A DNA stretch of 64,000 nucleotides from Natrinema salsiterrestre (GTDB lineage: Archaea > Halobacteriota > Halobacteria > Halobacteriales > Natrialbaceae). The position numbers were made by a program, and so were the translations under genes. The notes beneath the pieces were generated by a model. It saw only the letters and a list, made by a program, of their open reading frames with translations. It searched no databases and had not been told where the DNA came from. Shown one piece after another: positions 1 to 64,000 of the stretch (positions are counted from its first letter, which is position 1; each line of letters begins with the position of its first letter). Location: positions 1-64,000 of the forward strand of contig NZ_JAMQOT010000009.1 in the NCBI RefSeq assembly GCF_029502005.1, read 5' to 3'.

Positions 1-68
1 GTCCGCTCACGCTCCCAAGATTCATCAAATTCCGTCGCGTAGCACTCGCTGAGCAGGTCTGCGAGCAT
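1..68 (-). CDS. Possible 5' end of a gene running off the left edge
   Basis: An ATG on the minus strand is followed by 22 open codons up to the window edge, reading MLADLLSECYATEF and onward with acidic residues. The codons use haloarchaeal third-position preferences in the first half. No family can be assigned from so short a piece, and it could be chance. It would be transcribed divergently from the IclR gene. Confidence 0.3.
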   Translation of the reverse strand, partial: MLADLLSECYATEFDESWERER

Positions 69-217
69 TGTCCCAAACAAACTCTACGACCTGCTCACTT
101 CTCAAGCTGGCCTAACTAGACACTGCCATTTATTCCGAACCGTTGTTATTAGATCAGAACCCGCCTTTGTCCCATATTATCGAACAGATTGAAGAGGGTC
201 GCCGTCGACGACCGTCC

Positions 218-994
218 ATGGACGAGGACCTGGTAGTTCCAATAAACTCGATCAAACGGTCGTACGCGATCGTCGACGAGCTACGCGAGCGCGGTCGAGC
301 GGGGGCGACGGAACTCGCAGACGCATTGTCGCTCCCGAAGAGCACTGTGCACAACCATCTCCGAACGCTCGCGACGCTGGGGTACTTGGTCGAAGAGGAG
401 GGATCCTACCGGCTCGGTGCTCAATACCTCCACGTTGGGCAGGAATCACGGAACACCCGGACCGTGTTCCAGCACGGGCGCGACACCGTCGAATCGCTCG
501 CCGAGAAGTCGGGACGATACTGCCAGCTCGTCATTGAAGAGAACGGAGATGCAGCAGTGATTCAGTCCACGCAGTGGGTCCCCGACGAGGGCACACGTGC
601 CACTCAGCAGGCGTATCCGATGCGTGCACCACTTTACACTAATGCCCCGGGGAAGGCGATACTCGCACACCTGCCCCCCGAACGGATCACGCAGATCGTC
701 GAACGACAGGACCTGACGGCCCGGACGGAACTGACCGTGACCGACGAGGACGACCTCCGGTCTGAGATGGCGACGATACGGGATCAGGGATACGCCATCG
801 ATCGGGGAGAGCTCATCAGCGGGATGGTCGGTGTCGCCGCACCCATCGTGACCGAGAAGTGCGTTTACGGGGCAGTAGCCGCGTACGGCGCCGGCAACGA
901 GATGCGGGAGGCGCTCGACGAAAGCCTTCCCGACCTCATCACGGAGAGTGCCGACGACATCAGGGCAGATATCGTCTTCGCCGGTCCCGAGTAA
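218..994 (+). CDS. IclR-family transcriptional regulator
   Basis: This is a DNA-binding regulator of the IclR family, whose members usually control catabolic genes in response to a small-molecule effector. The N-terminal winged helix covers about residues 8-70 (INSIKRSYAIVDEL, then LPKSTVHNHLRTLATLGYL as the recognition-helix region). The effector-binding domain follows, with the family signature APLYTNAPGKAILAHL and the late segment GELISGMVGVAAPIV. The ATG at 218 gives 258 residues, normal for the family; an in-frame TTG at 143 would add a 25-residue arginine-rich tail with no family counterpart. The next gene is an acyl-CoA ligase on the same strand, a plausible target, but no operator was identified. 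Confidence 0.9.
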   Translation: MDEDLVVPINSIKRSYAIVDELRERGRAGATELADALSLPKSTVHNHLRTLATLGYLVEEEGSYRLGAQYLHVGQESRNTRTVFQHGRDTVESLAEKSGRYCQLVIEENGDAAVIQSTQWVPDEGTRATQQAYPMRAPLYTNAPGKAILAHLPPERITQIVERQDLTARTELTVTDEDDLRSEMATIRDQGYAIDRGELISGMVGVAAPIVTEKCVYGAVAAYGAGNEMREALDESLPDLITESADDIRADIVFAGPE

Positions 995-1224
995 CACTCC
1001 GGCAGCCCTTCGCACGACTCGGTCTCGAGTGGAACCTACCACGCCGCCGCAATCACTGACTTCAGCGGCGATACTGTCCCACATTATGGCACGGGGGCTC
1101 GATTACACCAACACCCCAGAAGGCGAACTCCGGAAGCAATCGGCTCGATCTGATTCGGTCTCCGAATCCGACATGTTATTTCACCTCAAAAAACGGGATA
1201 GTCCAGCAGGTGATTCGTCCGCGT

Positions 1225-2736
1225 ATGAACTTCGGGAACGTCATCGATCACGCCGCGAGGGAAACACCGGACTCGTGGGCAGTAGGCGACCCGGAGCGAC
1301 GGATAACGTACGCCGAGCTATCGGCGGCGTCCAACGCGGCGGCGAACCTCTTAGCGGCGCGCGGTGTGGAACCCGGCGAGCGCGTCGCTATCTGTCTCCG
1401 GAATCAGATTCCGTTCCTGACCGCGTATCTCGGTTCGATGAAGCACGGCGCCGTCCCGGTACCCGTCAATACGCGATTCAACGACGAACAGGTCCGCTAC
1501 GTGCTCGAGACCAGTGACAGTTCGGTGCTCGTGACCGACGAGACGCTCGAATCGGTCGCAGCCGACGTGGAAACGGCGATAACCATCGATGGGAGTATCG
1601 GTCACGATTTTCGAACGCTGCTCGAGGAGGCGGCAGATACGTACACCGTGTGTCCACGACGGAGCGACGAGACGGCAGCGGTCGTCTACAGTAGCGGCAC
1701 GACCGGACGACCGAAAGGCGTCCGCCACACGCACGGCAACATAATCGCCAATGCACGGGGGATCCGTAGCTATCACCGCCTGACGCGGGACGATATCGGA
1801 TTGACAGTGAGTCAGTGTTTCCACGTTACCGGTCTCAACGTCACGACTACGCCACTGCTACTCGCCGGGGCAGAAAACTTTCTCCTGCCCGAGTGGGACC
1901 CCGTTTCCGTAGCAGAGACCATCGAGGCTCGAGACGTTACCTACACGTTCCTCACGCCGAACATGGTGCGCGATCTGATCGCCGATGACGATGTCGAAGA
2001 CTACGATTTCTCGTCACTGGAGCGGGTCGTCGTCGGCGGAGCACCGATGCCGACGGGACAACTCGACGATGCTGAGGCAGTGCTCGACGCGACAGTCCTC
2101 GAGGGATACGGAATGACTGAGACGACACCGCTGGCTGCGTTCAATCGGCCAGACACAGACGTTCGAAAGCCCGGCAGCGTCGGTCCACCCGCTCGTGAAG
2201 TCGTCGACCTTCGAATCGAAGACATCGACACGGGCCAGCGAGTCGACCGTGGAGAGCGCGGTGAGCTGCTCTGGCGGGGCGACACGGTAACGCCCGGATT
2301 CGAACGACAGCAACGCGACACCGAAGCGTTCGTCGAGCGAGACGGAACGCGGTGGTTTCGTTCGGGAGACATCGGATATCTCGACGATGACGGCCACCTC
2401 TTCGTCGTCGGTCGGCGCGGGGACATGTTCACCGTCGGCTGTGCAAACGTCTTCCCGCGCGAAATCGAAGAGGTCCTCTACGAGGTCGACGGCGTCACCG
2501 GAGCAGCGATCATCGATGTCCTCGACGATCGTCAGGGAGCGGTTATTACGGCCATCGTCACGCGTAACAGCAATGTCTCGGAGGCACGGATCCGTGAGGT
2601 TTGCAGGGCTCGCCTCGGAGAACACGAGGTTCCGGAACAAATCGAGTTCGTTGACGACATTCCCCGGACTGCGACTGGAAAAATCGACCGCGTAGCCCTC
2701 GGAGATATGTTCGGGACACTCTCGTCCGTGTCGTAG
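1225..2736 (+). CDS. AMP-dependent acyl-CoA synthetase/ligase
   Basis: This member of the ANL superfamily activates a carboxylic acid with ATP to an acyl-adenylate and then to an acyl-CoA thioester in the cytoplasm. The P-loop-like motif YSSGTTGRPKGVRHTHG is near residue 155. The A5 motif is GYGMTETTP and the A7/A8 region is RSGDIGYLDDDGHLFVVGRRGD. The catalytic lysine is in RTATGKIDRVAL close to the end. The ATG at 1225 gives 503 residues; a GTG five codons earlier is also possible. It lies about 230 bp after the IclR gene on the same strand, which suggests local regulation. Substrate is unknown; the sequence alone cannot separate fatty from aromatic acids. Confidence 0.9.
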   Translation: MNFGNVIDHAARETPDSWAVGDPERRITYAELSAASNAAANLLAARGVEPGERVAICLRNQIPFLTAYLGSMKHGAVPVPVNTRFNDEQVRYVLETSDSSVLVTDETLESVAADVETAITIDGSIGHDFRTLLEEAADTYTVCPRRSDETAAVVYSSGTTGRPKGVRHTHGNIIANARGIRSYHRLTRDDIGLTVSQCFHVTGLNVTTTPLLLAGAENFLLPEWDPVSVAETIEARDVTYTFLTPNMVRDLIADDDVEDYDFSSLERVVVGGAPMPTGQLDDAEAVLDATVLEGYGMTETTPLAAFNRPDTDVRKPGSVGPPAREVVDLRIEDIDTGQRVDRGERGELLWRGDTVTPGFERQQRDTEAFVERDGTRWFRSGDIGYLDDDGHLFVVGRRGDMFTVGCANVFPREIEEVLYEVDGVTGAAIIDVLDDRQGAVITAIVTRNSNVSEARIREVCRARLGEHEVPEQIEFVDDIPRTATGKIDRVALGDMFGTLSSVS

Positions 2737-3068
2737 AACTACACCGGGTTATCGTCCGCTTTTCGAATCAACATCCGGTCACCGACCACCTCGAGCGTCT
2801 CGGCGTCTCTTCGAAACTCGGTACTTGCGCGACGTCTTCAGCCGAGAGTCGCACTGGATTCGAGTTCGATAACGACTTCGAGGAGGTCCGCTCCCGTCCG
2901 CGTGGGCCTCGAGCCGCTTGCCGCGTCAGTACTTGCGATAGTGCCACCAGTACTGAGAAGAGGTACGTTCACTTTGAGCGCCTATTGTGCCACTTTTCAA
3001 GCCCGAGCTGCTTTGAGAGCCGTTCTGAACGGCAAGCGTTTATGAGAACCAGACCTAGATACGTGTCT
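2737..3068. other. Gap with a possible gene remnant
   Basis: No complete gene was found. On the minus strand a 31-codon open stretch ending near 2738 reads STEFRRDAETLEVVGDRMLI and onward with acidic residues and haloarchaeal codon use. It has no start codon and is preceded by a stop. It may be the eroded tail of a former gene. The right part should hold the promoter of the sensor kinase. Confidence 0.3.
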
Positions 3069-6000
3069 ATGGGATCCCCCGGTTCAACTCCGGACATTAC
3101 TCGAGAGGACGTTCGGGGTGTTTTTACACGGTTCGAGCAGCCATCGATGCCGGTCACCGCCGATGAGGTTGCGGCGAATCTCGACTGTCCACTGCAGACT
3201 GCACGACAGTGTCTGGCAGAGTTCGCTGAGAGCAGTGACCTACAGACGAGGCTGGTCGGCGATGCGACGCGAGTCTGGTGGTATCCCGAATCCGGGGAAC
3301 CGACTACGGAGTCTAGCAAAGCGGAGTTCGCGTCTTTCGTGAGCGCCGTCACTGACTACGCGATCTTCATGCTCGATCCGGACGGCGTCGTTAGCAGTTG
3401 GAACGAGGGAGCGGAACGGATCAAGGGCTATCGGGAAGACGAAATCGTCGGCGAACACTTTTCGACGTTCTATACCGATTCCGATATCGCCGAGGGAGTC
3501 CCCGAACAGAACCTCGAAATCGCGGCGGAAGCAGGCCGCGTCGAGGACGAGGGCTGGCGCGTCCGTGACGACGGGACCCGATTCTGGGCGAGCGTCACGA
3601 TAACCGCGATTCAGGACGAAGACGGGACGCTCCGGGGATTCACGAAGGTCACTCGAGACATGGCTGAGCGGCGAGTGTACGAACAGCAACTGCGGCAGGA
3701 ACGCGATCTGACCGAACAGGTCTTCGAGACCATCCCAATCGGTATCTGCGTGCTGACCGCCGACGGCGAGTTCGTCCGTGCAAACCGGCGCATGCTCGAT
3801 CGGATCGGAGCTTCGAAATCGGAACTCTCCGACTTCAGTGTCGACTCGTGGGAAATCTACGACGACGAAGGTGTCTCCATTCCGACCGAGGAGTGGCCGT
3901 GGATGCGAGTCGCCGACACCGGCGAACCCGTGTACGACTATCGGTGTCAGGTCGAGCTCCCGGAAATCGGTCGTCGGTGGCTCTCGCTCAATGCCGCGCC
4001 ACTCGAAGACGAGGCTACTGGCGAACCGAGAGTCGTCGTGTCCGTCGACGATATCACCGAACGGCGAGAACGCGAACAGCAGCTGCGACGGCAGCACGAC
4101 CAGACCGAACAGCTGTTGCGAACAGCGCCAGTCGCCATCGCAGTACAGGACGCGGACGGGGAAACGGTGATGGCGAATCGGCGGGCCCAAGACGCCCTCG
4201 GCCTCTCGGAACAGGAGTTAATCAGCGGGCCCGACGACGCTACCGAATGGGAAACCTACGACGAGACCGGTGAGCCGCTTGCCTCGGACGAACTGCCAGC
4301 GGCTCGTGTTCTGGAGACCGGGAACCCCGTGTTCGAGGAGGAACTCACGATCGATCCGCCGAGCGGGGATCAGATACGGTTCCGCGTGAACGCCGCACCG
4401 CTGTTCGGTTCCGACGGGTCGATCGAGCGCGTCGTCACAGCTGCGAAGGATATTACGGAACTCAAAGAGCGTGAACGGCAACTCGAACAGCGAAAGTCGG
4501 AGCTCGAAACCGAGTTGAGCGAGATTCTGGATCGGATATCCGACGCGTTCTACGCGCTCGATAGAGAATGGCGATTCACCCATCTCAACGATCAGGCCGC
4601 CGAGATCCTACCCCAGTCCAGAGAGCAGTTGCTCGGTCGTGAACTGTGGGACGTGTTCCCCGATGCGACGGAGGGGGTCTACTGGGACGAGTTCCAGACG
4701 GCGATGGAGACACAGGAGTCAGTCAGCTTCGAAGTGTACGAGGACGATCTCGACGCCTGGTTCGAGTTCAACGTCTATCCCTCCGACTCGGGGCTGTCGA
4801 TTTACTTTCACGACGTGACCGAACGGGTAGCGCACGAACAAGAACTGGCGAAGTACGAAACCATCGTCGAGACCATCAACGACGGTATCTACGTCAAAGA
4901 CGAGGACGGGTACTTCACGATGGTCAACGACGCGTACGCGGAGCTGACCGGCTACAATCGAGACGAACTCGTCGGTGCACACGCATCGCTCGTCGTCGAC
5001 GAGAGTACGGTCGACCAATCGAAGGAGAGACTATCACTTGGCGACGACGAACCGGGATCCGCGACTATAGAGGCGGAAATCCACACGGCAGCAGGAGATC
5101 ACGTCCCCGCCGAGGGGACCTTCGCGACGTTGCAAACCGATACTGGTAGAGAGGAAATCGGTGTCGTTCGGGACATCACCGAACGAAAAGAACGCGAACA
5201 GAAGCTCCGTGAACGGGAACGGCACCTCAAACGGTACAAAGAGTACACCGACGATATTCTGGACGCCATCGACGATATCTTTTACCTCCTCAACGAGGAC
5301 GGTGAGCTGCAGCGGTGGAACGAGAGTCTCGGCGACGTAACGGGGTTCTCGGACGGAGAGATAGGGTCGATGCATGCCCCGGAATTCTTCGGCGAAGCCG
5401 ACCGCGAAGCGATTGTGGCCGCTATTGAAGACGGTTTCCAAACCGGGGCCACTCAGGTCGAAGCGGAAATACGCACCAAAGATGGCGGACATATTCCGTA
5501 CGAGTTCGTCGCGTCGACGCTCGAGGACCCCGACGGGAAGCGAGTGCTCGCTGGAATCGGTCGCGATATCACCGATCGCCGAGAGTACGAGCGCAAGCTC
5601 GAGGAGTCGAACGAACGCCTCGAGCACTTCGCGTACGCCGCCTCACACGACCTCCAGGAACCGCTCCGGATGATTACCAGTTACCTCCAACTCGTCGAGA
5701 GCCGCTACAGTGACGAACTCGACGAAGACGCGGAAGAGTTCATCGAATTCGCCGTCGACGGCGCGGAACGGATGCGTGACATGATCGACGGATTACTGCA
5801 GTATTCCCGAGTCGAAACGGAGGGCGACCCGTTCGAACCGATCGATTTGGACGATGTTCTCGACCATACGCTCGAGAATCTCGAGATACAGATCGAAGAG
5901 ACTCACGCGGAGATCGCATCGGAATCGCTTCCCCGTGTCCGCGGCGACGATAGCCAGCTCCAGCAGGTCTTCCAGAATTTGATCAGCAACGCGATCGAGT

Positions 6001-6278
6001 ACAGTGGCGAAGAGCCACCACAGATACAAATCTCTGCCAAGCCACGCGGATCGAAATGGGTCATCTCAGTGCACGACGAGGGAATCGGGATCGATCCGGA
6101 CGATCAGGGTCGGATTTTCGAAGTGTTCCAACGGCTCCATAGTCGCGAGGAACACGAGGGAACTGGCATCGGGCTCGCACTCTGTCAGCGAATCATCGAG
6201 CGACACGGCGGCGAGATCTGGGTTGACTCCGAACCCGGCGATGGATCGACGTTCTCGCTCACACTTTCGGCTGCTTGA
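3069..6278 (+). CDS. Multi-PAS sensor histidine kinase
   Basis: This is a cytoplasmic sensor kinase of about 1069 residues. A short N-terminal winged-helix-like segment (VTADEVAANLDCPLQTARQC) precedes six PAS modules in series, recognisable from their repeated cores such as DYAIFMLDPDGVVSSWNEGA, IGICVLTADGEFVRANRRML and DGIYVKDEDGYFTMVND, each usually closed by a DITERRERE linker. The HisKA box FAYAASHDLQEPLRMI carries the phospho-acceptor at His860, and the HATPase domain has NLISNAIEYSG, DEGIGIDP and GTGIGLALC. No transmembrane segment is visible and no receiver domain or response regulator is adjacent, so the phosphorelay partner is elsewhere. I chose the ATG at 3069 because the upstream in-frame residues are not acidic. 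Confidence 0.9.
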   Translation: MGSPGSTPDITREDVRGVFTRFEQPSMPVTADEVAANLDCPLQTARQCLAEFAESSDLQTRLVGDATRVWWYPESGEPTTESSKAEFASFVSAVTDYAIFMLDPDGVVSSWNEGAERIKGYREDEIVGEHFSTFYTDSDIAEGVPEQNLEIAAEAGRVEDEGWRVRDDGTRFWASVTITAIQDEDGTLRGFTKVTRDMAERRVYEQQLRQERDLTEQVFETIPIGICVLTADGEFVRANRRMLDRIGASKSELSDFSVDSWEIYDDEGVSIPTEEWPWMRVADTGEPVYDYRCQVELPEIGRRWLSLNAAPLEDEATGEPRVVVSVDDITERREREQQLRRQHDQTEQLLRTAPVAIAVQDADGETVMANRRAQDALGLSEQELISGPDDATEWETYDETGEPLASDELPAARVLETGNPVFEEELTIDPPSGDQIRFRVNAAPLFGSDGSIERVVTAAKDITELKERERQLEQRKSELETELSEILDRISDAFYALDREWRFTHLNDQAAEILPQSREQLLGRELWDVFPDATEGVYWDEFQTAMETQESVSFEVYEDDLDAWFEFNVYPSDSGLSIYFHDVTERVAHEQELAKYETIVETINDGIYVKDEDGYFTMVNDAYAELTGYNRDELVGAHASLVVDESTVDQSKERLSLGDDEPGSATIEAEIHTAAGDHVPAEGTFATLQTDTGREEIGVVRDITERKEREQKLRERERHLKRYKEYTDDILDAIDDIFYLLNEDGELQRWNESLGDVTGFSDGEIGSMHAPEFFGEADREAIVAAIEDGFQTGATQVEAEIRTKDGGHIPYEFVASTLEDPDGKRVLAGIGRDITDRREYERKLEESNERLEHFAYAASHDLQEPLRMITSYLQLVESRYSDELDEDAEEFIEFAVDGAERMRDMIDGLLQYSRVETEGDPFEPIDLDDVLDHTLENLEIQIEETHAEIASESLPRVRGDDSQLQQVFQNLISNAIEYSGEEPPQIQISAKPRGSKWVISVHDEGIGIDPDDQGRIFEVFQRLHSREEHEGTGIGLALCQRIIERHGGEIWVDSEPGDGSTFSLTLSAA

Positions 6279-6379
6279 CAGCTTCCCCGCTCTGAAGAGG
6301 TATTTCGCGGCACGCTTCCCGATTGGGTCAAACTGGCCACAGATCACAGCGGTGCAATATCTGAGCGACACAGCCGGCA

Positions 6380-7036
6380 TCAACGAGTATTCGGAAGATG
6401 AGCACGAACAGCATCGACCAACGAATCCCGTGACGGACGGGCCTCGATGAGCGTGAAGATCCCCAAGAAGTGGGTACTGGCTGCACGAACTGGCAATCCG
6501 ACGCTCAAAACGAGCTCTAACGGCTCCTGGTTCCACCGACAGCCAGCCGAAGCGTACTGTGCATCCGCAGACCAGTCCTGAAACCGCGCCACCGGCCCGA
6601 CGTCACTTCGTCCGTGCTCGAACAGCAAGATCCGCCCACCAGGTTTGCACACTCGATCCATCTCCTCGAGTGCCGCCACTGGATCCGGAAACGTGCAGGT
6701 GGACAGCGACGAAATTACCGTATCAAAACTGTCGTCGGGGAAATCGAGCGCTTGTGCGTTCATCTCCTCGACCGTGCCATCGACCTCGAGCTCCTCGAGC
6801 CGGTCTCGCGCCGTCGCCAACATCTCCGGACTGATATCGATCCCGACTAGGTCGACGGTGGAGGGCAGATACGGGAAATTCGTTCCCGTCCCGCAGGCGA
6901 CATCGAGTACTCGTCCCTCGACATCACCGAACAGCCGCCGTCGATAGCGGCCAGTTAGCCGGCGTTCGAGCCAATCGAGTCTGTCAATCCAGGAAGCACA
7001 CTCCGCGTACGACTCCCGGATGTCTTCGACCGACAT
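6380..7036 (-). CDS. Class I SAM-dependent methyltransferase
   Basis: This is a small-molecule methyltransferase with a Rossmann-type SAM site: motif I is VLDVACGTGTNFPYL, the acidic end of strand 2 is VGIDISPEML, motif II is NAQALDFPDDSFDTVIS, and motif III is CKPGGRILLFEHG. The pattern resembles the METTL7/UbiE-like group that methylates lipids, quinones or thiols, but the acceptor cannot be deduced. The ATG at 7036 gives 218 residues; ATGs at 7087 and 7102 would add a tail of 17-22 residues. It converges on the sensor kinase with a 101-bp gap and has no operon partner. Confidence 0.88.
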   Translation of the reverse strand: MSVEDIRESYAECASWIDRLDWLERRLTGRYRRRLFGDVEGRVLDVACGTGTNFPYLPSTVDLVGIDISPEMLATARDRLEELEVDGTVEEMNAQALDFPDDSFDTVISSLSTCTFPDPVAALEEMDRVCKPGGRILLFEHGRSDVGPVARFQDWSADAQYASAGCRWNQEPLELVLSVGLPVRAASTHFLGIFTLIEARPSRDSLVDAVRAHLPNTR

Positions 7037-7325
7037 CGGTCGCTCCCCAGCCGGATCACGGGCGGCGCCAGTATTGTGTGAACCCATACCACAGGAGTTC
7101 AACGTCGAGGCTAATAGCCTTCCTTCTTGATGCCAATTGTTTCTCGAATCCGAACTCGTTCTCGATTGGCCCCACCACTTGCCTCCTGAAGATACGCGGA
7201 TCTCAGAATCACGTCCGTTCTGTTTTGCTCCCGTATACAGGTGTCGTCACTGCTATCGTAGCCGCTGGAAATCAAGTACAGCGGCGGGGTCGTGTTTTTG
7301 TAGCTGGCACACTAAAATCACTATT

Positions 7326-8456
7326 GTGACCGCGCGAGAGAACAGTAGGTCTCGAAGTGACGAAGTCGCTGGTGGCTCGTTGAATGATCAGCTAGGTGAA
7401 AAATATCCAAGTCGCTTGTCGGTAGCGGAGGTGGCCTCCTTTGAGGATGCGGAAACCGTTGACAAAGACACGACCAGAGTCAACACTTCGACTGTGGATA
7501 GTCCCGATATCGCTGTTTCCGTTACCGGCCTGAGTAAGCGGTTCGGTGAAGGGGCGGAGGCGGTCACCGCCGTGAACGATGTCTCCTTCGACATCGAAAC
7601 CGGGTCCATAGTAGGGTTGTTAGGGCCAAACGGTGCGGGGAAGACAACGCTCATCAAGTCGATCCTCGGGATGGTTCTGCCGGATTCGGGGACCGTCCGG
7701 ATCCAGGGTGTCGACCTCTACGATCGGCCGCGCGAAGCGTACGCGTCCGTCGATGCGATGCTCGAGGGGGCGCGGAACGATTACTGGCGGTTGACCGTCC
7801 GAGAGAACCTCCGATATTTCGCCACGATCAGCGGTGTCGATCCGGACTCTGTGAGTGACCGCCACGAACGACTTCTAACGCAGTTGGGACTCGCAGAGAA
7901 AGCGGACGTCCCCGTCCGCGAACTATCTCGCGGGATGAAGCAGAAAGTATCGCTGGCCAGCGTCCTCGCTGGGGGAGCAGAGGTCGTCTTTCTCGACGAG
8001 CCGACCCTGGGATTGGATATCGAGAGCTCACGAACGCTCCAACGGGAGTTACGGCGTCTCGTCGAGGAGGAAGCCCTGACCGTCATTCTCAGCAGTCACG
8101 ATATGGACGTCGTCGAAACGGTGTGTGACCGCGTTCTCATCATGTCCGATGGAGAGATTATCGCAGACGATACTGTGGATGCGCTTCTTCACCGGTCTGA
8201 TCGACACTGTATTCGTATCACGAGTCGTGATCTCGATGAGACCATCGTTTCGACTCTCCAAAATCGGTTCGACACGATTCGTACCGAGTCAGGCAACTAC
8301 GGCACCCAAATCGAGGTAACGACAGACAGCGACGGTCTCTACGATTTACTGGGCCGGCTCCGTAGCGAAGATGTAACGCTCGAGCGCGTACGAACGGTCG
8401 AGCCGGACCTCGAGGACGTGTTCGTCGACCTGACGTCCGAACGGAGGGACCGATGA
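7326..8456 (+). CDS. ABC transporter ATP-binding protein (ABC-2 type exporter)
   Basis: This is the ATPase subunit of a two-gene exporter, similar in organisation to drug, polyketide or antibiotic exporters. Walker A is GPNGAGKTT, the signature region is ELSRGMKQKVSLASVL, Walker B is VVFLDEPTLGLD, and the switch histidine is in ILSSHDMDVVE. The last 90 residues form the DrrA/CcmA-like C-terminal extension. I used the GTG at 7326; a TTG at 7380 is an alternative, and either leaves an unusually long N-terminal arm rich in Glu/Asp/Thr before the ABC domain (ISVTGLSKRF-like start near residue 60). The stop codon overlaps the permease start by 4 bp, so the two are translationally coupled. Confidence 0.9.
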   Translation: MTARENSRSRSDEVAGGSLNDQLGEKYPSRLSVAEVASFEDAETVDKDTTRVNTSTVDSPDIAVSVTGLSKRFGEGAEAVTAVNDVSFDIETGSIVGLLGPNGAGKTTLIKSILGMVLPDSGTVRIQGVDLYDRPREAYASVDAMLEGARNDYWRLTVRENLRYFATISGVDPDSVSDRHERLLTQLGLAEKADVPVRELSRGMKQKVSLASVLAGGAEVVFLDEPTLGLDIESSRTLQRELRRLVEEEALTVILSSHDMDVVETVCDRVLIMSDGEIIADDTVDALLHRSDRHCIRITSRDLDETIVSTLQNRFDTIRTESGNYGTQIEVTTDSDGLYDLLGRLRSEDVTLERVRTVEPDLEDVFVDLTSERRDR

Positions 8457-9265
8457 GTTCGCACCAGCAGGATACAGACGTCACACCGCGGAAAGCCGGA
8501 TATTATCACCTCGCACGCGCTGTTCTCTATCGCGAATATCTGATCTTCGTTCGCTATCCCGCCAACGCCGTCGGTGGTATTATCATCTCGCTTTTCTTTT
8601 TCGGCGTGCTCTTCTACGGCGGCCAGATGATCGCCGGGCAAGCGCTCACCGATTCGATCGAGGGGATCATCGTCGGCTACTTCCTGTGGACGCTGTCGGT
8701 GGGTGCGTACTCCTCCATCTCGAACGATATCGGGAGCGAAGTGCAGTGGGGGACCCTCGAGCGCCACGTGATGTCGCCGTTCGGGTTCGCTCCAGTCGCG
8801 CTGTTGAAAGGCGTTGCAAAGATCGTCCGAACGTTCATTACGTCCACGATAATTCTGGCGGTGATGATCGTGCTCACTGACACGACGCTCGAGTTGCATC
8901 TCTTCACGATCGTCGTCATCGCGACGCTCAGCATCGTTTCGGTCCTCGGACTCGGGCTCGCAGCCGGTGGCGTTACCGTTCTCTACAAGCAGATCGGCAA
9001 CTGGCTCAACCTCCTCCAGTTCGGGTTCATCGTGCTCATTTCTGCACCTGCGTTCGACCTCGGGTGGATGAAACTGCTTCCACTCGCACACGGGAGTGCA
9101 CTGCTCCAACGTGCAATGATCGACGGGCTGCGACTCTGGGAATTCGAACTCGCTGAAATAGCGCTTCTGTTCGGAACTGCCGCTGGATACTTCGTGTTTG
9201 GATATGCCGTCTTTCAGTATGCGACTCGCCGGGCGAGACGGCTCGGCGTTCTCGGCGACTATTAA
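8453..9265 (+). CDS. ABC-2 type transporter permease
   Basis: This 270-residue membrane subunit partners the preceding ATPase; the ATGA overlap indicates one transcript and coupled translation. At least six hydrophobic stretches are visible, for example GGIIISLFFFGVLFYGG, IILAVMIVLT, IVVIATLSIVSVLGLGLAAG and LLFGTAAGYFVFGYAVF, with a cytoplasmic charged N-terminus. The topology fits the ABC2_membrane fold. Two copies of each subunit would make the exporter. Cargo is unknown and no neighbouring biosynthetic gene helps. Confidence 0.9.
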   Translation: MSSHQQDTDVTPRKAGYYHLARAVLYREYLIFVRYPANAVGGIIISLFFFGVLFYGGQMIAGQALTDSIEGIIVGYFLWTLSVGAYSSISNDIGSEVQWGTLERHVMSPFGFAPVALLKGVAKIVRTFITSTIILAVMIVLTDTTLELHLFTIVVIATLSIVSVLGLGLAAGGVTVLYKQIGNWLNLLQFGFIVLISAPAFDLGWMKLLPLAHGSALLQRAMIDGLRLWEFELAEIALLFGTAAGYFVFGYAVFQYATRRARRLGVLGDY

Positions 9266-9376
9266 CGGGTATATCGGGTTCGAGCTAGTTTCCCCCTCGG
9301 CTTTTGGATCCGGGCGCTGGCAGCTGTCAACCGGCGGAAACAGATCGATTCTCATCTACCCTCATCGGGTTATTTT

Positions 9377-9421
9377 GTCTTAACCAACAGGTGCATAGAC
9401 TTCCCACAGTGTTGGTTAATA
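9377..9421. repeat. Paired inverted motif, copy 1 (orphan)
   Basis: GTCTTAACCAACA is followed 19 bp later by GTGTTGGTTAATA; the inner 10-mers TTAACCAACA and TGTTGGTTAA are exact reverse complements. The centres of the two arms lie about three helical turns apart. The same arrangement recurs at 10562-10607. No gene starts just downstream of this copy. Confidence 0.75.
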
Positions 9422-9544
9422 GACTGGAAGTTCGTTCTCCTCGAAAGAACTGGTGACTGCGGGAAATAAAGTCGGATTTCATTCCCGTCTCGATTAGTCA
9501 ATGCTGTATCGGTTCCGTCACTGAATGGAAGAGTACCGCTTGTG

Positions 9545-10447
9545 CTACTCCTGGAGTCGTGATGCGAGCTGTGTCAGTTCGTCGCGTTCGTCGATCGATG
9601 ACAGCCAGCCCACCGGAAGCTCACCTGCACCGAATCGTGCTCCGGCGATGGCGCCGGCGACCGCACCGATAGTGTCGGCATCCCCGCCGCGGTTGACCGC
9701 GGTAACAATCGCGCTCTCAGCGCTGTCGGCCGTGAGTGCGTCAGCGAGTGCCGTCTGGAGCGTGTGCACGACGTATCCCGACGTCTGCAGTGTTTCGGGT
9801 CGGTCGCCATTGGCAATCGGCTCGAGCGCCGAAATCAATTCGTCGGGAGCTTTCGCTCGGATCGCATCGAGTGCGCTCGAGAGTGGCTCCGATTCGTCGT
9901 TCAGGAGCCCTGCGATTGTGAGGTTCAGGACGGCACACCCGTATGTACAGCGGGGATCGGCGTGGGTGATCACTGAGGACTGACGGCTCACTCGGGTGAG
10001 TGTCTCTCGATCCTCGTGGTACGCAGTCGAAAGCGGCGGACATCGCATCACGCTGCCGTTGCCGGCGTTGCTGCCTTCGGAACTCGTCTCCCAGACTTGG
10101 CGGCCTGCCTCGTCCCAGGCGCGACCTCGCTTCAGTTGCTCGAGTGAGCGACGCGTCATATTCCCGATGTCGAAGGGTCCGCTGTCGTACCACTGTACGA
10201 ACCGATCGGCGACATCGGCGGGTTCGAATGCGTCGTGTTCGGCGAGACTACGAGCGATACAGAGCGCCTGCTCCGTATCGTCAGTGATCGTCCCAGCCGG
10301 TTGTCCCCACGTGCCGTTGCCGACCATTTCAGTGAGCGTTCCGTACTCAGCTGCGATCCGGTCAGTGCTTTTGAATTCCACCGGACGACCGAGTGCATCA
10401 CCACAGGCGAGTCCAAGGAGGACTCCTTCAGCACGGTCTTGATCCAT
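9545..10447 (-). CDS. ADP-ribosylglycohydrolase family protein
   Basis: This is a DraG/ARH-fold hydrolase that removes ADP-ribose from proteins, nucleic acids or small molecules using two Mg ions. Diagnostic motifs are LGLACGDALGRPVEF near the start, GTITDDTEQALCIA (first metal-binding site), GNGSVMRCPPL, and VNRGGDADTIGAVAGAIAGARFG (second metal site, the DTIG motif). Length of 300 residues is typical. The ATG at 10447 was preferred to an upstream one at 10486. It is divergent from the small gene at 10621, and the shared intergenic region contains a paired inverted motif that could control both. The physiological substrate is unknown. Confidence 0.93.
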   Translation of the reverse strand: MDQDRAEGVLLGLACGDALGRPVEFKSTDRIAAEYGTLTEMVGNGTWGQPAGTITDDTEQALCIARSLAEHDAFEPADVADRFVQWYDSGPFDIGNMTRRSLEQLKRGRAWDEAGRQVWETSSEGSNAGNGSVMRCPPLSTAYHEDRETLTRVSRQSSVITHADPRCTYGCAVLNLTIAGLLNDESEPLSSALDAIRAKAPDELISALEPIANGDRPETLQTSGYVVHTLQTALADALTADSAESAIVTAVNRGGDADTIGAVAGAIAGARFGAGELPVGWLSSIDERDELTQLASRLQE

Positions 10448-10561
10448 AGGTCTTGTAGAGTGAAGAGTTCGGAAAAGTGTATTCACCAGTGGCTCCTCCT
10501 CGCGATGACTAGGTTGATTCAGAACGACCTCCTGGAACTGACAGGCACAAGGTCTGAACTC

Positions 10562-10607
10562 GTCTTAACCAACAAAACTATGCTCTTGGCATCCGTGTTG
10601 GTTAATA
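10562..10607. promoter_or_regulatory. Paired inverted motif, copy 2, in a divergent promoter region
   Basis: GTCTTAACCAACA and GTGTTGGTTAATA are separated by 20 bp, matching the copy at 9377-9421 in sequence, orientation and spacing. The element ends 13 bp before the ATG of the small gene on the plus strand, so it covers that gene's core promoter. It lies about 115 bp upstream of the ADP-ribosylglycohydrolase start. Repression by a dimer pair is the simplest reading (inference). Confidence 0.7.
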
Positions 10608-10620
10608 CTGGCCGATTTCC

Positions 10621-10944
10621 ATGTCCTACGAGTCACCGACGCCTCCGACGGAACTTCCCACTGACGTCGTCGACACACTCGACGACTACTCACCCAAGCT
10701 CCTCCAGCAAGTCGCACAGTATGCTGAAGAACTCGCCGAGTATCGCGAGCGCGAGGCTCGGCTTGCAGAGGAGAGCGACGAAGAGGCGATCGAAGAACGC
10801 CCTGAAGATCTCCCAGACGATGTTCCGGGAAAGGCAACGATCACGACCAAGGAAATCAACGACAACCGCTACTACTACTGGCAGTGGCGAGACGGTGACA
10901 AAATCAAATCGAAGTACAAGGGTCCAGTCAATCCGGACGAGTAG
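10621..10944 (+). CDS. Small DUF6788-like protein
   Basis: This is a 107-residue acidic protein. The first two thirds are a charged, probably helical segment (QQVAQYAEELAEYREREARL, then Glu/Asp-rich). The C-terminus ends with an aromatic core, RYYYWQWRDGDKIKSKYKGP, typical of DUF6788-type domains often met on mobile elements. Function is unknown. It is divergent from the ADP-ribosylglycohydrolase and sits directly before the replication origin. The start is supported by the position of the inverted motif immediately upstream. Confidence 0.8.
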   Translation: MSYESPTPPTELPTDVVDTLDDYSPKLLQQVAQYAEELAEYREREARLAEESDEEAIEERPEDLPDDVPGKATITTKEINDNRYYYWQWRDGDKIKSKYKGPVNPDE

Positions 10945-10987
10945 GGAGGTGCAATCGACTCGTTATTTTGTATTGGATTGTTCTGAG

Positions 10988-11304
10988 ACACCCCTTTATC
11001 GATGTGTTCGTCGGCATAGATCACTTGCATATCGAGAATTGAGAGATTCAAACAGACTCCACTGATACTCATCGATCCTCGAGGCCGAGTTAGTGGATCG
11101 AGGAAAGACTGTTTTGAGAAGGCCGTGCTTGAGCGAGAAACAGTAACGACGAATACTGAGGATTTGCGAGGAGAGACACCTCTATCGATGTGTCGATCGG
11201 GAGTCCGGAGATTATCGAGATATTTTCTCCGAATCAGTGATTCTGATTGAGCCCAAAGAAAGTGGACGTATCCACACAACACAGACACCCCTCTATCGAT
11301 GTGT
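10988..11304 (+). repeat. Origin-recognition-box-like repeats, forward trio
   Basis: Three copies: 10988-11007 (one mismatch, T for C), 11176-11193 (two C residues shorter) and 11285-11304 (perfect match to ACACCCCTCTATCGATGTGT). They share the invariant core CTATCGATGTGT except for the first, which has TTATCGATGTGT. Confidence 0.8.
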
Positions 11305-11482
11305 TCTATCTGTGGGTATAGGAGGAACAGAGACGAGAGAACGGAGATTTCGATTGGAGTAGAGAGAATTCTGGGCAGTGATCGCCTAAGAGATGGATTA
11401 GTAGAGAGATGGGGTAGTAAGAGAAGGACCGAATCAAGAGCGTCTGAGAGCAACAGAATAAGTGCAGTTCAGAACACATTGA

Positions 11483-11807
11483 ACACTTCGATAGAGGGGT
11501 GTGTGAGTGTTCGTTCTAGAAAGCTAGAAGAAGAGAAGGTATATGACTCAAGTTATCAGTTGGTAGAACGGCTCTTGCCGTGATATCTGGCAGTATCGCA
11601 CCTTTCCCGTGATTTCCCCGATCAATCACACCCCCTCCCCCTCGAGGAAGCAAACACATCGATAGAGGGGTGTCTGTGTGACCATCGTTCTGAATCATAA
11701 CACATCGTCGCTCGCCTTCGGATAATCGTCATCTCCCCATCTCAATCGAGTGGAATCGATGCAAACCATCCACTCAATCTGTGAAATACACATCGATAGA
11801 GGTGGCA
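11483..11807 (-). repeat. Origin-recognition-box-like repeats, reverse trio
   Basis: Three reverse-orientation copies: 11483-11502 (one mismatch), 11654-11673 (perfect) and 11788-11807 (diverged at the outer end). The last ends about 34 bp before the chosen orc1 start. Confidence 0.8.
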
Positions 11808-11840
11808 ACACTTTTCTTACCACACTGTATGGACCATCGT

Positions 11841-13268
11841 ATGGACGACTTCGAGGATCCTCGGGACGAGGCGGGGACATCGAAGGATGATACGACGGAG
11901 CAGGCTCTTCCCTCGTCTGATTCTACCGAGTCCGACCCTTCTCCATCCTCGAGCGAATCGAAGGCGGACGGTGAGTCTCAATCGATCGAGGATATGTTGC
12001 TGGAATTCGATCAGCAGGAAGGGCTGATTCGTGATCGGTCCCTTCTCGATCCGAATCATATCGTCGAAGAAGATCGAATCGTCGGTCGCGACGAGCAGCT
12101 CCAGGAAGTGACCAAGATGCTCCGCGTCGCTCTCGGTGACAACCGTCCCCCGAATCTCTTCCTCTATGGTCCGTCAGGGACCGGCAAATCGCTCATCACC
12201 AAGGCCGTCTGCAAGAATATCAGCGAAATCTGTGAGACGCGGGATATCCGGTTCGGGACGATCGAAGTCAATTGCCAGGATCTCGATACCCTCGGCGTTG
12301 CAGTCTACGAACTGGCGAGTCGCGCCGCAGACGAAGCTCTCGTCGAGGTGGAGGTTCCGAAACACGGCGTGGCGACCAAAGAAAAGTGGGACGAACTCTA
12401 TCGTATCGTCAACGAGAACTTCGATTCAGCGGTGTTCGTCCTCGACGAACTGGACATGCTCGTCGGTCGACGAGACAAGCAGGAGCCGGCGTTTTCTCGA
12501 TTGCTCTACCAGTTGTCCCGAGCAGGTGCGAACAACGAACTTACTGCACACGTCTCCGTCGTCGCGATCTCCAACGATACGAAAATGATGGAGTCCGTGG
12601 GAAGTCGAGCCTTGAGCTCGTTTACACCTGAAGACGTCCATTTCGACGACTACGATGCGAACCAGCTGCAGTCGATCCTTCGTCGACGCCAGGACGCGTT
12701 CTTCGAAGACGTTCTCGATGAGGATGTCATTCCGTTGGCGGCAGCTTTCGCAGCTCAGACGCATGGCGATGCTCGGAAAGCGATAGACCTCATGCGTGTC
12801 GCTGGTGAGCTCGCAGAACGAGAGGGCGACGAGCACGTCCGTGAAGAACACGTCCGCGAAGCTCAGGACAAAGTCGAGAAAAACCGAGTGCTCGAGGTCG
12901 TTCGTGGTATCAGTACACAAAAGAAGCTCTGTCTCTACGCGACGGCAGCAGTCGCTTCCGAGACGGACGACGAGTCCGCTCGCAGTACGACCGGGTACCG
13001 AGTCTATCAGTTCCTCACGGACGCGATTGACGCCGAGCAGTACCACCAGGAGACCTACGTCAACAAGATGAAGGAGATGACGACGTACTCGCTCGTCGAT
13101 TTCGAACGCCGGAGCCACGGCCCGAGTTCGGGAATGTTCCTCGAGTTCCAGTTCGGAGAGCGTCCCGAGACGATCCTCGAAACGCTTCGCGAAGACTCGC
13201 GTATCGATATGATCTCTGCAGATGAGGTGGCGACCGTCGTCAAATCACAGCTCCGTAACGAGACGTGA
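11841..13268 (+). CDS. orc1: Orc1/Cdc6 replication initiator
   Basis: This AAA+ ATPase of 475 residues binds origin repeats and recruits the replicative helicase. After an acidic, Ser-rich N-terminal tail come Walker A GPSGTGKS at residues 110-117, Walker B VFVLDELD at 198-205, sensor 1 VVAISNDTKM, and sensor 2 region HGDARKAIDLMR. A C-terminal winged helix (KMKEMTTYSLVDFERRSHGPSSG) binds DNA. The ATG at 11841 was chosen; ATGs at 11781 and 11829 would run into the last repeat. Nine repeats surround the gene, so it very probably initiates at this site. It belongs to the plasmid/secondary-origin class, judged by the non-chromosomal repeat sequence (inference). Confidence 0.95.
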   Translation: MDDFEDPRDEAGTSKDDTTEQALPSSDSTESDPSPSSSESKADGESQSIEDMLLEFDQQEGLIRDRSLLDPNHIVEEDRIVGRDEQLQEVTKMLRVALGDNRPPNLFLYGPSGTGKSLITKAVCKNISEICETRDIRFGTIEVNCQDLDTLGVAVYELASRAADEALVEVEVPKHGVATKEKWDELYRIVNENFDSAVFVLDELDMLVGRRDKQEPAFSRLLYQLSRAGANNELTAHVSVVAISNDTKMMESVGSRALSSFTPEDVHFDDYDANQLQSILRRRQDAFFEDVLDEDVIPLAAAFAAQTHGDARKAIDLMRVAGELAEREGDEHVREEHVREAQDKVEKNRVLEVVRGISTQKKLCLYATAAVASETDDESARSTTGYRVYQFLTDAIDAEQYHQETYVNKMKEMTTYSLVDFERRSHGPSSGMFLEFQFGERPETILETLREDSRIDMISADEVATVVKSQLRNET

Positions 13269-13285
13269 GGGTCTGTACCTGACGG

Positions 13286-13532
13286 GGACCCCTCTATCGA
13301 TGTGTTTCTTTCACTCGCTACGAAATCGGATTTCACTCTCCACTCTAAGCATCCACACACCTCTATCGGGATGAAAATCGCCATACTAGTGCCTAAGAAG
13401 GCGTATATGGGGGCCTATATGATTTCAAACGCTACGAGGAAATTTTTCCCGAGTTATTCATAACAAGCTGATTATCCCTCTCATTCACATATTCTCACGC
13501 ATTGAGAACACCACACACCTCTATCGATGTGT
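13286..13532 (+). repeat. Origin-recognition-box-like repeats, downstream trio
   Basis: Three forward copies follow orc1: 13286-13305 (differs only in the first three bases), 13354-13373 (diverged after CTCTATCG) and 13513-13532 (one mismatch). Between the second and third is an AT-rich stretch (about 13381-13500) with tandem GTATATG/CTATATG words. This makes a second candidate unwinding region. Confidence 0.75.
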
Positions 13533-13585
13533 TTCACTCCACATTCTCTCGATAGTCTGAGATTCCTCTCAGTAATTGGAATCAA

Positions 13586-13807
13586 TCAGTTCGAAGACGA
13601 TTCTGGGTCGCTTCGGAGGAGTGACTCGAATCTAAGCAATACACGCTTGTGACGGACACCATCGTCTGTCTCGACGACGTTCATTTCAGTTAGCCCCTCG
13701 AATTCGAAAGTCAACGCGGCAGCGAGGGAACTCCAATCCCGATCAGTGAAATCATTTACGGGCGTGTGAAGAGAGTCGAGATGACGAACTGGGCGACCTT
13801 GCTGCGC
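13586..13807 (-). pseudogene. Unidentified coding remnant
   Basis: A minus-strand open stretch of 73 codons ends in TGA and reads VNDFTDRDWSSLAAAL then FEGLTEMNVVETDDGVRHKR, with haloarchaeal codon choice and composition. No start codon precedes the coding-like part; the only ATG is near the middle. It overlaps the start of the plus-strand remnant. I read it as the 3' end of a lost gene; the family was not recognised. Confidence 0.35.
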
Positions 13808-15126
13808 TTAGCGGATACCACCTCGAGCACCATACCGAGCTTCAGGGGTTCTATTCGCTGAACGAGCAGAAGATATCCGAGCGCCTCCCGTTGCAGTCCT
13901 ACGTAGATCACGCTAATGGGCTGATACTCCGGGCGGAACGGATCGAATCGTACTACGACCTGGCAGCGAAGCTCGGAGACGAACTGCAGCTCCCCCCGGA
14001 GCAACGAGACGAACTGGGATCGCTGCTATCGGGCGCAGTCGGTACCGAACCAGACCTTCTCGAGGCTTATCTCGACGACCACGACATCAATCACGTTCCG
14101 TATCCCGAACCGTCAACCGAGGACTCTGAAACGACTGCTGAAGAGGAAGCGGTGACAGATTGGTCACCGGACGAGGGGGCCCCGAGTCGGATGGGGCGGC
14201 CACCACAGAGCCGGACAAAGCCGACCCGGAAGCGCCCTCTGTCGTGGAGTTCGATGAGTCTGCGTCGCAGACACCAGCTGAGGGGATGGACCCTGGCACC
14301 GAGTCGGACTCGGGTTCGGAGCCAGCATCGGAAGCGTCCGAAACGACAGACACCTCATCGACGACGAGTACCGGCATTTCCGCTGGATTGCCAAACTGAG
14401 GTGGTTCCTCTGGTGGACAGTCGACACCGGTTTCCGGGTCTGACGATTTCGAACCACGATCCCGAGCGCAGAAACCGGGCGATTCCCGCGGCGGGGCTCG
14501 AAATACTGACCCTAACATATCCACTTTCGAGTCTGAGGTTGCGCCGTCTGCGGTCGATAGTCGGACTGCATTTGAAAACCGACCCGCTTCGAAGGATCAC
14601 TCCGAGGGCAGGAGAAGCACGTCCCGACGAGGCGCTGAAGGTGGGGGAGGGGGTGGCGGCCGAACTGCCCCGGCGGTCGGACTGTGTGGTGAGGAGTTCG
14701 TACTCACCTCGCTGGTCGACGAGCTTCGGACTGCACTCGGCGATGAGCAGGCTTCCGTATCGTGGTGCTGGGATCCAACGTTTCTGGAACTCGCTGAGTA
14801 TGCGCGCGAGTCCGACGATCTCGACTCGCAATCACGGGCCTCCGTCAATCGGTATGGCGTGGCCGTGCCCGGAGTCGAAATAGAGGGGCCCGAAGGAGCC
14901 GTTCGCGTCCTCCATATTCGGGATGCCAACCTTGGGGCAGACATTCTGATCGACGGTGCTGACCTGACGATAGCCGAGGGGGGGAGCGATCTCTTGACGG
15001 ATGTTCAGCCGACCGATAACGCTGAAACGTGGATCGAGGTGAAGTCATCAGTCGGCACGATGGACGGGTTCGAGCTGACCATCCCAGAATACGGCCGGGC
15101 GCGTGAGCAGCAGGACGATTACAGAA
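13750..15126 (+). pseudogene. Broken gene with a DUF3883-like C-terminal domain
   Basis: Coding character is clear but the gene is disrupted. The first segment (ESRDDELGDLAALSGYHLE and onward) lacks a start. A shift of frame occurs at the G/C run near 14174-14183, where VTDWSPDEG in one frame continues as PESDGAATTEPDKADPE in another. An in-frame TGA lies at 14397-14399, after which the same frame runs on through an acidic linker to a folded domain: GEEFVLTSLVDEL, TWIEVKSSVGTMDGFELTI, PEYGRAREQQDDY. The last part matches the DUF3883 restriction-endonuclease-like domain found at the C-terminus of large ATPases. The domain is truncated where an IS605-type hairpin begins. Confidence 0.7.
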
Positions 15127-15392
15127 ATACAGCGCGAAAGCCCACGACTTCAGTCGTGGGATGAAGCGCGCAATCTTTATCTAGTGTTGAATGATAATAC
15201 TATGTGCCGAGGTCGAGGTAAGGATATGCACCCAACTGGGGAAGATGAAGCCCACTATCTCGCCCGGGGGTCGTACTGGCGCGACCCAGAACGCGGGTCG
15301 CCACGCAGACTGACGGACCCGCGAACCTCCCCAGTTCGTGGACCCCCCGTCCGTGACGGGAACCCCACGACTTCACTCCTGGGAGGACGTCA
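15127..15392 (+). mobile_element. IS200/IS605-type end pair without transposase (MITE-like remnant)
   Basis: The left side has the hairpin CCCACGACTtcAGTCGTGGG at 15141-15160, and the right side has CCCACGACTTCACTCCTGGG at 15364-15383 followed by AGGACGTCA, a decayed version of the same hairpin. Such paired hairpins are the ends of haloarchaeal IS200/IS605 and TnpB-only elements. The 200 bp between contain other short inverted repeats (GAACCTCCCC, CCGTCCGTGACGG) but no transposase or TnpB frame. The right end could be the remnant of an omega-type guide RNA; that is inference. Confidence 0.55.
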
Positions 15393-16098
15393 GTGGATCA
15401 TCACGCTCTGTCGGGTTGGATCGTCTGACGTGTACATCGACCGGCGTCTTTGTGACATCGCTACGCTCTCTGATAATGGGAAACTTACTCTCTGGAAAGA
15501 TGGCAACATTCGGTTCGACTACTAAAGAACAGTCGGAAGCAAGCCGTGCTATTCAGCAATAACTACGGATTCATCGAGAGCAGCATCGATGCCGGCGTGC
15601 CGGCACACCACTTGACTCCTTCCCGCGCCTGAAGACGCGGGAATCCCACCATGGGATTCCTCATCCTTCTGGGCGTGGGGAGGTCAATTAATCACCGAAG
15701 GTCACCGTCTACGGCGTCTCGAACGGAAAAGTCGGTCGTTATTTGATCCAGTCTACTCCAGAGCCGCTTGTTGACACTGCTCAGCTCGAGAAGATGATGA
15801 ATGAGTTATTTGAGAATTCGAATAGAAGGAACACTCTGACGGAACCATTTGCAGATCGATAGCTACTCTACTACCTCGTAATGAGATGACGCGAAACCTC
15901 TAACCACGTCGGAGTCAGCTGGGCGGGACCGAAGGTCCCGCTGGAAGCCGGCAACGTTGCGATCGTGTCGACGACGAGAATAGCGTGGATTTGCTTACGT
16001 CGTGGCAGATAATGTATGCCTATATACATGTACGCAGCAGATATATGTATCCGGAACTGACAGTCACTGTCAAGAGGTAATTGGGGGATACCAAACGC
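15393..16098. other. Decayed intergenic stretch with hairpins and a promoter-like end
   Basis: Two abutting hairpins occur at 15621-15642 (TCCCGCG/CGCGGGA) and 15641-15659 (GAATCCCA/TGGGATTC), again in the style of IS605 ends, followed by GTGGGGAGGTCAA. A short coding-like remnant follows (listed separately). A perfect hairpin GCGGGACC-gaa-GGTCCCGC lies at 15923-15941. AT-rich words near 16018-16050 (CTATATACATG, AGATATATG) probably hold the promoter of the large repeat protein. Confidence 0.5.
15692..15862 (+). pseudogene. Short 3' remnant of an unidentified gene
   Basis: Fifty-six open codons end in TAG and read KVTVYGVSNGKVGRYLIQST then PLVDTAQLEKMMNELFE. The segment lacks a start codon and begins directly after an IS605-like end. 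It looks like the tail of a gene cut by an element. No family was recognised. Confidence 0.35.
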
Positions 16099-19000
16099 AT
16101 GGCACGTGCCGAAATCCGTTCGATAGACCCAGATGTTGGTTCGTATTCAACTGGTGAAACCGTTTCGACGACGGTAACGGTCGACAACGTGGGGGACGAA
16201 GATCACACCTTCTACGTCGGCTACACCGTCCACGGACCAGATGGTGACAGTTATGACAACAACGGGACAACAGGTACGCCGGTCTCTATCGACGCCGGGG
16301 GGTGGGACGTAGTAACCCTCGAGTGGGAAGTCGAAGACGACGCGCCAGAGGGGTCCTACGACGTGCAAGTCTCGGTCTGGAAGGAGAACGACCCCAATGA
16401 GTTGTACACTCGACTGGCCGACGAGTGGGCCGATAATGCGTTCGACCTCAGAGAGGAGGAACTCGAGGCGACGATCACCGATGTCAATTCAGAATCGGGG
16501 ACGTTCACAGAAGGCGATATCGTCACGACCACCGCCGACGTCGAGAACACCGGAAACACCGACCACACCTTCTACGTCGGCTACACCGTCCACGGACCAG
16601 ATGGTGACAGTTATGACAACAACGAGACGACGGGCACGGCGGTCTCTATCGACGCCGGAGGGTGGGATGGAGTAACCCTCGAGTGGGAAGTCGAAGACGA
16701 CGCGCCAGAGGGGTCCTACGACGTACAAGTCTCGGTCTGGAAGGAGAGCGACCCCAATGCGTTGTACACTCGACTGGCCGACGAGTGGGTCGATAACGCG
16801 TTCGACCTCGAAGAGGAGGAGCTCGAGGCGACGATCACCGATGTCAACTCAGAATCGGGAACGTACGCAGAAGGCGACGTCGTCACGACCACCGTCGATG
16901 TCGAGAACACGGGAAACACCGACCACACCTTTTACGTCGGCTACACCGTCCACGGACCCGACGGGGGCGCGTACGACAACGACGAGACCACCGGGACCAC
17001 CGTCGCGCTCGACGGTGGAAGCAAAGACTACGTCGACGTCGCGTGGGAGGTCGAACCCGACGCGCCAGAGGGGACCTACGACGTGCGGGTCTCGGTCTGG
17101 GAAGAGAGCGATCCGGACGCGTTGTACACGCGATTAGACGACGCGTGGGTGGACGAAGCGTTCGAACTCGAAGCCGAGGAACGCAGCGAGATCGACGCCG
17201 CAATTGCCAACGTCAACCCAGAACTGGGGACGTACGCAGAAGGCGACGTCGTCACGACCACCGTCGACGTCGAGAACACGGGAACCGCCGACCACACCTT
17301 CTACGTCGGCTACACCGTCCATGGCCCCGACGGGCGCGAGTACGACAACGACGGATCGACCGGCGGAGGTGCAGCACTCGATGCTGGCACATCGGTGTCG
17401 ATACCTCTCGAATGGGAGGTCGAACCCGACGCACCGGAAGGGACCTACGACGTGCAGGTCTCGATCTGGGAGGAACGCGACCCTGACGAGTTGTACACGC
17501 GTCTCGCCGATGAGCGGGTCGACGACGCGTTCGAACTCGAGGAAACCGACGACGAGATCGACGCGACGATCGCTGGCATCGACGTCGATTCGGGGGTGTT
17601 CGACTCGGGCGACGTCGTCACCGCATCGGTCGATATCGAGAATACGGGCGAGACCGTGAACACTTTTTTCGTCGGTTACACGCCCCATGGCCCCGACGGA
17701 GACGAGTACGACAACGACGAGACGACGGGAACGACCGTCTCGCTCGAGGGGGGTGCGACGGAGGCGATGTCCCTCGAGTGGGAAGTCGAAGACGACGCGC
17801 CGGAGGGGAGCTACGACGTGCAGGTCTCGGTCTGGGAGGAGAGCGACCCCGACGAGTTGAACACCCGTCTGGCCGACGAGCTGGTCTACGACGCGTTCGA
17901 GGTGCTCTCGGGGGAGATCGACGCGGAAATCTACACGGTCGAATTGCCGTCGCGATCCGAACCGTACGCCGTCGGTGACCTCGTCACGACTGCGATAACC
18001 CTCGAGAACACGGGCGACGAATCACGTCGATTCGTTACCGGGTTCACCGTCGAGGAGCCAACACAGGAGTTCTCAGCGGAGTCTGAGGTAGCCGAGCTAA
18101 ACGATTTCGCCCCCGATCTCATGGCCGACGTCAATCTCGAGTGGGAAGTACCCGACGGAGCACCAGAGGGAACGTACGATATTCATCTATTCGCCGAGGC
18201 GGCGAGCGAAGACGGTGCGGACGAGCGAGTCGTCGCGGAATCCACGGAAGAGAGCGCGTTCGAGGTCGCCGGCGACAGGCGTGCGTCGGTCACGATTCGA
18301 ACGGACGACATGCGCGGCGAGCCAGTGTCCGGGAGTCGGGTTCGAGTACGCGCGGTCTCGGACGACTTCGACGATACTCGTGAGACCGGCCCGAACGGGG
18401 AGGTGCGGTTCACCGACGTCCCGACCGGCGAATACGATGTGACGGCCAGTTCGGAGGAACGCCACCAAGAGGAAGACGCCACAGTATCCCTGACCGGTGG
18501 CGAAAATCGACGAGTACTGACGTTTGATCCGGTCGATGATTTCACCGGGATCGTCCTGTCCGAATCAGGACACCGAACGATTCCTAACGCTGAGGTTTCG
18601 ATTCCGGAACTGGACGAATCGACGCGGGCAGACGACCTCGGTCGATTCGAACTGGGGTCGCTCGTGCCAGATGGCCCGTACGAAATCGTCACGCGCGACG
18701 AAAACGGGGAGCTCATCCAGCGAGGAACCCTCCGGTTGAGTATCGAACGCACGATGACGATTCGGACGAATCAGATGCCGGAACCGCTCGATGACGAAAC
18801 CCTGGGTGAGTACCTCGAGGAGGAAAACGACTTTCTATCGGCCGTGTTCCGCAACGTCGACCTCTCGGAGATCACCCTGAGTCCGGTACACTCTCGACCC
18901 GAACAATACGGCGAAATCAAAGGGTCGATCGCGGCGCTCCGGGATACCCTCGAGGGAATCGAGGACTTTCTATCAGCGCTGTATAATTTCGACCTTGGGG

Positions 19001-19986
19001 AATTCATCGACGCGCTCGAAACGGCGTACGAAATCGTCAGCAGCGAACCGGAGATCATCGCATATCTCATCTACGAACTGGCAGCGGCCCTGGAAGACGA
19101 CCAGCGAGAAGACAACCCGTTCGAAGAGGAGACGCGGTTTTTCAGGGCGTTTCGGATCGGCTGGTATCGATACTACGTCGCGACGACTCTCGTGATTGAG
19201 TTCGCCGTCGGGAAAGGCATCGGCAAGGCGACCGACGTCGCCAAGAGCTCGGCCCGACTCTCGCGCGCGACCGACGAGTTCTCGACGGCGCTCTCACGGA
19301 TAGAACATCCAAAGGCGACGCTCCAGGTGAGACAGATCGATCTGGCGACGCTCCGACGACCGGAGAACCCGGCGCGAAAAGTCGGGATCGTCCCGGTACA
19401 CCTCCACGCCCAGTATCAGGGGATGGTGAACGCAGTTAAATACGTGAATCGGCGGACGAAAGGGAGTCTTTCGGCCTCCTTTTCCCAGCGAGGTGAACTC
19501 GCAGAGCGAATTCGAGCCGCACAACTACTCAGAGAGCGGGACATCGAGATGGTCGTGCCGGGACCCCAGAACTTACCCAACGATGCCCCTCCCGGGCTGT
19601 ATCTCATCCCGAACTGGAAAAGCGGCAATCAACGCATCGGCAGCCCGGAGTTCGAGAATCTCCTCGTGCGGAAGAAATCCCCTGACGAATTCGGAGACGG
19701 CGAATCCGAGTGGGGAGTCGAAGAAATTCACGAAGTGACGCTGGAGTCGTCACCCAAGACACAACAGAAGCGAAACACGCTAAATCAGGTCATCAATGCG
19801 GCAGAACAGGGCGAGGACATCAGCGAATCGGGACTTCACGTGGACGCCTTCCGCAATCTCGATCTGGAGAGGGATATCGTGTATACGGGTGCGAGAAATC
19901 GGGGCTCGGAGTTCGACGATCACCTGCCGTACACGGACGACGAATTCGAAACTCTCCGGACAGACGTTAACGACGTCGTCGACTGA
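16099..19986 (+). CDS. Large repeat protein with toxin-like C-terminal region
   Basis: A 1296-residue acidic protein. Five CARDB/Ig-like repeats of about 120 residues start the chain, each with a core like HTFYVGYTVHGPDG, then LEWEVEDDAPEGSYDVQVSV and LYTRLADEW; a sixth is degenerate. The first three share long identical DNA, so they arose recently. Two carboxypeptidase-regulatory-like domains follow (TGPNGEVRFTDVPTGEYDVT; IPNAEVSIPELDE). The last 400 residues contain a hydrophobic segment (YVATTLVIEFAVGKGIGKA) and then an Arg/Lys-richer domain (VKYVNRRTKGSL, VVPGPQNLPNDAPPGLYL, DIVYTGARNRGSEFDD). No signal peptide is visible. The architecture recalls polymorphic toxins with a stalk plus effector tail; no immunity gene was recognised. 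The ATG at 16099 was preferred over a TTG at 16081. Confidence 0.85.
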   Translation: MARAEIRSIDPDVGSYSTGETVSTTVTVDNVGDEDHTFYVGYTVHGPDGDSYDNNGTTGTPVSIDAGGWDVVTLEWEVEDDAPEGSYDVQVSVWKENDPNELYTRLADEWADNAFDLREEELEATITDVNSESGTFTEGDIVTTTADVENTGNTDHTFYVGYTVHGPDGDSYDNNETTGTAVSIDAGGWDGVTLEWEVEDDAPEGSYDVQVSVWKESDPNALYTRLADEWVDNAFDLEEEELEATITDVNSESGTYAEGDVVTTTVDVENTGNTDHTFYVGYTVHGPDGGAYDNDETTGTTVALDGGSKDYVDVAWEVEPDAPEGTYDVRVSVWEESDPDALYTRLDDAWVDEAFELEAEERSEIDAAIANVNPELGTYAEGDVVTTTVDVENTGTADHTFYVGYTVHGPDGREYDNDGSTGGGAALDAGTSVSIPLEWEVEPDAPEGTYDVQVSIWEERDPDELYTRLADERVDDAFELEETDDEIDATIAGIDVDSGVFDSGDVVTASVDIENTGETVNTFFVGYTPHGPDGDEYDNDETTGTTVSLEGGATEAMSLEWEVEDDAPEGSYDVQVSVWEESDPDELNTRLADELVYDAFEVLSGEIDAEIYTVELPSRSEPYAVGDLVTTAITLENTGDESRRFVTGFTVEEPTQEFSAESEVAELNDFAPDLMADVNLEWEVPDGAPEGTYDIHLFAEAASEDGADERVVAESTEESAFEVAGDRRASVTIRTDDMRGEPVSGSRVRVRAVSDDFDDTRETGPNGEVRFTDVPTGEYDVTASSEERHQEEDATVSLTGGENRRVLTFDPVDDFTGIVLSESGHRTIPNAEVSIPELDESTRADDLGRFELGSLVPDGPYEIVTRDENGELIQRGTLRLSIERTMTIRTNQMPEPLDDETLGEYLEEENDFLSAVFRNVDLSEITLSPVHSRPEQYGEIKGSIAALRDTLEGIEDFLSALYNFDLGEFIDALETAYEIVSSEPEIIAYLIYELAAALEDDQREDNPFEEETRFFRAFRIGWYRYYVATTLVIEFAVGKGIGKATDVAKSSARLSRATDEFSTALSRIEHPKATLQVRQIDLATLRRPENPARKVGIVPVHLHAQYQGMVNAVKYVNRRTKGSLSASFSQRGELAERIRAAQLLRERDIEMVVPGPQNLPNDAPPGLYLIPNWKSGNQRIGSPEFENLLVRKKSPDEFGDGESEWGVEEIHEVTLESSPKTQQKRNTLNQVINAAEQGEDISESGLHVDAFRNLDLERDIVYTGARNRGSEFDDHLPYTDDEFETLRTDVNDVVD
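16120..17925 (+). repeat. Five in-frame repeats of about 360 bp
   Basis: The motif GACCACACCTTCTACGTCGG starts at 16561 and recurs with small changes at 16201, 16921, 17290 and 17656, giving spacings of 360, 360, 369 and 366 bp. The first two units are nearly identical over more than 100 bp, so slippage or recombination between units is likely. Confidence 0.85.
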
Positions 19987-19989
19987 CCG

Positions 19990-20697
19990 CTAGAGCACTG
20001 ATTCAATCGATGTCGATCCAATGTCTGTCATTTCGTAGTGAAGGGTGAGAGTGGTCCCGGATACTTCCCACTCGACGTCCAGTTCCTCGATGATGTCGTT
20101 GTCACCGATTCGGACTGTGCCGTCAGCGGCGTCGAACTGCCGATTTCCGGTGATCTGATACCGACTCGTGGACTGATCGGCGTCGCCACCGTCGAGTGGC
20201 TGAAGTTCGGCCCCTACCAGCAGCCGGTCGAATACGGAGGCACCATTGATAAATAGCGGTCCGTTATTGATCGCGAGTTCGCTCCGGTTCTGGACCTCTC
20301 CGTCGAGCCCCAAGGCGACCTCTTGGGTGGATTCAGTGAAGTATTGATCCGCGTTCGACGACCGCTCGTCGAGTATAGACGTCTCGCTAATCCAAGAGTG
20401 ATTTTCGGCGGGATCATACCGATACTCGATTCCTTTCCGTGGATCCTGCTCCTCGGCCCGGTACTTCTCGATGAATACCGTATAGTTCGTGTCTGCCACC
20501 GCTTCGGAATGCGCCTCGATCAACTGGGCCGGATTCACCGAGTTCGTCGACGTCGTGTCCTCGTTCGATGACTCTGATTGATCGGGATTCTCGTCTGAAC
20601 AGCCGGCCAGACTTGTTCCGCCGATAACCGCAAGAGCCATACAGACCCTCCTTCGGGTCGTCTCCTTCTCGAGCAATCGCCTTCGCATACGTCTCAT
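19990..20697 (-). CDS. Exported lipoprotein, unknown function
   Basis: This 235-residue protein has a basic, arginine-rich start, a twin-arginine-like TRRRVCM, a hydrophobic stretch ALAVIGG, and a lipobox LAGC, giving a Tat-exported lipoprotein anchored outside the membrane. After a Ser/Asn/Glu-rich linker the mature part is beta-rich (NYTVFIEKYRAEEQD, LFINGASVFDRLLVGAELQP, DVEWEVSGTTLTLHYEMTD). Similar haloarchaeal lipoproteins lack an assigned role. Its 3' end is only 3 bp from the end of the convergent repeat protein, so antisense overlap of transcripts is likely. Confidence 0.8.
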   Translation of the reverse strand: MRRMRRRLLEKETTRRRVCMALAVIGGTSLAGCSDENPDQSESSNEDTTSTNSVNPAQLIEAHSEAVADTNYTVFIEKYRAEEQDPRKGIEYRYDPAENHSWISETSILDERSSNADQYFTESTQEVALGLDGEVQNRSELAINNGPLFINGASVFDRLLVGAELQPLDGGDADQSTSRYQITGNRQFDAADGTVRIGDNDIIEELDVEWEVSGTTLTLHYEMTDIGSTSIESVL

Positions 20698-21084
20698 ATT
20701 GTCTCAAACGAATAAATACTCTGGGACGGATATTCTCATTTCAGGTCGTGGATACGTGCCGTCACCCAGTGATACATTCCACCGACACTAGCATAGCTGA
20801 GTTTCCAATCCGAACGTTCAAGTTACATAACTGAATCCCTGCGTTTGCGGCTCGTACTCCACCGTGGCGATCCCTTTGTATCCTGTATTGAGCATATGGA
20901 GGGGACTCCCGGAGTCGGCTAGAATCTCGTATTCCCGCAGATGGGAATGCTCCGAAAGGGTAACCGCCGGCCGATGTACGCGAAGAGCCAACTTCAACGC
21001 GATAGAGCCGGCGTGTAGCCCCTCGAGGTCTGCCGTTCGTTCCCCGATCGAATGGTGCCTGTCGAGTTTCGTCCCATACGGGGG

Positions 21085-21778
21085 GTGGTGTTTAGTTAAG
21101 CGTGAAAAGTGAGGCGTGCTGATTTCCAGCTGGTTCATGGCAGAAATCGCACGCCTCAACGGTAGTAGCGGCTGGATTGATTTGGATTTTGTGGAGCGTG
21201 AGCGGACACCGCGTCAACTGATGGAGTTGGGTATTCGACTCCATCTGTCCGGACTATCGCTTTCGAATACCGTTCGAGAATTAGAGAAGTTCGGTGTCCA
21301 GCGATCTCGAAAGGCCGTTCACGATTGGATACACAAGTGTGATCTACAGCCTGCCACTGATGCGTCACCGAATCACGTTACGCTCAACGAGATGGTGATT
21401 CGAATCGACAATCAACAGTACTGGCTGTATGCTGCTGTCGCTCCCAACTCGAACGAATTGCTCCATATACGGCTGTTTTCGACAACTACGACCGCTCTTA
21501 CAGAGCTGTTTTTACAGGAACTGACCGAGAAACACGACGTCGAGAACGCTGTGTTTCTCGTCGATGGAGCAAAACATCTCCAGACTGCACTCCGTCGATC
21601 TGGGCTCCGATTTCGATTCGAAAAACATGGAAATCGGAACGCTGCTGAACGTGTCTTTCGCGAGATAAAACGTCGTACCTCTTCGTTCTCAAACTGTTTC
21701 AGTCACGCACAACCGTCAACAGCTGAATCCTGGCTCTAAGCCTTCGCAGTCTGGCACAATGCTACAAACTAAACACGA
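21085..21778 (+). mobile_element. IS6-family insertion element (haloarchaeal type)
   Basis: The element carries a DDE transposase and ends in inverted repeats GTGTTTAGTT (21088-21097) and AACTAAACAC (21767-21776). An 11-bp direct repeat CCATACGGGGG flanks it at 21074-21084 and 21779-21789, consistent with a target duplication, although 8 bp is the usual size for IS6. Exact ends within 2-3 bp are uncertain. It interrupts a metallophosphoesterase gene. Confidence 0.85.
21137..21739 (+). pseudogene. IS6-family transposase with premature stop
   Basis: The protein starts MAEIARLNGSSGW and has the family HTH (PRQLMELGIRLHLSGLSLSN) and DDE region: RIDNQQYWLYAAV (first D), FLVDGAKHLQTAL (second D) and RNAAERVFREIKRRT (E). 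Reading stops at a TAA (21737-21739) after AESWL; the next ten codons in the same frame read AFAVWHNATN and end in the natural-looking TAA at 21770-21772. A single change of CAA (Gln) to TAA explains this. Loss of the last residues may or may not abolish activity. Confidence 0.8.
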
Positions 21779-22433
21779 CCATACGGGGGCACGTGAGTAA
21801 GAAGTAGTGTCGGCGATGACGCCCTCTCGAGCAGCCGATCGAGTTGGTCGAATACCTGGTCGAGCTCCGCCAACTGGTCTGCAAGCACTTTGCGTTCTGT
21901 TTTACTGATGTCAAGTTCGTGTGCGACCCCGTTTTCGCCGATTTCGTCTGTGATGTAGTCGTAGAGGGCGTCTTCGAGTCGGGCGGCATTTCGATCGGCG
22001 GCGTGACGCCGACCCTCACTTTTGTTTCGCGGGTCGAGCGACTCGAACGCCCGACATTTGACTTCGGGTTCGGCGTCGAACTGGCCACAACCCCACCCGA
22101 CGAGATCGACACCTTGCAGTTCGATGACGGTATCGTGGAGCACCTCCGTAGAGGGGAGTCCGTCGACCATGGACCGGTGATCCGGAAACGGATCGTGGTT
22201 TCCCGGAACAGTGTATACCGGGACTCCCAGATCATCGAGGGAACTCATGAACTCCTTTCCTGCAGCTATAGATTCGGACGTCGTCCTGTGGACGACATCG
22301 CCGACGGTGACGATACAATCCGTATTCGGCGGTAGTTCTAACTGTTCGTATGATAGAGATTTCCCGCTTGGTTTGAGGTGAGTATCTCCAAAGACGAGAA
22401 GACGCATTAGTATGAATCATATGTTAACATGAA

Positions 22434-22451
22434 AAAGATCTATTGATCTTT
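22434..22451. promoter_or_regulatory. Inverted repeat AAAGATC-tatt-GATCTTT
   Basis: A perfect 7-bp inverted repeat sits 27 bp upstream of the start of the split phosphoesterase gene and about 107 bp after the end of its intact paralogue. It could be an operator overlapping the promoter of the downstream gene or a terminator stem of the upstream one. It lacks a clear T-run. Confidence 0.4.
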
Positions 22452-22557
22452 AAGAACTGATGCCTCGAAGATTGCTCTGTATCTTTTTGGTATTGTTTCG
22501 TGAACCGGTACGGACTCTGCCCCACTGCTACGCACACAGCGGACAGATGTCAACACA

Positions 22558-23499
22558 TCACAACAACAGTTCGTCGACTCGGACGGTCCCAGTATCATCG
22601 ACCGTCACGCTTGCGACGCCGGGTGCACCGGGGTTGTAGACGTACGTATGACCGTTCGCGGTCTCGACCACGGAGAAACCTTGTTGATGGGTGTGGCCGC
22701 TGATGCAAGCTACTGGTCCTGTCTCCATCAATGCGAGTCGAAGTCCGAGAGACCCGAAGTGGTACTCGCCGTCATGAGCGTGTGGCTTACGACGGTCGAA
22801 CGGAACGGCGAACGGAGAGACGTGGCTGGCCAAGAGGACTGGTTGTGGCACATCTCGAATCGTCGCGACTATCTCTTCGAAGCGTTCCTCGAGCATCGCA
22901 AGTGACGTTCGGAAGTGATCCTCAGCATCTGTTCCCTTGATACCGAGCTGGTCGGCCAGTTCTGAACGGGTCAGAGAGCCCGTGATGTATCGACCTGCAG
23001 CTTCGAGAACCGTTTGGGCTACGGTATCGGGTGTCTCAGGTGTTTTGTCGTCGAGCGGTATGTCCGGGTAATCGGGTGTCAAAAGTGCTGACGGGAAGTC
23101 GAACTGTTTACACCCCCACCCGACGACGTGATAGTCCGTATTTCTGGTACCGATATCGGTAGACGCTCGATGGAGCGGCGTAACGGAGTCGAGTCCGTCG
23201 GTCAATCGTTGCGTGCAGGCGACCGGGTCATGGTTGCCAGGAATGGCTACGACAGGTACTTCGCAGGTGTCGAGGTATTCGAAAAACTCCCGACCCCGCT
23301 CCTCGTATGAGTCGCCGGCCGCAGGGGACTTTGCGTGGTCCCGGTTTTCGTCGATGACGTCGCCGATCGAAACGACGAGATCGTGTTCCGTGACAGGGAG
23401 CTCGGTGACGGGAAAGGACTCGCCGGTCGGACGGAGGTGTATATCACCGACAACGAGAAGATGAATCGACCGGTCGACAGTGGGTGAGTCGCCAGTCAT
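22558..23499 (-). CDS. Metallophosphoesterase (calcineurin-like), intact paralogue
   Basis: A 313-residue cytoplasmic two-metal phosphoesterase. Motifs in order are VVGDIHLRPTGES (D-x-H), SIGDVID (GD), IPGNHDPV (GNHD), LLASHVSPF (H) and CISGHTHQQG (GHxH), all intact. The tail is a small beta unit (TYVYNPGAPGVASVTVDDTG). The same overall plan and the shared VVGWGCxQFD segment show it is a paralogue of the neighbouring broken gene. The start at 23499 overlaps the stop of a small upstream frame by 4 bp (ATGA). The substrate (nucleic acid end, cyclic nucleotide or phosphoprotein) is not deducible. Confidence 0.9.
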   Translation of the reverse strand: MTGDSPTVDRSIHLLVVGDIHLRPTGESFPVTELPVTEHDLVVSIGDVIDENRDHAKSPAAGDSYEERGREFFEYLDTCEVPVVAIPGNHDPVACTQRLTDGLDSVTPLHRASTDIGTRNTDYHVVGWGCKQFDFPSALLTPDYPDIPLDDKTPETPDTVAQTVLEAAGRYITGSLTRSELADQLGIKGTDAEDHFRTSLAMLEERFEEIVATIRDVPQPVLLASHVSPFAVPFDRRKPHAHDGEYHFGSLGLRLALMETGPVACISGHTHQQGFSVVETANGHTYVYNPGAPGVASVTVDDTGTVRVDELLL

Positions 23500-23777
23500 G
23501 CCCCTGAAACGGATCCCTGCCAATTCTTACTGTTCTTGCCTCGCTTGAGGCGGCTACCGTGTTCGCCATATTCTGTCGGCAAGACGAAATGATACCGATA
23601 TTCTATATGGGAAGCTCTCCTTGCTTTGACGGACTCTCGAATGTGGTTACCGAGTTTGACGATGATCGTGGTATCGAAGTTAAGCCCAGAGATGAGGTAG
23701 ACCATATGATGCTTTGAGACCGTGAGGTAGTCAATCCTTCCCCAAAGCAAGGGTGTAGTGCTTCGATAAGGATACAA
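23496..23777 (-). CDS. Possible small gene coupled to the phosphoesterase
   Basis: A 93-codon frame whose TGA overlaps the ATG of the phosphoesterase in the ATGA arrangement typical of coupled haloarchaeal genes. The middle reads as plausible protein (HHMVYLISGLNFDTTIIVKL, then HIEYRYHFVLPTEYGEHGSR), but the GC content is low for this organism and the ends are basic. The real start might be the ATG near 23705. No family was recognised. The overlap is the main support. Confidence 0.4.
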   Translation of the reverse strand: MYPYRSTTPLLWGRIDYLTVSKHHMVYLISGLNFDTTIIVKLGNHIRESVKARRASHIEYRYHFVLPTEYGEHGSRLKRGKNSKNWQGSVSGA

Positions 23778-24275
23778 AAACGAGATTGGAGTGGTTTGTA
23801 CCTGTCATGCCGGGGGATCACTCGTTCTATGGTCGCAGCGACTGATTCGAATTAGAATTGCACTCCGACGCGAACCTGACTCGAGGGCGTTATAATTGCT
23901 AGATGATACCTAACAAACGGTCAGCTCGATCGAGTTGGCAGTGTTGTTCATTCCGAGCTGAGATTCTCCCCTAGAGCGGGTACAGGTTGTACACATCTTT
24001 GATGAGACCAGAATCTATAGTTCTAATCTAAGATCCTTATCTAAGAGTCTTATCTACGTCACATAGGTGTCTGACTTAAATATCTATCTTTGATGTATTT
24101 CTTACTGGTGGTCCACCCCAGAACCTGCACGTTAGGGGGCTAAACAAGCTGAATATGTTATCTGGGGTTCTCATCTAAGAATCTTAGATTAGTGTCTAAG
24201 ATATCTTACTCACCTGTCGTTCTTACATACCTTGTCTTGCGAACTTTCATATCTCAGTAACTCCTCGGAGATAGT
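23778..24275. other. Partition-site region upstream of parA
   Basis: No gene is visible. The right half is AT-rich and carries iterated octamers: ATCTAAGA at 24026-24033, 24039-24046 and 24174-24181, its complement TCTTAGAT at 24183-24190, and TCTAAGA at 24196-24202. The first two are 13 bp apart. The same octamer recurs beyond the operon at 25826-25846. This is a strong candidate centromere-like (parS/parC) site and operator for the parA operon. Confidence 0.6.
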
Positions 24276-25145
24276 ATGCTCTCATACACGGTCTACTCCG
24301 AAGCAGGTGGCGTCGGAAAAACATCACTGACAGCAAATTTGGCGGCCGCGCACGCTCGTGCCGGCCTCAAACCGCTGGTCGTCCCGCTAGATCCGCAGGA
24401 CGGCGATCTCAGTCGACTGTTCGGCGTCGACGATGATCGAGCAAATAGCGACGCGGACAACCTCGTCCGGCACATGGTCAACGCACCGAAGGGACCCTTC
24501 GAGAGCCTCGTCCGAACTGCGGGGGGTGTCGATATCATCCCGGAGCACAACATGCTCTCGGATCTCTCGGATCACCTCGCTCGGGAACAAAAGAAGGCTG
24601 AGGACTTCGGTGACGCGTACAACATCTACGCACAGCTCCAGCGTGTCCTCGCAGACGCTGGTATCGCGGATCACTACGACGTCTTGATCTGCGATCCGCC
24701 GGCGACCGAGTCTGACCACCTCTACAACGCGATCTACGCGACGCGCAACTTGGTGATCCCAGTCGAACCGTCGGCGAAGGGCGAGGCCTCCGTCGAAGGC
24801 CTCGAGGAGCTCGCGACGAACTTCGCCGACAAGCTGAACATCGAGGTGGGCGTGCTGGCTGCCGTGCCAAATGGCTTCAAGAATACGAACGACCAGCGCG
24901 ACGTCATCGACGCGATCGAGTTCCCCACGCCCGAAATCATCGGTGACCGAACATCGATGCTCGAGGGATGCTGGCGAAAGCAGTGTTCGGCGTTCCAGTA
25001 TGTCCAAGAGCACCGTAGTCGTCAACGTGACTACGAGATCGAGACGCTGGCCCAGTACGATCGGATCGCACGCTATCTCGAGGACGAGTCTGACGTCGAG
25101 GCACCGAACCCGCCAGAACCCGGCACGCTCGAGGTGGATGCATGA
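24276..25145 (+). CDS. parA: ParA/Soj-family partition ATPase
   Basis: This 289-residue ATPase drives segregation of the replicon by nucleoid-bound gradient movement. The deviant Walker A is EAGGVGKTSL (residues 9-18), the A' region is PLDPQDGDLSRLFG, and Walker B is DVLICDPPATESD. A late segment, DRTSMLEGCWRKQCSAFQYV, is typical of plasmid ParA proteins of haloarchaea. A purine-rich GGAG lies 9-12 bp before the ATG. The stop overlaps the next gene by 4 bp. Flanking iterons suggest autoregulated centromere binding by the partner protein (inference). Confidence 0.92.
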   Translation: MLSYTVYSEAGGVGKTSLTANLAAAHARAGLKPLVVPLDPQDGDLSRLFGVDDDRANSDADNLVRHMVNAPKGPFESLVRTAGGVDIIPEHNMLSDLSDHLAREQKKAEDFGDAYNIYAQLQRVLADAGIADHYDVLICDPPATESDHLYNAIYATRNLVIPVEPSAKGEASVEGLEELATNFADKLNIEVGVLAAVPNGFKNTNDQRDVIDAIEFPTPEIIGDRTSMLEGCWRKQCSAFQYVQEHRSRQRDYEIETLAQYDRIARYLEDESDVEAPNPPEPGTLEVDA

Positions 25146-25567
25146 CCGGGTTCAAGAGCGGGAGTGCTGGGGATCCGTTCAGCAATAGCGGTGACAGCGA
25201 CGATGACAACGATGACCCCAGTGACCCTGAACCGTCACCGACGGACGATACGGAGCCCCGTGCCGAGTCCAGTGTGAACCGTGACCAGCGCCGAGACACC
25301 GATCGCACTGAGTCACCGTCAGTCGGCAACGGCCTCCCCTGGATCTACGAGCGCGACAGTATTACCGACGGGCGCGCAAAGACAGTGCAGCTCCACCTGC
25401 AGCAGTCGACGCTCGATCGGCAGCGTGAGGCTCGGACGGACGTCGGTAACGTACTTGGAGAATCAGTAAAAAAAGCTGATCTTCGTGAAGCTGCCCTCTT
25501 GGTTGGCCTCGAGCAGATCGACGAGGTCGCCGATCAGCTTCGAGAATGGGGCTACGATTTCGATTAA
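25142..25567 (+). CDS. Small ParA-partner protein (candidate centromere-binding protein)
   Basis: A 141-residue acidic protein translated from an ATGA overlap with parA. The first 60 residues are a disordered Asp/Ser/Pro-rich tail. The C-terminal 80 residues form a compact helical region, LPWIYERDSITDGRAKTVQL then VKKADLREAALLVGLEQIDE, comparable to the small basic-to-neutral partner proteins that replace ParB in haloarchaeal par operons. DNA binding is inferred from position only; no ribbon-helix-helix could be proved by eye. Confidence 0.8.
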   Translation: MTGFKSGSAGDPFSNSGDSDDDNDDPSDPEPSPTDDTEPRAESSVNRDQRRDTDRTESPSVGNGLPWIYERDSITDGRAKTVQLHLQQSTLDRQREARTDVGNVLGESVKKADLREAALLVGLEQIDEVADQLREWGYDFD

Positions 25568-25890
25568 ACTGCCTCTGGGTCAAGTCGCTCGAGATACTAT
25601 CTCACGGACTCTCCACTGAGAGCAGGCTGGGTATCTCATGGTTAGCCTCAAGCGGTTCTCAGTTGTCATCTCAATATCGGACATCACGAACCCCGGCTGC
25701 CCTGAGATCCATTATAGCCGGGTTTGAACCCACTCTTGCACCACCCTTGAGAGCAAATTAACCGATTGAACCGCGTGAGCGACTCGTCCTCGGAGTCAAG
25801 CAACATTTTATTGGGAGTAGATCTGTCTTAGATGTCTGTCTTAGATAAGAATCTCAGATGTATGTGGGACTAGGGAGGTACCGACACCGG
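25568..25890. other. Gap after the par operon with downstream iterons
   Basis: No gene is supported. Two copies of TCTTAGAT lie at 25826-25833 and 25839-25846, 13 bp apart, exactly as in the upstream pair, followed by ATCTCAGAT near 25851-25859. A GGGTTTGAACCC word near 25727 resembles a tRNA T-arm but its stem does not pair. Confidence 0.55.
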
Positions 25891-27069
25891 TCAAGAGAAC
25901 CGGACAAGATCCGATCCGTTGACTGCGTAGAGTCCCTCGCTTGATGCGGCCAGTTCTGCGTTCATGACCGTATCGATCTCCCACTGTTTAACACCTGTTC
26001 GTCGGTCGATTGCCGCTAACGTCCCGCCCGTGGGAACATACAGTAGTTCGTCCCCGACGATTGGAGCATAGAAGGCACCGCCTGCTACTGGTGTTTGCCA
26101 GCGAGGTTTGCCTGTCTCCGCGTTGAGTGCGACGACTTTCTTGACAGTCCCAGTCGGAACGTATACTGTCTCGTCCTCGTAGACGCCGACCATGCTGGAC
26201 AGCTCGTCGAGAGCGAGGTCGTGTTGCCACGCTGTCTCTCCGCTCGTAATGTCTACTGCCGTGACGATTCCGTTAGTCGAAGCACTGTACGCGTGCCCGT
26301 GGGCGACCACTGGCGGTCTGTATGACTCCCCAACAGTATCGTTTCGCCACTGGCGCTTGCCCGTCGCAGGGTCGAAAGCTTCGAGCCGCCCTTGATCGTT
26401 CGCTGCGATCATCGCATAGAGGGCGTTCTCATCGAGTGCCAGCCCCTGGACGCCGGAGTTGACAAAGCGTCGCTGTCGACGGGTACCGGTCGTGAGGTCG
26501 TACACCCGGATGCCAGGCCAGGTGAACAACCGTTCGCTATCCATCACGAACGAGCCAGTTCGGCCTGCAGAGCCCGTATTCTGTCTCCAGTACAGTTCAC
26601 CGCTCGCAAGATCAATGCAGTGCTTTTTGTGGAGACTCTGCACGTAGACGGCACCACATCCGATCGTTGGAGTGTGCCTGATGGGCCCGTTGGGAGTATA
26701 CTCCCAGAGTCGCTCGCCAGATGCGGGGTCGACCAAGGCGAGACCGTTCCGGGTTACGGTCACGATGCCTGTCGCTGTGACGAGGGGAACGAAGTCAGTA
26801 TGTCGCGTGTAGACGTCAGCGGCGATGGTTGTCCGTGTGGGATCGGACCTGATCGGTCCAACGGTACTGGAATGGCCAGTATTTCGGTGGTCTCCCTGAA
26901 AGGTCAGCCAGTCGCCCGTAACGGAGGAACACTTCTCAAGCCCGTCGCCAGTAGCCGACACAGTGTCAATCTGGGAGTCGGAACGGGAATCGAAATCGAC
27001 ACACCCGGCACTACCCACCGCTATTGTCGAGCACGCGGCGAGCAACCGACGCTTCGAAACCTCCGTCAT
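25891..27069 (-). CDS. Exported PQQ-like beta-propeller lipoprotein
   Basis: A 392-residue extracellular protein. It starts with a short KRRLLAACSTIAVG signal and a lipobox GSAGC, so it is membrane-anchored. Repeated propeller blades are visible: VDPASGERLWEYTPNG, LASGELYWRQNTG, FDPATGKRQWRNDTVG, VDITSGETAWQHDLAL, LNAETGKPRWQTPVAGG and IDRRTGVKQWEID. The opening GDWLTFQGDHRNTGHS is the usual PQQ-like start. No cofactor residues identify an enzyme; such proteins are often binding or scaffold proteins. The gene follows the exported gene at 27076 by 6 bp on the same strand, forming a likely operon. Confidence 0.87.
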   Translation of the reverse strand: MTEVSKRRLLAACSTIAVGSAGCVDFDSRSDSQIDTVSATGDGLEKCSSVTGDWLTFQGDHRNTGHSSTVGPIRSDPTRTTIAADVYTRHTDFVPLVTATGIVTVTRNGLALVDPASGERLWEYTPNGPIRHTPTIGCGAVYVQSLHKKHCIDLASGELYWRQNTGSAGRTGSFVMDSERLFTWPGIRVYDLTTGTRRQRRFVNSGVQGLALDENALYAMIAANDQGRLEAFDPATGKRQWRNDTVGESYRPPVVAHGHAYSASTNGIVTAVDITSGETAWQHDLALDELSSMVGVYEDETVYVPTGTVKKVVALNAETGKPRWQTPVAGGAFYAPIVGDELLYVPTGGTLAAIDRRTGVKQWEIDTVMNAELAASSEGLYAVNGSDLVRFS

Positions 27070-27075
27070 ATGGTG

Positions 27076-28287
27076 TTAGCAGTATTTGAGTTCGAATGTT
27101 TTGTCGTGGGTCACGGTTTCGTAGGCTTCGCAGCCGATTGGCCAATCACAGTCAGGTTCTGCGTACGGATTCCGCCACGTGGCATCGAATTTTGCAGAAA
27201 GCGCCGTGATGTTTGCGTTGGGACATCGCGGGATCTCCTCCAGATTACACCAGCAGACACTCATTGGTTCCCAGTATGCTCGGTGATCTTGGACGTCGTC
27301 GCCGAAGCACTCCATGTCCCACTGACACTTCTCGATCGACGAACTCGTTTTGTTCGTGACGTCGATTGCGTCTTGTGAATATGTATAGCCGATCGATCCA
27401 TTTACTCCGGATGGAAATCCAGCAGAGAAACTGTATGATCTACTGTCAATACTCTCGTCGGGATCGTTATGGGGAACGTCAGCCTCGTACTCTGCGTTCA
27501 GCTGTCCACTTCCCCAATCGTTGAACACCTTTTCTTTCCGATTCCGCCAGAATTTACCGTCTTCCCAACGTCCTTTTTCATGTTTTTGATGGCCAGCTTC
27601 CATATCATGTTCCATCTGCATCGCATGGTGTCCAGTATTGGTGTTCTCCCTGTGTATTAATTCATATCGAATGATACCCGCAGGCCGCCTCCATACGGAG
27701 GACGAGTCGTTCCCTACCACCGACCAGTTCTCTACGTCTTTCTCAATTGTTGGGTCATCTTGAGACTGGGTCGTCAGATCGGACACAGTCACGGGAGTAT
27801 CGGTTTGGTAGGTCAAGTCTCTATTCGCTTTGCGATCGGCCTCGCTGTGGAGGGTAGTGATGTCTTGGTTGAGTTTGTTCTTTGAGAGGTAGTAATCTTT
27901 TTCTTCTCCCTGAACTGGATCACGGACCATTCGTCCGGTATGTTGGACAGGAGTCCCGTTCGGGGTGATCTCGAAATTATAAGCGTAGATCTCACCGCTG
28001 ACCTCATTCGTTGAAGGGAGCGAGAAGACGAGGTTCGGGTCTGAAAGCCGTCTCTGTTGTTGCCATTGTTCAATTGCCTCGGTCCGTTTGCGTTCAATTT
28101 CTTCCTCTGCAAGCGGGTCACCGATATTGCGTCGAATCTGGATCGTGTGTGCATTCAGCGACTCCGATGAGGCGCCGACGAGTCCAGCACCACTCGCCAG
28201 TAAAGAACCAGAGAGCGCTGCACTACTGATGAACTTACGTCGATTCGTCAATCTTCGTGATTGTGAGTGTTCAACCACAGTAGACAC
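27076..28287 (-). CDS. Tat-exported protein of unknown function
   Basis: A 403-residue protein with a twin-arginine signal NRRKFISSAALSGSLLASGA near residue 16. The mature part has no family that I recognise. It contains NPEHAMQM-like His/Met-rich text (NTGHHAMQMEHDMEAGHQKH), several Cys residues near the end (QWDMECFGDDV, MSVCWCNLEEIPRCPN, EPDCDWPIGCEAYE) and ends in KYC, so disulfides or a metal site are possible. The start is GTG, with a TATA-like AATAAAATATAA about 20-30 bp upstream, implying a leaderless transcript. It is followed after 6 bp by the beta-propeller lipoprotein. Confidence 0.8.
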   Translation of the reverse strand: MSTVVEHSQSRRLTNRRKFISSAALSGSLLASGAGLVGASSESLNAHTIQIRRNIGDPLAEEEIERKRTEAIEQWQQQRRLSDPNLVFSLPSTNEVSGEIYAYNFEITPNGTPVQHTGRMVRDPVQGEEKDYYLSKNKLNQDITTLHSEADRKANRDLTYQTDTPVTVSDLTTQSQDDPTIEKDVENWSVVGNDSSSVWRRPAGIIRYELIHRENTNTGHHAMQMEHDMEAGHQKHEKGRWEDGKFWRNRKEKVFNDWGSGQLNAEYEADVPHNDPDESIDSRSYSFSAGFPSGVNGSIGYTYSQDAIDVTNKTSSSIEKCQWDMECFGDDVQDHRAYWEPMSVCWCNLEEIPRCPNANITALSAKFDATWRNPYAEPDCDWPIGCEAYETVTHDKTFELKYC

Positions 28288-28781
28288 ATTCGAATAGCTA
28301 ATACTTATATTTTATTCTAATAGCTATAATATATTGGATATCAGGGATGTGCAAAAATCTCGACCTAGAAGGACTTTATTCCCCCCTGAGACTGACAACA
28401 GTCTTCGCGCGCCGCGAACACATACACTCAATAGAGCCTACCGACGAAGAGGACGCCGAGAAACGCGACATACACACGCCACAGGGGTTTTCAGGGACTT
28501 CCTGCATCGATACTTTCACCGTGGGTTCACGGTAGTATTGACTTAATTCTACTCGCCAGTCGATTCGATCGACGTCCACCCCGTCGCCGCCCGGTAAGCA
28601 CGAATCGTGGAACCATCTTACGATGCTGCTTCCCTTGGGTAAAGCCGCCAATACCGCCAAAACCGGTCTCAGAGTTTGCTCTGGCCCACCTCAGCCAAAG
28701 TCGAGGAGATGGCGAGCCAATAATTTCGATATAGGACTAATTACCTCAACCTATATTAAGATAGAGCACGAACTGAATTGC
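28288..28781. other. Divergent intergenic region
   Basis: The left end is AT-rich with a TATA-like stretch near 28302-28315 and a direct repeat AATAGCTA at 28293-28300 and 28319-28326, serving the exported-protein operon. A minus-strand open frame at 28376-28660 contains DWRVELSQYYREPTVKVSMQ, which reads like protein but has no start signal or neighbours to support it; it may be an eroded gene. The right end (TAATTACCTCAACCTATATTAAG) probably carries the promoter of the winged-helix gene. Confidence 0.35.
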
Positions 28782-29321
28782 ATGACCGAAGATGGATCGA
28801 ACTCCGAGGGCCTGATGAAACGCCAGACTACGGGCGAAGACCGTGTTCGGATGGTTGTTCGGCAACTATCTGAGCCACGGACAGCCAACTGGATCGCTTC
28901 CGAGGCGGGCTGGTCACACGAGCCGACCAAACGCGTCCTCGAACGGCTCGTCGACGATGGCATTCTCCATCGTGACGAAAGCGGCACCCATACGACGTAT
29001 TACCCTGATTACCGCCGCCAAGCGATGCAGGAGGCAATGCGGCTACGGGACAGCGGTCACACCGTCGAGGAGCTCACGGACCGCCTCGCCGAAATGAAGG
29101 CACAGATACGGGACTGGGGGGACGAATTTAATGTCGAGTCACCGAACCAGCTTCGCGGGACGCTCGCTGACGAGACTCTGGATGCCGACGAGGAAAATCG
29201 TCGTCGTGAGATCGCATGCGAGTGGGAGCACCTCCAGCGGCGCATCAAAATTGTCGGGTTCGCCATCCGTGAATGGGATTTTCTCGCTCCGACGTCAGAG
29301 TCGACTGAGGCCAACAGCTAA
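28782..29321 (+). CDS. Winged-helix protein, DUF7342-like
   Basis: A 179-residue protein with a winged helix in the first half: VVRQLSEPRTANWIASEAGW, then SHEPTKRVLERLVDDGI, and a wing HRDESGTHTTYYPD. The second half is a helical region (EELTDRLAEMKAQIRDW; REIACEWEHLQRRIKIVG). This resembles haloarchaeal DUF7342 proteins. The ATG at 28782 was chosen because the longer frame upstream reads as noncoding. It is followed after 3 bp by a second small gene, forming a pair that is common in haloarchaeal accessory DNA; a regulator or antitoxin role is conjecture. Confidence 0.82.
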   Translation: MTEDGSNSEGLMKRQTTGEDRVRMVVRQLSEPRTANWIASEAGWSHEPTKRVLERLVDDGILHRDESGTHTTYYPDYRRQAMQEAMRLRDSGHTVEELTDRLAEMKAQIRDWGDEFNVESPNQLRGTLADETLDADEENRRREIACEWEHLQRRIKIVGFAIREWDFLAPTSESTEANS

Positions 29322-29324
29322 CGG

Positions 29325-29783
29325 ATGTCGGTCCCGCATCCGGGTAGCGACCCGAACGCGAATCTCTACGCCCTGCTGAAACATGACGTCCTCGACCGTA
29401 TGCCACAAATCAGTTTGGTCGAATACGTTCCCGACGATATCGAGGCCAAGCAGCTGCGAGCGAGTTTCGATCCGGTCCGCCTTGACCCCCCGACAGGCCC
29501 TGATTCGCCAGAACTGACTGTCAAGTGGTATCGGCAGGACCCTCATGATTGGTTTCGAGTCAATTACACTGACCCAAATACGGGGTTTCACGCTGGCTGG
29601 CACCAAGATGAGGACCATCCCGCTCTCGGGCGGGCGCATTTCCAATACTCTGCCGCCGATGAGGAGAACCGCTGGGGAATTACATTCGAACACGAAACTC
29701 CCTCCCTGATCCTCTGGGAAATGGTCGACGAGCTCCTCGAGGATGTTCGTCCGACGTACCAATACGCGAACGAGGAATCATGA
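29325..29783 (+). CDS. Conserved haloarchaeal protein, partner of the winged-helix gene
   Basis: A 152-residue protein with no family that I can name. It is aromatic and mixed alpha/beta: LTVKWYRQDPHDWFRVNY, GFHAGWHQDEDHPALGRAHF, WGITFEHETPSLILWEM. The three-bp gap to the winged-helix gene implies one transcript. A two-gene regulator plus effector module is possible. No catalytic motif is visible. Confidence 0.75.
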   Translation: MSVPHPGSDPNANLYALLKHDVLDRMPQISLVEYVPDDIEAKQLRASFDPVRLDPPTGPDSPELTVKWYRQDPHDWFRVNYTDPNTGFHAGWHQDEDHPALGRAHFQYSAADEENRWGITFEHETPSLILWEMVDELLEDVRPTYQYANEES

Positions 29784-29819
29784 CCCCCGACGAGACACCT
29801 CGAGAACGTGCGCTATAAT

Positions 29820-30341
29820 CTAAAGCTGGTCGATTGGTTTGTTAATGATCTCGAAGACTTCGCTTGCACGGTAAAAACGATTGCGCTTTTTCCTAGTGAG
29901 TTCTTCGAGTATCCCGTCTTCTTCGAGCTGTCCAACGAGTCGATTCTCCGTACTGTATTCGACATCCAACCAGTCGGCTGCTGTGTTCACGTCGAGGTAT
30001 GGATCTTCGAACAGTTGCATGACCAGTTGGAGGATATTCCCCGATCGCTCGCTCTGGTAGCGCTGTTGGTAGTCCTCTCGAAGATCGACCGTTAAGTTCG
30101 CTCGTTGATGAGCCTCGTTATCTGTGACTGCACACCACGCAGAAAGAACAGCAACCACTCTTCCCACTCACCACGCTGACTGACTGCCAGTAGGTGATCA
30201 ACGTACTCCGAGCGTCGTGCATTGAAATACGAACTCAGGTAGAGAAAGTGAGTCAGGCAGGAATGCCGAATATGTTCCCTTCGGTGTCGTCTTGGGCACG
30301 ATTTCACAGGGAGCTGCCTCATCGAAGTCATCTCGCTCCAT
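29820..30341 (-). pseudogene. Collapsed Fic-family gene
   Basis: The start matches the N-terminus of haloarchaeal Fic proteins (MERDDFDEAAPCEIVPKTTP, then YSAFLPD). It then jumps to the C-terminal part, read in a different frame, LYLSSYFNARRSEYVDHLLA then QRGEWEEWLLFFLRGVQSQ. It shifts frame again near 30120 into the winged-helix tail, DYQQRYQSERSGNILQLV, NRLVGQLEEDGILEEL and FYRASEVFEI. The whole central Fic domain with the HPFxxGNGR AMP-transfer motif is missing. A single internal deletion joined out of frame plus one later frameshift explains all of it. It cannot make an active enzyme. Confidence 0.8.
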
Positions 30342-30843
30342 TAGTGGTATCCCTACAAATACGCTGGCCATATTGGTATTTTCGGTGCTAAATCAAAATA
30401 GCGTGGTGATTGATTGCACTGTCACAACTACTCGAGATCTCTGGGGCTGATAACACGCTGCCGAAAAAGGAAACAGGAATCAGGTAGTGGGGGAACTATA
30501 TCGTGGTAGCGCGGCGTCTGAGTGGCTACACTATCCGGGCTCTCAGAAATCTCCGAGTCAGTTACCAAACCAACAAGAACGCCCGTTTGGAGAGCGTCTG
30601 AAGCAGTTTCCGCTCCCCGGTTCGGCTGAAACCGCGCATTACAGCCTCGCTATACCTGCTGTAGTCTCAACCCCGCCCCACAATTTTGTATAGCGATATT
30701 TAGTTTATTGATTAGAATTCGGCCGTTTTGTGGCTTCTATCCGGTGTTATTGTTACAATAGGCCCGATACCCAATCACACTTGATTAGCTCAATAATCAA
30801 GTGTGGTTTTATGAGTGTCCACTCCCTCTGTGAATCACGAACG
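30342..30843. other. Gap between fic pseudogene and integrase
   Basis: No supported gene. A 68-codon plus-strand frame near 30487 has the composition of noncoding DNA. AT-rich DNA at 30690-30725 and the palindrome at 30776-30805 form the control region of the integrase. Confidence 0.4.
30776..30805. promoter_or_regulatory. Perfect 12-bp inverted repeat upstream of the integrase
   Basis: Arms CACACTTGATTA (30776-30787) and TAATCAAGTGTG (30794-30805) are separated by GCTCAA. The distance to the integrase start (about 80 bp) and to a 14-codon leader ORF (39 bp) fits an operator or core-binding site. The integrase itself, or a regulator, could bind here; both are inference. Confidence 0.6.
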
Positions 30844-30888
30844 ATGGAATCCAGCAAGAAATCGGCTCTCGAGGGTGATCGGCCGTGA
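30844..30888 (+). CDS. 14-codon leader ORF coupled to the integrase
   Basis: ATG GAA and onward encodes MESSKKSALEGDRP and stops at a TGA that overlaps the GTG start of the integrase (GTGA). This arrangement would couple integrase translation to the leader. It could also be a chance frame, or the remains of a longer N-terminus. Codon choice is compatible with coding. Confidence 0.4.
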   Translation: MESSKKSALEGDRP

Positions 30889-32024
30889 ATTCCGATTCGG
30901 CGGCGGTCGCCGACCCGCTCGAGGAGTTCCTTCGATCGAAATCGAAAGGTGGCGAGAGAAGTGGGAACTACCGACGAAACCTCGAGCGCTGCGTCGAGGA
31001 CTTCCTCGAGTGGCTCGAGGAAGATTCTCAGTCGGGGGAAACGTTCGACGACTTGGACGAACGAACGTTCCGACGGTACGCCCGTGAGCTCACGGGACGG
31101 GATCTCGCGCCGGGAACGGTTCAGACGTATTACGCACAGGTCAGCGCCTACGTCGGCTGGTGCGTTCGGGAAGGGCTCCTCGAAGCGAATTACGCACAGC
31201 GCAACGTCGCAAAGGAACCGCTTCCGGAGAACGACGGACGTCGATCCGGGGATCAGCAGGCCTGGACCGATGAACATCGACTGTTGATCACACGTCACGT
31301 CGATGCACGTGCTCACGATGCTGCCGAGGAAAAAGGGCTGGATGCGATTAGAGAGTTCCGCGACCGGGCGCTCGTCTACGTCCTGTGCTACTCCGGTGTT
31401 CGCGGGGGCGAAATTTTCGCAGACCCGAAAGACGATCGCCGTACTGGGCTTCGGTGGGATGATGTTTCTTTCGAGGACCGGAAGATGACCGTCCTCTCGA
31501 AGAAACAAGACTGGTCCGATCGTTCGCTGACTGAGCAGGCCATAAATCCTATGCGACGATACAAAGATTTGCTCGATCCCGCTGCCGATGACTGGCCCGT
31601 ATTTCCGACGTTTCACCTTCCGACGCTCTACGAGACCCTTCGGACTGGACTCCGGAACGAACACGGATGGTCAGAAGAAAGAATCGAGCCGGTCGTCGAC
31701 GATCTCACCGGCCAGCTCGAGGTGTTTGAGGCCCTTCGGGAGTACGAACTGGCACCTCCCTCGATCAACACTGATGGCGCTCGTCGGATCATGCGACGGC
31801 TCTGTGAGGACGCAGATCTCGAACTCGAGGGGAAACACGGGTATCTCGCCCCACACGGTGGCCGACGTGGTGCCGGTGAGGTGATGGTTCGACAACGCGG
31901 TTTTACTGCTGCTGCCCGTCTCTTAGACAATAGTGAGGAGGTAGTCCGGGACTCCTACTCTCATATCGAAGCGAAAGAAATGGCCAAAGATGCAGGTGAT
32001 GCGTTTACTGAACACGATTCATGA
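30885..32024 (+). CDS. Tyrosine recombinase / integrase (XerC/D type)
   Basis: A 379-residue site-specific recombinase. The N-terminal core-binding domain covers about residues 10-110 (NYRRNLERCVEDFLEWLEE; GTVQTYYAQVSAYVGWCVRE). The catalytic domain has Arg173 in CYSGVRGGE, Lys206/207 in VLSKKQDW, His324-x-x-Arg327 in APHGGRRG and the nucleophile Tyr358 in RDSYSHIEA. The start is a GTG overlapping a short leader ORF. No tRNA or obvious attachment site lies within the neighbouring 500 bp, so it may resolve replicon dimers or move a plasmid segment rather than act as a classic prophage integrase. Confidence 0.9.
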   Translation: MNSDSAAVADPLEEFLRSKSKGGERSGNYRRNLERCVEDFLEWLEEDSQSGETFDDLDERTFRRYARELTGRDLAPGTVQTYYAQVSAYVGWCVREGLLEANYAQRNVAKEPLPENDGRRSGDQQAWTDEHRLLITRHVDARAHDAAEEKGLDAIREFRDRALVYVLCYSGVRGGEIFADPKDDRRTGLRWDDVSFEDRKMTVLSKKQDWSDRSLTEQAINPMRRYKDLLDPAADDWPVFPTFHLPTLYETLRTGLRNEHGWSEERIEPVVDDLTGQLEVFEALREYELAPPSINTDGARRIMRRLCEDADLELEGKHGYLAPHGGRRGAGEVMVRQRGFTAAARLLDNSEEVVRDSYSHIEAKEMAKDAGDAFTEHDS

Positions 32025-32338
<314 letters not shown>

Positions 32339-32782
32339 ATGGATCCATTCACAATTACGGACTCAAATCCGTTCGCACAACTCCTTGGGATTGAATTGAT
32401 CGAAGCGGAGGAGGGATATGCCGAAGCACGACTTCCGTTTCGCGATGAACTCTCGTCGAACCCCCACACCGAAATCGCACACGGCGGTGTGACCTACGCG
32501 CTGGCGGACCATGTTGGCGGGATGGCGATTGTTTCTGCCGCCGAAGAAATCTGCCCAACAGTCGATATGCGCATCGATTACCTAGCACCGGCACGCAGCG
32601 ATCTCCAAGCGATCGCGACGGTCGTTCGAAATGGAGGCCAGGTTGCCACGGTTGATATCGATGTTCACGATGGGGACGATACCCACGTGGCGACCGCTCG
32701 TGGCGTCTACAAGGTTGGGCGATCATCGACAGATTCGACCGATGAGAGTCCCTGGTCGAAAGGGCATGATGAAAGAGAGTGA
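32339..32782 (+). CDS. PaaI-type hotdog thioesterase
   Basis: A 147-residue single-hotdog protein that hydrolyses acyl-CoA thioesters. The active-site region SNPHTEIAHGGVTYALADHV holds the HGG motif followed by the Asp on the long central helix, and the second strand region is DMRIDYLAPA. The ATG at 32339 is set by the palindrome immediately upstream; a longer frame begins at 32297 inside the presumed promoter. It precedes rdfA by 126 bp on the same strand, but a functional link to cell shape is not evident. Confidence 0.87.
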   Translation: MDPFTITDSNPFAQLLGIELIEAEEGYAEARLPFRDELSSNPHTEIAHGGVTYALADHVGGMAIVSAAEEICPTVDMRIDYLAPARSDLQAIATVVRNGGQVATVDIDVHDGDDTHVATARGVYKVGRSSTDSTDESPWSKGHDERE

Positions 32783-32908
32783 CGAAACCAGATCAGTCCT
32801 GTGCGCGCAGTTTTATGACGATATTATCGGTTGAGACATGGATTACCGAAAATCATTCAAGGATCTGAACCACCGTTCTTATTTATAGCGCGTGAAAATA
32901 TACGCTCG

Positions 32909-33493
32909 ATGAGCGAGTATGGATGTAAAGTCTGCCGAGTATTAGACGAGTACGGAATGGAGCGCTACGAGGAGCAACTACTCGAGCAGTGGCAAGCAGA
33001 CGCCTCTCAGCGGAAGGGATATCGACAACTCGCTGAGTGGTTCAATACTCTCATGTTGCGCCGCGAGATGGATCGTGCGGGCCTTTCGACGCTCGGTGAT
33101 GAAGCAGAGTCCAAATACGATCGGTTGCAGTCGGACGAAGCGGTCGCAGCGGAGGTCGCAACAGAATTAGAAAATGCAGGGATTCCGATTAATACATTAC
33201 GGGACGATTTCGTTTCGTACGGTGTGATCCGAACGCATCTGAAGGAGTGTCTCGAGTCCGATGTCGATCTGTCGAGCGGGGACTGGGAACGGAATGCGAT
33301 CGAGATCTCACGGGACCATGCGACCACGAAAATCGAAGAGGCAGTCCGATCGCTCCGAAACAAGGGACGGCTCACCGCCGGCGGCGACGTGAGTATTTCA
33401 GTTACTGTCGAACTCGAATGCGAGAACTGTCACGCCCGCGTTCCTTTCGATCGGGCGATCCGTCGCGAATACATCTGTCGTTGCGATGAGTAA
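32909..33493 (+). CDS. rdfA: Rod-determining factor RdfA family protein
   Basis: RdfA is described in Haloferax volcanii as needed for rod-shaped cells. This 194-residue protein matches the family by its opening MSEYGCKVCRVLDEYGMERY (Cys6 and Cys9), the helical middle (GYRQLAEWFNTLMLRREMDR), and the C-terminal putative zinc site CENCHARVPF plus CRCDE. The ATG at 32909 follows a region without coding features; a longer frame from 32831 is unlikely. It is followed after 2 bp by the SMC-like gene, the same pair that occurs in H. volcanii. A copy on an accessory replicon suggests a paralogue, but the rest of the genome is not seen. Confidence 0.88.
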   Translation: MSEYGCKVCRVLDEYGMERYEEQLLEQWQADASQRKGYRQLAEWFNTLMLRREMDRAGLSTLGDEAESKYDRLQSDEAVAAEVATELENAGIPINTLRDDFVSYGVIRTHLKECLESDVDLSSGDWERNAIEISRDHATTKIEEAVRSLRNKGRLTAGGDVSISVTVELECENCHARVPFDRAIRREYICRCDE

Positions 33494-33495
33494 CC

Positions 33496-35349
33496 ATGAC
33501 TGACCGAACACTTCACCTCGAATTAGAGAATATCGGCGGCATCGAACACGAAGAGCTATCGATTACTGCAGGCCCCACGTTCATTCAGGGTCCAAACGCC
33601 GCGAACAAGAGCTCGTTCCTCAAGGGACTGCTCTTCGCACTCGGAAGTACGACGGTTCCGATCCGAAGCGGGGCCGACGAGGCTCGCGCGGTGCTTTCCT
33701 CCGAGAATAAACGCGTCGAGCGAACCGCTCGACGGACCGACGCCGGTATCGAGACGGCAGGCGAGGCGTGGATCACGGATCCCGAGGAGATCACGCTCCT
33801 CGAGCGGTTCGCGGGTCTGTTGGAGACGAATTCGCTCAGAAGCGCCGTCGCTCGGAACGAAGACATCGAATCGCTCCTGAAAGAGCCGATGGACATCGAA
33901 GCGCTCGAAGAGGAACGAGCGTCGAAGATGGCTCGAAAGCGGGAGCTCACGACGGAGATCGAGTCGGCCGGTGACGTCGACGAGCGCCTCGGGGACCGAG
34001 AACGGGAACTGACGGAGAAGCGCAACCGACTCGACGAACTCGAGTCGACCCTTGAGGAACTATACGATGAGCAGGACACCACCGATGCCGACACCGACGA
34101 CGTCGTCCAGGAATTGCGAGACGAACGAGCCGATCTACGATCGGACGAAACCGAGTGTGAAACTCAAATAAAACAGCTCGAAGCTGCTATCAATCGCCTC
34201 GAGGGGCGACGCGACGAGATCGAAGACGAGCTCGAGGAGGCTCGTGACGCCGTCGATGAGAACGATATCGAATCCCTCAAACAGCAACGCGAGTCCGCTC
34301 GCTCCGAACTCGACGATGTGACGAAGCGTCTCGACGTACTGCAGTCGGTCCTCACCGCGAATCGTGAAATGGTCGATTCCGAGTTTGCGGGCGTACTCGG
34401 CCGCGAAACGGGATTGATGGGCGACGAAGTGACCTGCTGGACGTGTGGCCGATCAGCACCGGTCGAGGAACTCGAGGAAACGCTCGAGGAGCTGACGACA
34501 CTCGTCACGGAGGACAAACGCCGAAAGCGCGAAAGAGAACCGGAGATCGAGGCGCTTACCGAACAGATCGAGGAAGTTCAACGCTCGAAAACGGAAATAC
34601 AGCAGCTCGAAGCGGAGAAACGGGACGTTGAGCAGAAGCTAACGAACCGTCGTGACTCCCTCGAGGAACGACGTGACCAGCTAGAGTCGATTCGGGATCG
34701 ACTCTCCGAACTCGACGACGAAATCGCCGATCAGGCGGCCGACCAGCGCTCTGAACAGTCGGAGCTCACCGACGACATCGAAGAGACACGAGTCGAAATA
34801 GAGACGCTTCGACGGGAGATCACACGACTCGAGGAGACCATCGATTCCCTCCGCGAAACCCGCGAAGAACTGGAACGCAAACGCGAGAAGATCGACCAAC
34901 TCTCCGACGAGATCACCGCTTTAACCGACCGGATCGAAAACCTTGAAGACGAACTCCGAGACGTGTTCAACGAGACGATGGACGAGCTGCTGGACGCGCT
35001 CGAATTCGAACGCATCGAACGTGTCTGGCTCGACGGCGAGTTCGAACTCGTGATCGCTCGGGAAGTCGACGGCCGAACACGATCCGACTCGATCGAACAT
35101 CTCGCTGAGAGTGAGCGAGAAATGATCGGACTCGTCCTCGCACTCGCCGGATTCGTCACGTACGATGTCGACGCGGTGACACCGGTACTGGTTCTAGACT
35201 CACTGGGTGCGTTCGACGCGGAACGGACTCGCCGGTTGGTCGATTACTTCGCCGACGAAACCGAGTATCTGATCGCGACGGTTCATCCGGAATCGACCGT
35301 CGATACCGCGTTTGATACCGTGACGTTCAATCCACCAGTACAAAATTGA
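33496..35349 (+). CDS. sph3: Archaea-specific SMC-related protein (Sph3-like)
   Basis: A 617-residue SMC/Rad50-like coiled-coil ATPase. The head starts at LHLELENIGGIEHEELSI with a Walker A variant GPNAANKSS. Long heptad-rich arms flank a Rad50-type CxxC hook, CWTCGRSAPV, at residues 314-317. The C-terminal head has VWLDGEFELVIA, a signature-like LAESEREMIGLVLAL in place of the normal LSGG, and a Walker B variant VLVLDSLGAFD where the catalytic Glu is Ser. These changes suggest slow or no ATP hydrolysis, or a family-specific chemistry. It is in one operon with rdfA and probably acts with it in cell-shape control. Confidence 0.88.
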   Translation: MTDRTLHLELENIGGIEHEELSITAGPTFIQGPNAANKSSFLKGLLFALGSTTVPIRSGADEARAVLSSENKRVERTARRTDAGIETAGEAWITDPEEITLLERFAGLLETNSLRSAVARNEDIESLLKEPMDIEALEEERASKMARKRELTTEIESAGDVDERLGDRERELTEKRNRLDELESTLEELYDEQDTTDADTDDVVQELRDERADLRSDETECETQIKQLEAAINRLEGRRDEIEDELEEARDAVDENDIESLKQQRESARSELDDVTKRLDVLQSVLTANREMVDSEFAGVLGRETGLMGDEVTCWTCGRSAPVEELEETLEELTTLVTEDKRRKREREPEIEALTEQIEEVQRSKTEIQQLEAEKRDVEQKLTNRRDSLEERRDQLESIRDRLSELDDEIADQAADQRSEQSELTDDIEETRVEIETLRREITRLEETIDSLRETREELERKREKIDQLSDEITALTDRIENLEDELRDVFNETMDELLDALEFERIERVWLDGEFELVIAREVDGRTRSDSIEHLAESEREMIGLVLALAGFVTYDVDAVTPVLVLDSLGAFDAERTRRLVDYFADETEYLIATVHPESTVDTAFDTVTFNPPVQN

Positions 35350-35438
35350 TTCGATATTTAAAACTATCTCGCTTTCGTTATTCCGATACCGGTAACTTTT
35401 GGCCAGTGTAACCCGAATGCTAGAAATCTAAGACGGTA

Positions 35439-35924
35439 TCAGTAAACGGGCAGGTAGTTCCTGATATTCACGGCGCGGTCCGTTTCGATGAAGTGATCGA
35501 TTTCAGTCACCGAGTCGAGCGCCTGCATCTGGACGAGGAGGTCGTCGATCTCGGCGTTCGATTTCGCGGTGGCGATTCCGTACAGGTCGACGGTACCGAA
35601 CCCTTCGGCGACGAACCAGAAGTCCATGTTCGACATCTCCTCGAAGACGTCTCGTTTCGAATTCGCCTCGTCGGCGGTTCTGGCTGTGACGAGGACGATT
35701 TCCCAGCTGTTGCGTTCCGGCCGGGGTAAAAAGAAACTCGTCATATTCTCGAGCAGCGATGTCACACGCCGGCGGACGCCTTCGCTGCTCAGATCGATAT
35801 CGTATTCGGTTAACTCATCAGCGATATCCGCATACGGGCTCCGTGGATCGTTCGCGAGTATTTCGAGGATCCGTCGATCGATCTCGTCTATTTCGAGGAG
35901 GTCATCGTCAGAGTGATCCGCCAT
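35439..35924 (-). CDS. Lrp/AsnC-family transcriptional regulator
   Basis: A 161-residue regulator. The HTH lies in residues 10-60: IDEIDRRILEILANDPRSPY, ADIADELTEYDIDLSSEGVR, RRVTSLLENM. A RAM-like ligand-binding domain follows (EIVLVTARTADEANSKRDVF, VDLYGIATAKSNAEIDDLL). It lies next to the LLM/acyl-CoA dehydrogenase pair and the beta-oxidation genes, and so is a candidate local regulator. Effector unknown. Confidence 0.88.
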   Translation of the reverse strand: MADHSDDDLLEIDEIDRRILEILANDPRSPYADIADELTEYDIDLSSEGVRRRVTSLLENMTSFFLPRPERNSWEIVLVTARTADEANSKRDVFEEMSNMDFWFVAEGFGTVDLYGIATAKSNAEIDDLLVQMQALDSVTEIDHFIETDRAVNIRNYLPVY

Positions 35925-36070
35925 AGTCGAACACTGTGTGTACCAACTATTAAAATCTCTAGATGGTCACCGATCGATATCGCCTACCGAGTTGTCCCAA
36001 GCGGTACCCGATCGGTTGATCACCACGGATCGGTTGGCAGAACCAGAGTCGCGATCGACCGGTGTATCGG

Positions 36071-37069
36071 CTACGGCGCTAAGGCGGTCATCGTCTCGCG
36101 TACTTCCTCAGGTCCGGCACCCCGTGGGAACGAGACGTTGACGGCGTCCAGTCCGTTGAGATCGACGAATTCCTGCAGTTGGTCGCGAGCCTCCGCCGGC
36201 GTTCCTGCGGCCCCCATCTGGTCGCGCAACTCCTTCCGTACGAGCGTCGTGGCACGCTCTTTCTCCCCCTCCTGCCAGGTCTCGTAGATCTCGTGGGCGA
36301 CCTCCTCGTACCCCTGCCGTGCGAGGTTGTCGCGATAGAACGTCCCCATGCCGCCGATATAGAAGGCGATGTGTTGAGCGACGAGTTCGCGGGCGCGTTC
36401 GCCGTCCTCGAGAGCACAGCAGCCCACAGCGAGCGTCACCCGGAGGTCGCTGGAGTCTCTACCACTCAACTCAGCTCCGCGTCGGAGGTCGTCGAGTCGC
36501 TCTCTGAGGCCGTCTCTGGTGTAGTTGACGGCGTGCCAGCCGTCGGCAAATCGTCCGGCGAGTTCGACGGCTTTCGGGCCGAGCCCCGCCGCGTCGACCG
36601 GTGGCGCCGGCTCCGGTGGGTCACAGCGGAGTCGGAAGCCATCCAGCGAGAAGTACTCGCAGTCGTAGGAGACCGTCTCACCGGAGAGAACCCGCTGGAC
36701 GATCTCGATCGTTTCTCGCGTTCGACGCAGCGGATTGCCGAATTCGATTCCGTGCCAGTTCTCGACGACGAGGGGCCCGCTCGGACCGACGCCGAGGCGA
36801 AACCGACCGTCACTGGCCTCCTGCAGCGTCGCGGCCGTCTGCCCGAGCAGCGCCGGCGATCTGGAGTAGATATTCGCGATGCTCGATCCGATCCCGATTT
36901 CATCGGTCCGTTCAGCAGTGGTTGCCATCGCCGTGACGGCGTCTCGCCCCCAGGTTTCCGGGAACCAGACGCGGTCGTATCCCAACTCCTCGGCGGCGAC
37001 CGCCTGATCGACGATGTCCTCGAGCGTTGGCTGTGCGCCGACCGGCAGAAAGACGTCCCTATCGGTCAT
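36071..37069 (-). CDS. LLM-class flavin/F420-dependent oxidoreductase, copy A
   Basis: A 332-residue luciferase-like TIM-barrel enzyme. Opening DVFLPVGAQPTLEDIVDQAV, the NADP/F420-pocket segment LVVENWHGIEFGNPLRRTRE, and GLGPKAVELAGRFADGWHAV are typical of F420-dependent members. It is about 80% identical over its full length, without gaps, to the protein at 45700-46698 (manual count: 65 differences in 332). Both stand next to an acyl-CoA dehydrogenase of the same subgroup. The reaction is unknown; possibilities are F420H2-dependent reduction or a monooxygenase step on a CoA-activated or free acid. Confidence 0.88.
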   Translation of the reverse strand: MTDRDVFLPVGAQPTLEDIVDQAVAAEELGYDRVWFPETWGRDAVTAMATTAERTDEIGIGSSIANIYSRSPALLGQTAATLQEASDGRFRLGVGPSGPLVVENWHGIEFGNPLRRTRETIEIVQRVLSGETVSYDCEYFSLDGFRLRCDPPEPAPPVDAAGLGPKAVELAGRFADGWHAVNYTRDGLRERLDDLRRGAELSGRDSSDLRVTLAVGCCALEDGERARELVAQHIAFYIGGMGTFYRDNLARQGYEEVAHEIYETWQEGEKERATTLVRKELRDQMGAAGTPAEARDQLQEFVDLNGLDAVNVSFPRGAGPEEVRETMTALAP

Positions 37070-37181
37070 GGTTGTCCCGTGTTTTCCATCAATAATAAAA
37101 GTACACGACGGACTCGAACGTTGCTCGCCAATTGCAATCTAAATGGCTTCAACTGAACGCACTGTGACGGGTTCGCCTCGC

Positions 37182-38405
37182 TCATTCCAACAGTCCGTTC
37201 TGCTTTGCGATCGTGTTGAGTTGTAGCTCGTCGGTCCCTTCGACGATACGGAGGAGGCGTGCGTAATTGAGGTGATCCATGAACCCATACTCTTCGCTGA
37301 GGCCGTTGCCGCCGTGGATTTGGACGGCGGAATCCGCGGCGTCCCAGTAGGTCTGCGTTGCGAACCAATTGAAGATCGAGATGTCCTCGACAACTGACTC
37401 GTCTCGATCTAGCTTCCACGCACAGCGGAGGCCCGCGGAATCGGCTGCATACTGTTTTGCACGGCCTCGAGCGACCTTCGACGAGATTTGCTGGAAGTTG
37501 CCGATCTGCTGGCCGAACGCTTCGCGTTCCCGGGCGTACTCGGTGGCTCGTTCCAGCACGTACTCCGCGAGCCCAACGGCCTGTGCGCCGAGCTCTAATC
37601 GTCCGATAGAGAGGAAGTCCATCGCCTCGTAAAACGCCTGTCCGACATCACCGAGGACGCGATCCGCCGGCAACCGAACGTCATCAAATCGAAGCTCCGC
37701 CTGTTGACCGATCTCGGCGGGGGTATTGTTGAGCGAACCGAGTTCCCACTCGTCCGATTCGACGATGAAGCAGGTGATCCCGCCGTACCGGCCGGCCTCG
37801 TCTCGCGACGAAGTCCTCGCGAATACCTGCGCGAAATCGGCGTACGGGGCGTTCGTAATCCACTGCTTCTGTCCGTTGAGAACCCACTCGTCACCGTCTC
37901 GCTCCGCGGTCGTCTGCATTGCCGGGGAGTCCGACCCTGCGGTCGGTTCGGTCTGTGCGAATGCCGTTGACTTCTCCCCCCTGACTACCGGTTCGACGTA
38001 CTCGGCGCGCTGATCCTCGTCGCCGAGCAACAACAACGGCTTCGGCCCTTCGGGGCCCGCCAGAACGTGCTGGTTCAATCCCCGTCCGTTGGCGAAAACG
38101 TGTGTGATTGCCCGATACCACGTCACGTACGAGACGTCAGAGCCGCCGACGTCTTCGGGCATATTCATTGCATAGAATCCCGCGTCCGCGGACTTCTTGC
38201 GAACCGTCTCGATGACGTCGAGATATTCGTCCGTGAGGAGACCGTCTTCCTCGTGGCCGGTTCTCGGGTTCGTCAGGATATCTTCGTACTCAGCTTCGAG
38301 CGGTTCGATCTCCTGTTCGATAAAGCCATCAAGACTCTCGAGAATCAGTTCGGTTTCGTCGTCAGTATCGAAAGCGACTCCGCTTTCGCTAGTCGGTGAA
38401 CTCAT
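37182..38405 (-). CDS. Acyl-CoA dehydrogenase, copy A
   Basis: A 407-residue FAD enzyme that introduces a 2,3-double bond in acyl-CoA. The FAD/substrate motif is AFAQTEPTAGSDSPAM, the substrate-loop strand is NGQKQWITNAPYADFAQVF, the middle beta strand QAELRFDDVRLPADRVLG, and the C-terminal catalytic Glu is in RIVEGTDELQLN. The ATG at 38405 opens MSSPTSESGVAFDTDDETEL; the upstream extension to 38459 is basic. It lies directly upstream of LLM copy A on the same strand (112-bp gap) and is the paralogue of 46863-48089. Electrons would pass to ETF; no ETF gene is in the window. Confidence 0.93.
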   Translation of the reverse strand: MSSPTSESGVAFDTDDETELILESLDGFIEQEIEPLEAEYEDILTNPRTGHEEDGLLTDEYLDVIETVRKKSADAGFYAMNMPEDVGGSDVSYVTWYRAITHVFANGRGLNQHVLAGPEGPKPLLLLGDEDQRAEYVEPVVRGEKSTAFAQTEPTAGSDSPAMQTTAERDGDEWVLNGQKQWITNAPYADFAQVFARTSSRDEAGRYGGITCFIVESDEWELGSLNNTPAEIGQQAELRFDDVRLPADRVLGDVGQAFYEAMDFLSIGRLELGAQAVGLAEYVLERATEYAREREAFGQQIGNFQQISSKVARGRAKQYAADSAGLRCAWKLDRDESVVEDISIFNWFATQTYWDAADSAVQIHGGNGLSEEYGFMDHLNYARLLRIVEGTDELQLNTIAKQNGLLE

Positions 38406-38542
38406 ACTGGTAATTATCGGACAGACTGCAGAAGTGAAATACCTTCGGGTTACCCCCACGCTGTGTACCGACTATCAGTCTATCAGATGACTCGATGCCG
38501 CTGTCGACTACGATGTACCTGCCGAGATGATCAGTGGTGGGG

Positions 38543-38548
38543 TTTATA
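38543..38548 (+). promoter_or_regulatory. TATA box of the thiolase-DUF35 operon
   Basis: TTTATA lies about 28 bp before the thiolase ATG, the spacing expected for a leaderless haloarchaeal transcript. The divergent acyl-CoA dehydrogenase start is about 140 bp to the left. Confidence 0.5.
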
Positions 38549-38573
38549 CGCATACGCCACACAGTGAGAGTCG

Positions 38574-39740
38574 ATGACACGAGCGAGTGTCGTAGGTGCC
38601 GGAATGACGACGTTCGGCCCCCACGAACGGACGCTTGCGGAACTGTTCGCCGAAGCCGCATTCAAGGCCCTAGACGATGCAGGGGCGACGAACGATAGAA
38701 TCGATGCGTTCTATCTCGGGAACACGCTCGGCGGAATGACCGAAAACGAGACCCATCTCGCGCCGAAACTGGCGACGCATGTGGGGATCACCGGCGTGCC
38801 CGCACAGCGCTTCGAGGACGCCTGCGCGACGTCCTCGAACGCGTTCAAGCACGCGGTTCAGGCGGTAGAGAACGGAATCCATGACGTTGTCCTCGTCGGC
38901 GGAGTGGAGCGATGTACACCGGAGACGGGACTCGATACGCCGCGGATGACCGAGATATTCGCTAGTGCGTCGGACAAACAGTACGAGCAACCTGCGGGAA
39001 TTACCTTCCCCGGCGTGTTCGCGTTGCTGACCAACCGACACATGCACGAGTACGGGACGACCGAGGAGCAACTCGCCAGCGTCGCGGTGAAGAACCACGC
39101 CAACGGGCAGCACAATCCCCACGCGCACTTCGGGAAAGAAACGACCGTCGAGGAGGTTCTGGAGTCGCCACTGATCGCGGACCCGTTTCGACTGATGGAT
39201 TGCTGCCCCTTCTCGGACGGAGCGAGCGCGGTCGTCGTCACCAGTTCGGATGCGGCCGATTCGTTCGATTCACCGGTCGATGTCAAAGGGATCGGTCACG
39301 CCACGGGTACCGTTCCGGCCGCAGACAAGGAGTCACTGACCGCGACCCAGCCGGCCCGCGATGCGGCGGCGTCCGCATACGAGCAATCCGGTCGCAGCGC
39401 CGCCGACGTCGACTTCGCCGAAGTCCACGACTGTTTCACCGGCGCTGAGATACTCGCAACGGAAGCGCTCGGGTTCTTTGACGACGGCGAGGGCGGTCCC
39501 GCCGCCGAAGCGGGGCGAACCGCTCTCGACGGTGAGATACCGGTCAACCCCAGCGGTGGGTTGAAAGCGAAAGGCCACCCCATCGGGGCCACTGGCACTG
39601 CACAGATCGTCGAACTAACAACGCAGCTTCGAGGCGAGGCCGGCGACCGACAGATCACCGACGCTGAAACGGGACTCGCGCATAATCTCGGCGGCGACGC
39701 CGGAACGACCCTCGTAACGCTCATGGAGGCGCGAGCATGA
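38574..39740 (+). CDS. Thiolase-family acyltransferase (SCP-x/archaeal type)
   Basis: A 388-residue thiolase-fold enzyme. The acylated Cys is in RFEDACATSSNAFKHAV (residue 85 region), the catalytic His in SGGLKAKGHPIGATG, and the end reads GLAHNLGGDAGTTLV, without the second Cys of bacterial biosynthetic thiolases. This pattern is seen in SCP-x thiolases and archaeal acetyl-CoA acetyltransferases that work with a DUF35 protein. It overlaps the DUF35 gene by 4 bp. It could cleave 3-oxoacyl-CoA or act as a retro-aldolase in side-chain degradation; the sequence does not decide. Confidence 0.9.
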   Translation: MTRASVVGAGMTTFGPHERTLAELFAEAAFKALDDAGATNDRIDAFYLGNTLGGMTENETHLAPKLATHVGITGVPAQRFEDACATSSNAFKHAVQAVENGIHDVVLVGGVERCTPETGLDTPRMTEIFASASDKQYEQPAGITFPGVFALLTNRHMHEYGTTEEQLASVAVKNHANGQHNPHAHFGKETTVEEVLESPLIADPFRLMDCCPFSDGASAVVVTSSDAADSFDSPVDVKGIGHATGTVPAADKESLTATQPARDAAASAYEQSGRSAADVDFAEVHDCFTGAEILATEALGFFDDGEGGPAAEAGRTALDGEIPVNPSGGLKAKGHPIGATGTAQIVELTTQLRGEAGDRQITDAETGLAHNLGGDAGTTLVTLMEARA

Positions 39741-40114
39741 GCGACGACGAACTGGTCGACGGCGATCTGACGTACGCGTCCTGGAAACGAGCGCTCCGGG
39801 ACGGTGACCTCCTCGGACAGAAGTGTCGCGATTGCCGTCACGCCACCGCGGCACCGAAGGCCGCGTGCGCACACTGTGGATCCCGCGAGCTCGAGACGGT
39901 CGAACTGCCGACTACGGGAGCCATCTATTCCGAAACCACGATCACCGTCCCGCCGCGACAGTTCAGCGATGACGATCCCTATCAGGTGGCGATCGTCGAA
40001 CTGGACGAGGCGCGCGTGATGGCGCATATAGACGGCGCAGTCGAGATTGGCGATACGGTTCGCCTCCAGGGATCGATCGAAGCAGACGACGCACCGGCGC
40101 CGCTTTTCGGATAG
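39737..40114 (+). CDS. DUF35 OB-fold zinc-ribbon protein
   Basis: A 125-residue thiolase partner. The zinc ribbon is at residues 33-52 (GQKCRDCRHATAAPKAACAH, Cys-x2-Cys and Cys-x2-Cys), followed by an OB-fold (TTGAIYSETTITVPPRQFSD; YQVAIVELDEARVMAHIDGA). In archaea and actinobacteria such proteins bind thiolases and position acyl-CoA. The ATGA overlap with the thiolase indicates a 1:1 complex made from one transcript. Confidence 0.93.
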   Translation: MSDDELVDGDLTYASWKRALRDGDLLGQKCRDCRHATAAPKAACAHCGSRELETVELPTTGAIYSETTITVPPRQFSDDDPYQVAIVELDEARVMAHIDGAVEIGDTVRLQGSIEADDAPAPLFG

Positions 40115-40221
40115 CCTATACGACGGTCGCGATACCCGTATCGCGATCCCCGGACGGTCCGACCGGCGACAGTAATTATATTACCGAGGGGCCGGATGGT
40201 AGTGGTGAGGTTTGACACAAC

Positions 40222-41109
40222 ATGAATGTTGCAGTCCTGGGAGCTGGCGCTATGGGTCACGGTATCGCCCACGTCAGCGCCCTCGGTGGACACTCAGTTA
40301 TCGTTCGCGATGTCGAACAGGAACTCGTCGAAAACGGTCTCGAACAGATCGAGGAAAATCTCGAGGGCGGAGTCGAACGCGAGAAGATCACCCCGGCGGA
40401 GAAAGACGACGCGATCGAGCGGCTCACCGGAACGGTCTCGCTCGAGACGGCCGTCGAGGACGCTGATCTCGTCATCGAAGCCGTTCCGGAAGAGCTCGAG
40501 ATCAAGCGAGCCGTCTTCGAGGAGGCCGAGGAATTCGCGCCCAGCGACGCAATCATGGCCACGAACACCTCGTCGCTGTCGGTTACGGAAATCGCCAGCG
40601 TGTTCGAGGACCCCTCTCGCTGTATTGGCCTTCACTTCTTCAATCCCGCCCACATCATGCCGCTCGTGGAGATCGTCGTCGCGGAACAGACGAGCGGAGA
40701 CACGAAGGAGTTCGCAGATCACTACGTCGAAAGTATCGAGAAAACGCCGACGACGGTCACCGACGTCCCCGGCTTCGCTTCGTCCCGGCTTGGCGCGATG
40801 TTCAGTCTGGAGGCGATCCGAATGGCACAGGAAGGTGTCGCCAGCATCGAGGACATCGACGAGACGATGCGATTGGGGTATAATCTCCCGATGGGACCGA
40901 TCGAGCTCGTCGACCACACTGGTGTCGACGTCAACGTCGAAGTGATGGAGTACCTCCGGGAAGAACTGGGCGAACGGTTCAAACCGCCGCAGTTGCTGAA
41001 ACGGAAGCTTCGGGCCGGAAAACTCGGCCGGAAGACTGGCGAGGGATTCTACGTTTGGGAAGACGGAGAGATCGTCGGCGTTAGTGACACAGGGGACGTC
41101 ACGGAATAG
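40222..41109 (+). CDS. 3-hydroxyacyl-CoA dehydrogenase
   Basis: A 295-residue NAD-dependent enzyme that oxidises (S)-3-hydroxyacyl-CoA to 3-oxoacyl-CoA. The NAD site is VLGAGAMGHGIAHVSALGGH. The catalytic region is MATNTSSLSVTEIAS, LHFFNPAHIMPLVEIV (His-Glu pair) and TDVPGFASSRLGAMF; the C-terminal domain has LGYNLPMGPIELVDHTGVDV. Length is normal for the single-function form. A GGTGAGG sequence lies about 10 bp before the ATG and TAATTATATTA about 45 bp before it, so it may have its own promoter although it follows the DUF35 gene by 107 bp. Confidence 0.94.
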   Translation: MNVAVLGAGAMGHGIAHVSALGGHSVIVRDVEQELVENGLEQIEENLEGGVEREKITPAEKDDAIERLTGTVSLETAVEDADLVIEAVPEELEIKRAVFEEAEEFAPSDAIMATNTSSLSVTEIASVFEDPSRCIGLHFFNPAHIMPLVEIVVAEQTSGDTKEFADHYVESIEKTPTTVTDVPGFASSRLGAMFSLEAIRMAQEGVASIEDIDETMRLGYNLPMGPIELVDHTGVDVNVEVMEYLREELGERFKPPQLLKRKLRAGKLGRKTGEGFYVWEDGEIVGVSDTGDVTE

Positions 41110-41268
41110 TCGGCGCGAGAAACGGATTCTCGTCTTCCGCTGATCGGTCGACGTTTTCGTCGATCCGGGCCCTTTTGTTTTCCAACCGGCATATTCGAGC
41201 CCTCGCCGTTGGAGATGTGATCCTAGATTTCGTCTTTGGCATCGCAAATCTCGGAACCTCTGTAAACG

Positions 41269-42798
41269 CTATTTCAGATTCGTTTTGATGATTTTCCCGG
41301 TCGGATTTCGTGGAAGCTCCTCGTAAAACTCTACCTCGCGGGGTTTTTTGAAATCAGCAATACGACTACCGACGTATTCCGCAACCCCCTCGGCGGCCAT
41401 CGTCTCTCCATCGTGGAGGACCACGGCCGCCTTCACCCGTTCGGTCCACTCTTCGTCTGGAACGCCGACGACGGCTGCCTCGGAAATGCTCGCGTGTTCG
41501 TGAAGCACTTCCTCGATTTCCGCGGGATGGATGTTTTCCCCACCGGAAATGATCATATCATCGTGTCGTCCGACGAAATACAGGAACCCGTCCTCGTCCC
41601 GTCGTACGAGATCTGACGAGACGAAATAGCCCTCATCGTCGAATACTTCCCGGGTCTTTTCGGGCATTCCGAGGTACTTTTCGAACGCAGTCGGCCCGCG
41701 GTACGCGATCCGACCGATTTCACCGGGTTCGACCTCTTTGCCGTCATCGTCGACCACTTTGACCGCGACGTTGACGATCGGCTTTCCGATACTCTCGGGC
41801 TTCTCGAGCGCGTTCTGCGGGTCGAGTAGACAGGTAACGGGAGACATCTCGGTCTGACCGAACACCTCGTACAGGTTCGCGTCGAACGAATCGATGATTT
41901 CCTCTTTGAGCTCCTCTCCGGACGGTGCCGCACCAGTCATGTAATGTTCGAACGAACTGATATCGTAGTCGTCGAACCCATTGACGTTCAGCAGTGCGCG
42001 ACTCATCATCGGGACGAAGAACGATCCGGTGATAGCTTCGGCGTCGATGACGTCCATCACCCGAACTGGATCGAAATCGTTCATCAAATACGTCGTCGAT
42101 CCGCAGTAGAAGGTGTTGTTGAACAGCGCGAACGCCGCGATATGGAAGAGCGGTGTGACGACGAGGAACCTGTCCTCATTTTCACCGAAGTTACAGCTGT
42201 ATACCGTGTTCACCGAGTTCTGAATGACGTTATCGTGTGTGAGAACGCAACCTTTCGGCTTTCCCGTCGTCCCACTGGTGTACATGAGTGCAGCGTCGTC
42301 GAGCCGGTTCGGCACTACTTCGACCCGGTCGTCGGAGACGTCTTCACAGGCGTCGTGAAACCCGTCGGCGAAGTCGGGTACGTCCGCACCGAGGTACAGG
42401 TACTCGTCGATTTGCGTCTCGGACTGCGAAGCGACCGCCGAGATCGTCTCTTTCGCGTCGCTGTCGAAGACGCAGAACCCCGCGTCGCTGTCTCTGAGAA
42501 CGTAACTGACTTCATCGTCTTTGAACCGATGGTTGATCGGCACCGGCAGAGCACCGAGTTTCATCGCGGCGTAGTACGTCTGTATGGTCTCCGGGTGGTT
42601 CTGCATGTAGACTGCGACCCGGTCTCCCTCCGAGACGCCGCGGTTCGAGAACATCCGTGCGATTCGGTTCACTCGGTCGTCGAACTCGCGGAACGTGATC
42701 ACGTCTCGACCGCCGCCGGTGAGGGTCACGAGGCAATCGTCCTCGGGATATTTTCGCGCATTCGTCACAGCGATGTCTCCGAGGGTCAATCCGTCCAT
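41269..42798 (-). CDS. Acyl-CoA synthetase (AMP-forming)
   Basis: A 509-residue ANL-family ligase. Motifs are MYTSGTTGKPKGCVLTHDNV, FGQTEMSPVTCLLDP, SSDLVRRDEDGFLYFVGRHDDM (A7/A8 hinge) and catalytic Lys in RNPTGKIIKTNLK at the very end. Its family position is close to medium or long-chain fatty acyl ligases, but specificity is uncertain. The start is about 205 bp from the 23-bp palindrome at 43003-43025, which in the same orientation also precedes the thiolase at 54682. Confidence 0.92.
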   Translation of the reverse strand: MDGLTLGDIAVTNARKYPEDDCLVTLTGGGRDVITFREFDDRVNRIARMFSNRGVSEGDRVAVYMQNHPETIQTYYAAMKLGALPVPINHRFKDDEVSYVLRDSDAGFCVFDSDAKETISAVASQSETQIDEYLYLGADVPDFADGFHDACEDVSDDRVEVVPNRLDDAALMYTSGTTGKPKGCVLTHDNVIQNSVNTVYSCNFGENEDRFLVVTPLFHIAAFALFNNTFYCGSTTYLMNDFDPVRVMDVIDAEAITGSFFVPMMSRALLNVNGFDDYDISSFEHYMTGAAPSGEELKEEIIDSFDANLYEVFGQTEMSPVTCLLDPQNALEKPESIGKPIVNVAVKVVDDDGKEVEPGEIGRIAYRGPTAFEKYLGMPEKTREVFDDEGYFVSSDLVRRDEDGFLYFVGRHDDMIISGGENIHPAEIEEVLHEHASISEAAVVGVPDEEWTERVKAAVVLHDGETMAAEGVAEYVGSRIADFKKPREVEFYEELPRNPTGKIIKTNLK

Positions 42799-43215
42799 AG
42801 TCGCAGTCTCGCTGGTATCATTATAATATTTTTCACGGATGGACTACCGCTTCAACCCCTCAAACTTCGACGTTCACCGCGTTCCCCAGTAGCTCGATCG
42901 TTGCGGGCGGTTTTCTTCGTCGGATCGCCCGAGTACTGACCCTCAGCGAATCGATTTATAGACCTTCGTGCACCCGTTTGAGATCCATCACCTGCACAAG
43001 TAAATAACGACCTAAGTGTGTTATTAGACGGCCCCTTCGAAAACCGTAATATGTCCAGCCAAACCACGGGCTTGTTTGTTACACGATAGCACAGCAGCAG
43101 ACCTGATTCGAGCGCGCTGGGGTGCAGACGAAAACGTTGTTCGGACGAATTGTAGTGTAAGCACTGTCTGTCGTGCAATCCGCCCACGAAGAAGTTCGTC
43201 ACAGAACCGGCCGGG
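42799..43215. other. Upstream region of the acyl-CoA synthetase
   Basis: No gene is supported; a 116-codon minus-strand frame has the composition of noncoding DNA (His, Arg, Ser-rich). TATAATATTTT near 42820 is close to the synthetase start and serves as its promoter. The only other structure is the 23-bp palindromic element. Confidence 0.5.
43003..43025 (-). promoter_or_regulatory. 23-bp imperfect palindrome, copy 1 (ligase side)
   Basis: Read toward the ligase it is AATAACACACT followed by TAGGTCGTTATT. Outer arms AATAAC and GTTATT are complementary. It matches the element at 54465-54487 at 21 of 23 positions, in the same orientation and at nearly the same distance from the following gene (205 versus 195 bp). 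Confidence 0.65.
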
Positions 43216-43443
43216 TCAGGGACGCTCCTCGGTGACCGTGACCCGATAGTAGTCGGTGTATTTTACGATCTCGTACGTCTCCAACATGGCACCGACGCTG
43301 TCCGGCGTCCGAGACACGGTTTCGTCTTCCTCTAGCAAACGAGAGAGACGATTTTTCGCCTGGTCGGCGAGTTGGTCGTAGTGGGAGACGCGCGAGTCAT
43401 GCGGCACTCGTTCGACTGGGGAAAGGCTGATCCACATTGTCAT
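43216..43443 (-). CDS. Small hypothetical protein
   Basis: A 75-residue protein. It begins MTMWISLSPVERVPHDSRVS and continues with a helical core QLADQAKNRLSRLLEEDE and a C-terminal strand region AMLETYEIVKYTDYYRVTVT. Composition and codon use fit a haloarchaeal gene. No family was recognised. It stands alone between the ligase and the enoyl-CoA hydratases. Confidence 0.65.
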   Translation of the reverse strand: MTMWISLSPVERVPHDSRVSHYDQLADQAKNRLSRLLEEDETVSRTPDSVGAMLETYEIVKYTDYYRVTVTEERP

Positions 43444-43557
43444 TTGTCGTATACGATTGTCGTTGGTTGTTCGAACACGACCGTGACGGACGCACGTCGC
43501 GGTCGGTGGCCTATTCGGTCACTGTGGTCAGCGCTCACCGAGCGTCCGACGACGGTC

Positions 43558-44358
43558 TCACTGGCCTTTGAACTCCGGCTCCCGGTTCGCCACGAACGCG
43601 CTGACGCCCTCCGCGTGGTCGTCGGTTTCCGCCGCCGTCGCGATTGCGTCCGTCTCCGCGGCGAGTTGTTCCGCGAGCGAGCGATCGAAACTCCTCGTGA
43701 GAAGCTGTTTCACGGCACCGTACGCTCGCGTCGGCCCGTCCGCGAGCTGCCGCGTCAGTTCGTCGAGACGCGCATCGAATTCGTCATCCGGAACGGATTC
43801 GGTCGCCAGACCCCACTCGACGGCTTCTTCCGGCGAGATCGGCTCGTCGAGTAAGGCGATGTCTTTCGCCTTCCGGAGGCCGACGAGCCGCGGGAGATGG
43901 AACGTCGCACCGCCGTCACCCGGGAGCCCGAGGCGCGGATAGCCGTATTCGAAGCGAGCGTCCTCGCTGATCAGGACGAGATCTCCGAGGAGGGCGATAC
44001 CGAGGCCGGCACCGGTCGCGACGCCGTTGACGCCGGTGACGAGCGGGACGTCCGCCTGGTGGAACTGGACGATCGCATCGTGGAGAATCGATGCGCCGAC
44101 TCGCACGGAATCGGATCGATGACCGTCTTCGTCGAAGCTCTCGACGTCGGCGCCGGCACAGAATACGCCGTCAGATCCCGTCATGACGGCACATCGCGCG
44201 CTGTCGTCGGCGTTGAGAAACGATGCGATCTCGAGCAGTTCGTCGCCCATCGTGTCGTTGAGCGAGTTGAATTTCGTCGTACTGTCGATCGTGATGGAGA
44301 CGATACCGTCGTCTCGTTCGAGAACGAAGTTCTCACACTCCGGCAGTGATCGTGCCAT
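43558..44358 (-). CDS. Enoyl-CoA hydratase/isomerase family protein, 1
   Basis: A 266-residue crotonase-fold protein. The oxyanion segments are FCAGADVESFDE and GVNGVATGAGLGIALLGDLV; the active-site loop is YPRLGLPGDGGATFHLPRLV, which has the Asp-Gly-Gly form found in PaaG-like isomerases rather than the two Glu of classical hydratases. The tail ends with the standard FVANREPEFKGQ. The ATG at 44358 was chosen; the longer frame upstream is basic. A second family member follows upstream on the same strand with a 133-bp gap. Confidence 0.9.
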   Translation of the reverse strand: MARSLPECENFVLERDDGIVSITIDSTTKFNSLNDTMGDELLEIASFLNADDSARCAVMTGSDGVFCAGADVESFDEDGHRSDSVRVGASILHDAIVQFHQADVPLVTGVNGVATGAGLGIALLGDLVLISEDARFEYGYPRLGLPGDGGATFHLPRLVGLRKAKDIALLDEPISPEEAVEWGLATESVPDDEFDARLDELTRQLADGPTRAYGAVKQLLTRSFDRSLAEQLAAETDAIATAAETDDHAEGVSAFVANREPEFKGQ

Positions 44359-44491
44359 GGTATCACGTATACGTCCCATCGTTATAATTCTCCTGACCAG
44401 TAACGAGCGCCGGTCGACGAAGTTCCGGTCGGACACAGGATTTGCGGCGATTCGGACGACCAGTGGCCGGTTCCCGCCGTCGCCGGATCAG

Positions 44492-45301
44492 TTACCGTCC
44501 CTCGAACTCCGGCTCGCGTCCCTCGAGGCGGGCAGTGAACCCCTCCGTGTAGTCGTGGGTATCGTCGAGCTGTTCGCCGAGCGCCCGTTCGTACGCGAGC
44601 CCGTCGTCGAGGGGCATCTCCAGAGCGGCGTTAAGTGCCTCCCGCGCTCGCTCCATCCCCAGCGGTGCGTTCTCAGCGAGATCGTCCGCTAGCGCTCGAG
44701 CGCGTTCGTCGACCGCTTCCGCGTCGCAGACCTCGTTGACGAGCCCGATTCCTTCCGCCTCTTCGGGGTCGATGAACTCGCCGCTCAGAACGAGTTCTTT
44801 CGCTTTCGCCAGCCCGATCAGGCGCGGGAGTCGTTGCGTTGCCCCGCCGTGGGGGAAGGTACCGAGCTGTACCTCGATGACGCCGTATTTTGCGTCTTCG
44901 GAGATAATCCGGAAGTCTGCGGGAAGCGACAGCTCGAACGCGCCCGCGGGTGCGGCGCGCTTGATGCCGACGACGGTCGGAACGCGCGCGGTATCGATGG
45001 TCTCGATGACGTCACCGAGGAGACTTCCTCCGCTCTCGGCGCCGCGGGACTCGCCCTGCTGGGCCCGTTCGCCGCGATCACGCATCATCTCGAGGTCCAT
45101 CCCCGCACAGAAGACGGGGCCCTCCCCGAGCAGTGCGATGGCGCGGACCTCTTCGTTCGCATCGACCTCCTCGAATGCCTGCTTCAGGTCGGAGAGAACG
45201 TCCTCGTTCAGTGCGTTTCGCTTGTCCGGGCGGTTCAATATGACGTCGGCGCGGTGGCCGTCGATGTCTACGATCACGTGACCAGTGCCAATTTCTCGCA
45301 T
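44492..45301 (-). CDS. Enoyl-CoA hydratase/isomerase family protein, 2
   Basis: A 269-residue crotonase-fold protein. Motifs are NRPDKRNALNEDVLSDLKQA, FCAGMDLEMMRDRGERAQQG, GIKRAAPAGAFELSLPADFR and VQLGTFPHGGATQRLPRLIG. Position of the second catalytic acid is occupied by the sequence FPHGG, so hydratase activity needs testing. Probably acts on the unsaturated product of the acyl-CoA dehydrogenases. It is upstream of, and in the same direction as, the first family member. Confidence 0.9.
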   Translation of the reverse strand: MREIGTGHVIVDIDGHRADVILNRPDKRNALNEDVLSDLKQAFEEVDANEEVRAIALLGEGPVFCAGMDLEMMRDRGERAQQGESRGAESGGSLLGDVIETIDTARVPTVVGIKRAAPAGAFELSLPADFRIISEDAKYGVIEVQLGTFPHGGATQRLPRLIGLAKAKELVLSGEFIDPEEAEGIGLVNEVCDAEAVDERARALADDLAENAPLGMERAREALNAALEMPLDDGLAYERALGEQLDDTHDYTEGFTARLEGREPEFEGR

Positions 45302-45699
45302 ACCAAACGGTCAACCAGATCGACCTTAATTGTACCGCCCGGATGACGTACACTCCCGCTATTCGAACCGTCGTTCGTCGAGTGGTCGGTTCTGAGTATA
45401 CCAGTGCAGCCGCTATCGTCCCCGAACTCCGTTTGTAGTCGTCTTCGGCGAACGTCCCCGCTCCTCTTAGTAATCCTCCGTCTCCAGCAGTCGTTCGACC
45501 AGCCGTCGATCGTATTCTCGTCCCTCTCGCAGGCCGGTCTGTGGTTCGATGTTGCCAGACTCCTTGATCCCCGAACCGAAAGCGACGGCTTCGAAGCGCT
45601 CGAGACCCGTATCGTCGTGGCCGTTCGCAGTCACCTACTGAATACCGCGTACCGAACCTGGTATAGCTTTATCACGTCGAATGGCTAACGGAACACCGT
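45302..45699. other. Divergent intergenic region
   Basis: It separates the enoyl-CoA hydratase from LLM copy B. It contains one small minus-strand frame (listed separately) and AT-rich words GGTATAGCTTTATC near 45659-45672 that can serve as promoters in either direction. Confidence 0.4.
45467..45634 (-). CDS. Possible 55-residue protein
   Basis: A GTG-started frame directly preceded by a stop codon reads ERFEAVAFGSGIKESGNIEP and ends RRLVERLLETEDY. Amino-acid composition is acidic and the third positions are GC-rich as in real genes here. An AT-rich AAAGCTATACC is about 30 bp upstream on the same strand. It may be a real small gene or the end of a lost one. No homologous family was recognised. 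Confidence 0.4.
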   Translation of the reverse strand: MTANGHDDTGLERFEAVAFGSGIKESGNIEPQTGLREGREYDRRLVERLLETEDY

Positions 45700-46698
45700 A
45701 TGACAGACCGTGACGTATTCCTCCCGGTCGGTGCACAGCCGACGCTCGATCAGCTCGTCGATCAGGCGGTTGCCGCGGAGGAACTCGGATACGATCGCGC
45801 CTGGTTCCCCGAATCGTGGGGTCGAGACGCCGTGACGGCGCTCGCGACCGCTGCCGAGCGAACGGATCGAATCGGCCTCGGAACGAGCATCGCCAACGTC
45901 TACTCCAGATCACCGGCGCTGCTCGGACAGACGGCGGCCACGCTGCAGGAGGCCAGCGATGGCCGCTTCCGACTCGGACTCGGACCGAGCGGCCCGCTCG
46001 TCGTCGAGAACTGGCACGGGATGGAGTTCGGCAATCCGCTGCGTCGAACCCGAGAGGCGATCGAAATCGCTCGGCAGGTAGTGGACGGTGAGACCGTCAC
46101 CTACGACGGCGAGTACTTCTCGCTGGACGGCTTTCGGCTGCGCTGTGATCCACCGGAGCCGGCGCCACCTATCGACACTGCCGGACTCGGTCCGAAAGCC
46201 GTCGAGCTCGCCGGTCGTTTCGCCGACGGCTGGCACGCCGTCAACTACACGAGGGGCGGAATCGCCGATCGCCTCGAGGACCTCCGACGCGGCGTCGAAC
46301 TGGGAGACAGGGATCGCGATGATCTCCGCGTCACGCTCTCCGTGAGCTGCTGTGCCCTCGAAGACGGTGAGCGCGCCCGCGAACTCGTCGCCCAACACAT
46401 CGCCTTCTATATCGGCGGGATGGGAACGTTTTACCGCGATAACCTCGCTCGTCAGGGGTACGACGAACTTGCGCACGAGATCCACGACGCGTGGCAGCGA
46501 GGGGAGCGCGACTATGCCACGGATCGCGTGCGGGCGGAGTTACGCGATCAGATGGGCGCTGCCGGCACGCCGGACGAGGCCTGCATGCAACTGGAACGGT
46601 TCGAGTCCATCGACGGCGTCGATGCGATCTATATTTCGTTCCCGCGAGGAGCCGAACCGGACGAGATACACGAGACCATGACCGCGATGGCGCCGTAG
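45700..46698 (+). CDS. LLM-class flavin/F420-dependent oxidoreductase, copy B
   Basis: A 332-residue luciferase-like enzyme, gap-free paralogue of copy A at 36071-37069. Conservation is strongest in the first 180 residues (LLGQTAATLQEASDGRFRLG; GPSGPLVVENWHG; FSLDGFRLRCDPPEPAPP) and weakest in the last 90, which suggests conserved cofactor binding with changed surface or partner. It is followed after 164 bp by an acyl-CoA dehydrogenase on the same strand, but in the reverse gene order relative to copy A. Confidence 0.88.
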   Translation: MTDRDVFLPVGAQPTLDQLVDQAVAAEELGYDRAWFPESWGRDAVTALATAAERTDRIGLGTSIANVYSRSPALLGQTAATLQEASDGRFRLGLGPSGPLVVENWHGMEFGNPLRRTREAIEIARQVVDGETVTYDGEYFSLDGFRLRCDPPEPAPPIDTAGLGPKAVELAGRFADGWHAVNYTRGGIADRLEDLRRGVELGDRDRDDLRVTLSVSCCALEDGERARELVAQHIAFYIGGMGTFYRDNLARQGYDELAHEIHDAWQRGERDYATDRVRAELRDQMGAAGTPDEACMQLERFESIDGVDAIYISFPRGAEPDEIHETMTAMAP

Positions 46699-46827
46699 TC
46701 TATCGGTCTCGATCCTCCGAAGCGGTGGACTGTGTGTTCCCACTCAGCGTCGGAGTGTCGTCCCGATCGGAGCTGATTGCTTCGAACCGATGTCTCTCAC
46801 ATCAGAATGCGTATGTGAACGCCGGGA

Positions 46828-46835
46828 TTTATATG
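46828..46835 (+). promoter_or_regulatory. TATA box of acyl-CoA dehydrogenase copy B
   Basis: TTTATATG within GGATTTATATGTATATTCC lies about 30 bp before the chosen ATG. It supports a leaderless start there and excludes the longer frame that begins inside the LLM gene. Confidence 0.55.
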
Positions 46836-46862
46836 TATATTCCAATACTGTTCTATGTACAC

Positions 46863-48089
46863 ATGGCACAATCAGCCGAGACTAGCCCCGGCGTTTCCTT
46901 CGGGACGGACGACGAGACGGAACTCATCCTCCAGAGCCTCGAGGAGTTCGTCGAGCAGGAAGTGAAACCGATAGCCGATGACCTCGGTGAGACGCTGACG
47001 AACCCCCGGCTCGGACACGAACCGAACGGTCGGCTGACCGACGAGGTGCTCGAGGCGAGACGTGAGGTGCGACGGAAGAGCGCTGAGGCCGGCTTTTACG
47101 CGATGAATATGCCCGAGGCCGTCGGCGGCGAGGACGTGTCGGCCGTCACGTGGTACCGGGCGAACAAGCACCTCGCGAAGCAGGACGTGCCGTTGGCTTC
47201 GAACGTCCTCGCCGGTCCCGGCGGTCCGAAGCCGCTCCTCGCTCAGGCGGAGGGCGAACAAGTCGAGCGGTATCTCGAGCCGGCGATGCGCGCGGAGAAG
47301 ACGACCGCGTTCGGACAGACGGAACCCGGCGTGGGGTCGGACTCGCCGAACATGGAGACGCGGGCCGAGAGAGACGGCGACGAGTGGGTACTCAACGGGC
47401 AGAAGCAGTGGATCACGAACGCGCCGTACGCCGATTTCATTCAGGTCTTTGCGAGGACGACGCCGCAGGAAGAGGCGGGCCGACACGGCGGAATCACGTG
47501 TTTCATCGTCGAGTCCGACGAGTACGAGATCGGGAGCCTGAACAACGCCGTCGGCGCGACCGGCATGCAGGCGGAGGTCCACTTCGACGACGTCCGGCTC
47601 TCGGACGATCGCGTCCTCGGGAGCGTCGACAACGCGTTCTACGACGCGATGTCGTTCCTCGGACTCGGTCGCGTCGAGATCGGTGCGACGGCGGTCGGTC
47701 ACGCTGAGTGGCTGCTCGACGAGGCCACGAACTACGCGAACGAACGCGAAGCGTTCGGCGAGCAGATCGGCCAGTATCAGGCGATATCGCACAAGATCGC
47801 TCGCGGACGCGCGAACGCGCTGGCGGCCGACACCGTCGGGCTCAAATGCGCCTGGCTACTCGATCAGGGCGAGCCGGCGATCGCCGAGTCATCGATCCTC
47901 AAGTGGTTCGCGAGCAACGCGTTCTGGGAGATCGCCGACGACGTCGTCCAGATTCACGGAGCCAACGGCCTCGCCGAGGAAAACCCATTCATGGACCGCC
48001 TCCACCGCGCCCGGATCCAACGGGTCGTCGAGGGAACCGACGAGATTCAGCTCAACACGATCGCCAAACAGTACGGCGTGGAAATGTAA
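46863..48089 (+). CDS. Acyl-CoA dehydrogenase, copy B
   Basis: A 408-residue FAD enzyme, paralogue of 37182-38405 with shared opening GVSFGTDDETELILQSLEEF and shared core VLNGQKQWITNAPYADFIQV. The FAD motif is AFGQTEPGVGSDSPNM, and the catalytic Glu is in RVVEGTDEIQLNTIAKQ. The start is fixed by a TATA box and by similarity of the N-termini of the two copies. It acts with ETF, which is not in the window. The pairing with an LLM oxidoreductase is repeated from copy A. Confidence 0.94.
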   Translation: MAQSAETSPGVSFGTDDETELILQSLEEFVEQEVKPIADDLGETLTNPRLGHEPNGRLTDEVLEARREVRRKSAEAGFYAMNMPEAVGGEDVSAVTWYRANKHLAKQDVPLASNVLAGPGGPKPLLAQAEGEQVERYLEPAMRAEKTTAFGQTEPGVGSDSPNMETRAERDGDEWVLNGQKQWITNAPYADFIQVFARTTPQEEAGRHGGITCFIVESDEYEIGSLNNAVGATGMQAEVHFDDVRLSDDRVLGSVDNAFYDAMSFLGLGRVEIGATAVGHAEWLLDEATNYANEREAFGEQIGQYQAISHKIARGRANALAADTVGLKCAWLLDQGEPAIAESSILKWFASNAFWEIADDVVQIHGANGLAEENPFMDRLHRARIQRVVEGTDEIQLNTIAKQYGVEM

Positions 48090-48281
48090 GCCGGGAGACG
48101 GAGCGAGGAACTCGAGCGTGCTGACCCGGACGCGACCCCGCCGATACGTATCGGCTCCGGTCGTCCGGCTCGCGATCTCCGAAACGGGACCAGGATCCCT
48201 CTCGCCGTACGGCGGCGCTTCTACGGGATGGTTTTGCCGCTAATCGAACCTTATCCATCGTGGATCACCGTATCTATTGGC

Positions 48282-49271
48282 ATGAGCGAACCGAATCGAA
48301 TCGCTGAGACCGATCTCGATGCGACGGTCCACCGGCTGGAGTTCACCGTCGATTGGCCGCCGGGTCACGCGGCGGCGTACGTGATTTCGGGTGACGAACC
48401 GATTCTCATCGACGCAGGCACGCCCGGGGAGCGCGGCTCCGAGGAACTACGCGCCGAACTGAGCGAGCACGGGTACGGTCCGTCGGACATCGAACACGTC
48501 TTGCTCACGCACGGTCACACGGATCACGTCGGCCAGACGCCGACGCTGCTCGAGGCCGGGTCGCCGACCGTCTACGCGCCGAGACAGCTCCGGGATCGAT
48601 ACGAGCGAGAGATGGAAACGGTCGCCGAGAGGACCCGAGCGAATCTACTCGAAGCGGGCCTCGAACCCGAGTACCTCGACTCCGCCAGCGAACGCTTGCT
48701 TTCCGCTCACCGCACCGTGCGCGCGTCGCTTCCCGAGGACGCGGTCGACGTCTGGATCGATGATGCGTCGTTTACCGTCGGGACGCGCGAAATCGAACCG
48801 ATCTATTCTCCGGGACATCATCTCAGTCACTTCTGTTTCGGGACGACGCTCGACGGTGACAGAGTCGTTTTCTCGGGCGATATGGCGATGGAACCGTTCC
48901 GCGCACCGTCGCTACTCGTCAACTTCGACGACGGTGTCGAGGACAGCGTGCGACGGTTTCGAGCGACGTTAGATCGTCTCAAGACGTATCGGTTCGAGCG
49001 GGTGTTCCCGGGCCACGGTCCGGTACACGATCGGTACGAGGCGTGTCTCGACCGATCCATCGCCGATCTGGAGTCTAAACTCGAGCGGTGCCTCGAGCGG
49101 ATCGAATCGGACCGGACGACGGCGTTTCAGATCGCGACGGAGAGGGCGGGCACGGAGCACGGAATCGGTCGAATCTTCGCGGAGACCGTCGGGCTCGTCG
49201 GATATCTCGAGGACCGAGGGGATGTCCGGAGCGTTCTCGAGGACGGCGTTCGATTCTACGAGAGTACCTGA
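48282..49271 (+). CDS. Metallo-beta-lactamase-fold hydrolase
   Basis: A 329-residue two-metal hydrolase. The metal motifs are LLTHGHTDHVGQTP (HxHxDH), YSPGHHLSHFCFG (His), FSGDMAMEP (Asp) and FPGHGPVHD (His). A C-terminal helical extension follows (DRSIADLESKLERCLERIES). It resembles the MBL family members seen in beta-oxidation operons, which may act as thioesterases or lactonases. The ATG at 48282 was chosen because the preceding in-frame residues are not family-like. A same-strand acyl-CoA dehydrogenase follows 116 bp later. Confidence 0.88.
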   Translation: MSEPNRIAETDLDATVHRLEFTVDWPPGHAAAYVISGDEPILIDAGTPGERGSEELRAELSEHGYGPSDIEHVLLTHGHTDHVGQTPTLLEAGSPTVYAPRQLRDRYEREMETVAERTRANLLEAGLEPEYLDSASERLLSAHRTVRASLPEDAVDVWIDDASFTVGTREIEPIYSPGHHLSHFCFGTTLDGDRVVFSGDMAMEPFRAPSLLVNFDDGVEDSVRRFRATLDRLKTYRFERVFPGHGPVHDRYEACLDRSIADLESKLERCLERIESDRTTAFQIATERAGTEHGIGRIFAETVGLVGYLEDRGDVRSVLEDGVRFYEST

Positions 49272-49387
49272 CCGGTTCGCGTACTCCCGTGTGATCAGCG
49301 GACCAGATAGACCGTCTTACGGAGAGAGGTCCGTCGGTAGTGCCGATCGATGCCTTGTTTTATGACAGCTCGTGAGAAGGTGAGTGT

Positions 49388-50554
49388 ATGCCCGTTTCCG
49401 AGACGGAAGTCCACGACTTGATCCGAAGGTCGGTGCGCGAGCTCGCCGCCGAGTACGACGCCGACTACTGGCGCGAGCACATCGATCAGAAGCGCTTTCC
49501 CGGATCGTATTGGCAGGACCTCGCGGACAACGGCTGGCTCGGCGTCGCGATCGACGAGGAGTACGGTGGAGAGGGAATGGGAATGCACGAGATGACGATC
49601 GTTATCGAGGAACTCTCGCGCGCCGGTGGACAAGGGGGCATCATCTTCATTCTGACGCCGGTATTCGGCGGTATCAGCATTCAACGACACGGGACCGACG
49701 TCCAAAAGCGCGAATACCTCCCGGAGATCGTCGACGGAAACTGCCGGTTCTGTATGGGGTTGACCGAACCGAACGCCGGGACGAATACGCTCTCGATCGA
49801 GACGACGGCCGAACGGGACGGTGACGAGTTCGTGATCCACGGCGAGAAGACCTTCATTAGCAGCGTTGAAACCGCCGACGAGATGTTACTCGTCGCGCGT
49901 ACCTCCGAACTCGATCCCTCGGATCCGACTCGCGGCGGAACACTCTTCCTCGTTTCCGATCCTGCCGAGCGCGACGCGATCTCGCTGTCGACGCTCGACA
50001 CGGCAGTGCCGTGGTTCGAAGAACAGTATCGAGTCAATATCGATGGCTTACGCGTTCATGAAGACGACATCCTCGGAACCGAGGACGACGGGTTCAGACT
50101 CATGTTCGATACGCTCAATACCGAACGGATCGCCGGTGCGGCGAGTGCGCTCGGTGACGGACTTCGGGCCGTCGACCTCGCAGTCGAGTATGCCAACGAC
50201 CGCGAGGTGTTCGGGCAACCGATCGGCGCCCACCAGTCGGTCCAACATCCGCTGGCCGAGAGCTACGCCAAGCTCCTCGCCGCCCGCCAGATCACCTACA
50301 GTGCCGCTGCGAAATGGGACCGTGGCGAGGACTGTAGCATGGAAACGAACGCGGCCAAACTGCTCTCGAGCCAGTTCAGTACCGAAGCCGCGTCACAGGC
50401 GATTCAGACCCATGGGGGGAACGGATTCACGAAGGAATACGAGGTCTACGACCTCTGGCAGAATGCGCGCGTGACGGAAACTGTACCCGTTTCGAACGAA
50501 ATGGCGAAGAACCACATCGCGGAACATCACCTCGGACTCCCCCGCTCGTATTGA
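49388..50554 (+). CDS. Acyl-CoA dehydrogenase, third, distinct type
   Basis: A 388-residue FAD enzyme from a different subgroup than copies A and B. Motifs: YWQDLADNGWLGVAIDEEYG, FCMGLTEPNAGTNTLSIETT, IHGEKTFISSVETADEMLLV, YRVNIDGLRVHEDDILGTED and HGGNGFTKEYEVYDLWQNAR. The usual EGT motif near the C-terminus is replaced by VTETVPVSNEMAKNHIAE, as in a known subgroup of acyl-CoA dehydrogenases. The catalytic base may be this Glu. It is 104 bp before an acyl-CoA ligase on the same strand. Confidence 0.92.
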   Translation: MPVSETEVHDLIRRSVRELAAEYDADYWREHIDQKRFPGSYWQDLADNGWLGVAIDEEYGGEGMGMHEMTIVIEELSRAGGQGGIIFILTPVFGGISIQRHGTDVQKREYLPEIVDGNCRFCMGLTEPNAGTNTLSIETTAERDGDEFVIHGEKTFISSVETADEMLLVARTSELDPSDPTRGGTLFLVSDPAERDAISLSTLDTAVPWFEEQYRVNIDGLRVHEDDILGTEDDGFRLMFDTLNTERIAGAASALGDGLRAVDLAVEYANDREVFGQPIGAHQSVQHPLAESYAKLLAARQITYSAAAKWDRGEDCSMETNAAKLLSSQFSTEAASQAIQTHGGNGFTKEYEVYDLWQNARVTETVPVSNEMAKNHIAEHHLGLPRSY

Positions 50555-50658
50555 TCCAACTGGGCCGCAGGGACGGCCGATGGGTTCCCCGATCGTGGGC
50601 GCTGGTCCTTCCTGACAGACGAAAAAACTATACCTCCTTTCAGTATACGTGGTATCAT

Positions 50659-52287
50659 ATGACATACGAGAGTGTGTACGAGGCTGTGTATGACCAGTAC
50701 GAGACGGACGCGAGCTGGGACGAACACGCCCACGTCGGGGACAGAGAGTCGCTCAATATCGCAACCGAATCCCTCGGTCGGCACGCATCGTCGGCGGACA
50801 TCGGGCTTCGAATCCGGGACTTCGAGAGCGGCGAGACCGAGACGTACACGTTCGCTGAACTCGACGCCGCCGCGAATCGAGTGAGCAATTACCTGGACGC
50901 ACACACCGAACGCGGCGACCGAATCGGCGCGATGCTCCCGACGCAGTTCGAGCTATACGCCGTCGTCTTCGGGACGATCAAGGCCGGCCGGATCTATCTC
51001 CCGCTCGCACCGATGTTCGGCCCGGACGCGCTGAACTACCGCCTCGAGGACTCGGGAGCGACCACGTTGTTCACCACGGCTGACGGCTGCGAGACCGTCG
51101 ACGGGAGTCTCCCCTCGCTCGAGCGCGTCGTCACGGTCGACGACGGACGCGAAGCGATCGACGGCGACGTGACGGTGGACGACTACGACGCGGTCCGCGA
51201 TCGGTCCGAGACGTTCGACCCTGTCGAGACGCACCCGAACGACCCGTACACGCTGACGTACACGTCAGGGACCACCGGGCCGCCGAAAGGGGTATTGAGC
51301 AGTCACGGTGGGGTAATCGAGCTTCACGCGTACGCGGAATACGTCGCCGACGTTCGCCCCGACGATGTCTATCTGGTCGCCGCGTCACCGTCGTGGTCGT
51401 ACGGGCTCAACATGGGAACGGTCATGTCGGGCATTCGAGGGACCGCGATCGGTTGCTATCGCGGGCAGTTCGATCCCAACGCGTTCTTCGAAACCCTCGA
51501 GGCGTGGGACGTCGACAACGCGATGATACCGCCCACGGCCCTCCGGCAGTCGCGAGCGGGCGGAATCGATCTCGAGGCGTACGACATCGATCTCCGCGTG
51601 CTCCTCTCGGCCGGCGAATCGCTCGACGAGGATACCGTCGAATGGTGTGAAGACGGTCTGGGCGCACCACCGCAGGACGCCTACGGGTTAACGGAGGCCG
51701 GTATGGTGGTCTGTAACTACGCGTTCGACGACTGGGAGGTAAAGCCCGGGAGCATGGGGAAAGTCCTCCCAGGGGTCGAGGTAGCGTTACTGGACCGGGA
51801 CGGCGACGAAGTCGAACAGGGCGACGTCGGTGAAATCGCCGTCAAACGCGATGCGGACGCGCACGGATCGTACTGGGGCCGACCAGAGGCGACGCTCGAG
51901 ACGTTCACCGGCCGCTGGCTCAGAACCGGCGATCTGGCGCGGCGAGACGAGGACGGATATTACTGGTACGTCAGTCGCGCGGACGACGTCATCATCTCCG
52001 CCGGCTATCGCATCGGTCCGGCGGAGGTCGAGGAAACGTTACTCAACCATCCCGCGGTCGAGGAAGCGGCCGTCGTCGGTACGGATCACGAGACTCGCGG
52101 CGAAATCGTCAAAGCGTACGTTACCCTCGTCGACGACTACGACCCGAGTGAGGGACTGACCGATGAACTTCAGGAGTTCGCCCGAGACGAACTTTCGAAA
52201 CACGAGTACCCTCGTGAGCTCGAATTCCTCGACGAACTCCCCAAGACCGCCAGCGGGAAAATAAAGCGGTCCGCTCTCGAGGGGTGA
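50659..52287 (+). CDS. Acyl-CoA synthetase (AMP-forming), benzoate-CoA-ligase-like
   Basis: A 542-residue ANL enzyme. P-loop TYTSGTTGPPKGVLSSHGGV, A5 YGLTEAGMVVCNYAF, hinge TGDLARRDEDGYYWYVSRAD and catalytic Lys KTASGKIKRSALEG. The DDVIISAGYRIGPAEVEETL segment and the arrangement GWSYGLNMGT-like text (SWSYGLNMGTVMSG) place it near medium-chain/aromatic acyl ligases; the exact acid is unknown. The ATG at 50659 begins MTYESVYEAVYDQYETD; a longer frame overlaps the preceding gene and is arginine-rich. Confidence 0.92.
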   Translation: MTYESVYEAVYDQYETDASWDEHAHVGDRESLNIATESLGRHASSADIGLRIRDFESGETETYTFAELDAAANRVSNYLDAHTERGDRIGAMLPTQFELYAVVFGTIKAGRIYLPLAPMFGPDALNYRLEDSGATTLFTTADGCETVDGSLPSLERVVTVDDGREAIDGDVTVDDYDAVRDRSETFDPVETHPNDPYTLTYTSGTTGPPKGVLSSHGGVIELHAYAEYVADVRPDDVYLVAASPSWSYGLNMGTVMSGIRGTAIGCYRGQFDPNAFFETLEAWDVDNAMIPPTALRQSRAGGIDLEAYDIDLRVLLSAGESLDEDTVEWCEDGLGAPPQDAYGLTEAGMVVCNYAFDDWEVKPGSMGKVLPGVEVALLDRDGDEVEQGDVGEIAVKRDADAHGSYWGRPEATLETFTGRWLRTGDLARRDEDGYYWYVSRADDVIISAGYRIGPAEVEETLLNHPAVEEAAVVGTDHETRGEIVKAYVTLVDDYDPSEGLTDELQEFARDELSKHEYPRELEFLDELPKTASGKIKRSALEG

Positions 52288-52489
52288 GTCGCTGGGAATC
52301 GAGCGATTCGAGTGCTTTTGATTCGAGACGACGATACGGATTCCGAGGCACTGAACGCGCAGTCTCCAATTCTCAGTGTCGCGAAAAAATTTCCGACTGG
52401 ACGGTTCGATGAATCGCGCTCGAGGTCCTGCCGCGGCTGCTTGTCTTCGCGCCGAGAACGGTAACCAGATGGGCGATACTATTAATACG

Positions 52490-52497
52490 GGCCGTCT
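52490..52497 (+). promoter_or_regulatory. TATA box of the third island acyl-CoA synthetase
   Basis: TATTAATA within GATACTATTAATACGG lies about 22 bp before the chosen ATG, compatible with a short-leader or leaderless transcript. Confidence 0.5.
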
Positions 52498-52514
52498 TGT
52501 GTCCTTGGTACACG

Positions 52515-54191
52515 ATGGCACACATCGACCAATACCATTTCTACGAGCGTGATTGGGAGAGCTACGAACAGCTCCGCGAATCCTTCGAATGGGAGATTCC
52601 CGACCAGTTCAATATGGCGGAGTACGTCTGTGATCGATGGAGCCGTAATCGCGGGCGCGTCGCGTTCTTCGCGGAGGACGAAGCGGGGGACCGTCGGACG
52701 CTCACCTTTCGCGATGTACAGATCGAGGCGAATCGCATCGCGAACTACCTCTCGGAGGCGGGAGTGACGCCGGGCGACAGAGTTGGGATCTGTCTCGGGC
52801 AGCGCCCGGAGGCCGCCGTCGGCCATATCGCGGTGTGGAAACTGGGCGCCGTCTCCGTCCCGCTCAGTACGCAATTCGGGGACGACGCGCTCGCATACCG
52901 ACTCGACGACTGTCGCGCCGTCGCTTGTATTGTCGACGGGTCCAGTGTGGATACCCTCCGGTCGATTCGTAGTGATCTCGAGGCGCTGGAGACGGTGCTG
53001 ACCATCGGGGCGGACCCGGTGCCAACGGAAACGACCTGGGACGCAGTCGAGCGTCGATCTCCGCAGCAGTTCGAAACGGAGGAAACGAACGCCGACGACG
53101 ACGCGATCATCATCTATACGAGCGGCACGACCGGCGAGCCAAAAGGTGTGCGTCACGCACATCGGCTGTTGCTCGGTCACTTACCGATGTTTGCCGAGAA
53201 TTTCATGGAGACGGGAACGGCGGACGAAAGCGTGTTCTGGACCCCCGTCGAATGGTCGTGGATCGGATCGCTGTTTTCGGTCGTGATGCCGACGCTATAC
53301 TACGGCCAGCCGGTCGTCGCGTACGATACCGATCGGTTCGACGCCGAATCGGCGTTCGGCCTCATCGAGCGATACGGGATAACGAACCTCGGGGCACCGA
53401 CGACGGCACTGCGGATGATGATGCAGGTCGACGATCCCGCGGATCGATACGCACTGGAGACGATTCGGCACGTCGCCGCAGGCGGTGAGGCGGTCGGTGA
53501 AAGCGTTATCAGGTGGGCGAGGGAGACGTTCGATGGTGCGGCCATCGAAGAGGTGTATGGACAGACGGAGGCGAATCTCGTCGTCGGAGACTGTCACTCG
53601 CTGAAGGAGCCTCGGCCGGGGAAGATGGGTCTCGCAGCGCCGGGCCACGATGTAGCGATCGTCGATCCGGAGACGGCCGAACCGATCGACGAACCGGGAG
53701 CGGTCGGCGAGATAGCGGTTCGATACGAGGGGAATCCGGTTTGCTTCCGAGAGTACTGGAACAAACCGGACCGGACCGACCGAAAGGTCCGCAATGGTTG
53801 GTTGCTGACCGAGGATTTCGGAACGGTCGATGAGGACGGCTTCTTCTCGTTCGAAGGCCGCAAGGACGATGTGATCATCACGTCGGGCTATCGAGTGAGT
53901 CCCGAGGAAATCGAGGAAGTGATCGCGAGCCACGTCGCCGTCACGGATGCCGCGGTGATCGGCGTTCCCGACGAAGATCGGGGGAGCGTCCCGAAAGCGT
54001 TCGTGGTCACTAGTGACGATGAATGGCGGACTCCCGAATTGAAAGAGAAACTCGAAAATCGCGTTGCGGATCGTCTCGCCCGCTACGAATACCCGAGGAC
54101 GATCGAATTTCTCGACGAGCTGCCGACGACATCTACCGGCAAAGTCCGACGGCAGTCCCTCCGCGAGCGGGACGGCATCGCGGATTCGTGA
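52515..54191 (+). CDS. Acyl-CoA synthetase (AMP-forming), acetyl-CoA-synthetase-like
   Basis: A 558-residue ANL enzyme. Its opening (YHFYERDWESYEQLRESFEW, FNMAEYVCDRW) and motifs IIYTSGTTGEPKGVRHAHRL, EWSWIGSLFSVVMPTLYYGQ, YGQTEANLVVGDCHSL and DDVIITSGYRVSPEEIEEVI resemble medium-chain acyl-CoA synthetases of the acetyl/propionyl type. Catalytic Lys is in TSTGKVRRQSLRERD. It is the second of two adjacent ligases with a 227-bp gap. They may handle two acids that arise in one pathway. Confidence 0.92.
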   Translation: MAHIDQYHFYERDWESYEQLRESFEWEIPDQFNMAEYVCDRWSRNRGRVAFFAEDEAGDRRTLTFRDVQIEANRIANYLSEAGVTPGDRVGICLGQRPEAAVGHIAVWKLGAVSVPLSTQFGDDALAYRLDDCRAVACIVDGSSVDTLRSIRSDLEALETVLTIGADPVPTETTWDAVERRSPQQFETEETNADDDAIIIYTSGTTGEPKGVRHAHRLLLGHLPMFAENFMETGTADESVFWTPVEWSWIGSLFSVVMPTLYYGQPVVAYDTDRFDAESAFGLIERYGITNLGAPTTALRMMMQVDDPADRYALETIRHVAAGGEAVGESVIRWARETFDGAAIEEVYGQTEANLVVGDCHSLKEPRPGKMGLAAPGHDVAIVDPETAEPIDEPGAVGEIAVRYEGNPVCFREYWNKPDRTDRKVRNGWLLTEDFGTVDEDGFFSFEGRKDDVIITSGYRVSPEEIEEVIASHVAVTDAAVIGVPDEDRGSVPKAFVVTSDDEWRTPELKEKLENRVADRLARYEYPRTIEFLDELPTTSTGKVRRQSLRERDGIADS

Positions 54192-54681
54192 GAGATTGCT
54201 CGCGATCGGACCGACGAGACGGGAGTGAGGACCACTCGAACCACGCGGCTCCGAGGCGATTCACCGATGATGTCGCTCCTTTTCTCTTCTTAAAGGGGTA
54301 CTGTGGAGGGTGAGCGATAGGTTCGACGTCCCGTCGTCTCGTAATTATCACGCCCGGTGTGTTGCTAACCCTCTCTGTCACGGCCGAGAAAGCGTCCCCG
54401 ACCGCCGAATGTAATAAGTATTTAAACAATATTAGGCATTTGGATTCCCAACAGCGACCAAAGCAATAACACACTAAGGGCGTTATTAACTATCGGAGAT
54501 TTCGGTTCCGTTCGCCGGAGAAGCAACGAGATCGTTGGGAGTTACCGGATAGCACACGTGGCACAGATCCCTCACCTACGGAGCTAACAAAGGTATCCAT
54601 TCGACTAAAGTAAAACAACTTACATATACCGGAACAGGGCCAAAGCCTATTAGCACCACCGTAGTTACCAAGACACGTACC
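54192..54681. other. Upstream region of thiolase 2
   Basis: No gene supported. It holds the second copy of the 23-bp palindrome, AT-rich DNA at 54412-54435 (AATAAGTATTTAAACAATATT) that may be a promoter, and ACTTACATATACC near 54618-54630, about 55-60 bp from the thiolase ATG. Confidence 0.5.
54465..54487 (+). promoter_or_regulatory. 23-bp imperfect palindrome, copy 2 (thiolase side)
   Basis: AATAACACACT followed by AAGGGCGTTATT. It differs from copy 1 (read toward its gene) at two of 23 positions. Complementary outer arms AATAAC/GTTATT and the shared orientation and distance suggest a regulator binding site common to both genes. Confidence 0.65.
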
Positions 54682-55830
54682 ATGAGAAACGCAGTTATCG
54701 TCGACGCAGTGCGTACCCCGTTCGGAAAACGAGATGGCTCGTTCCGTGACACGCATCCGCAAGACCTCGCGGCGGAACCGCTCGAGGCGCTGCGCGAGCG
54801 CAACGGATTCGAGCCGGAGACGATCGAAGACGTCATCTATGGCTGTGTGACGCCGATGGACGAACAGGGACTCAATATCGCCAGACTCGCACCGATGGTC
54901 GCCGGCTGGGGCGATATCGTCCCGGGCGTGCAACTCAATCGGATGTGCGGTTCGGGACAACAGGCGGCTAATTTCGCTGCATCGAACGTTATGGCCGGCC
55001 AGCACGATGTCCTTATCGCGGGCGGCGTCGAACACATGACCCGCGTTCCGATGGGTTCCGACGCTGGCGGGCTAACGGACACGTACTTCGAACACTTCGA
55101 CGAGCGGACTCATCAGGGCGAGGGTGCCGAGCGCATCGCCGAGGAGTATGACTTTACGCGCGAAGAACTCGACGAGATCGCCGTCGATTCTCAACAGCGC
55201 TGGAAACGCGCCTGGGACGACGGTCGCTACGACGATCAGATCACGCCGGTCGAGACTGAAGTCGACGGTGAGGAAGTCGTCGTCGAGCAGGACGAACACC
55301 CCCGTCCCGGAACCGACATGGATACCCTCTCGGAGCTCCCGCTATCCTTCCGCGACGAGGGTGAAGGGTTCCACCATCCGGGCAACTCCTCGGGAATCGT
55401 CGACGGCTCGTCCGCATTGCTTATCGCGAGCGAGGAGACTGCCGAAGCACACGGTTGGGAACCGATGGCCCGCATCCGTCAGACGGAAGTCGTCGGTGTC
55501 GATCCGGTTACGATGCTGAAAGGACCCATCCCGGCCACCGAGGGCGTCCTCGAGAAGGCGGACATGACGGTCAGTGACATCGACCTCTTCGAAGTCAACG
55601 AAGCGTTCGCATCGGTCGTCGCCGCTTGGCTCGAGGAGACCGGTGCGTCGTGGGAAGACGTCAACGTCAACGGCGGCGCGATCGCCCACGGTCACCCATT
55701 GGGCGCGACCGGGGCGGCGTTGCTAACGAAACTGGCCCACGAACTCGAGCGCACCGACCAGGATACCGCTCTCTCTGCGATGTGTATCGGTTTCGGACAG
55801 GGCATCGCGACGATCCTCGAGCGGGTCTAG
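54682..55830 (+). CDS. Acetyl-CoA acetyltransferase / 3-oxoacyl-CoA thiolase
   Basis: A 382-residue thiolase with the full classical triad: acylated Cys in [20 protein letters not shown], His in [19 protein letters not shown] and the second Cys in [19 protein letters not shown]. The opening [19 protein letters not shown] is standard. It would cleave 3-oxoacyl-CoA to acetyl-CoA. Unlike the first thiolase it has no DUF35 partner, so it is the probable main beta-oxidation thiolase of the island. Confidence 0.94.
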
Positions 55831-56182
55831 CTGCTACCCGTCCGGCTCATCAGCTCGCATCGAATTTTCACACCGCGACGGCCGTGCGCCTGAGGTAGGC
55901 TCTGTGACCGCAAGGGACCGCATTCGTTCGAACGGAACTACCGTTCGGACTGCCACGATATCGATGGGTTCGTCGATAGATGACTCGTTTTTAGGACACT
56001 CCCCTGACGGACACGGTTCTTGTCTTCGCCGCTTCGTGACTCGCTTCCGGATCACGATCTGAACCTCGTCCAAAGGTATTAATATTGTCACGTGAAGGAT
56101 GTATTCGCATGGTGTCACGTGTTACTATCATGTCCAGTCCGCGTGTGAACAGCGAACTCGAGGACGATACGGAGGAGAGCCG
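55831..56182. other. Upstream region of the amidohydrolase operon
   Basis: No gene was found. GGTATTAATATTG near 56075-56087 is TATA-like. GTCACGTG, which contains a CACGTG palindrome, occurs twice, at 56087-56094 and 56114-56121, on either side of the expected transcription start. GGAGG near 56171 is a ribosome-binding site 8 bp or so before the ATG of the next gene. Confidence 0.5.
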
Positions 56183-57274
56183 ATGTTAGACCTTGCGGAG
56201 ACGTTCGTGTACGATGCCGTAACGCACTCGTACAACATGTCTCCGTCGAACTACCGCAATAAACAACATGCCGAGGGAATCACGGAGATGCTCTTCGGAA
56301 ACGTGTCGAGCGTCGTCTCCGACGAGTACACCCTCACCCCGGAGGGCTTCGTGCGGGATTGGGGCGTCGAAGAGACGGCGACCATGCTGTTCGAGGAGAG
56401 TTACACGGACATGGCGACGTTCCATCCAGTACCGATGTACGCCTTCCATGACGGGCTGGTCGCTAACGACAAAGCCGGGGAAGTCGCGGATCGATGGCCC
56501 GACCGGTTCCGTTCTTACGCCTGCGTGGATCCGCTCCGAGACGAGTGGGAGGACGAACTCGAAGCGCAAGTTCGGGACTTCGATCCGCTCGGGATCAAAC
56601 TCTATCCGTCCCACTGGAGTGAGGATCATCACGAAGGCTGGAGTATGGGTGATCCGGAGGTCGCGTTTCCCGTCTTCGAGAAGGCGCACGACCTCGGCAT
56701 CGAACTCATCGACATCCACAAAGCCATCCCCTTCGGGCCCGTCCCGCGGGGCCCGTATCACCCCGGTGATGTCGACGAGGCGGCCGAGAGCTTCCCCGAT
56801 CTCACGTTCAGTATCGTCCACGGCGGCTATTCGTTCACCGAGGAGACCGCCTGGCAGCTCGCTCGCTTCCCGAACGTCTACGTGAATCTGGAGGGACTGC
56901 CGGCGATTCTGCTCGGTAACGAACGGCGGTTCGGCGAGTTGCTCGCCGAGTTGATCAGTTTCCTCGGAGAGGACGGAATGGACCGGCTGTTCTGGAGTTC
57001 GGGAGCGATGTCCGTCCACCCCCGGCCGCAACTCGAAGCGTTCCGTGATTTCGAGTTCTCCGAGACGGTCCGCAAGAACACCAGTATGATGGGCGAACTC
57101 CCCCAGATCACCGACGACCACAAGCGGAAGATCCTCGGGGAGAACTACGCGACGCTCATCGATCTCGATATCGACGAGGCCCGTACGCGTATCGAGGACG
57201 ACGAATTCAGTAATGCGCGGGTGGACAGGGAACTCGCAGACCCGTACTCGACGACGAACGCCGAGGTGGCGTGA
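56183..57274 (+). CDS. Amidohydrolase-family protein (amidohydrolase 2 type)
   Basis: A 363-residue TIM-barrel protein. The order YDAVTHSYNMSPSNYRNKQH, YPSHWSEDHHEGWS, GIELIDIHKAIPFGPVPRGP, FSIVHGGYSFTEETAW and RLFWSSGAMSVHPRPQLEAF follows the ACMSD/decarboxylase-like group of amidohydrolases. The N-terminal HxH is not standard and the last metal Asp expected near GSDYP appears as WSSGAMS, so it may use one metal differently or be a non-hydrolytic decarboxylase/hydratase. The start is set by a GGAGG before the ATG. The stop TGA overlaps the ATG of the MIP18-type gene (ATGA-like TGATG). Confidence 0.82.
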   Translation: MLDLAETFVYDAVTHSYNMSPSNYRNKQHAEGITEMLFGNVSSVVSDEYTLTPEGFVRDWGVEETATMLFEESYTDMATFHPVPMYAFHDGLVANDKAGEVADRWPDRFRSYACVDPLRDEWEDELEAQVRDFDPLGIKLYPSHWSEDHHEGWSMGDPEVAFPVFEKAHDLGIELIDIHKAIPFGPVPRGPYHPGDVDEAAESFPDLTFSIVHGGYSFTEETAWQLARFPNVYVNLEGLPAILLGNERRFGELLAELISFLGEDGMDRLFWSSGAMSVHPRPQLEAFRDFEFSETVRKNTSMMGELPQITDDHKRKILGENYATLIDLDIDEARTRIEDDEFSNARVDRELADPYSTTNAEVA

Positions 57275-57651
57275 TGTCCTCCCTCGAGAACCGAATTCGC
57301 GAGCGGTTGGACGAGGTCATCGATCCGTGTAGTGCGGCCAACGGAACGAACCTCAGTATCATCGATATGGGCCTCCTCGACGAGATAGACGTCGATGAGG
57401 GCCACGTCACCGTTTCGATGCGACTCACCACTCCCTTCTGCATGCAACTCCCCTACTTCGTCGAAGAGATCGACGACCGGATCGGCGCTATCGACGAGGT
57501 GACGTCCGTTAGACTCGAGACCGACGAGGGCGTCGACTGGCACACGGGGATGATGTCCGAGGAGGCACAGAAACAGCGACGGGAACGCAAAGCTGCCCGC
57601 GAAGCGGAGTACTTCGACGAGACAGCAGAGGACGTCCAAGCTGACGATTGA
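57274..57651 (+). CDS. MIP18/DUF59-family protein
   Basis: A 125-residue protein. The DUF59 core SIIDMGLLDEIDVDEGHVTV, RLTTPFCMQLPYFVEEIDDR and GAIDEVTSVRLETDEGVDW includes the conserved Cys used for Fe-S transfer in PaaD/SufT-type proteins. A charged helical tail follows. Translation is coupled to the amidohydrolase (one-base overlap TGATG). It may insert Fe-S or metal into the partner enzyme; that is inference. Confidence 0.87.
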   Translation: MSSLENRIRERLDEVIDPCSAANGTNLSIIDMGLLDEIDVDEGHVTVSMRLTTPFCMQLPYFVEEIDDRIGAIDEVTSVRLETDEGVDWHTGMMSEEAQKQRRERKAAREAEYFDETAEDVQADD

Positions 57652-57753
57652 CGGGGGCAGGGTCGGCGGAGACCGTTTTTCACAGTGTCATGGTGGGACG
57701 GAGCCACCGCACCCACCGAACGAGTCGCGTCAGCGGCGAATCAGTACGTGTAC

Positions 57754-58503
57754 TCACACGTAACCGGCGTCGACCTTCAGCGCCCGTCCGGTCACGTACG
57801 ACGCGTCCTCGCTGGCGAGGAAGGCGACGCAGGACGCGACTTCGTCGGGATCCGCCCACCGGTTGAGCGCGGTCTGCCGGCGCATCGCCTCCTGTTCCTC
57901 CTCGGAATACCACTCGTCGGTCATCGCCGTGTCGATCAGACCGGGACAGACGGCGTTGATGCGAACGTCGTACTGTGCGAGCTCGCCCGCGACGGACCGC
58001 GTGAAGTGGAGCACTGCCGCCTTCGTAAGCGCATAGGACGTGATCGGGGCCGATTTCCATCCCGCCATCGAGGACGTGTTGACGATGACGCCGCCGCCGT
58101 TCGCCTCGAACAGCGGCAGTGCGGCGTGACAACCGTTCCAGACGCCCTTGAGATTCACGTCGATTAGCTCGTCTCTGTGTTCCCGCGTCGTTTCGCGGAA
58201 GGATCGCGCCTCACCGATCCCGGCGTTGTTGAACAGAACGTCCAGACCGTCATACTCCTCGGCGACGGTGTCCAGACACTCCTCGAACCAATCGTAATCG
58301 CTGACGTCGAGCGAACGGAATTCGGCCGTCCCGTCGGCCGTCTCGTCCGCGTCGATTTGCTCGACGGTCTCCTCCCCTCGCTCGTCGTCGATATCAGTGA
58401 CGACCACGTCGACGCCCTCCTCGGCCAGTCGATGCGCCGTCGCGCGGCCGATACCGGAGGCACCGCCGGTAACGACTGCAGTCTTTCCGTGCAATCCTCG
58501 CAT
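57754..58503 (-). CDS. Short-chain dehydrogenase/reductase
   Basis: A 249-residue classical SDR. NAD(P) motif TGGASGIGRA, Asp of strand 2 in VVTDIDDERGE (NAD preference), LFNNAGIGEA, catalytic Ser in NTSSMAGWKS, and Tyr-x3-Lys in SYALTKAAVLH, then the PG motif VCPGLIDTAMT. The start at 58503 is a good family match; an extra 24 residues upstream are not. It is divergent from the oxoacid dehydrogenase operon and may oxidise a hydroxylated intermediate. Confidence 0.92.
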   Translation of the reverse strand: MRGLHGKTAVVTGGASGIGRATAHRLAEEGVDVVVTDIDDERGEETVEQIDADETADGTAEFRSLDVSDYDWFEECLDTVAEEYDGLDVLFNNAGIGEARSFRETTREHRDELIDVNLKGVWNGCHAALPLFEANGGGVIVNTSSMAGWKSAPITSYALTKAAVLHFTRSVAGELAQYDVRINAVCPGLIDTAMTDEWYSEEEQEAMRRQTALNRWADPDEVASCVAFLASEDASYVTGRALKVDAGYV

Positions 58504-58635
58504 TGGTTCCGTTAATACGGTTATTCTATAAGAAAGTACGCCTCGAGCGCCCCTGACTGTTCGATTTTTTGCCACACGGAATTCGGGGGAATACCCGCCC
58601 GTAGCACTATCGCGATACCGCTGACCAGGGGTAGA

Positions 58636-58641
58636 TTTATG
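58636..58641 (+). promoter_or_regulatory. TATA box of the oxoacid dehydrogenase operon
   Basis: TTTATG within GTAGATTTATGCGG lies about 26 bp before the E1-alpha ATG, the expected spacing for a leaderless transcript. Confidence 0.5.
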
Positions 58642-58663
58642 CGGTATACTGAAACACCCTTAG

Positions 58664-59680
58664 ATGTGGGATCGAATGACACAAAACGTTAGCGTCGACG
58701 ACGACACGGCGAGAGATCTCCTCGAGGAGATGCTCCGCATCGATATCTTCGAGGAGGAGACGAAAGAACGGTTCGGAGAGGGGGAGATTCCGGGATTCGT
58801 TCACCTCAGCGGCGGCCACGAGGGATCACACGTCGGAATGGGTGCCGCGATGCGGGACGACGACTGGCTGGCCGTCGGCGGTGCGCGTCTGATCGGCCAG
58901 TACATCGCGAAGGGCGTACCGCTACCGGAGATCATGGCGGAGCTCTACGGGCGCGTCGGGGGATCGAACAAGGGCCACGGCGGCCAGATGCACGTCTCCG
59001 ACGTCGATCGGAAGCTGTACGGCCACGCCGCGACGATCGGTTCCGGGCAGAACCCCGCCGTCGGCCTCGGGCTGGCGGAGGAGATGAAGGGAACCGACAA
59101 CGTGGTGGTGACGACTATCGGCGACGGCGGGACGAGTCGCGGCTCGTTCCACACGGCGCTCGTCTTCGCCGCGTACTGGGACCTGCCGGTCGTGTTCATC
59201 ATCGAGAACAACGAGTGGGCCATCTCGACGCCCGCCGAATCGCTGTCGCCGGATCACCTCTCGGATTACGGGATTCCGCATAACATGCCGACCGAGAGCA
59301 TCGACGGGAGCGACGTTGAGAAAGTGTACCACACGGTCTCCGAGGCGATCGAGCGCGCCCGCGACGGCGAGGGCCCGACGGTCATCGAGAACCGCGTCGT
59401 CCGTCTCGTTCCCCACTTCGAAGGGGACAAGGAGACCTACCGCGACGAGGAGGCCTACGAGCGGGCCAGAGAGGAGAAGGATCCGATCGAGAACTATCGG
59501 GAGCGGCTGCTCGAGAACGGCGTCATCACCGAGGACGAACTCGATGACATGGTCGCGAACATCGAAGCAGAGGTCGAAGAGGCCATCGAATTCGCTCGCG
59601 AGAGCCCGGAACCGGAGCCGGAAGCGGCCTACGATCACGTCTACAAGCTGCCCCTTTACGGGCAGGGTGACGGACAATGA
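58664..59680 (+). CDS. 2-oxoacid dehydrogenase E1 alpha subunit
   Basis: A 338-residue TPP-dependent subunit that decarboxylates a 2-oxoacid (pyruvate, branched-chain or acetoin type). The TPP/Mg motif is TTIGDGGTSRGSFHTALVFA with IIENNEWAIS at the end; the phosphorylation-loop region is ETYRDEEAYER. The start could be 58664 (set by TATA spacing) or the ATG at 58676. Its stop overlaps the E1 beta start by 4 bp. Confidence 0.93.
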   Translation: MWDRMTQNVSVDDDTARDLLEEMLRIDIFEEETKERFGEGEIPGFVHLSGGHEGSHVGMGAAMRDDDWLAVGGARLIGQYIAKGVPLPEIMAELYGRVGGSNKGHGGQMHVSDVDRKLYGHAATIGSGQNPAVGLGLAEEMKGTDNVVVTTIGDGGTSRGSFHTALVFAAYWDLPVVFIIENNEWAISTPAESLSPDHLSDYGIPHNMPTESIDGSDVEKVYHTVSEAIERARDGEGPTVIENRVVRLVPHFEGDKETYRDEEAYERAREEKDPIENYRERLLENGVITEDELDDMVANIEAEVEEAIEFARESPEPEPEAAYDHVYKLPLYGQGDGQ

Positions 59681-60642
59681 CTCGAGAGATCACGTACGTA
59701 CAGGCGATCGCGGAGGCGATAGACGAGGAACTGGAACGGGACGAGGAGGTCATCCTGTTCGGCGAGGACGTCGAGGAGTTCGGCGGCAACTTCGGCGAGA
59801 CGGAGGGACTGTACGAGAAACACGGTCGGAACCGAGTGCGGAATACGCCGCTGTCCGAGATCGGGATCGCGGGAATGGCCCTCGGCGCTGCCGTCGGCGG
59901 AATTCGGCCCGTCGCGGAACTGCAGTTTGCTGACTTCGCGGCGACGGCCGGTGACGAAATCTTCAACCAGATCCCGAAACAGCCCTACGTGAGCGGCGGC
60001 CAGATCGAAGCACCGCTCACCATCTTCGCGCCGTCCGGGGCCGGGATCGGTGCAGGCGCACAGCACTCGCAGTCCGTCCACTCCTGGCTCGGCAACGTGC
60101 CGGGGTGGGTCGTCGTCACCGCGACGACGCCCTACGATGCGAAGGGATTGTTCAAGAGCGCCATTCGGGACGACAATCCGGTCTTCTTCCTCCCCCACAA
60201 GATGTTGAGCGAAACGAAAGGCGAAGTGCCCGAGGAGGAGTACACGCTCCCGCTTGGCGAAGCCGCGGTCGAGGAGGAAGGCGAGGACGTCACCGTCGTG
60301 GCGACCCAACTCATGTTCCACCGCGCGAAGGAAGCCGCGGCCGAGGTCGATGCGGACGTCGAGATCGTCAACCCCCGAACGTTCGCCCCGCTCGACACCG
60401 AGACGATCGCCGAGAGCGTCCGGAAGACGGGACGACTGGTCGTCGTCGACGAGACCGTCGAGCGATACGGGACGCAGGGCCACATCGCGAACGAGATCGT
60501 CGAGAACGACTTCTTCAGCCTCGACGCGCCGCCGAAGACCATCGGCGTGAAGGACATCCCGATTCCGCTGAGTCCGCCCCTCGAGCAGGAGGCGCTTCCC
60601 TCCGCTGACCGGATCGCAGACGGGATCGAATCGCTCTTCTAG
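59677..60642 (+). CDS. 2-oxoacid dehydrogenase E1 beta subunit
   Basis: A 321-residue subunit that pairs with E1 alpha in a heterotetramer. Motifs are VILFGEDVEEFGGNFGETEG, NTPLSEIGIAGMALGAAVGG, PVAELQFADFAATAGDEIFN and HSQSVHSWLGNVPGWVVVTA. The C-terminal domain has VEIVNPRTFAPLDTETIAES and DETVERYGTQGHIANEIV. Four-base overlap with E1 alpha indicates coupled synthesis. Confidence 0.94.
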   Translation: MTREITYVQAIAEAIDEELERDEEVILFGEDVEEFGGNFGETEGLYEKHGRNRVRNTPLSEIGIAGMALGAAVGGIRPVAELQFADFAATAGDEIFNQIPKQPYVSGGQIEAPLTIFAPSGAGIGAGAQHSQSVHSWLGNVPGWVVVTATTPYDAKGLFKSAIRDDNPVFFLPHKMLSETKGEVPEEEYTLPLGEAAVEEEGEDVTVVATQLMFHRAKEAAAEVDADVEIVNPRTFAPLDTETIAESVRKTGRLVVVDETVERYGTQGHIANEIVENDFFSLDAPPKTIGVKDIPIPLSPPLEQEALPSADRIADGIESLF

Positions 60643-60787
60643 CGACGGTCGACCGGGGAACGCGCTTCTCCGGTCGCCGCTCCTCGTCTCGAGGATCGGA
60701 GTCCGACGGAGCGCGGCGACCGGAAACGACGTGAGCGCTCGGCGTCCTGGCACTCCCGGGCGGAAGGGGGATCGAATTGGGTGAGAG

Positions 60788-60795
60788 TTTAAATA
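60788..60795 (+). promoter_or_regulatory. TATA box of the E2 gene
   Basis: TTTAAATA lies about 28 bp before the ATG at 60820, indicating that E2 has its own promoter and that this ATG, not the one at 60808, is the leaderless start. Confidence 0.5.
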
Positions 60796-60819
60796 GAAGG
60801 GTGACTCATGGTACCAAAT

Positions 60820-62259
60820 ATGGTAGACGTAGTACGCATTCCGAAGCTCGGGCTGAGTGACTACGGAGATCTCGTCGCCTGGGAGGCCGACACGGGCGAT
60901 TCAGTGGAGACTGGGGACGTCGTCGCCGTCCTCGAGTCCGATAAGGCAAGCGCCGAAATCGAGGCTCCCGAAAGCGGCGTCCTGCTCGAACAGTACGTCG
61001 AGGAAGGCGAAGAGATCGCTATCGAAGTGGGGAAGCCCCTCGCAGTGATCGGTGAGGAAGGAGAGGCGGTACCGTCAGTGGCGGAACTCGAGGCCGACGG
61101 AGAGAGTGACGAGGGGACGGCGGAAGCCAGTGAGACGGGATCGAATACGGGTACCGAATCCGGCGACGGTGTAGCAGCCAACGGTGGCGCGGCGACTGCA
61201 GACGTCAAGGCGACGCCGCGGGCCAAGCGCCGCGCCAACGAAGCAGACGTAGATCTGGCGCGAATCGACGGGACCGGGCCCCAGGACGCAGTCACCGAAA
61301 GCGATATCGAGGACTTCCTCGAGAGTGGCGACGGAGCGTCGGCGGCGGGCCGCGAGGAGTCCGACGCTGACACCGCGTCCGCGACGGACGTCAAGGCGAC
61401 GCCGCGGGCCAAGCGTCGCGCCGAGGAGGACGGCGTCGAGCTGTCTCGAATCGACGGAACGGGCCCGCAGGGAGCGATCACCGAGAGCGATGTCGAAGCG
61501 GCCACGAGCGGTGCCGATATCGACCGGTCCGACGCGTCGGCGACCGCGAGCGACGAGACGACCACTGACGGACTCACCGTGACGGAATCGCAGAAGCTCA
61601 CCGGCGCACGGAAAACGATCGCGGAGCGCCTGAGTCAGAGCGCTCGAGAGAAACCCCACGTCATGGGGACGCGTGATATCGGCATCGAGCGCCTCGAGGA
61701 AGTCAAAGACCGACTCGAGGAGAAGGGAGTCGACGTCTCGCTAAACGATCTCATCCTCCACTTCGTCGGCCGAACGCTGGAGGATCTCCCCGAGTTCAAC
61801 GCGCACTTCGAGGACGGCGAACACCGCCTCATCGACGAGATCAACGTCGGCTACGCGGTCGACAGCGAGCGAGGACTCATGGTACCGGTGATCGACGACG
61901 TACCGGATCGCGACCTCGAGGAGCTGGCGTCCGAGCGGCGACGGCTCGTCGAGGCAATCCTCGAGAACGAACACTCGCCGTCTGATCTTCAGGGAGGTAC
62001 CTTCACCGTCACCAACGTCGGCGTCTTCGACATGGACGTCTCCTATTCGATCATCAATCCTCCCCAGGTGGCGATCCTCGCACTCGGCCGACGCAAGCCG
62101 ATTCCCGTCGAGCGCGACGGTGACGTCGAATTCGAGCGTGCGATCACGTTCAGTCTCACGATCGATCACCGCGTGCTCGACGGGGCCGACTCGGGCGCAT
62201 TCCTCGAACGTCTCGCCGAGTACCTCGAGTACCCCGGACGAGCGTTCGACGCCGTGTGA
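60820..62259 (+). CDS. Dihydrolipoamide acyltransferase (E2) with two E3/E1-binding domains
   Basis: A 479-residue core subunit. One lipoyl domain is at the N-terminus (VVAVLESDKASAEIEAP, lipoyl Lys42). An Ala/Asp/Glu-rich linker follows, then two peripheral-subunit-binding domains at about residues 128-170 and 190-228 (DVKATPRAKRRANEADVDLA and DVKATPRAKRRAEEDGVELS; each ends in DGTGPQ). Their first 29 bp are identical. The catalytic domain has LSQSAREKPHVMG, INVGYAVDSERGLMVPVID and the active-site IDHRVLDGADSGAFLE (His450). No E3 gene is nearby, so lipoamide dehydrogenase must come from elsewhere. Confidence 0.93.
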   Translation: MVDVVRIPKLGLSDYGDLVAWEADTGDSVETGDVVAVLESDKASAEIEAPESGVLLEQYVEEGEEIAIEVGKPLAVIGEEGEAVPSVAELEADGESDEGTAEASETGSNTGTESGDGVAANGGAATADVKATPRAKRRANEADVDLARIDGTGPQDAVTESDIEDFLESGDGASAAGREESDADTASATDVKATPRAKRRAEEDGVELSRIDGTGPQGAITESDVEAATSGADIDRSDASATASDETTTDGLTVTESQKLTGARKTIAERLSQSAREKPHVMGTRDIGIERLEEVKDRLEEKGVDVSLNDLILHFVGRTLEDLPEFNAHFEDGEHRLIDEINVGYAVDSERGLMVPVIDDVPDRDLEELASERRRLVEAILENEHSPSDLQGGTFTVTNVGVFDMDVSYSIINPPQVAILALGRRKPIPVERDGDVEFERAITFSLTIDHRVLDGADSGAFLERLAEYLEYPGRAFDAV

Positions 62260-62326
62260 GCCGGATGCGGCTCGGGACTGGTGCCGAACGAAACGGATGA
62301 AGAATCGCCACCCCCGCCGAGGGCCT

Positions 62327-63331
62327 TCAGGCGGGACCGAGGTCGGCGTCCGCGAGGACCTCCTCGTGGAACCGCTCGTTCTCAGCGGTCCGCTCGGGCG
62401 GAAACAGACACATCACGTGATCGACGCCGCGCTCGTCGAGCGCTCGCAGGCGCTCGCGACACGCCTCCGGCGGGCCCGCGATCGCGAAGCGGTCGCCGAG
62501 GTACTCCCACACTTCCTCGCCGATGTCGTCCAGCGCCGCGGCCGCTTCGTCGCCGTGCTCTTGCATGTCGTGGGCGTCGACGAGCGAGCGCAGGTCGTCG
62601 CGAACGTCGCTCGGCGCGTCCTCGACGGAGAAACTGAAGTTGTGATAGGCGATCGGTTCGATGACCGGCTTGAGCTTCTCGACCGCCTCGGCCCGCGTTT
62701 CGGCCACGCAGGTCGGCGTGAGCGTCACGATGTCGAGATCGCCGAGTGACCGCCCGGCCCGCTCGGCACCCTCTCGGATGTTCGCTAGTCCGAGGGTCTC
62801 GACCGTGTCGGGATTCGGCCCGCCGCCGAAGATGACGCCGTCGGCCACCTCGCCGGCCATCCGAAGCGTCGTCGGCCCCTCGGCGGCGACGTAGACGGTA
62901 CCGTCTCGCTGCCGGGACTCGAGACGGAACGGTTCGCCGCCGAACGTGACCTCCTCGCCGCGGAGTAGCCGCCGGAGCTTCTCGGCGCTCTCTGCGAGTT
63001 CGTCGACGGTGGCCGGCTGCTCGCCGACCGAGTAGACGGCGCTGTCGCCCGCGCCGATCCCTAAGACGGTGCGCCCGTCGGCGACCTGATCGAGCGAGGC
63101 GATCGCGTTCGCCGTCACGGAGGGATGTCGACTCTTGGGGTTGGTGATTCCAGGTGCGAGCGTCAGCTCGTCGGTCGCCACCGCACACGCCGTGAGCGTG
63201 ACGTAGAGGTCGGTGTAGAGCTGCTGGGAGTCGATCGCCCAGAGCGTGTCCCAGCCCCACCGCTCGAGGGAACGGGCGTACTCGGTCGCGTCGGCGACCG
63301 AATCGGTGGCGACGAACCCCCCGAATTTCAT
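62327..63331 (-). CDS. LLM-class F420-dependent oxidoreductase (third, distinct)
   Basis: A 334-residue luciferase-like enzyme of a different subgroup from copies A and B. Motifs are WGWDTLWAIDSQQLYTDLYV, LTLAPGITNPKSRHPSVTAN, GRTVLGIGAGDSAVYSVGEQ and TTLRMAGEVADGVIFGGGP. It begins 4 bp inside the end of the upstream hydantoinase-B gene (ATGA overlap), so it is coupled to it. In haloarchaea such pairs are found, and an F420-linked step on a hydantoin- or oxoproline-like compound is possible. Confidence 0.87.
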   Translation of the reverse strand: MKFGGFVATDSVADATEYARSLERWGWDTLWAIDSQQLYTDLYVTLTACAVATDELTLAPGITNPKSRHPSVTANAIASLDQVADGRTVLGIGAGDSAVYSVGEQPATVDELAESAEKLRRLLRGEEVTFGGEPFRLESRQRDGTVYVAAEGPTTLRMAGEVADGVIFGGGPNPDTVETLGLANIREGAERAGRSLGDLDIVTLTPTCVAETRAEAVEKLKPVIEPIAYHNFSFSVEDAPSDVRDDLRSLVDAHDMQEHGDEAAAALDDIGEEVWEYLGDRFAIAGPPEACRERLRALDERGVDHVMCLFPPERTAENERFHEEVLADADLGPA

Positions 63332-64000
63332 GAGTTATCGGGCTCGTAGCCGTAGACCTCGCGGGCGCGTTCTTCGGTGATCAGCTCCCGCTCGACATCG
63401 GCTTCGACGGCCTCGGGGTCGCGATCCTCCGGGTCGCCGTATCCCCCGGGCGTCGCCGAGACGAGCGTGACCGTCTCGCCGGGCTCGAGCACTCCGGGCC
63501 CGTTCGGCGGAACCTCCTTCCCGTCGCTCGAGGAGCCGGTGGTCGCTCGCTTGCCGGACTTGCCGCCGCGGAAGCCCGACGGGTCGCGGTCGGCCCGACC
63601 CGAGGTGAGCGCGAAGTACACCGGCCCGTCCGTCGGGTTGTGGTACGACGTCCGCATGGCCGGCCCGGACCGGTGTTCGCCGGCGCCCTCAGTGTCGGGA
63701 ACCAGGGCGGTCTCCTCCCACCGGAGGGGACTGTAGCGCTCGAACATCTCGATAGGGGTGTTCTTTCCGTTGTAGGGGAAGTAGACGCCCGGTATCCCAT
63801 CGTTGTGAGCGCTCGGCGGGAATCCGCCCGCCGTCCCGCCGACGGCGATGAACTCCTCGCCGTTCTCGTCGGCGCCCGAGAACGGCGCGAGCTGGATGCC
63901 GGCCATTTCCGAGAGCGCCGATTCGGGGACCACCTGACCGAGCGCGCGGATGAGCGCGTCCTCCGCGTGCGAGTAGGTGAGGTGTCGCGCCATCGTCGCC
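63328..64000 (-). CDS. Hydantoinase B/oxoprolinase-type subunit, C-terminal part
   Basis: The frame runs to the window edge without a start. The visible 224 residues match the C-terminal third of HyuB: EMAGIQLAPFSGADENGEEF, VGGTAGGFPPSAHNDGIPGV, TPIEMFERYSPLRWEETALV, GAGEHRSGPAMRTSYHNPTD and GVLEPGETVTLVSATPGGYG. These ATP-dependent enzymes open hydantoin or oxoproline rings together with HyuA, whose gene is probably further right. The stop overlaps the start of the LLM gene. Confidence 0.88.
   Translation of the reverse strand, partial: ATMARHLTYSHAEDALIRALGQVVPESALSEMAGIQLAPFSGADENGEEFIAVGGTAGGFPPSAHNDGIPGVYFPYNGKNTPIEMFERYSPLRWEETALVPDTEGAGEHRSGPAMRTSYHNPTDGPVYFALTSGRADRDPSGFRGGKSGKRATTGSSSDGKEVPPNGPGVLEPGETVTLVSATPGGYGDPEDRDPEAVEADVERELITEERAREVYGYEPDNS

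Follow-up and report, generated by a model that had tools for sequence, protein, structure and literature searches.

A candidate Orc1 replicator cassette of Natrinema salsiterrestre and the inverted interiors of its relatives

The window, a stretch of 64,000 bp from Natrinema salsiterrestre that forms the start of a contig of 123,755 bases, contains an orc1/cdc6 gene flanked by a set of boxes; this layout is conserved in relatives, in several of which the module between the opposed boxes is inverted. The locus is probably a replicator-initiator cassette, in which Orc1 and boxes of its own would combine origin, regulation and titration. Origins of this kind are known, and the unexpected feature is the repeated inversion, in relatives, of the interior between the opposed boxes.

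Box array, genomic setting and family

Seven matches to ACACCCCTCTATCGATGTGT at no more than 3 mismatches were identified in the 64-kb window, forward at 10988, 11174, 11285, 13286 and 13513 and reverse at 11483 and 11654, with a mean of 0 matches in 100 dinucleotide-shuffled controls. The whole draft genome (4,787,139 bases) has the same seven matches only at this threshold, and none to the reversed pattern. The sequence-only reading had counted nine boxes, and nine sites are indeed present, of which just seven are full and two truncated (reverse at 11788-11802, 15 bp, and forward at 13355-13368, 14 bp). As expected of an orc/cdc6-associated origin, the boxes lie in intergenic DNA on both flanks of orc1 and include inverted ORB repeats. 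The outer end of the box carries a C-run of about 4, one position being C in 73%, and this run falls short of the long G stretches described for ORBs. The features of the locus are as follows.

10988..11007, forward: Orc1 box, 1 mismatch
11174..11193, forward: Orc1 box, 2 mismatches
11285..11304, forward: Orc1 box at the left edge of the inner module, perfect; inversion breakpoint in relatives
11305..11482, no strand: purine-rich core between the innermost opposed boxes
11474..11482, reverse: 9-bp half-box ACACATTGA in tandem with the middle reverse box and directly adjoining it
11483..11502, reverse: Orc1 box, middle box of the module, 1 mismatch
11515..11539, forward: TCTAGAAAGCTAGA element and AGAAGAAGAGAAGG tract, candidate unwinding or accessory-protein site
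11631..11641, no strand: C-run CCCCCTCCCCC, directly inside the outer reverse box
11654..11673, reverse: Orc1 box at the right edge of the inner module, perfect; inversion breakpoint in relatives
11788..11802, reverse: proximal half-box, 53 bp 5' of the chosen orc1 ATG
11841..13268, forward: orc1/cdc6 initiator gene, 475 aa, Cdc6_lid and Cdc6_C domains
13286..13305, forward: downstream box, 2 mismatches
13355..13368, forward: downstream truncated box
13513..13532, forward: downstream box, 1 mismatch

Upstream of the array are an ADP-ribosylglycohydrolase gene (9545-10486, reverse) and a small ORF (10621-10944, forward); a hypothetical gene annotated in the corresponding place in Natrinema salinisoli is equally long. 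The closest plasmid DNA is from N. salinisoli, with 91.6% identity over 93% of 10945-13760, and when 24 kb were compared with that record just 14% matched, at the orc1 locus and slightly beyond. Eight other orc loci of the genome were examined. Five of these (L094, L095, L096, L098 and L099) each have their own clear boxes, three of them also showing a C-run that resembles the one at the orc1 locus, and the same method gave no convincing box set in L097, L100 and L101. The box of orc1 does differ from those at the other origins of the genome, as had been noted; since at least five of the eight other loci have their own boxes, this is normal here, and distinct boxes for each origin are reported in haloarchaea (PMC3528665).

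For comparison, 68 loci from a scan of genome contigs were combined with four plasmid records and the window. By the best local segment, 55 loci belong to one Orc family (71-100% identity) and 17 to a sister family (67-70%), and one fragment (L088) was left out throughout; L041 and L065 are without core, and L063 was aligned from a shorter start. Eight added plasmid loci, with L065 excluded, give an extended set of 62. Most family loci are 80-98% identical in Orc, L049 and L090 being slightly below 80%, L065 at 75% and L085, apparently broken, at 71%; bar these lower loci, the set agrees with the Wu 2012 rule for an origin family (Orc/Cdc6 at least 80% identical). The family box reads [CG]ACAC[C/A]CCTCTATCGATGTGTTC, based on 405 different extended copies out of 415 instances in whole loci at no more than 3 mismatches. 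Upstream of orc1 the boxes are all forward and then all reverse in 51 of the 55 loci (exceptions L041, L063, L065 and L090), a conservation that strongly supports the reading of the locus as an Orc1-linked origin with opposed boxes upstream. Among 125 genomes from the same taxonomic family as N. salsiterrestre, 39 have the exact 16-base version of the box, and none of the 125 has its reversed control. This Orc1-linked origin family is widespread and often found on haloarchaeal plasmids. The cassette sits on complete plasmids and, because the neighbouring genes vary among annotated loci, it looks like a mobile unit.

Some boxes lie apart from the cassette. Isolated near-perfect copies 2-3 kb 5' of orc1 (L029 at 1247 and 1559, L047 at 1337 and 1400, L054 at 1392 and 1581, L030 at 1196, L055 at 1267) are possibly remnants or extra titration sites. 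A viral scan found the 16-mer in three contigs, with one box site apiece and no array; one of them, an IMG/VR viral contig (L102), has a single perfect 20-base box at 6110-6129, which may be a stray copy or may serve to recruit the host initiator or titrate it. On three plasmids a second orc1/cdc6 gene is found a few kb from the cassette (L105 5043-6302, L108 7155-7425, L106 1-21).

The nearest solved relatives of Orc1 are 2qby and 2v1u. In the sister family the box is approximately ACnCACCCCTATCGATTTGTTC, with T at base 17 in 99% (G in 98% in the main family), mostly A at base 5 and mostly C at base 8, and this changed box goes with a changed Orc1 wing. Comparing 61 with 17 sequences, 50 fixed differences separate the two Orc1 families. 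Ten of these are in the winged-helix domain, seven of the ten falling within residues 420-437 (hypergeometric 2.3e-4, computed after the cluster was seen). A structure model that is good only in its C-terminal part (mean pLDDT 60, pTM 0.42) places here a helix at 403-416, the putative recognition helix, and puts the strands of the wing at 419-425 and 432-438, local pLDDT being about 67-87. A further 29 of the 50 differences fall in the AAA+ part, a region that contacts origins as well (PMC4010727), and therefore the wing need not be the sole determinant.

Inverted interiors in relatives

In nine loci (L022, L029, L031, L050, L057, L086, L109, L110 and L111) the middle box is forward. The inverted block comprises the core, the middle box and the spacer, and has the opposed boxes as breakpoints: between a forward box near -560 and a reverse box near -186 the DNA matches relatives reversed, and outside these limits it is forward where it matches. 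With z from plain shuffles of the matching or forward strand, so that exact values are rough, L050 against L056 gives reverse matches for the spacer (30.7) and core (18.5) and a forward match for the right flank (11.6), and L031 against L043 gives 17.1, 16.4 and 28.0 in the same order; for L086 against L021 the spacer (25.3) and core (7.1) are reverse and the right flank weakly forward (3.7), and for L022 against L021 the spacer is reverse (25.9) and the core has no match. L111 matches L031 forward (z 45). L029 is weak by itself (spacer reverse at 5-6.5, core at 4-5), and L109 and L110 were placed by their box pattern and their likeness to L029, which for L110 is strong and for L109 amounts to a forward spacer match (z 7.5) with the core unmatched. 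Even strains of one species differ: N. versiforme has the common orientation in BOL5-4 (L105) and the inverted one in JCM 10478 (L022), the spacer (29.3) and core (5.5) matching in reverse and the flanks forward (8.0 and 16.8).

Sequence markers within the block change sides with it. Comparing the 52 loci not called inverted with the nine inverted ones, the C-run is on the right in 45 against 0, a G-run on the left in 4 against 9, AGAAGA on the right in 46 against 0, and TCTTCT on the left in 2 (L054 and L062) against 8; these markers were not used for the first six inversion calls, and the alignment had been viewed before they were counted. L062 and L054 were kept out of the nine although their markers also point to inversion. 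The inverted set was chosen by hand after viewing the box pattern and purine content, which makes a comparison of purine content circular. On the Orc1 tree the nine rows require six changes, all forced by well-supported branches, and adding L062, or L062 and L054, makes seven. Blastn of the cores returned no reverse matches, and local alignment with shuffles was needed; by this method 70 of 1326 pairs have z of at least 5, 15 of them reverse. Reverse pairs with z of 5-7 that join loci not called inverted (L053-L056, L028-L048, L023-L061, L061-L085, L021-L049 and L043-window) may be due to chance. No inversion was found among the 17 sister-family loci, where a rearrangement suspected in L082 and L081 was rejected, the DNA aligning forward (deletion-like) or not at all.

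Such a pattern could also come from misassembly or chance resemblance, because the flipped stretch is bounded by inverted repeats of about 20 bp, the sequence of the module evolves quickly and some of the matches are weak (z for the core about 4-5 in L029 and 2.6-5.5 in L022). Repeats of 20 bp are, however, far shorter than sequencing reads, and four of the inverted cases (L029, L109, L110 and L111) are complete plasmids. Reverse matches inside the breakpoints are strong in L050/L056, L031/L043 and L086/L021, with forward matches outside, and markers that played no part in calling orientation flip as well, all of which makes an artefact very improbable. The inversions suggest that, provided these origins are active, the direction of the block relative to orc1 is not strongly constrained. 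Because a flip keeps the core between opposed boxes, the inversions do not test the need for opposed boxes. More tentatively, the interior could be an invertible module, with the opposed boxes as recombination breakpoints, repeated flips (at least six changes) and an origin that works either way; if flipping goes on within populations, it could switch the strength of the origin or the direction of the first fork. No report of a box-to-box inversion inside an archaeal origin was found in the open-access literature, supplements aside (PMC3528665, PMC3119063, PMC4595724, PMC4010727, PMC4441112 and PMC5350488).

Candidate unwinding site, regulation and downstream boxes

The 178-bp core at 11305-11482 was described at the outset as purine-rich, and it is (68% purine, 45.5% GC). 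Of the 63,823 windows of this length in the 64 kb, only 41 match this skew on either strand, all at this region or at one GC-rich place near 61 kb; the latter, 60988-61178, has an equally strong skew, is 63% GC and lies far from the origin. After correction for orientation the mean purine fraction of the core is 0.60, and it exceeds 0.5 in 45 of 48 loci (the counts over 48 loci, for purine, C-run and G-run, leave out L052, L060 and L062). The bias is thus real and conserved, but the best unwinding candidate is the adjoining 11503-11562 instead. An AT-rich stretch does lie between the opposed boxes: GC content is 45-49% in the core and spacer, compared with 51-69% when the window is taken in 2-kb steps. 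At a scale of 50 bp the region is least stable at 11513-11562, which lies between the two full reverse boxes, outside the purine-rich core, and ranks within the least stable 0.4% of 50-bp windows. The better-conserved non-box DNA is also here, in the interval 11503-11653 between the middle and outer reverse boxes, adjoining the core. Judged by stability and conservation alone, 11503-11562 is the likely unwinding site.

This interval contains TCTAGAAAGCTAGA with AGAAGAAGAGAAGG (11515-11539), the sole match in the genome to a 20-base pattern at no more than 3 mismatches, and AGAAGA stands at the same place in 46 of the 52 loci not called inverted. Among five sister-family loci viewed, AGAAGA is in the corresponding interval in three, two of which also have TCTAG. 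A TCTAG...CTAGA arrangement is also seen 5' of another orc gene of the genome (L098, around 2193) and of sister-family orc genes (L074 and L079), and the element may therefore bind a shared accessory protein. Of 48 aligned spacers, 47 have a C-run directly inside the outer reverse box, against 2 with one in mid-spacer. In most loci, as judged by eye, a tandem 9-base half-box abuts the middle box.

Closer to the gene, 47 of 52 loci have a half-box ACAC[A/T]TCGATAGAGG at 52-55 bp 5' of the start codon chosen, against 16 of 2600 shuffles, and the five misses include loci where the wrong ATG was probably picked. After the half-box comes conserved DNA with a T-run at its end, which can be read as the orc1 promoter. 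Given its fixed distance from the start codon, autoregulation of Orc1 through the half-box at 11788-11802 is likely.

From this arrangement we infer Orc1 binding, an unwinding site, helicase loading, autorepression and titration. Orc1 from 11841-13268 would bind its own boxes, the opposed copies at 11285 (forward) and 11654 (reverse) bracketing a module of about 390 bp that contains the core, the middle box with its tandem half-box, the TCTAG/AGAAGA element and the C-run. Within this module, with 11503-11562 as the most likely place, Orc1 would unwind the duplex, and MCM would be loaded in both directions. When plentiful, Orc1 would repress its gene through the half-box just 5' of the promoter, and the direct repeats 3' of the gene would titrate Orc1 and limit firing.

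The downstream side had been proposed as a second unwinding region, with alternative origins flanking orc1. Three copies lie 3' of the gene, all in the same direction (13286 and 13513 full, 13355-13368 truncated), and the stretch among them, 13373-13512, is AT-rich (41% GC). At a scale of 100 bp the region is least stable at 13415-13514, narrowly ahead of 11457-11556, and boxes flank this stretch on both sides. The second origin was nevertheless rejected, as the boxes there are direct repeats. Downstream boxes occur in 60 of the 62 loci and are direct repeats, a converging pair being seen in just 2 of 62; in the set of 55 they are only forward in 50 and mixed in L032 and L052, and none was found within 900 bp 3' of orc1 in L048, L055 and L065. 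The sister family has its downstream array in the opposite direction, with one exception in L071. The downstream copies of the main family are also weaker (mean 1.30 mismatches against 0.28-0.77 upstream, 62 loci), and the analogous oriC2D of Haloarcula hispanica has no ARS activity, so that two origins are scarcely to be expected at this locus. In three loci the array is 1.3-1.5 kb away from orc1 (L055 5461-7200, L048 2397-4270, L058 5461-7400), wholly in L055 and L048 and partly in L058; these displaced arrays are still forward and their boxes near-perfect, as if under selection.

The cassette might also be a dormant or remnant origin, its boxes retained chiefly to control copy number and the expression of orc1, with the replicon driven from another origin. 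Dormant origins with Orc-adjacent inverted ORBs are known in vivo, among them oriC4 and oriP1 of H. mediterranei (PMC4595724), and boxes are present at no fewer than five other orc loci of the genome. Dormancy is nonetheless rather unlikely, as the whole module, beyond the promoter half-box, is conserved over many genera and the cassette recurs on plasmids beside unrelated genes, as a functional replicator would. Iteron-like repeats beside a replication gene, and a ParA gene near one relative (L112), could instead indicate a plasmid partition or incompatibility site; the opposed layout, C-run and promoter half-box match Orc-dependent origins, however, and no partition gene is among the five locus proteins scanned, leaving this reading hardly credible. 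The family is a natural experiment on archaeal origin architecture. The repeated inversions show which stretch acts as one block, initiator specificity can be tested by swaps between the two sister families, whose boxes differ at a few positions and whose Orc1 proteins differ in the wing, and the cassette is a possible vector replicon for Natrinema and its kin.

Comparison with known origins

To our knowledge, oriC2D of Haloarcula hispanica is the sole dissected case of such a downstream array. The oriC2-cdc6E/oriC2D locus likewise has inverted ORBs 5' of cdc6 and an ORB cluster directly 3' of it (PMC3936714), an arrangement also found at orc1. It differs in belonging to another Orc family, and the 51 plasmid records listed at 60% or above include none from H. 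hispanica. The likeness is one of layout. oriC2D has 11 ORBs against about three downstream boxes here, and three downstream ORBs are reported in H. lacusprofundi (PMC3936714). The 11 ORBs are without autonomous replication, have a negative effect and are essential unless oriC2 is deleted, and the H. hispanica origins depend on the adjacent cdc6 (PMC3936714). By analogy, the downstream direct repeats fit an Orc1-titrating array, whose effect may be mild with only three weaker copies. The oriC1 of the same species has a G-rich inverted repeat enhancer, with the C-run CCCCCTCCCC just inside the right ORB (PMC3936714) as CCCCCTCCCCC is here; only one half of it is conserved in the orc1 family, a G-run being near the left box in 9 of 48 loci. 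A second analogy, by description only, is the Sulfolobus ucm element with its protein UBP (PMC12141716), a conserved non-ORB element inside an origin, as is TCTAG/AGAAGA.

The shared ORB of Hla_3512 of H. lacusprofundi (PMC3528665) was tried as a possible counterpart and rejected, a 17-base part of it being absent at no more than 3 mismatches from L089 and the window. The cassette resembles the orc/cdc6-associated origin families of haloarchaea, which share with it an ORB specific to the family and tied to a single Orc1, boxes in opposed orientation, the occasional presence of boxes on each flank and a frequent extrachromosomal location; inversion of the origin interior is not described for them in the available text (PMC3528665). 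Two of the 15 genomes treated there, those of Natronomonas pharaonis and Halorubrum lacusprofundi, carry members of the family described here.

Follow-up and report, generated by a model that had tools for sequence, protein, structure and literature searches.

A 23-bp palindrome on a catabolic island of Natrinema salsiterrestre and its probable reading by an RdfA-ASRP protein pair

The window analyzed here, a 64,000-nucleotide stretch of a Natrinema salsiterrestre contig, carries a nearly identical 23-bp sequence ahead of two distant catabolic genes, which raises the question of what this sequence is and which protein reads it. The original prediction took it for a regulatory site that links parts of a gene island, with the IclR and Lrp proteins of the window as candidate binders. 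Both copies (Table 1) were found at the predicted places, with spacings of 205 and 195 bp to the acyl-CoA ligase and thiolase genes and an identity of 21 out of 23 positions. We propose that the RdfA-ASRP (Sph) pair, whose genes lie at 32.9-35.3 kb, probably has the palindrome as its cognate DNA site, through which the operons of the island would be co-regulated.

Table 1. Positions of the palindromic sites, the neighboring genes, and the rdfA-ASRP-Lrp trio (window coordinates unless given as contig).
Feature	Position	Strand	Remark
rdfA, RdfA-family protein, proposed palindrome reader	32909..33493	(+)	PF21811
ASRP/Sph, archaea-specific SMC-related ATPase, proposed RdfA partner	33496..35349	(+)	NF045487
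AsnC/Lrp-type HTH protein, 161 aa, third of linked trio	35439..35924	(-)	PF13404, E 5.9e-9
Acyl-CoA ligase (AMP-binding) gene, downstream of site 1	41269..42798	(-)	PF00501
Palindromic site 1	43003..43025	(-)	AATAACACACTTAGGTCGTTATT; 205 bp from acyl-CoA ligase start at 42798
Accessory flank element TGTTACACGATAGCA	43077..43091	.	51 bp right of site 1; flank motif search
Small conserved ORF, 75-95 aa	43216..43443	(-)	Beside site 1 in five genomes
Palindromic site 2	54465..54487	(+)	AATAACACACTAAGGGCGTTATT; 195 bp from thiolase start at 54682
Accessory flank element AGTTACCGGATAGCA	54540..54554	.	52 bp right of site 2; flank motif search
Thiolase (acetyl-CoA acyltransferase) gene, downstream of site 2	54682..55830	(+)	PF00108/PF02803, TIGR01930
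Palindromic site 3, outside window	contig 86383-86405		TATAACACCCTAAGTCCGTTATT; 174 bp from lpdA start, upstream

We scanned the whole genome (4.79 Mb, 27 contigs) with the pattern WATAAC-N3-CTNNG-N3-GTTATW and found exactly three perfect matches, all on one contig of 123.8 kb (43003, 54465, and 86383); the next-best matches carry two mismatches. In 100 dinucleotide shuffles, the expectation was 0.00 matches with up to three mismatches allowed. The three sites are confined to a single mobile island with genes for the breakdown of fats and amino acids. Across haloarchaea, the copies share the symmetric consensus AATAAC(A/G)n(A/C)CTWAG(T/G)n(T/C)GTTATT, a motif of 33 bits with diverged flanks. 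At the corresponding position in related genomes, the core of site 1 is 98% conserved versus 42-48% for its flanks, and the core of site 2 is 90% conserved versus 36-50%; overall, the core positions are 90-98% conserved and the flanks 31-59%. A literature search with the motif letters returned nothing relevant.

The comparison of many copies revealed a true palindrome, so the common orientation of the two window sites, which had been pointed out earlier, carries no information; furthermore, the ACAC-type half of site 3 is directed away from lpdA. The flanking DNA had been described as dissimilar, which is not wholly the case, as related accessory elements, TGTTACACGATAGCA and AGTTACCGGATAGCA, are located to the right of both window sites. 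An orientation-EM search of the flanks gave a strong signal compared with shuffles, but related sites inflate this signal, and hence we attach modest support to these elements.

Scanning with a matrix extended the set to related haloarchaea, where, in many genera, the palindrome copies adjoin genes for catabolism and transport. A total of 58 of the 59 copies are intergenic, in sequence with an intergenic share of 15.5%, and, at a distance of 20-60 bp from the sites, the density of TATA-like boxes is approximately five times that at 60-150 bp. The orientation of the genes around the sites (33 co-directional, 14 divergent, and 9 convergent) equals the intergenic background; hence, not every site lies upstream of a gene start, and we dropped the notion of sites placed strictly upstream of gene starts. 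The small ORF beside site 1 has no Pfam or NCBIfam match. The catabolic neighbors vary by genus, while the palindrome and the rdfA-ASRP pair, and mostly the Lrp gene as well, are constant. A palindrome that is conserved in intergenic DNA near the promoters of a gene set has the features of a classical operator, as which we predict it, and the earlier view that a regulatory site connects parts of the island is thus well supported.

The rdfA-ASRP pair is located inside the window, 9.5 kb from the palindrome, and is adjoined by the Lrp-like gene. RdfA is small and helical, has a C-terminus rich in cysteines, and matches the whole PF21811 profile (1-195 of 195) with 178.9 bits against a cut-off of 27. 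The ASRP gene directly follows rdfA, the gene order expected of the RdfA family, and its product scores 493 bits against the NF045487 cut-off of 300 and contains a Walker-type P-loop variant (GPNAANKSS), a zinc hook (CWTC), and a Walker B-like motif (VLVLDS). The closest orthologue is located on a plasmid of the culturable Natrinema salinisoli. In the third protein of the trio, the AsnC ligand-binding domain was not matched and no Pfam match was obtained beyond the HTH; a weak full-length similarity to LysM reaches 37.6 bits versus a cut-off of 180. The predicted model of RdfA (pLDDT 86.9, pTM 0.60) gave nothing significant in a fold search against the PDB (best E 1.1), and a profile search of the PDB sequences returned no clear DNA-binding relative.

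Judged by sequence comparison, RdfA with its SMC-related partner is what tracks the palindrome best. In 392 haloarchaeal genomes, the palindrome was present in 18/18 genomes with the RdfA clade of the window versus 1/374 others (Fisher p 4e-30), a comparison in which the clade cut-off was set after the data were seen and the related genomes are not independent. Clade membership here means an identity of at least 54% and at least 219 bits, the next best protein outside having 48% and 180 bits, and a palindrome was called at a score of at least 25 with a matrix built exclusively from sites of the same genus. Among further genomes that had not been used before, all five with the clade were palindrome-positive and all three with a more distant RdfA were negative. 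All 23 palindrome genomes carry an rdfA gene within 17 kb of a site, at a median distance of 4.6 kb. The genes rdfA and ASRP nearly always occur as a pair, and hence their roles are not fully separable. In Halocatena marina, the palindrome lies 138 bp after rdfA in an lrp-rdfA locus with no ASRP within 20 kb, which favors RdfA over the SMC partner as the reader.

A second RdfA clade has its own variant of the same architecture, TTAAC-N4-CTWAG-N4-GTTAA (nTTAACAgaCTWAGtcTGTTAAn). All 22 of its palindromes precede rdfA by 124-251 bp, frequently as tandem pairs, and a relaxed form of the pattern had no other match in 1.59 Mb. The residues separating the two clades cluster at positions 37-64 of the RdfA domain. 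Beyond the clade of the window, 15 of 38 rdfA loci contain a TAAC/TTAC-armed palindrome of 23-24 bp within -600 to +300, approximately 40 times the rate elsewhere, and the other 23 showed no clear palindrome in this interval; the searches at rdfA-sph1 of Halobacterium salinarum and at an rdfA of Haloferax lucentense found none.

These data bear on the other possible readers. The trio Lrp has an AsnC-type HTH, its clade, set apart by a clean gap in scores, occurs in 22 of the 23 genomes with the palindrome, and CsmR, a divergent Lrp-like protein of Haloferax, binds a palindrome (PMC13286277), so the Lrp could be imagined to read the DNA with RdfA-ASRP as an accessory. Nevertheless, 13 genomes with the trio Lrp, all lacking the RdfA clade of the window, have no palindrome within the regions examined, the single palindrome genome without this Lrp has its site next to rdfA, and no Lrp of the trio's family was found near the palindromes of the second clade. 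The 13 genomes and the second clade led us to reject the Lrp as the sole reader, and we consider it quite unlikely as the reader at all, contrary to the original prediction. Its other candidate fared worse: IclR genes do exist in the window (143-994) and farther along the contig (94186 and 105042), but the former is 42 kb from site 1 and such genes occur in only 5 of 20 site neighborhoods, a linkage so weak that binding by an island IclR regulator was rejected as highly improbable. Chance similarity or fragments of a dispersed repeat, which would leave the motif at random positions, are refuted by the shuffles and the genome-wide scan; a symmetric motif with diverged flanks and just three copies on one contig makes such an origin practically negligible.

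A different reading keeps RdfA as the reader and takes the palindromes for architectural or loading sites of the SMC-like protein, similar to parS, RdfA taking over the role of ParB, instead of transcription operators. The zinc hook of the SMC-related partner, the few intergenic sites per locus scattered over tens of kb, and the nine sites in convergent gaps, a number equal to the intergenic background, are in line with this reading. It is nonetheless rather unlikely given the enrichment of TATA-like boxes, the persistence of the sites beside catabolic and transport operons, and the tandem sites of the second clade, whose narrow range upstream of rdfA resembles autoregulation. In addition, several palindrome systems are on contigs of 2-4 Mb, for which plasmid partition alone is insufficient as an explanation.

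The preferred reading, an operator read by RdfA, suggests that RdfA and its SMC-like partner are site-specific DNA regulators. We infer the binding protein, its dimeric binding, the contribution of the SMC-like ATPase, and the sign of regulation. An RdfA dimer would bind the 23-bp palindrome, the SMC-related ATPase would be recruited to the sites or tether them, and the Lrp-like protein, a possible ligand sensor, would supply the effector signal. The trio would thereby co-regulate the operons near the three sites (acyl-CoA ligase, thiolase, and dihydrolipoyl dehydrogenase), probably in part by bringing distant sites together. More broadly, it is an evenly balanced possibility that RdfA-Sph pairs, which are widespread in haloarchaea and have so far been known only for their part in cell shape, form a family of site-specific, SMC-linked regulators, in which each clade would have its own palindrome of 23-24 bp and would either govern its own promoter or, on mobile islands and together with an Lrp sensor, coordinate scattered catabolic operons or bring them together by looping. 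If true, the cell-shape effects of RdfA-Sph would be downstream of DNA control, and portable islands of catabolic genes would provide a case in which an SMC-type ATPase is coupled to a specific operator. The literature searched reports no DNA target of RdfA or Sph; the clade-specific palindromes of the two clades bear on the molecular function of RdfA and the SMC-related Sph proteins of haloarchaea, and they allow a cheap direct binding test and provide a list of predicted targets.

Among known systems, in bacterial ParB-parS a small protein recognizes a palindrome close to the gene that encodes it and cooperates with an SMC-type ATPase. The arrangement proposed here is similar to ParB-parS with SMC loading in that a palindrome lies near the gene of a proposed small reader accompanied by an SMC-type ATPase. 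In contrast, the profile search of RdfA gave no ParB-domain match, with only PF21811 over the cut-off, the sites are beside catabolic operons or, in the second clade, in the rdfA promoter region, and segregation is not indicated. In the case of CsmR of Haloferax volcanii, an Lrp-like regulator with the palindromic promoter site TATCA-N4-TGATA (PMC13286277), the likeness lies in the trio Lrp, also a divergent AsnC-type HTH protein, but the palindrome is unrelated and the trio Lrp tracks it less well than RdfA does. Another ASRP, the Sulfolobus coalescin ClsN, belongs to the same SMC-related family as the ASRP of the window and has been linked to keeping transcriptionally active and inactive parts of the chromosome apart (PMC9389158); ClsN acts genome-wide, with no palindrome or RdfA partner described in that study, whereas the window pair belongs to one mobile gene cluster. 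RdfA-Sph3 of Haloferax volcanii pairs rod-determining factor A with an SMC-like protein as cell-shape and motility factors (PMC10869688), and deletion of RdfA or Sph alters both properties. The two genes are adjacent for 84% of the SMC-like and 78% of the RdfA genes (PMC10869688), and both systems combine PF21811 and ASRP/NF045487 proteins from adjacent genes, with several paralogous pairs per genome. Compared with RdfA-Sph3, which has no assigned DNA target, the pair in the window is part of a catabolic island, has an Lrp gene next to it, and co-occurs with a 23-bp palindrome.

Both palindromes of the original prediction, one before the acyl-CoA ligase gene and one before the thiolase gene, lie where it placed them and agree at 21 of 23 positions, and shuffled versions of the window gave no match at up to 3 mismatches. 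When the 4.79-Mb genome was scanned with a strict palindromic pattern, exactly three perfect places were found, these two and a third that precedes a dihydrolipoyl dehydrogenase gene by 174 bp; all three lie on the window's own 123.8-kb contig, 11–43 kb apart, and every remaining match carries 2 mismatches. A TFIIB-type transcription factor B gene adjoins the third palindrome, between it and a transposase-like sequence. A small conserved ORF of unassigned family, with equivalents in four other genomes, sits beside the first.

The proposed scan of related genomes, run on 24 genomes of the same genus and 16 others of the order, recovered more copies: each positive genome has two to five, most of them grouped in one region. 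A reversed control motif gave almost no matches. Pooled with the sites of the order-wide scan, they form a symmetric 33-bit motif, AATAAC(A/G)n(A/C)CTWAG(T/G)n(T/C)GTTATT. Among the non-redundant copies, 58 of 59 are intergenic, the intergenic share of the same sequence being 15.5%, and at three orthologous island positions the core is 90–98% conserved versus 31–59% in the flanks. The site-bearing gaps fall into orientation classes in the same proportions as the length-weighted background, so placement is not strictly upstream of annotated starts; TATA-like boxes are ~5 times denser at 20–60 bp from the sites than at 60–150 bp. On a plasmid of one genome (G005), two copies are accompanied by an lpdA-type gene, a dehydrogenase and an acyl-CoA ligase in similar order, which suggests that an island segment was duplicated.

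Coordinates of the palindromes and associated features (G, genomes and L, loci of the comparison set; C27, the contig holding the window)
Feature	Location	Remark
Site, acyl-CoA ligase	window 43003	perfect
Site, thiolase	window 54465	perfect
Site, lpdA	C27 86383	perfect
Tyrosine recombinase-like gene	window 30885-32024	just upstream of rdfA
RdfA, rod-determining factor A	window 32831-33493	PF21811
Archaea-specific SMC-related protein (ASRP)	window 33496-35349	NF045487
AsnC/Lrp-type protein	window 35439-35924	one of three top families in site neighbourhoods
Small conserved ORF	window 43216-43443	
Transcription factor B gene	L027:7130-8092	C27 87130-88092
IclR-adjacent palindromes	L027:14149, L028:4634	C27 about 94149 and 104634
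Plasmid copies, G005	L061:5300, L063:9818	same palindrome
Split ASRP	G016:C1:755639-757455	Natrinema
Lrp pseudogene	G019:C1:3461805-3462089	
Tandem CTWAG palindromes	L225, L259, L261, L265, L272, L273, L275	second clade, rdfA-centred
TA-centred core, TAACA/TTACA arms	L102, L104, L117, L118, L125, L126, L129, L130, L218	third site class

Clustering of the genes around the sites in 20 genomes ranked three families at the top, the AsnC/Lrp-type protein, RdfA and the ASRP, which are co-directional and operon-like in several genera; rdfA lies within 17 kb of a site in all 23 palindrome genomes (median 4.6 kb). In other genera the sites adjoin an alpha/beta hydrolase with a peptide transporter, an M20 peptidase with a sodium symporter, or amidohydrolase, CoA-transferase and acyl-CoA ligase genes, as if different substrates were under one common control module. 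Plain co-inheritance would bring the neighbors too, but these vary while the regulator and the site persist. The recombinase-like gene by rdfA is consistent with a mobile island. One Natrinema ASRP is split by a frameshift or stop, and another Natrinema, the one with the Lrp pseudogene, keeps an intact copy elsewhere.

With the window RdfA as the query, relatives of at least 54% identity were found in 18 of 392 genomes of the order, followed by a gap down to 48%. The palindrome, called at a score of 25 with a matrix from same-genus sites only (4 of the 18 genomes contributed), occurs in 18/18 clade genomes versus 1/374 others (Fisher p 4e-30, for related genomes and a clade boundary drawn after the data were seen); the single exception adjoins a more distant rdfA. 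The Lrp clade spans 31 genomes, 18 of them palindrome-positive, and the fetched regions of the other 13, which also lack this RdfA clade, contain no palindrome. Among genomes found after this comparison, the clade-bearing Natronolimnohabitans innermongolicus, Natronococcus pandeyae, Halomarina halobia, Haloglomus irregulare and, more weakly, Salinadaptatus halalkaliphilus have the site; it is absent in Halolamina pelagica, Natronosalvus hydrolyticus and one uncultured archaeon, with RdfA at 35–46%. RdfA and its partner ASRP are nearly inseparable in their roles. In Halocatena marina, where RdfA (49% identity) falls as sister to the clade, lrp-rdfA has no ASRP within 20 kb, and a palindrome of 31.8 bits follows rdfA at a distance of 138 bp.

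A second RdfA clade (~40% identity) has 22 palindromes, nTTAACAgaCTWAGtcTGTTAAn, all 124–251 bp before rdfA and often paired 52–70 bp apart; the relaxed pattern had no match outside the known sites when 1.59 Mb of other sequence was searched. Both motifs have the inner CTWAG and TAAC in common; at the second base of the half-site, T replaces A. The tandem arrangement suggests autoregulation in this clade, by a protein that binds cooperatively. Near the rdfA genes of further clades lie palindromes of 24 bp whose arms are TAACA or TTACA; outside the window's clade, a TAAC/TTAC-armed palindrome is near rdfA in 15 of 38 loci (~40 times the background rate), and many rdfA loci have no recognized palindrome. 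The residues that separate the window's clade from the second cluster between positions 37 and 64 of the RdfA domain. On these patterns, RdfA is the most economical candidate reader. Two IclR genes of C27 have 24-bp palindromes beside them (ATTTACA/GATTACA..GTAC..TGTAAA), possibly an IclR operator type.

We infer DNA binding by RdfA from the distribution of the sites, since its predicted structure, mostly helical with a cysteine-rich end, matches no known fold. The SMC-related partner carries a P-loop variant and a CxxC zinc hook, which are features of DNA-bridging proteins; bridging would suit sites 11–43 kb apart. The Lrp-like protein is a possible effector sensor.

Our literature search found no paper giving RdfA or Sph a DNA site. 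In Haloferax volcanii, rods and motility require RdfA and Sph3 (PMC10869688). In Sulfolobus, coalescin, which belongs to the ASRPs, marks regions that are transcriptionally inactive (PMC9389158). Expression of rdfA and sph3 is influenced by CsmR, a divergent Lrp-like protein whose binding motif is unrelated to the palindrome described here (PMC13286277).
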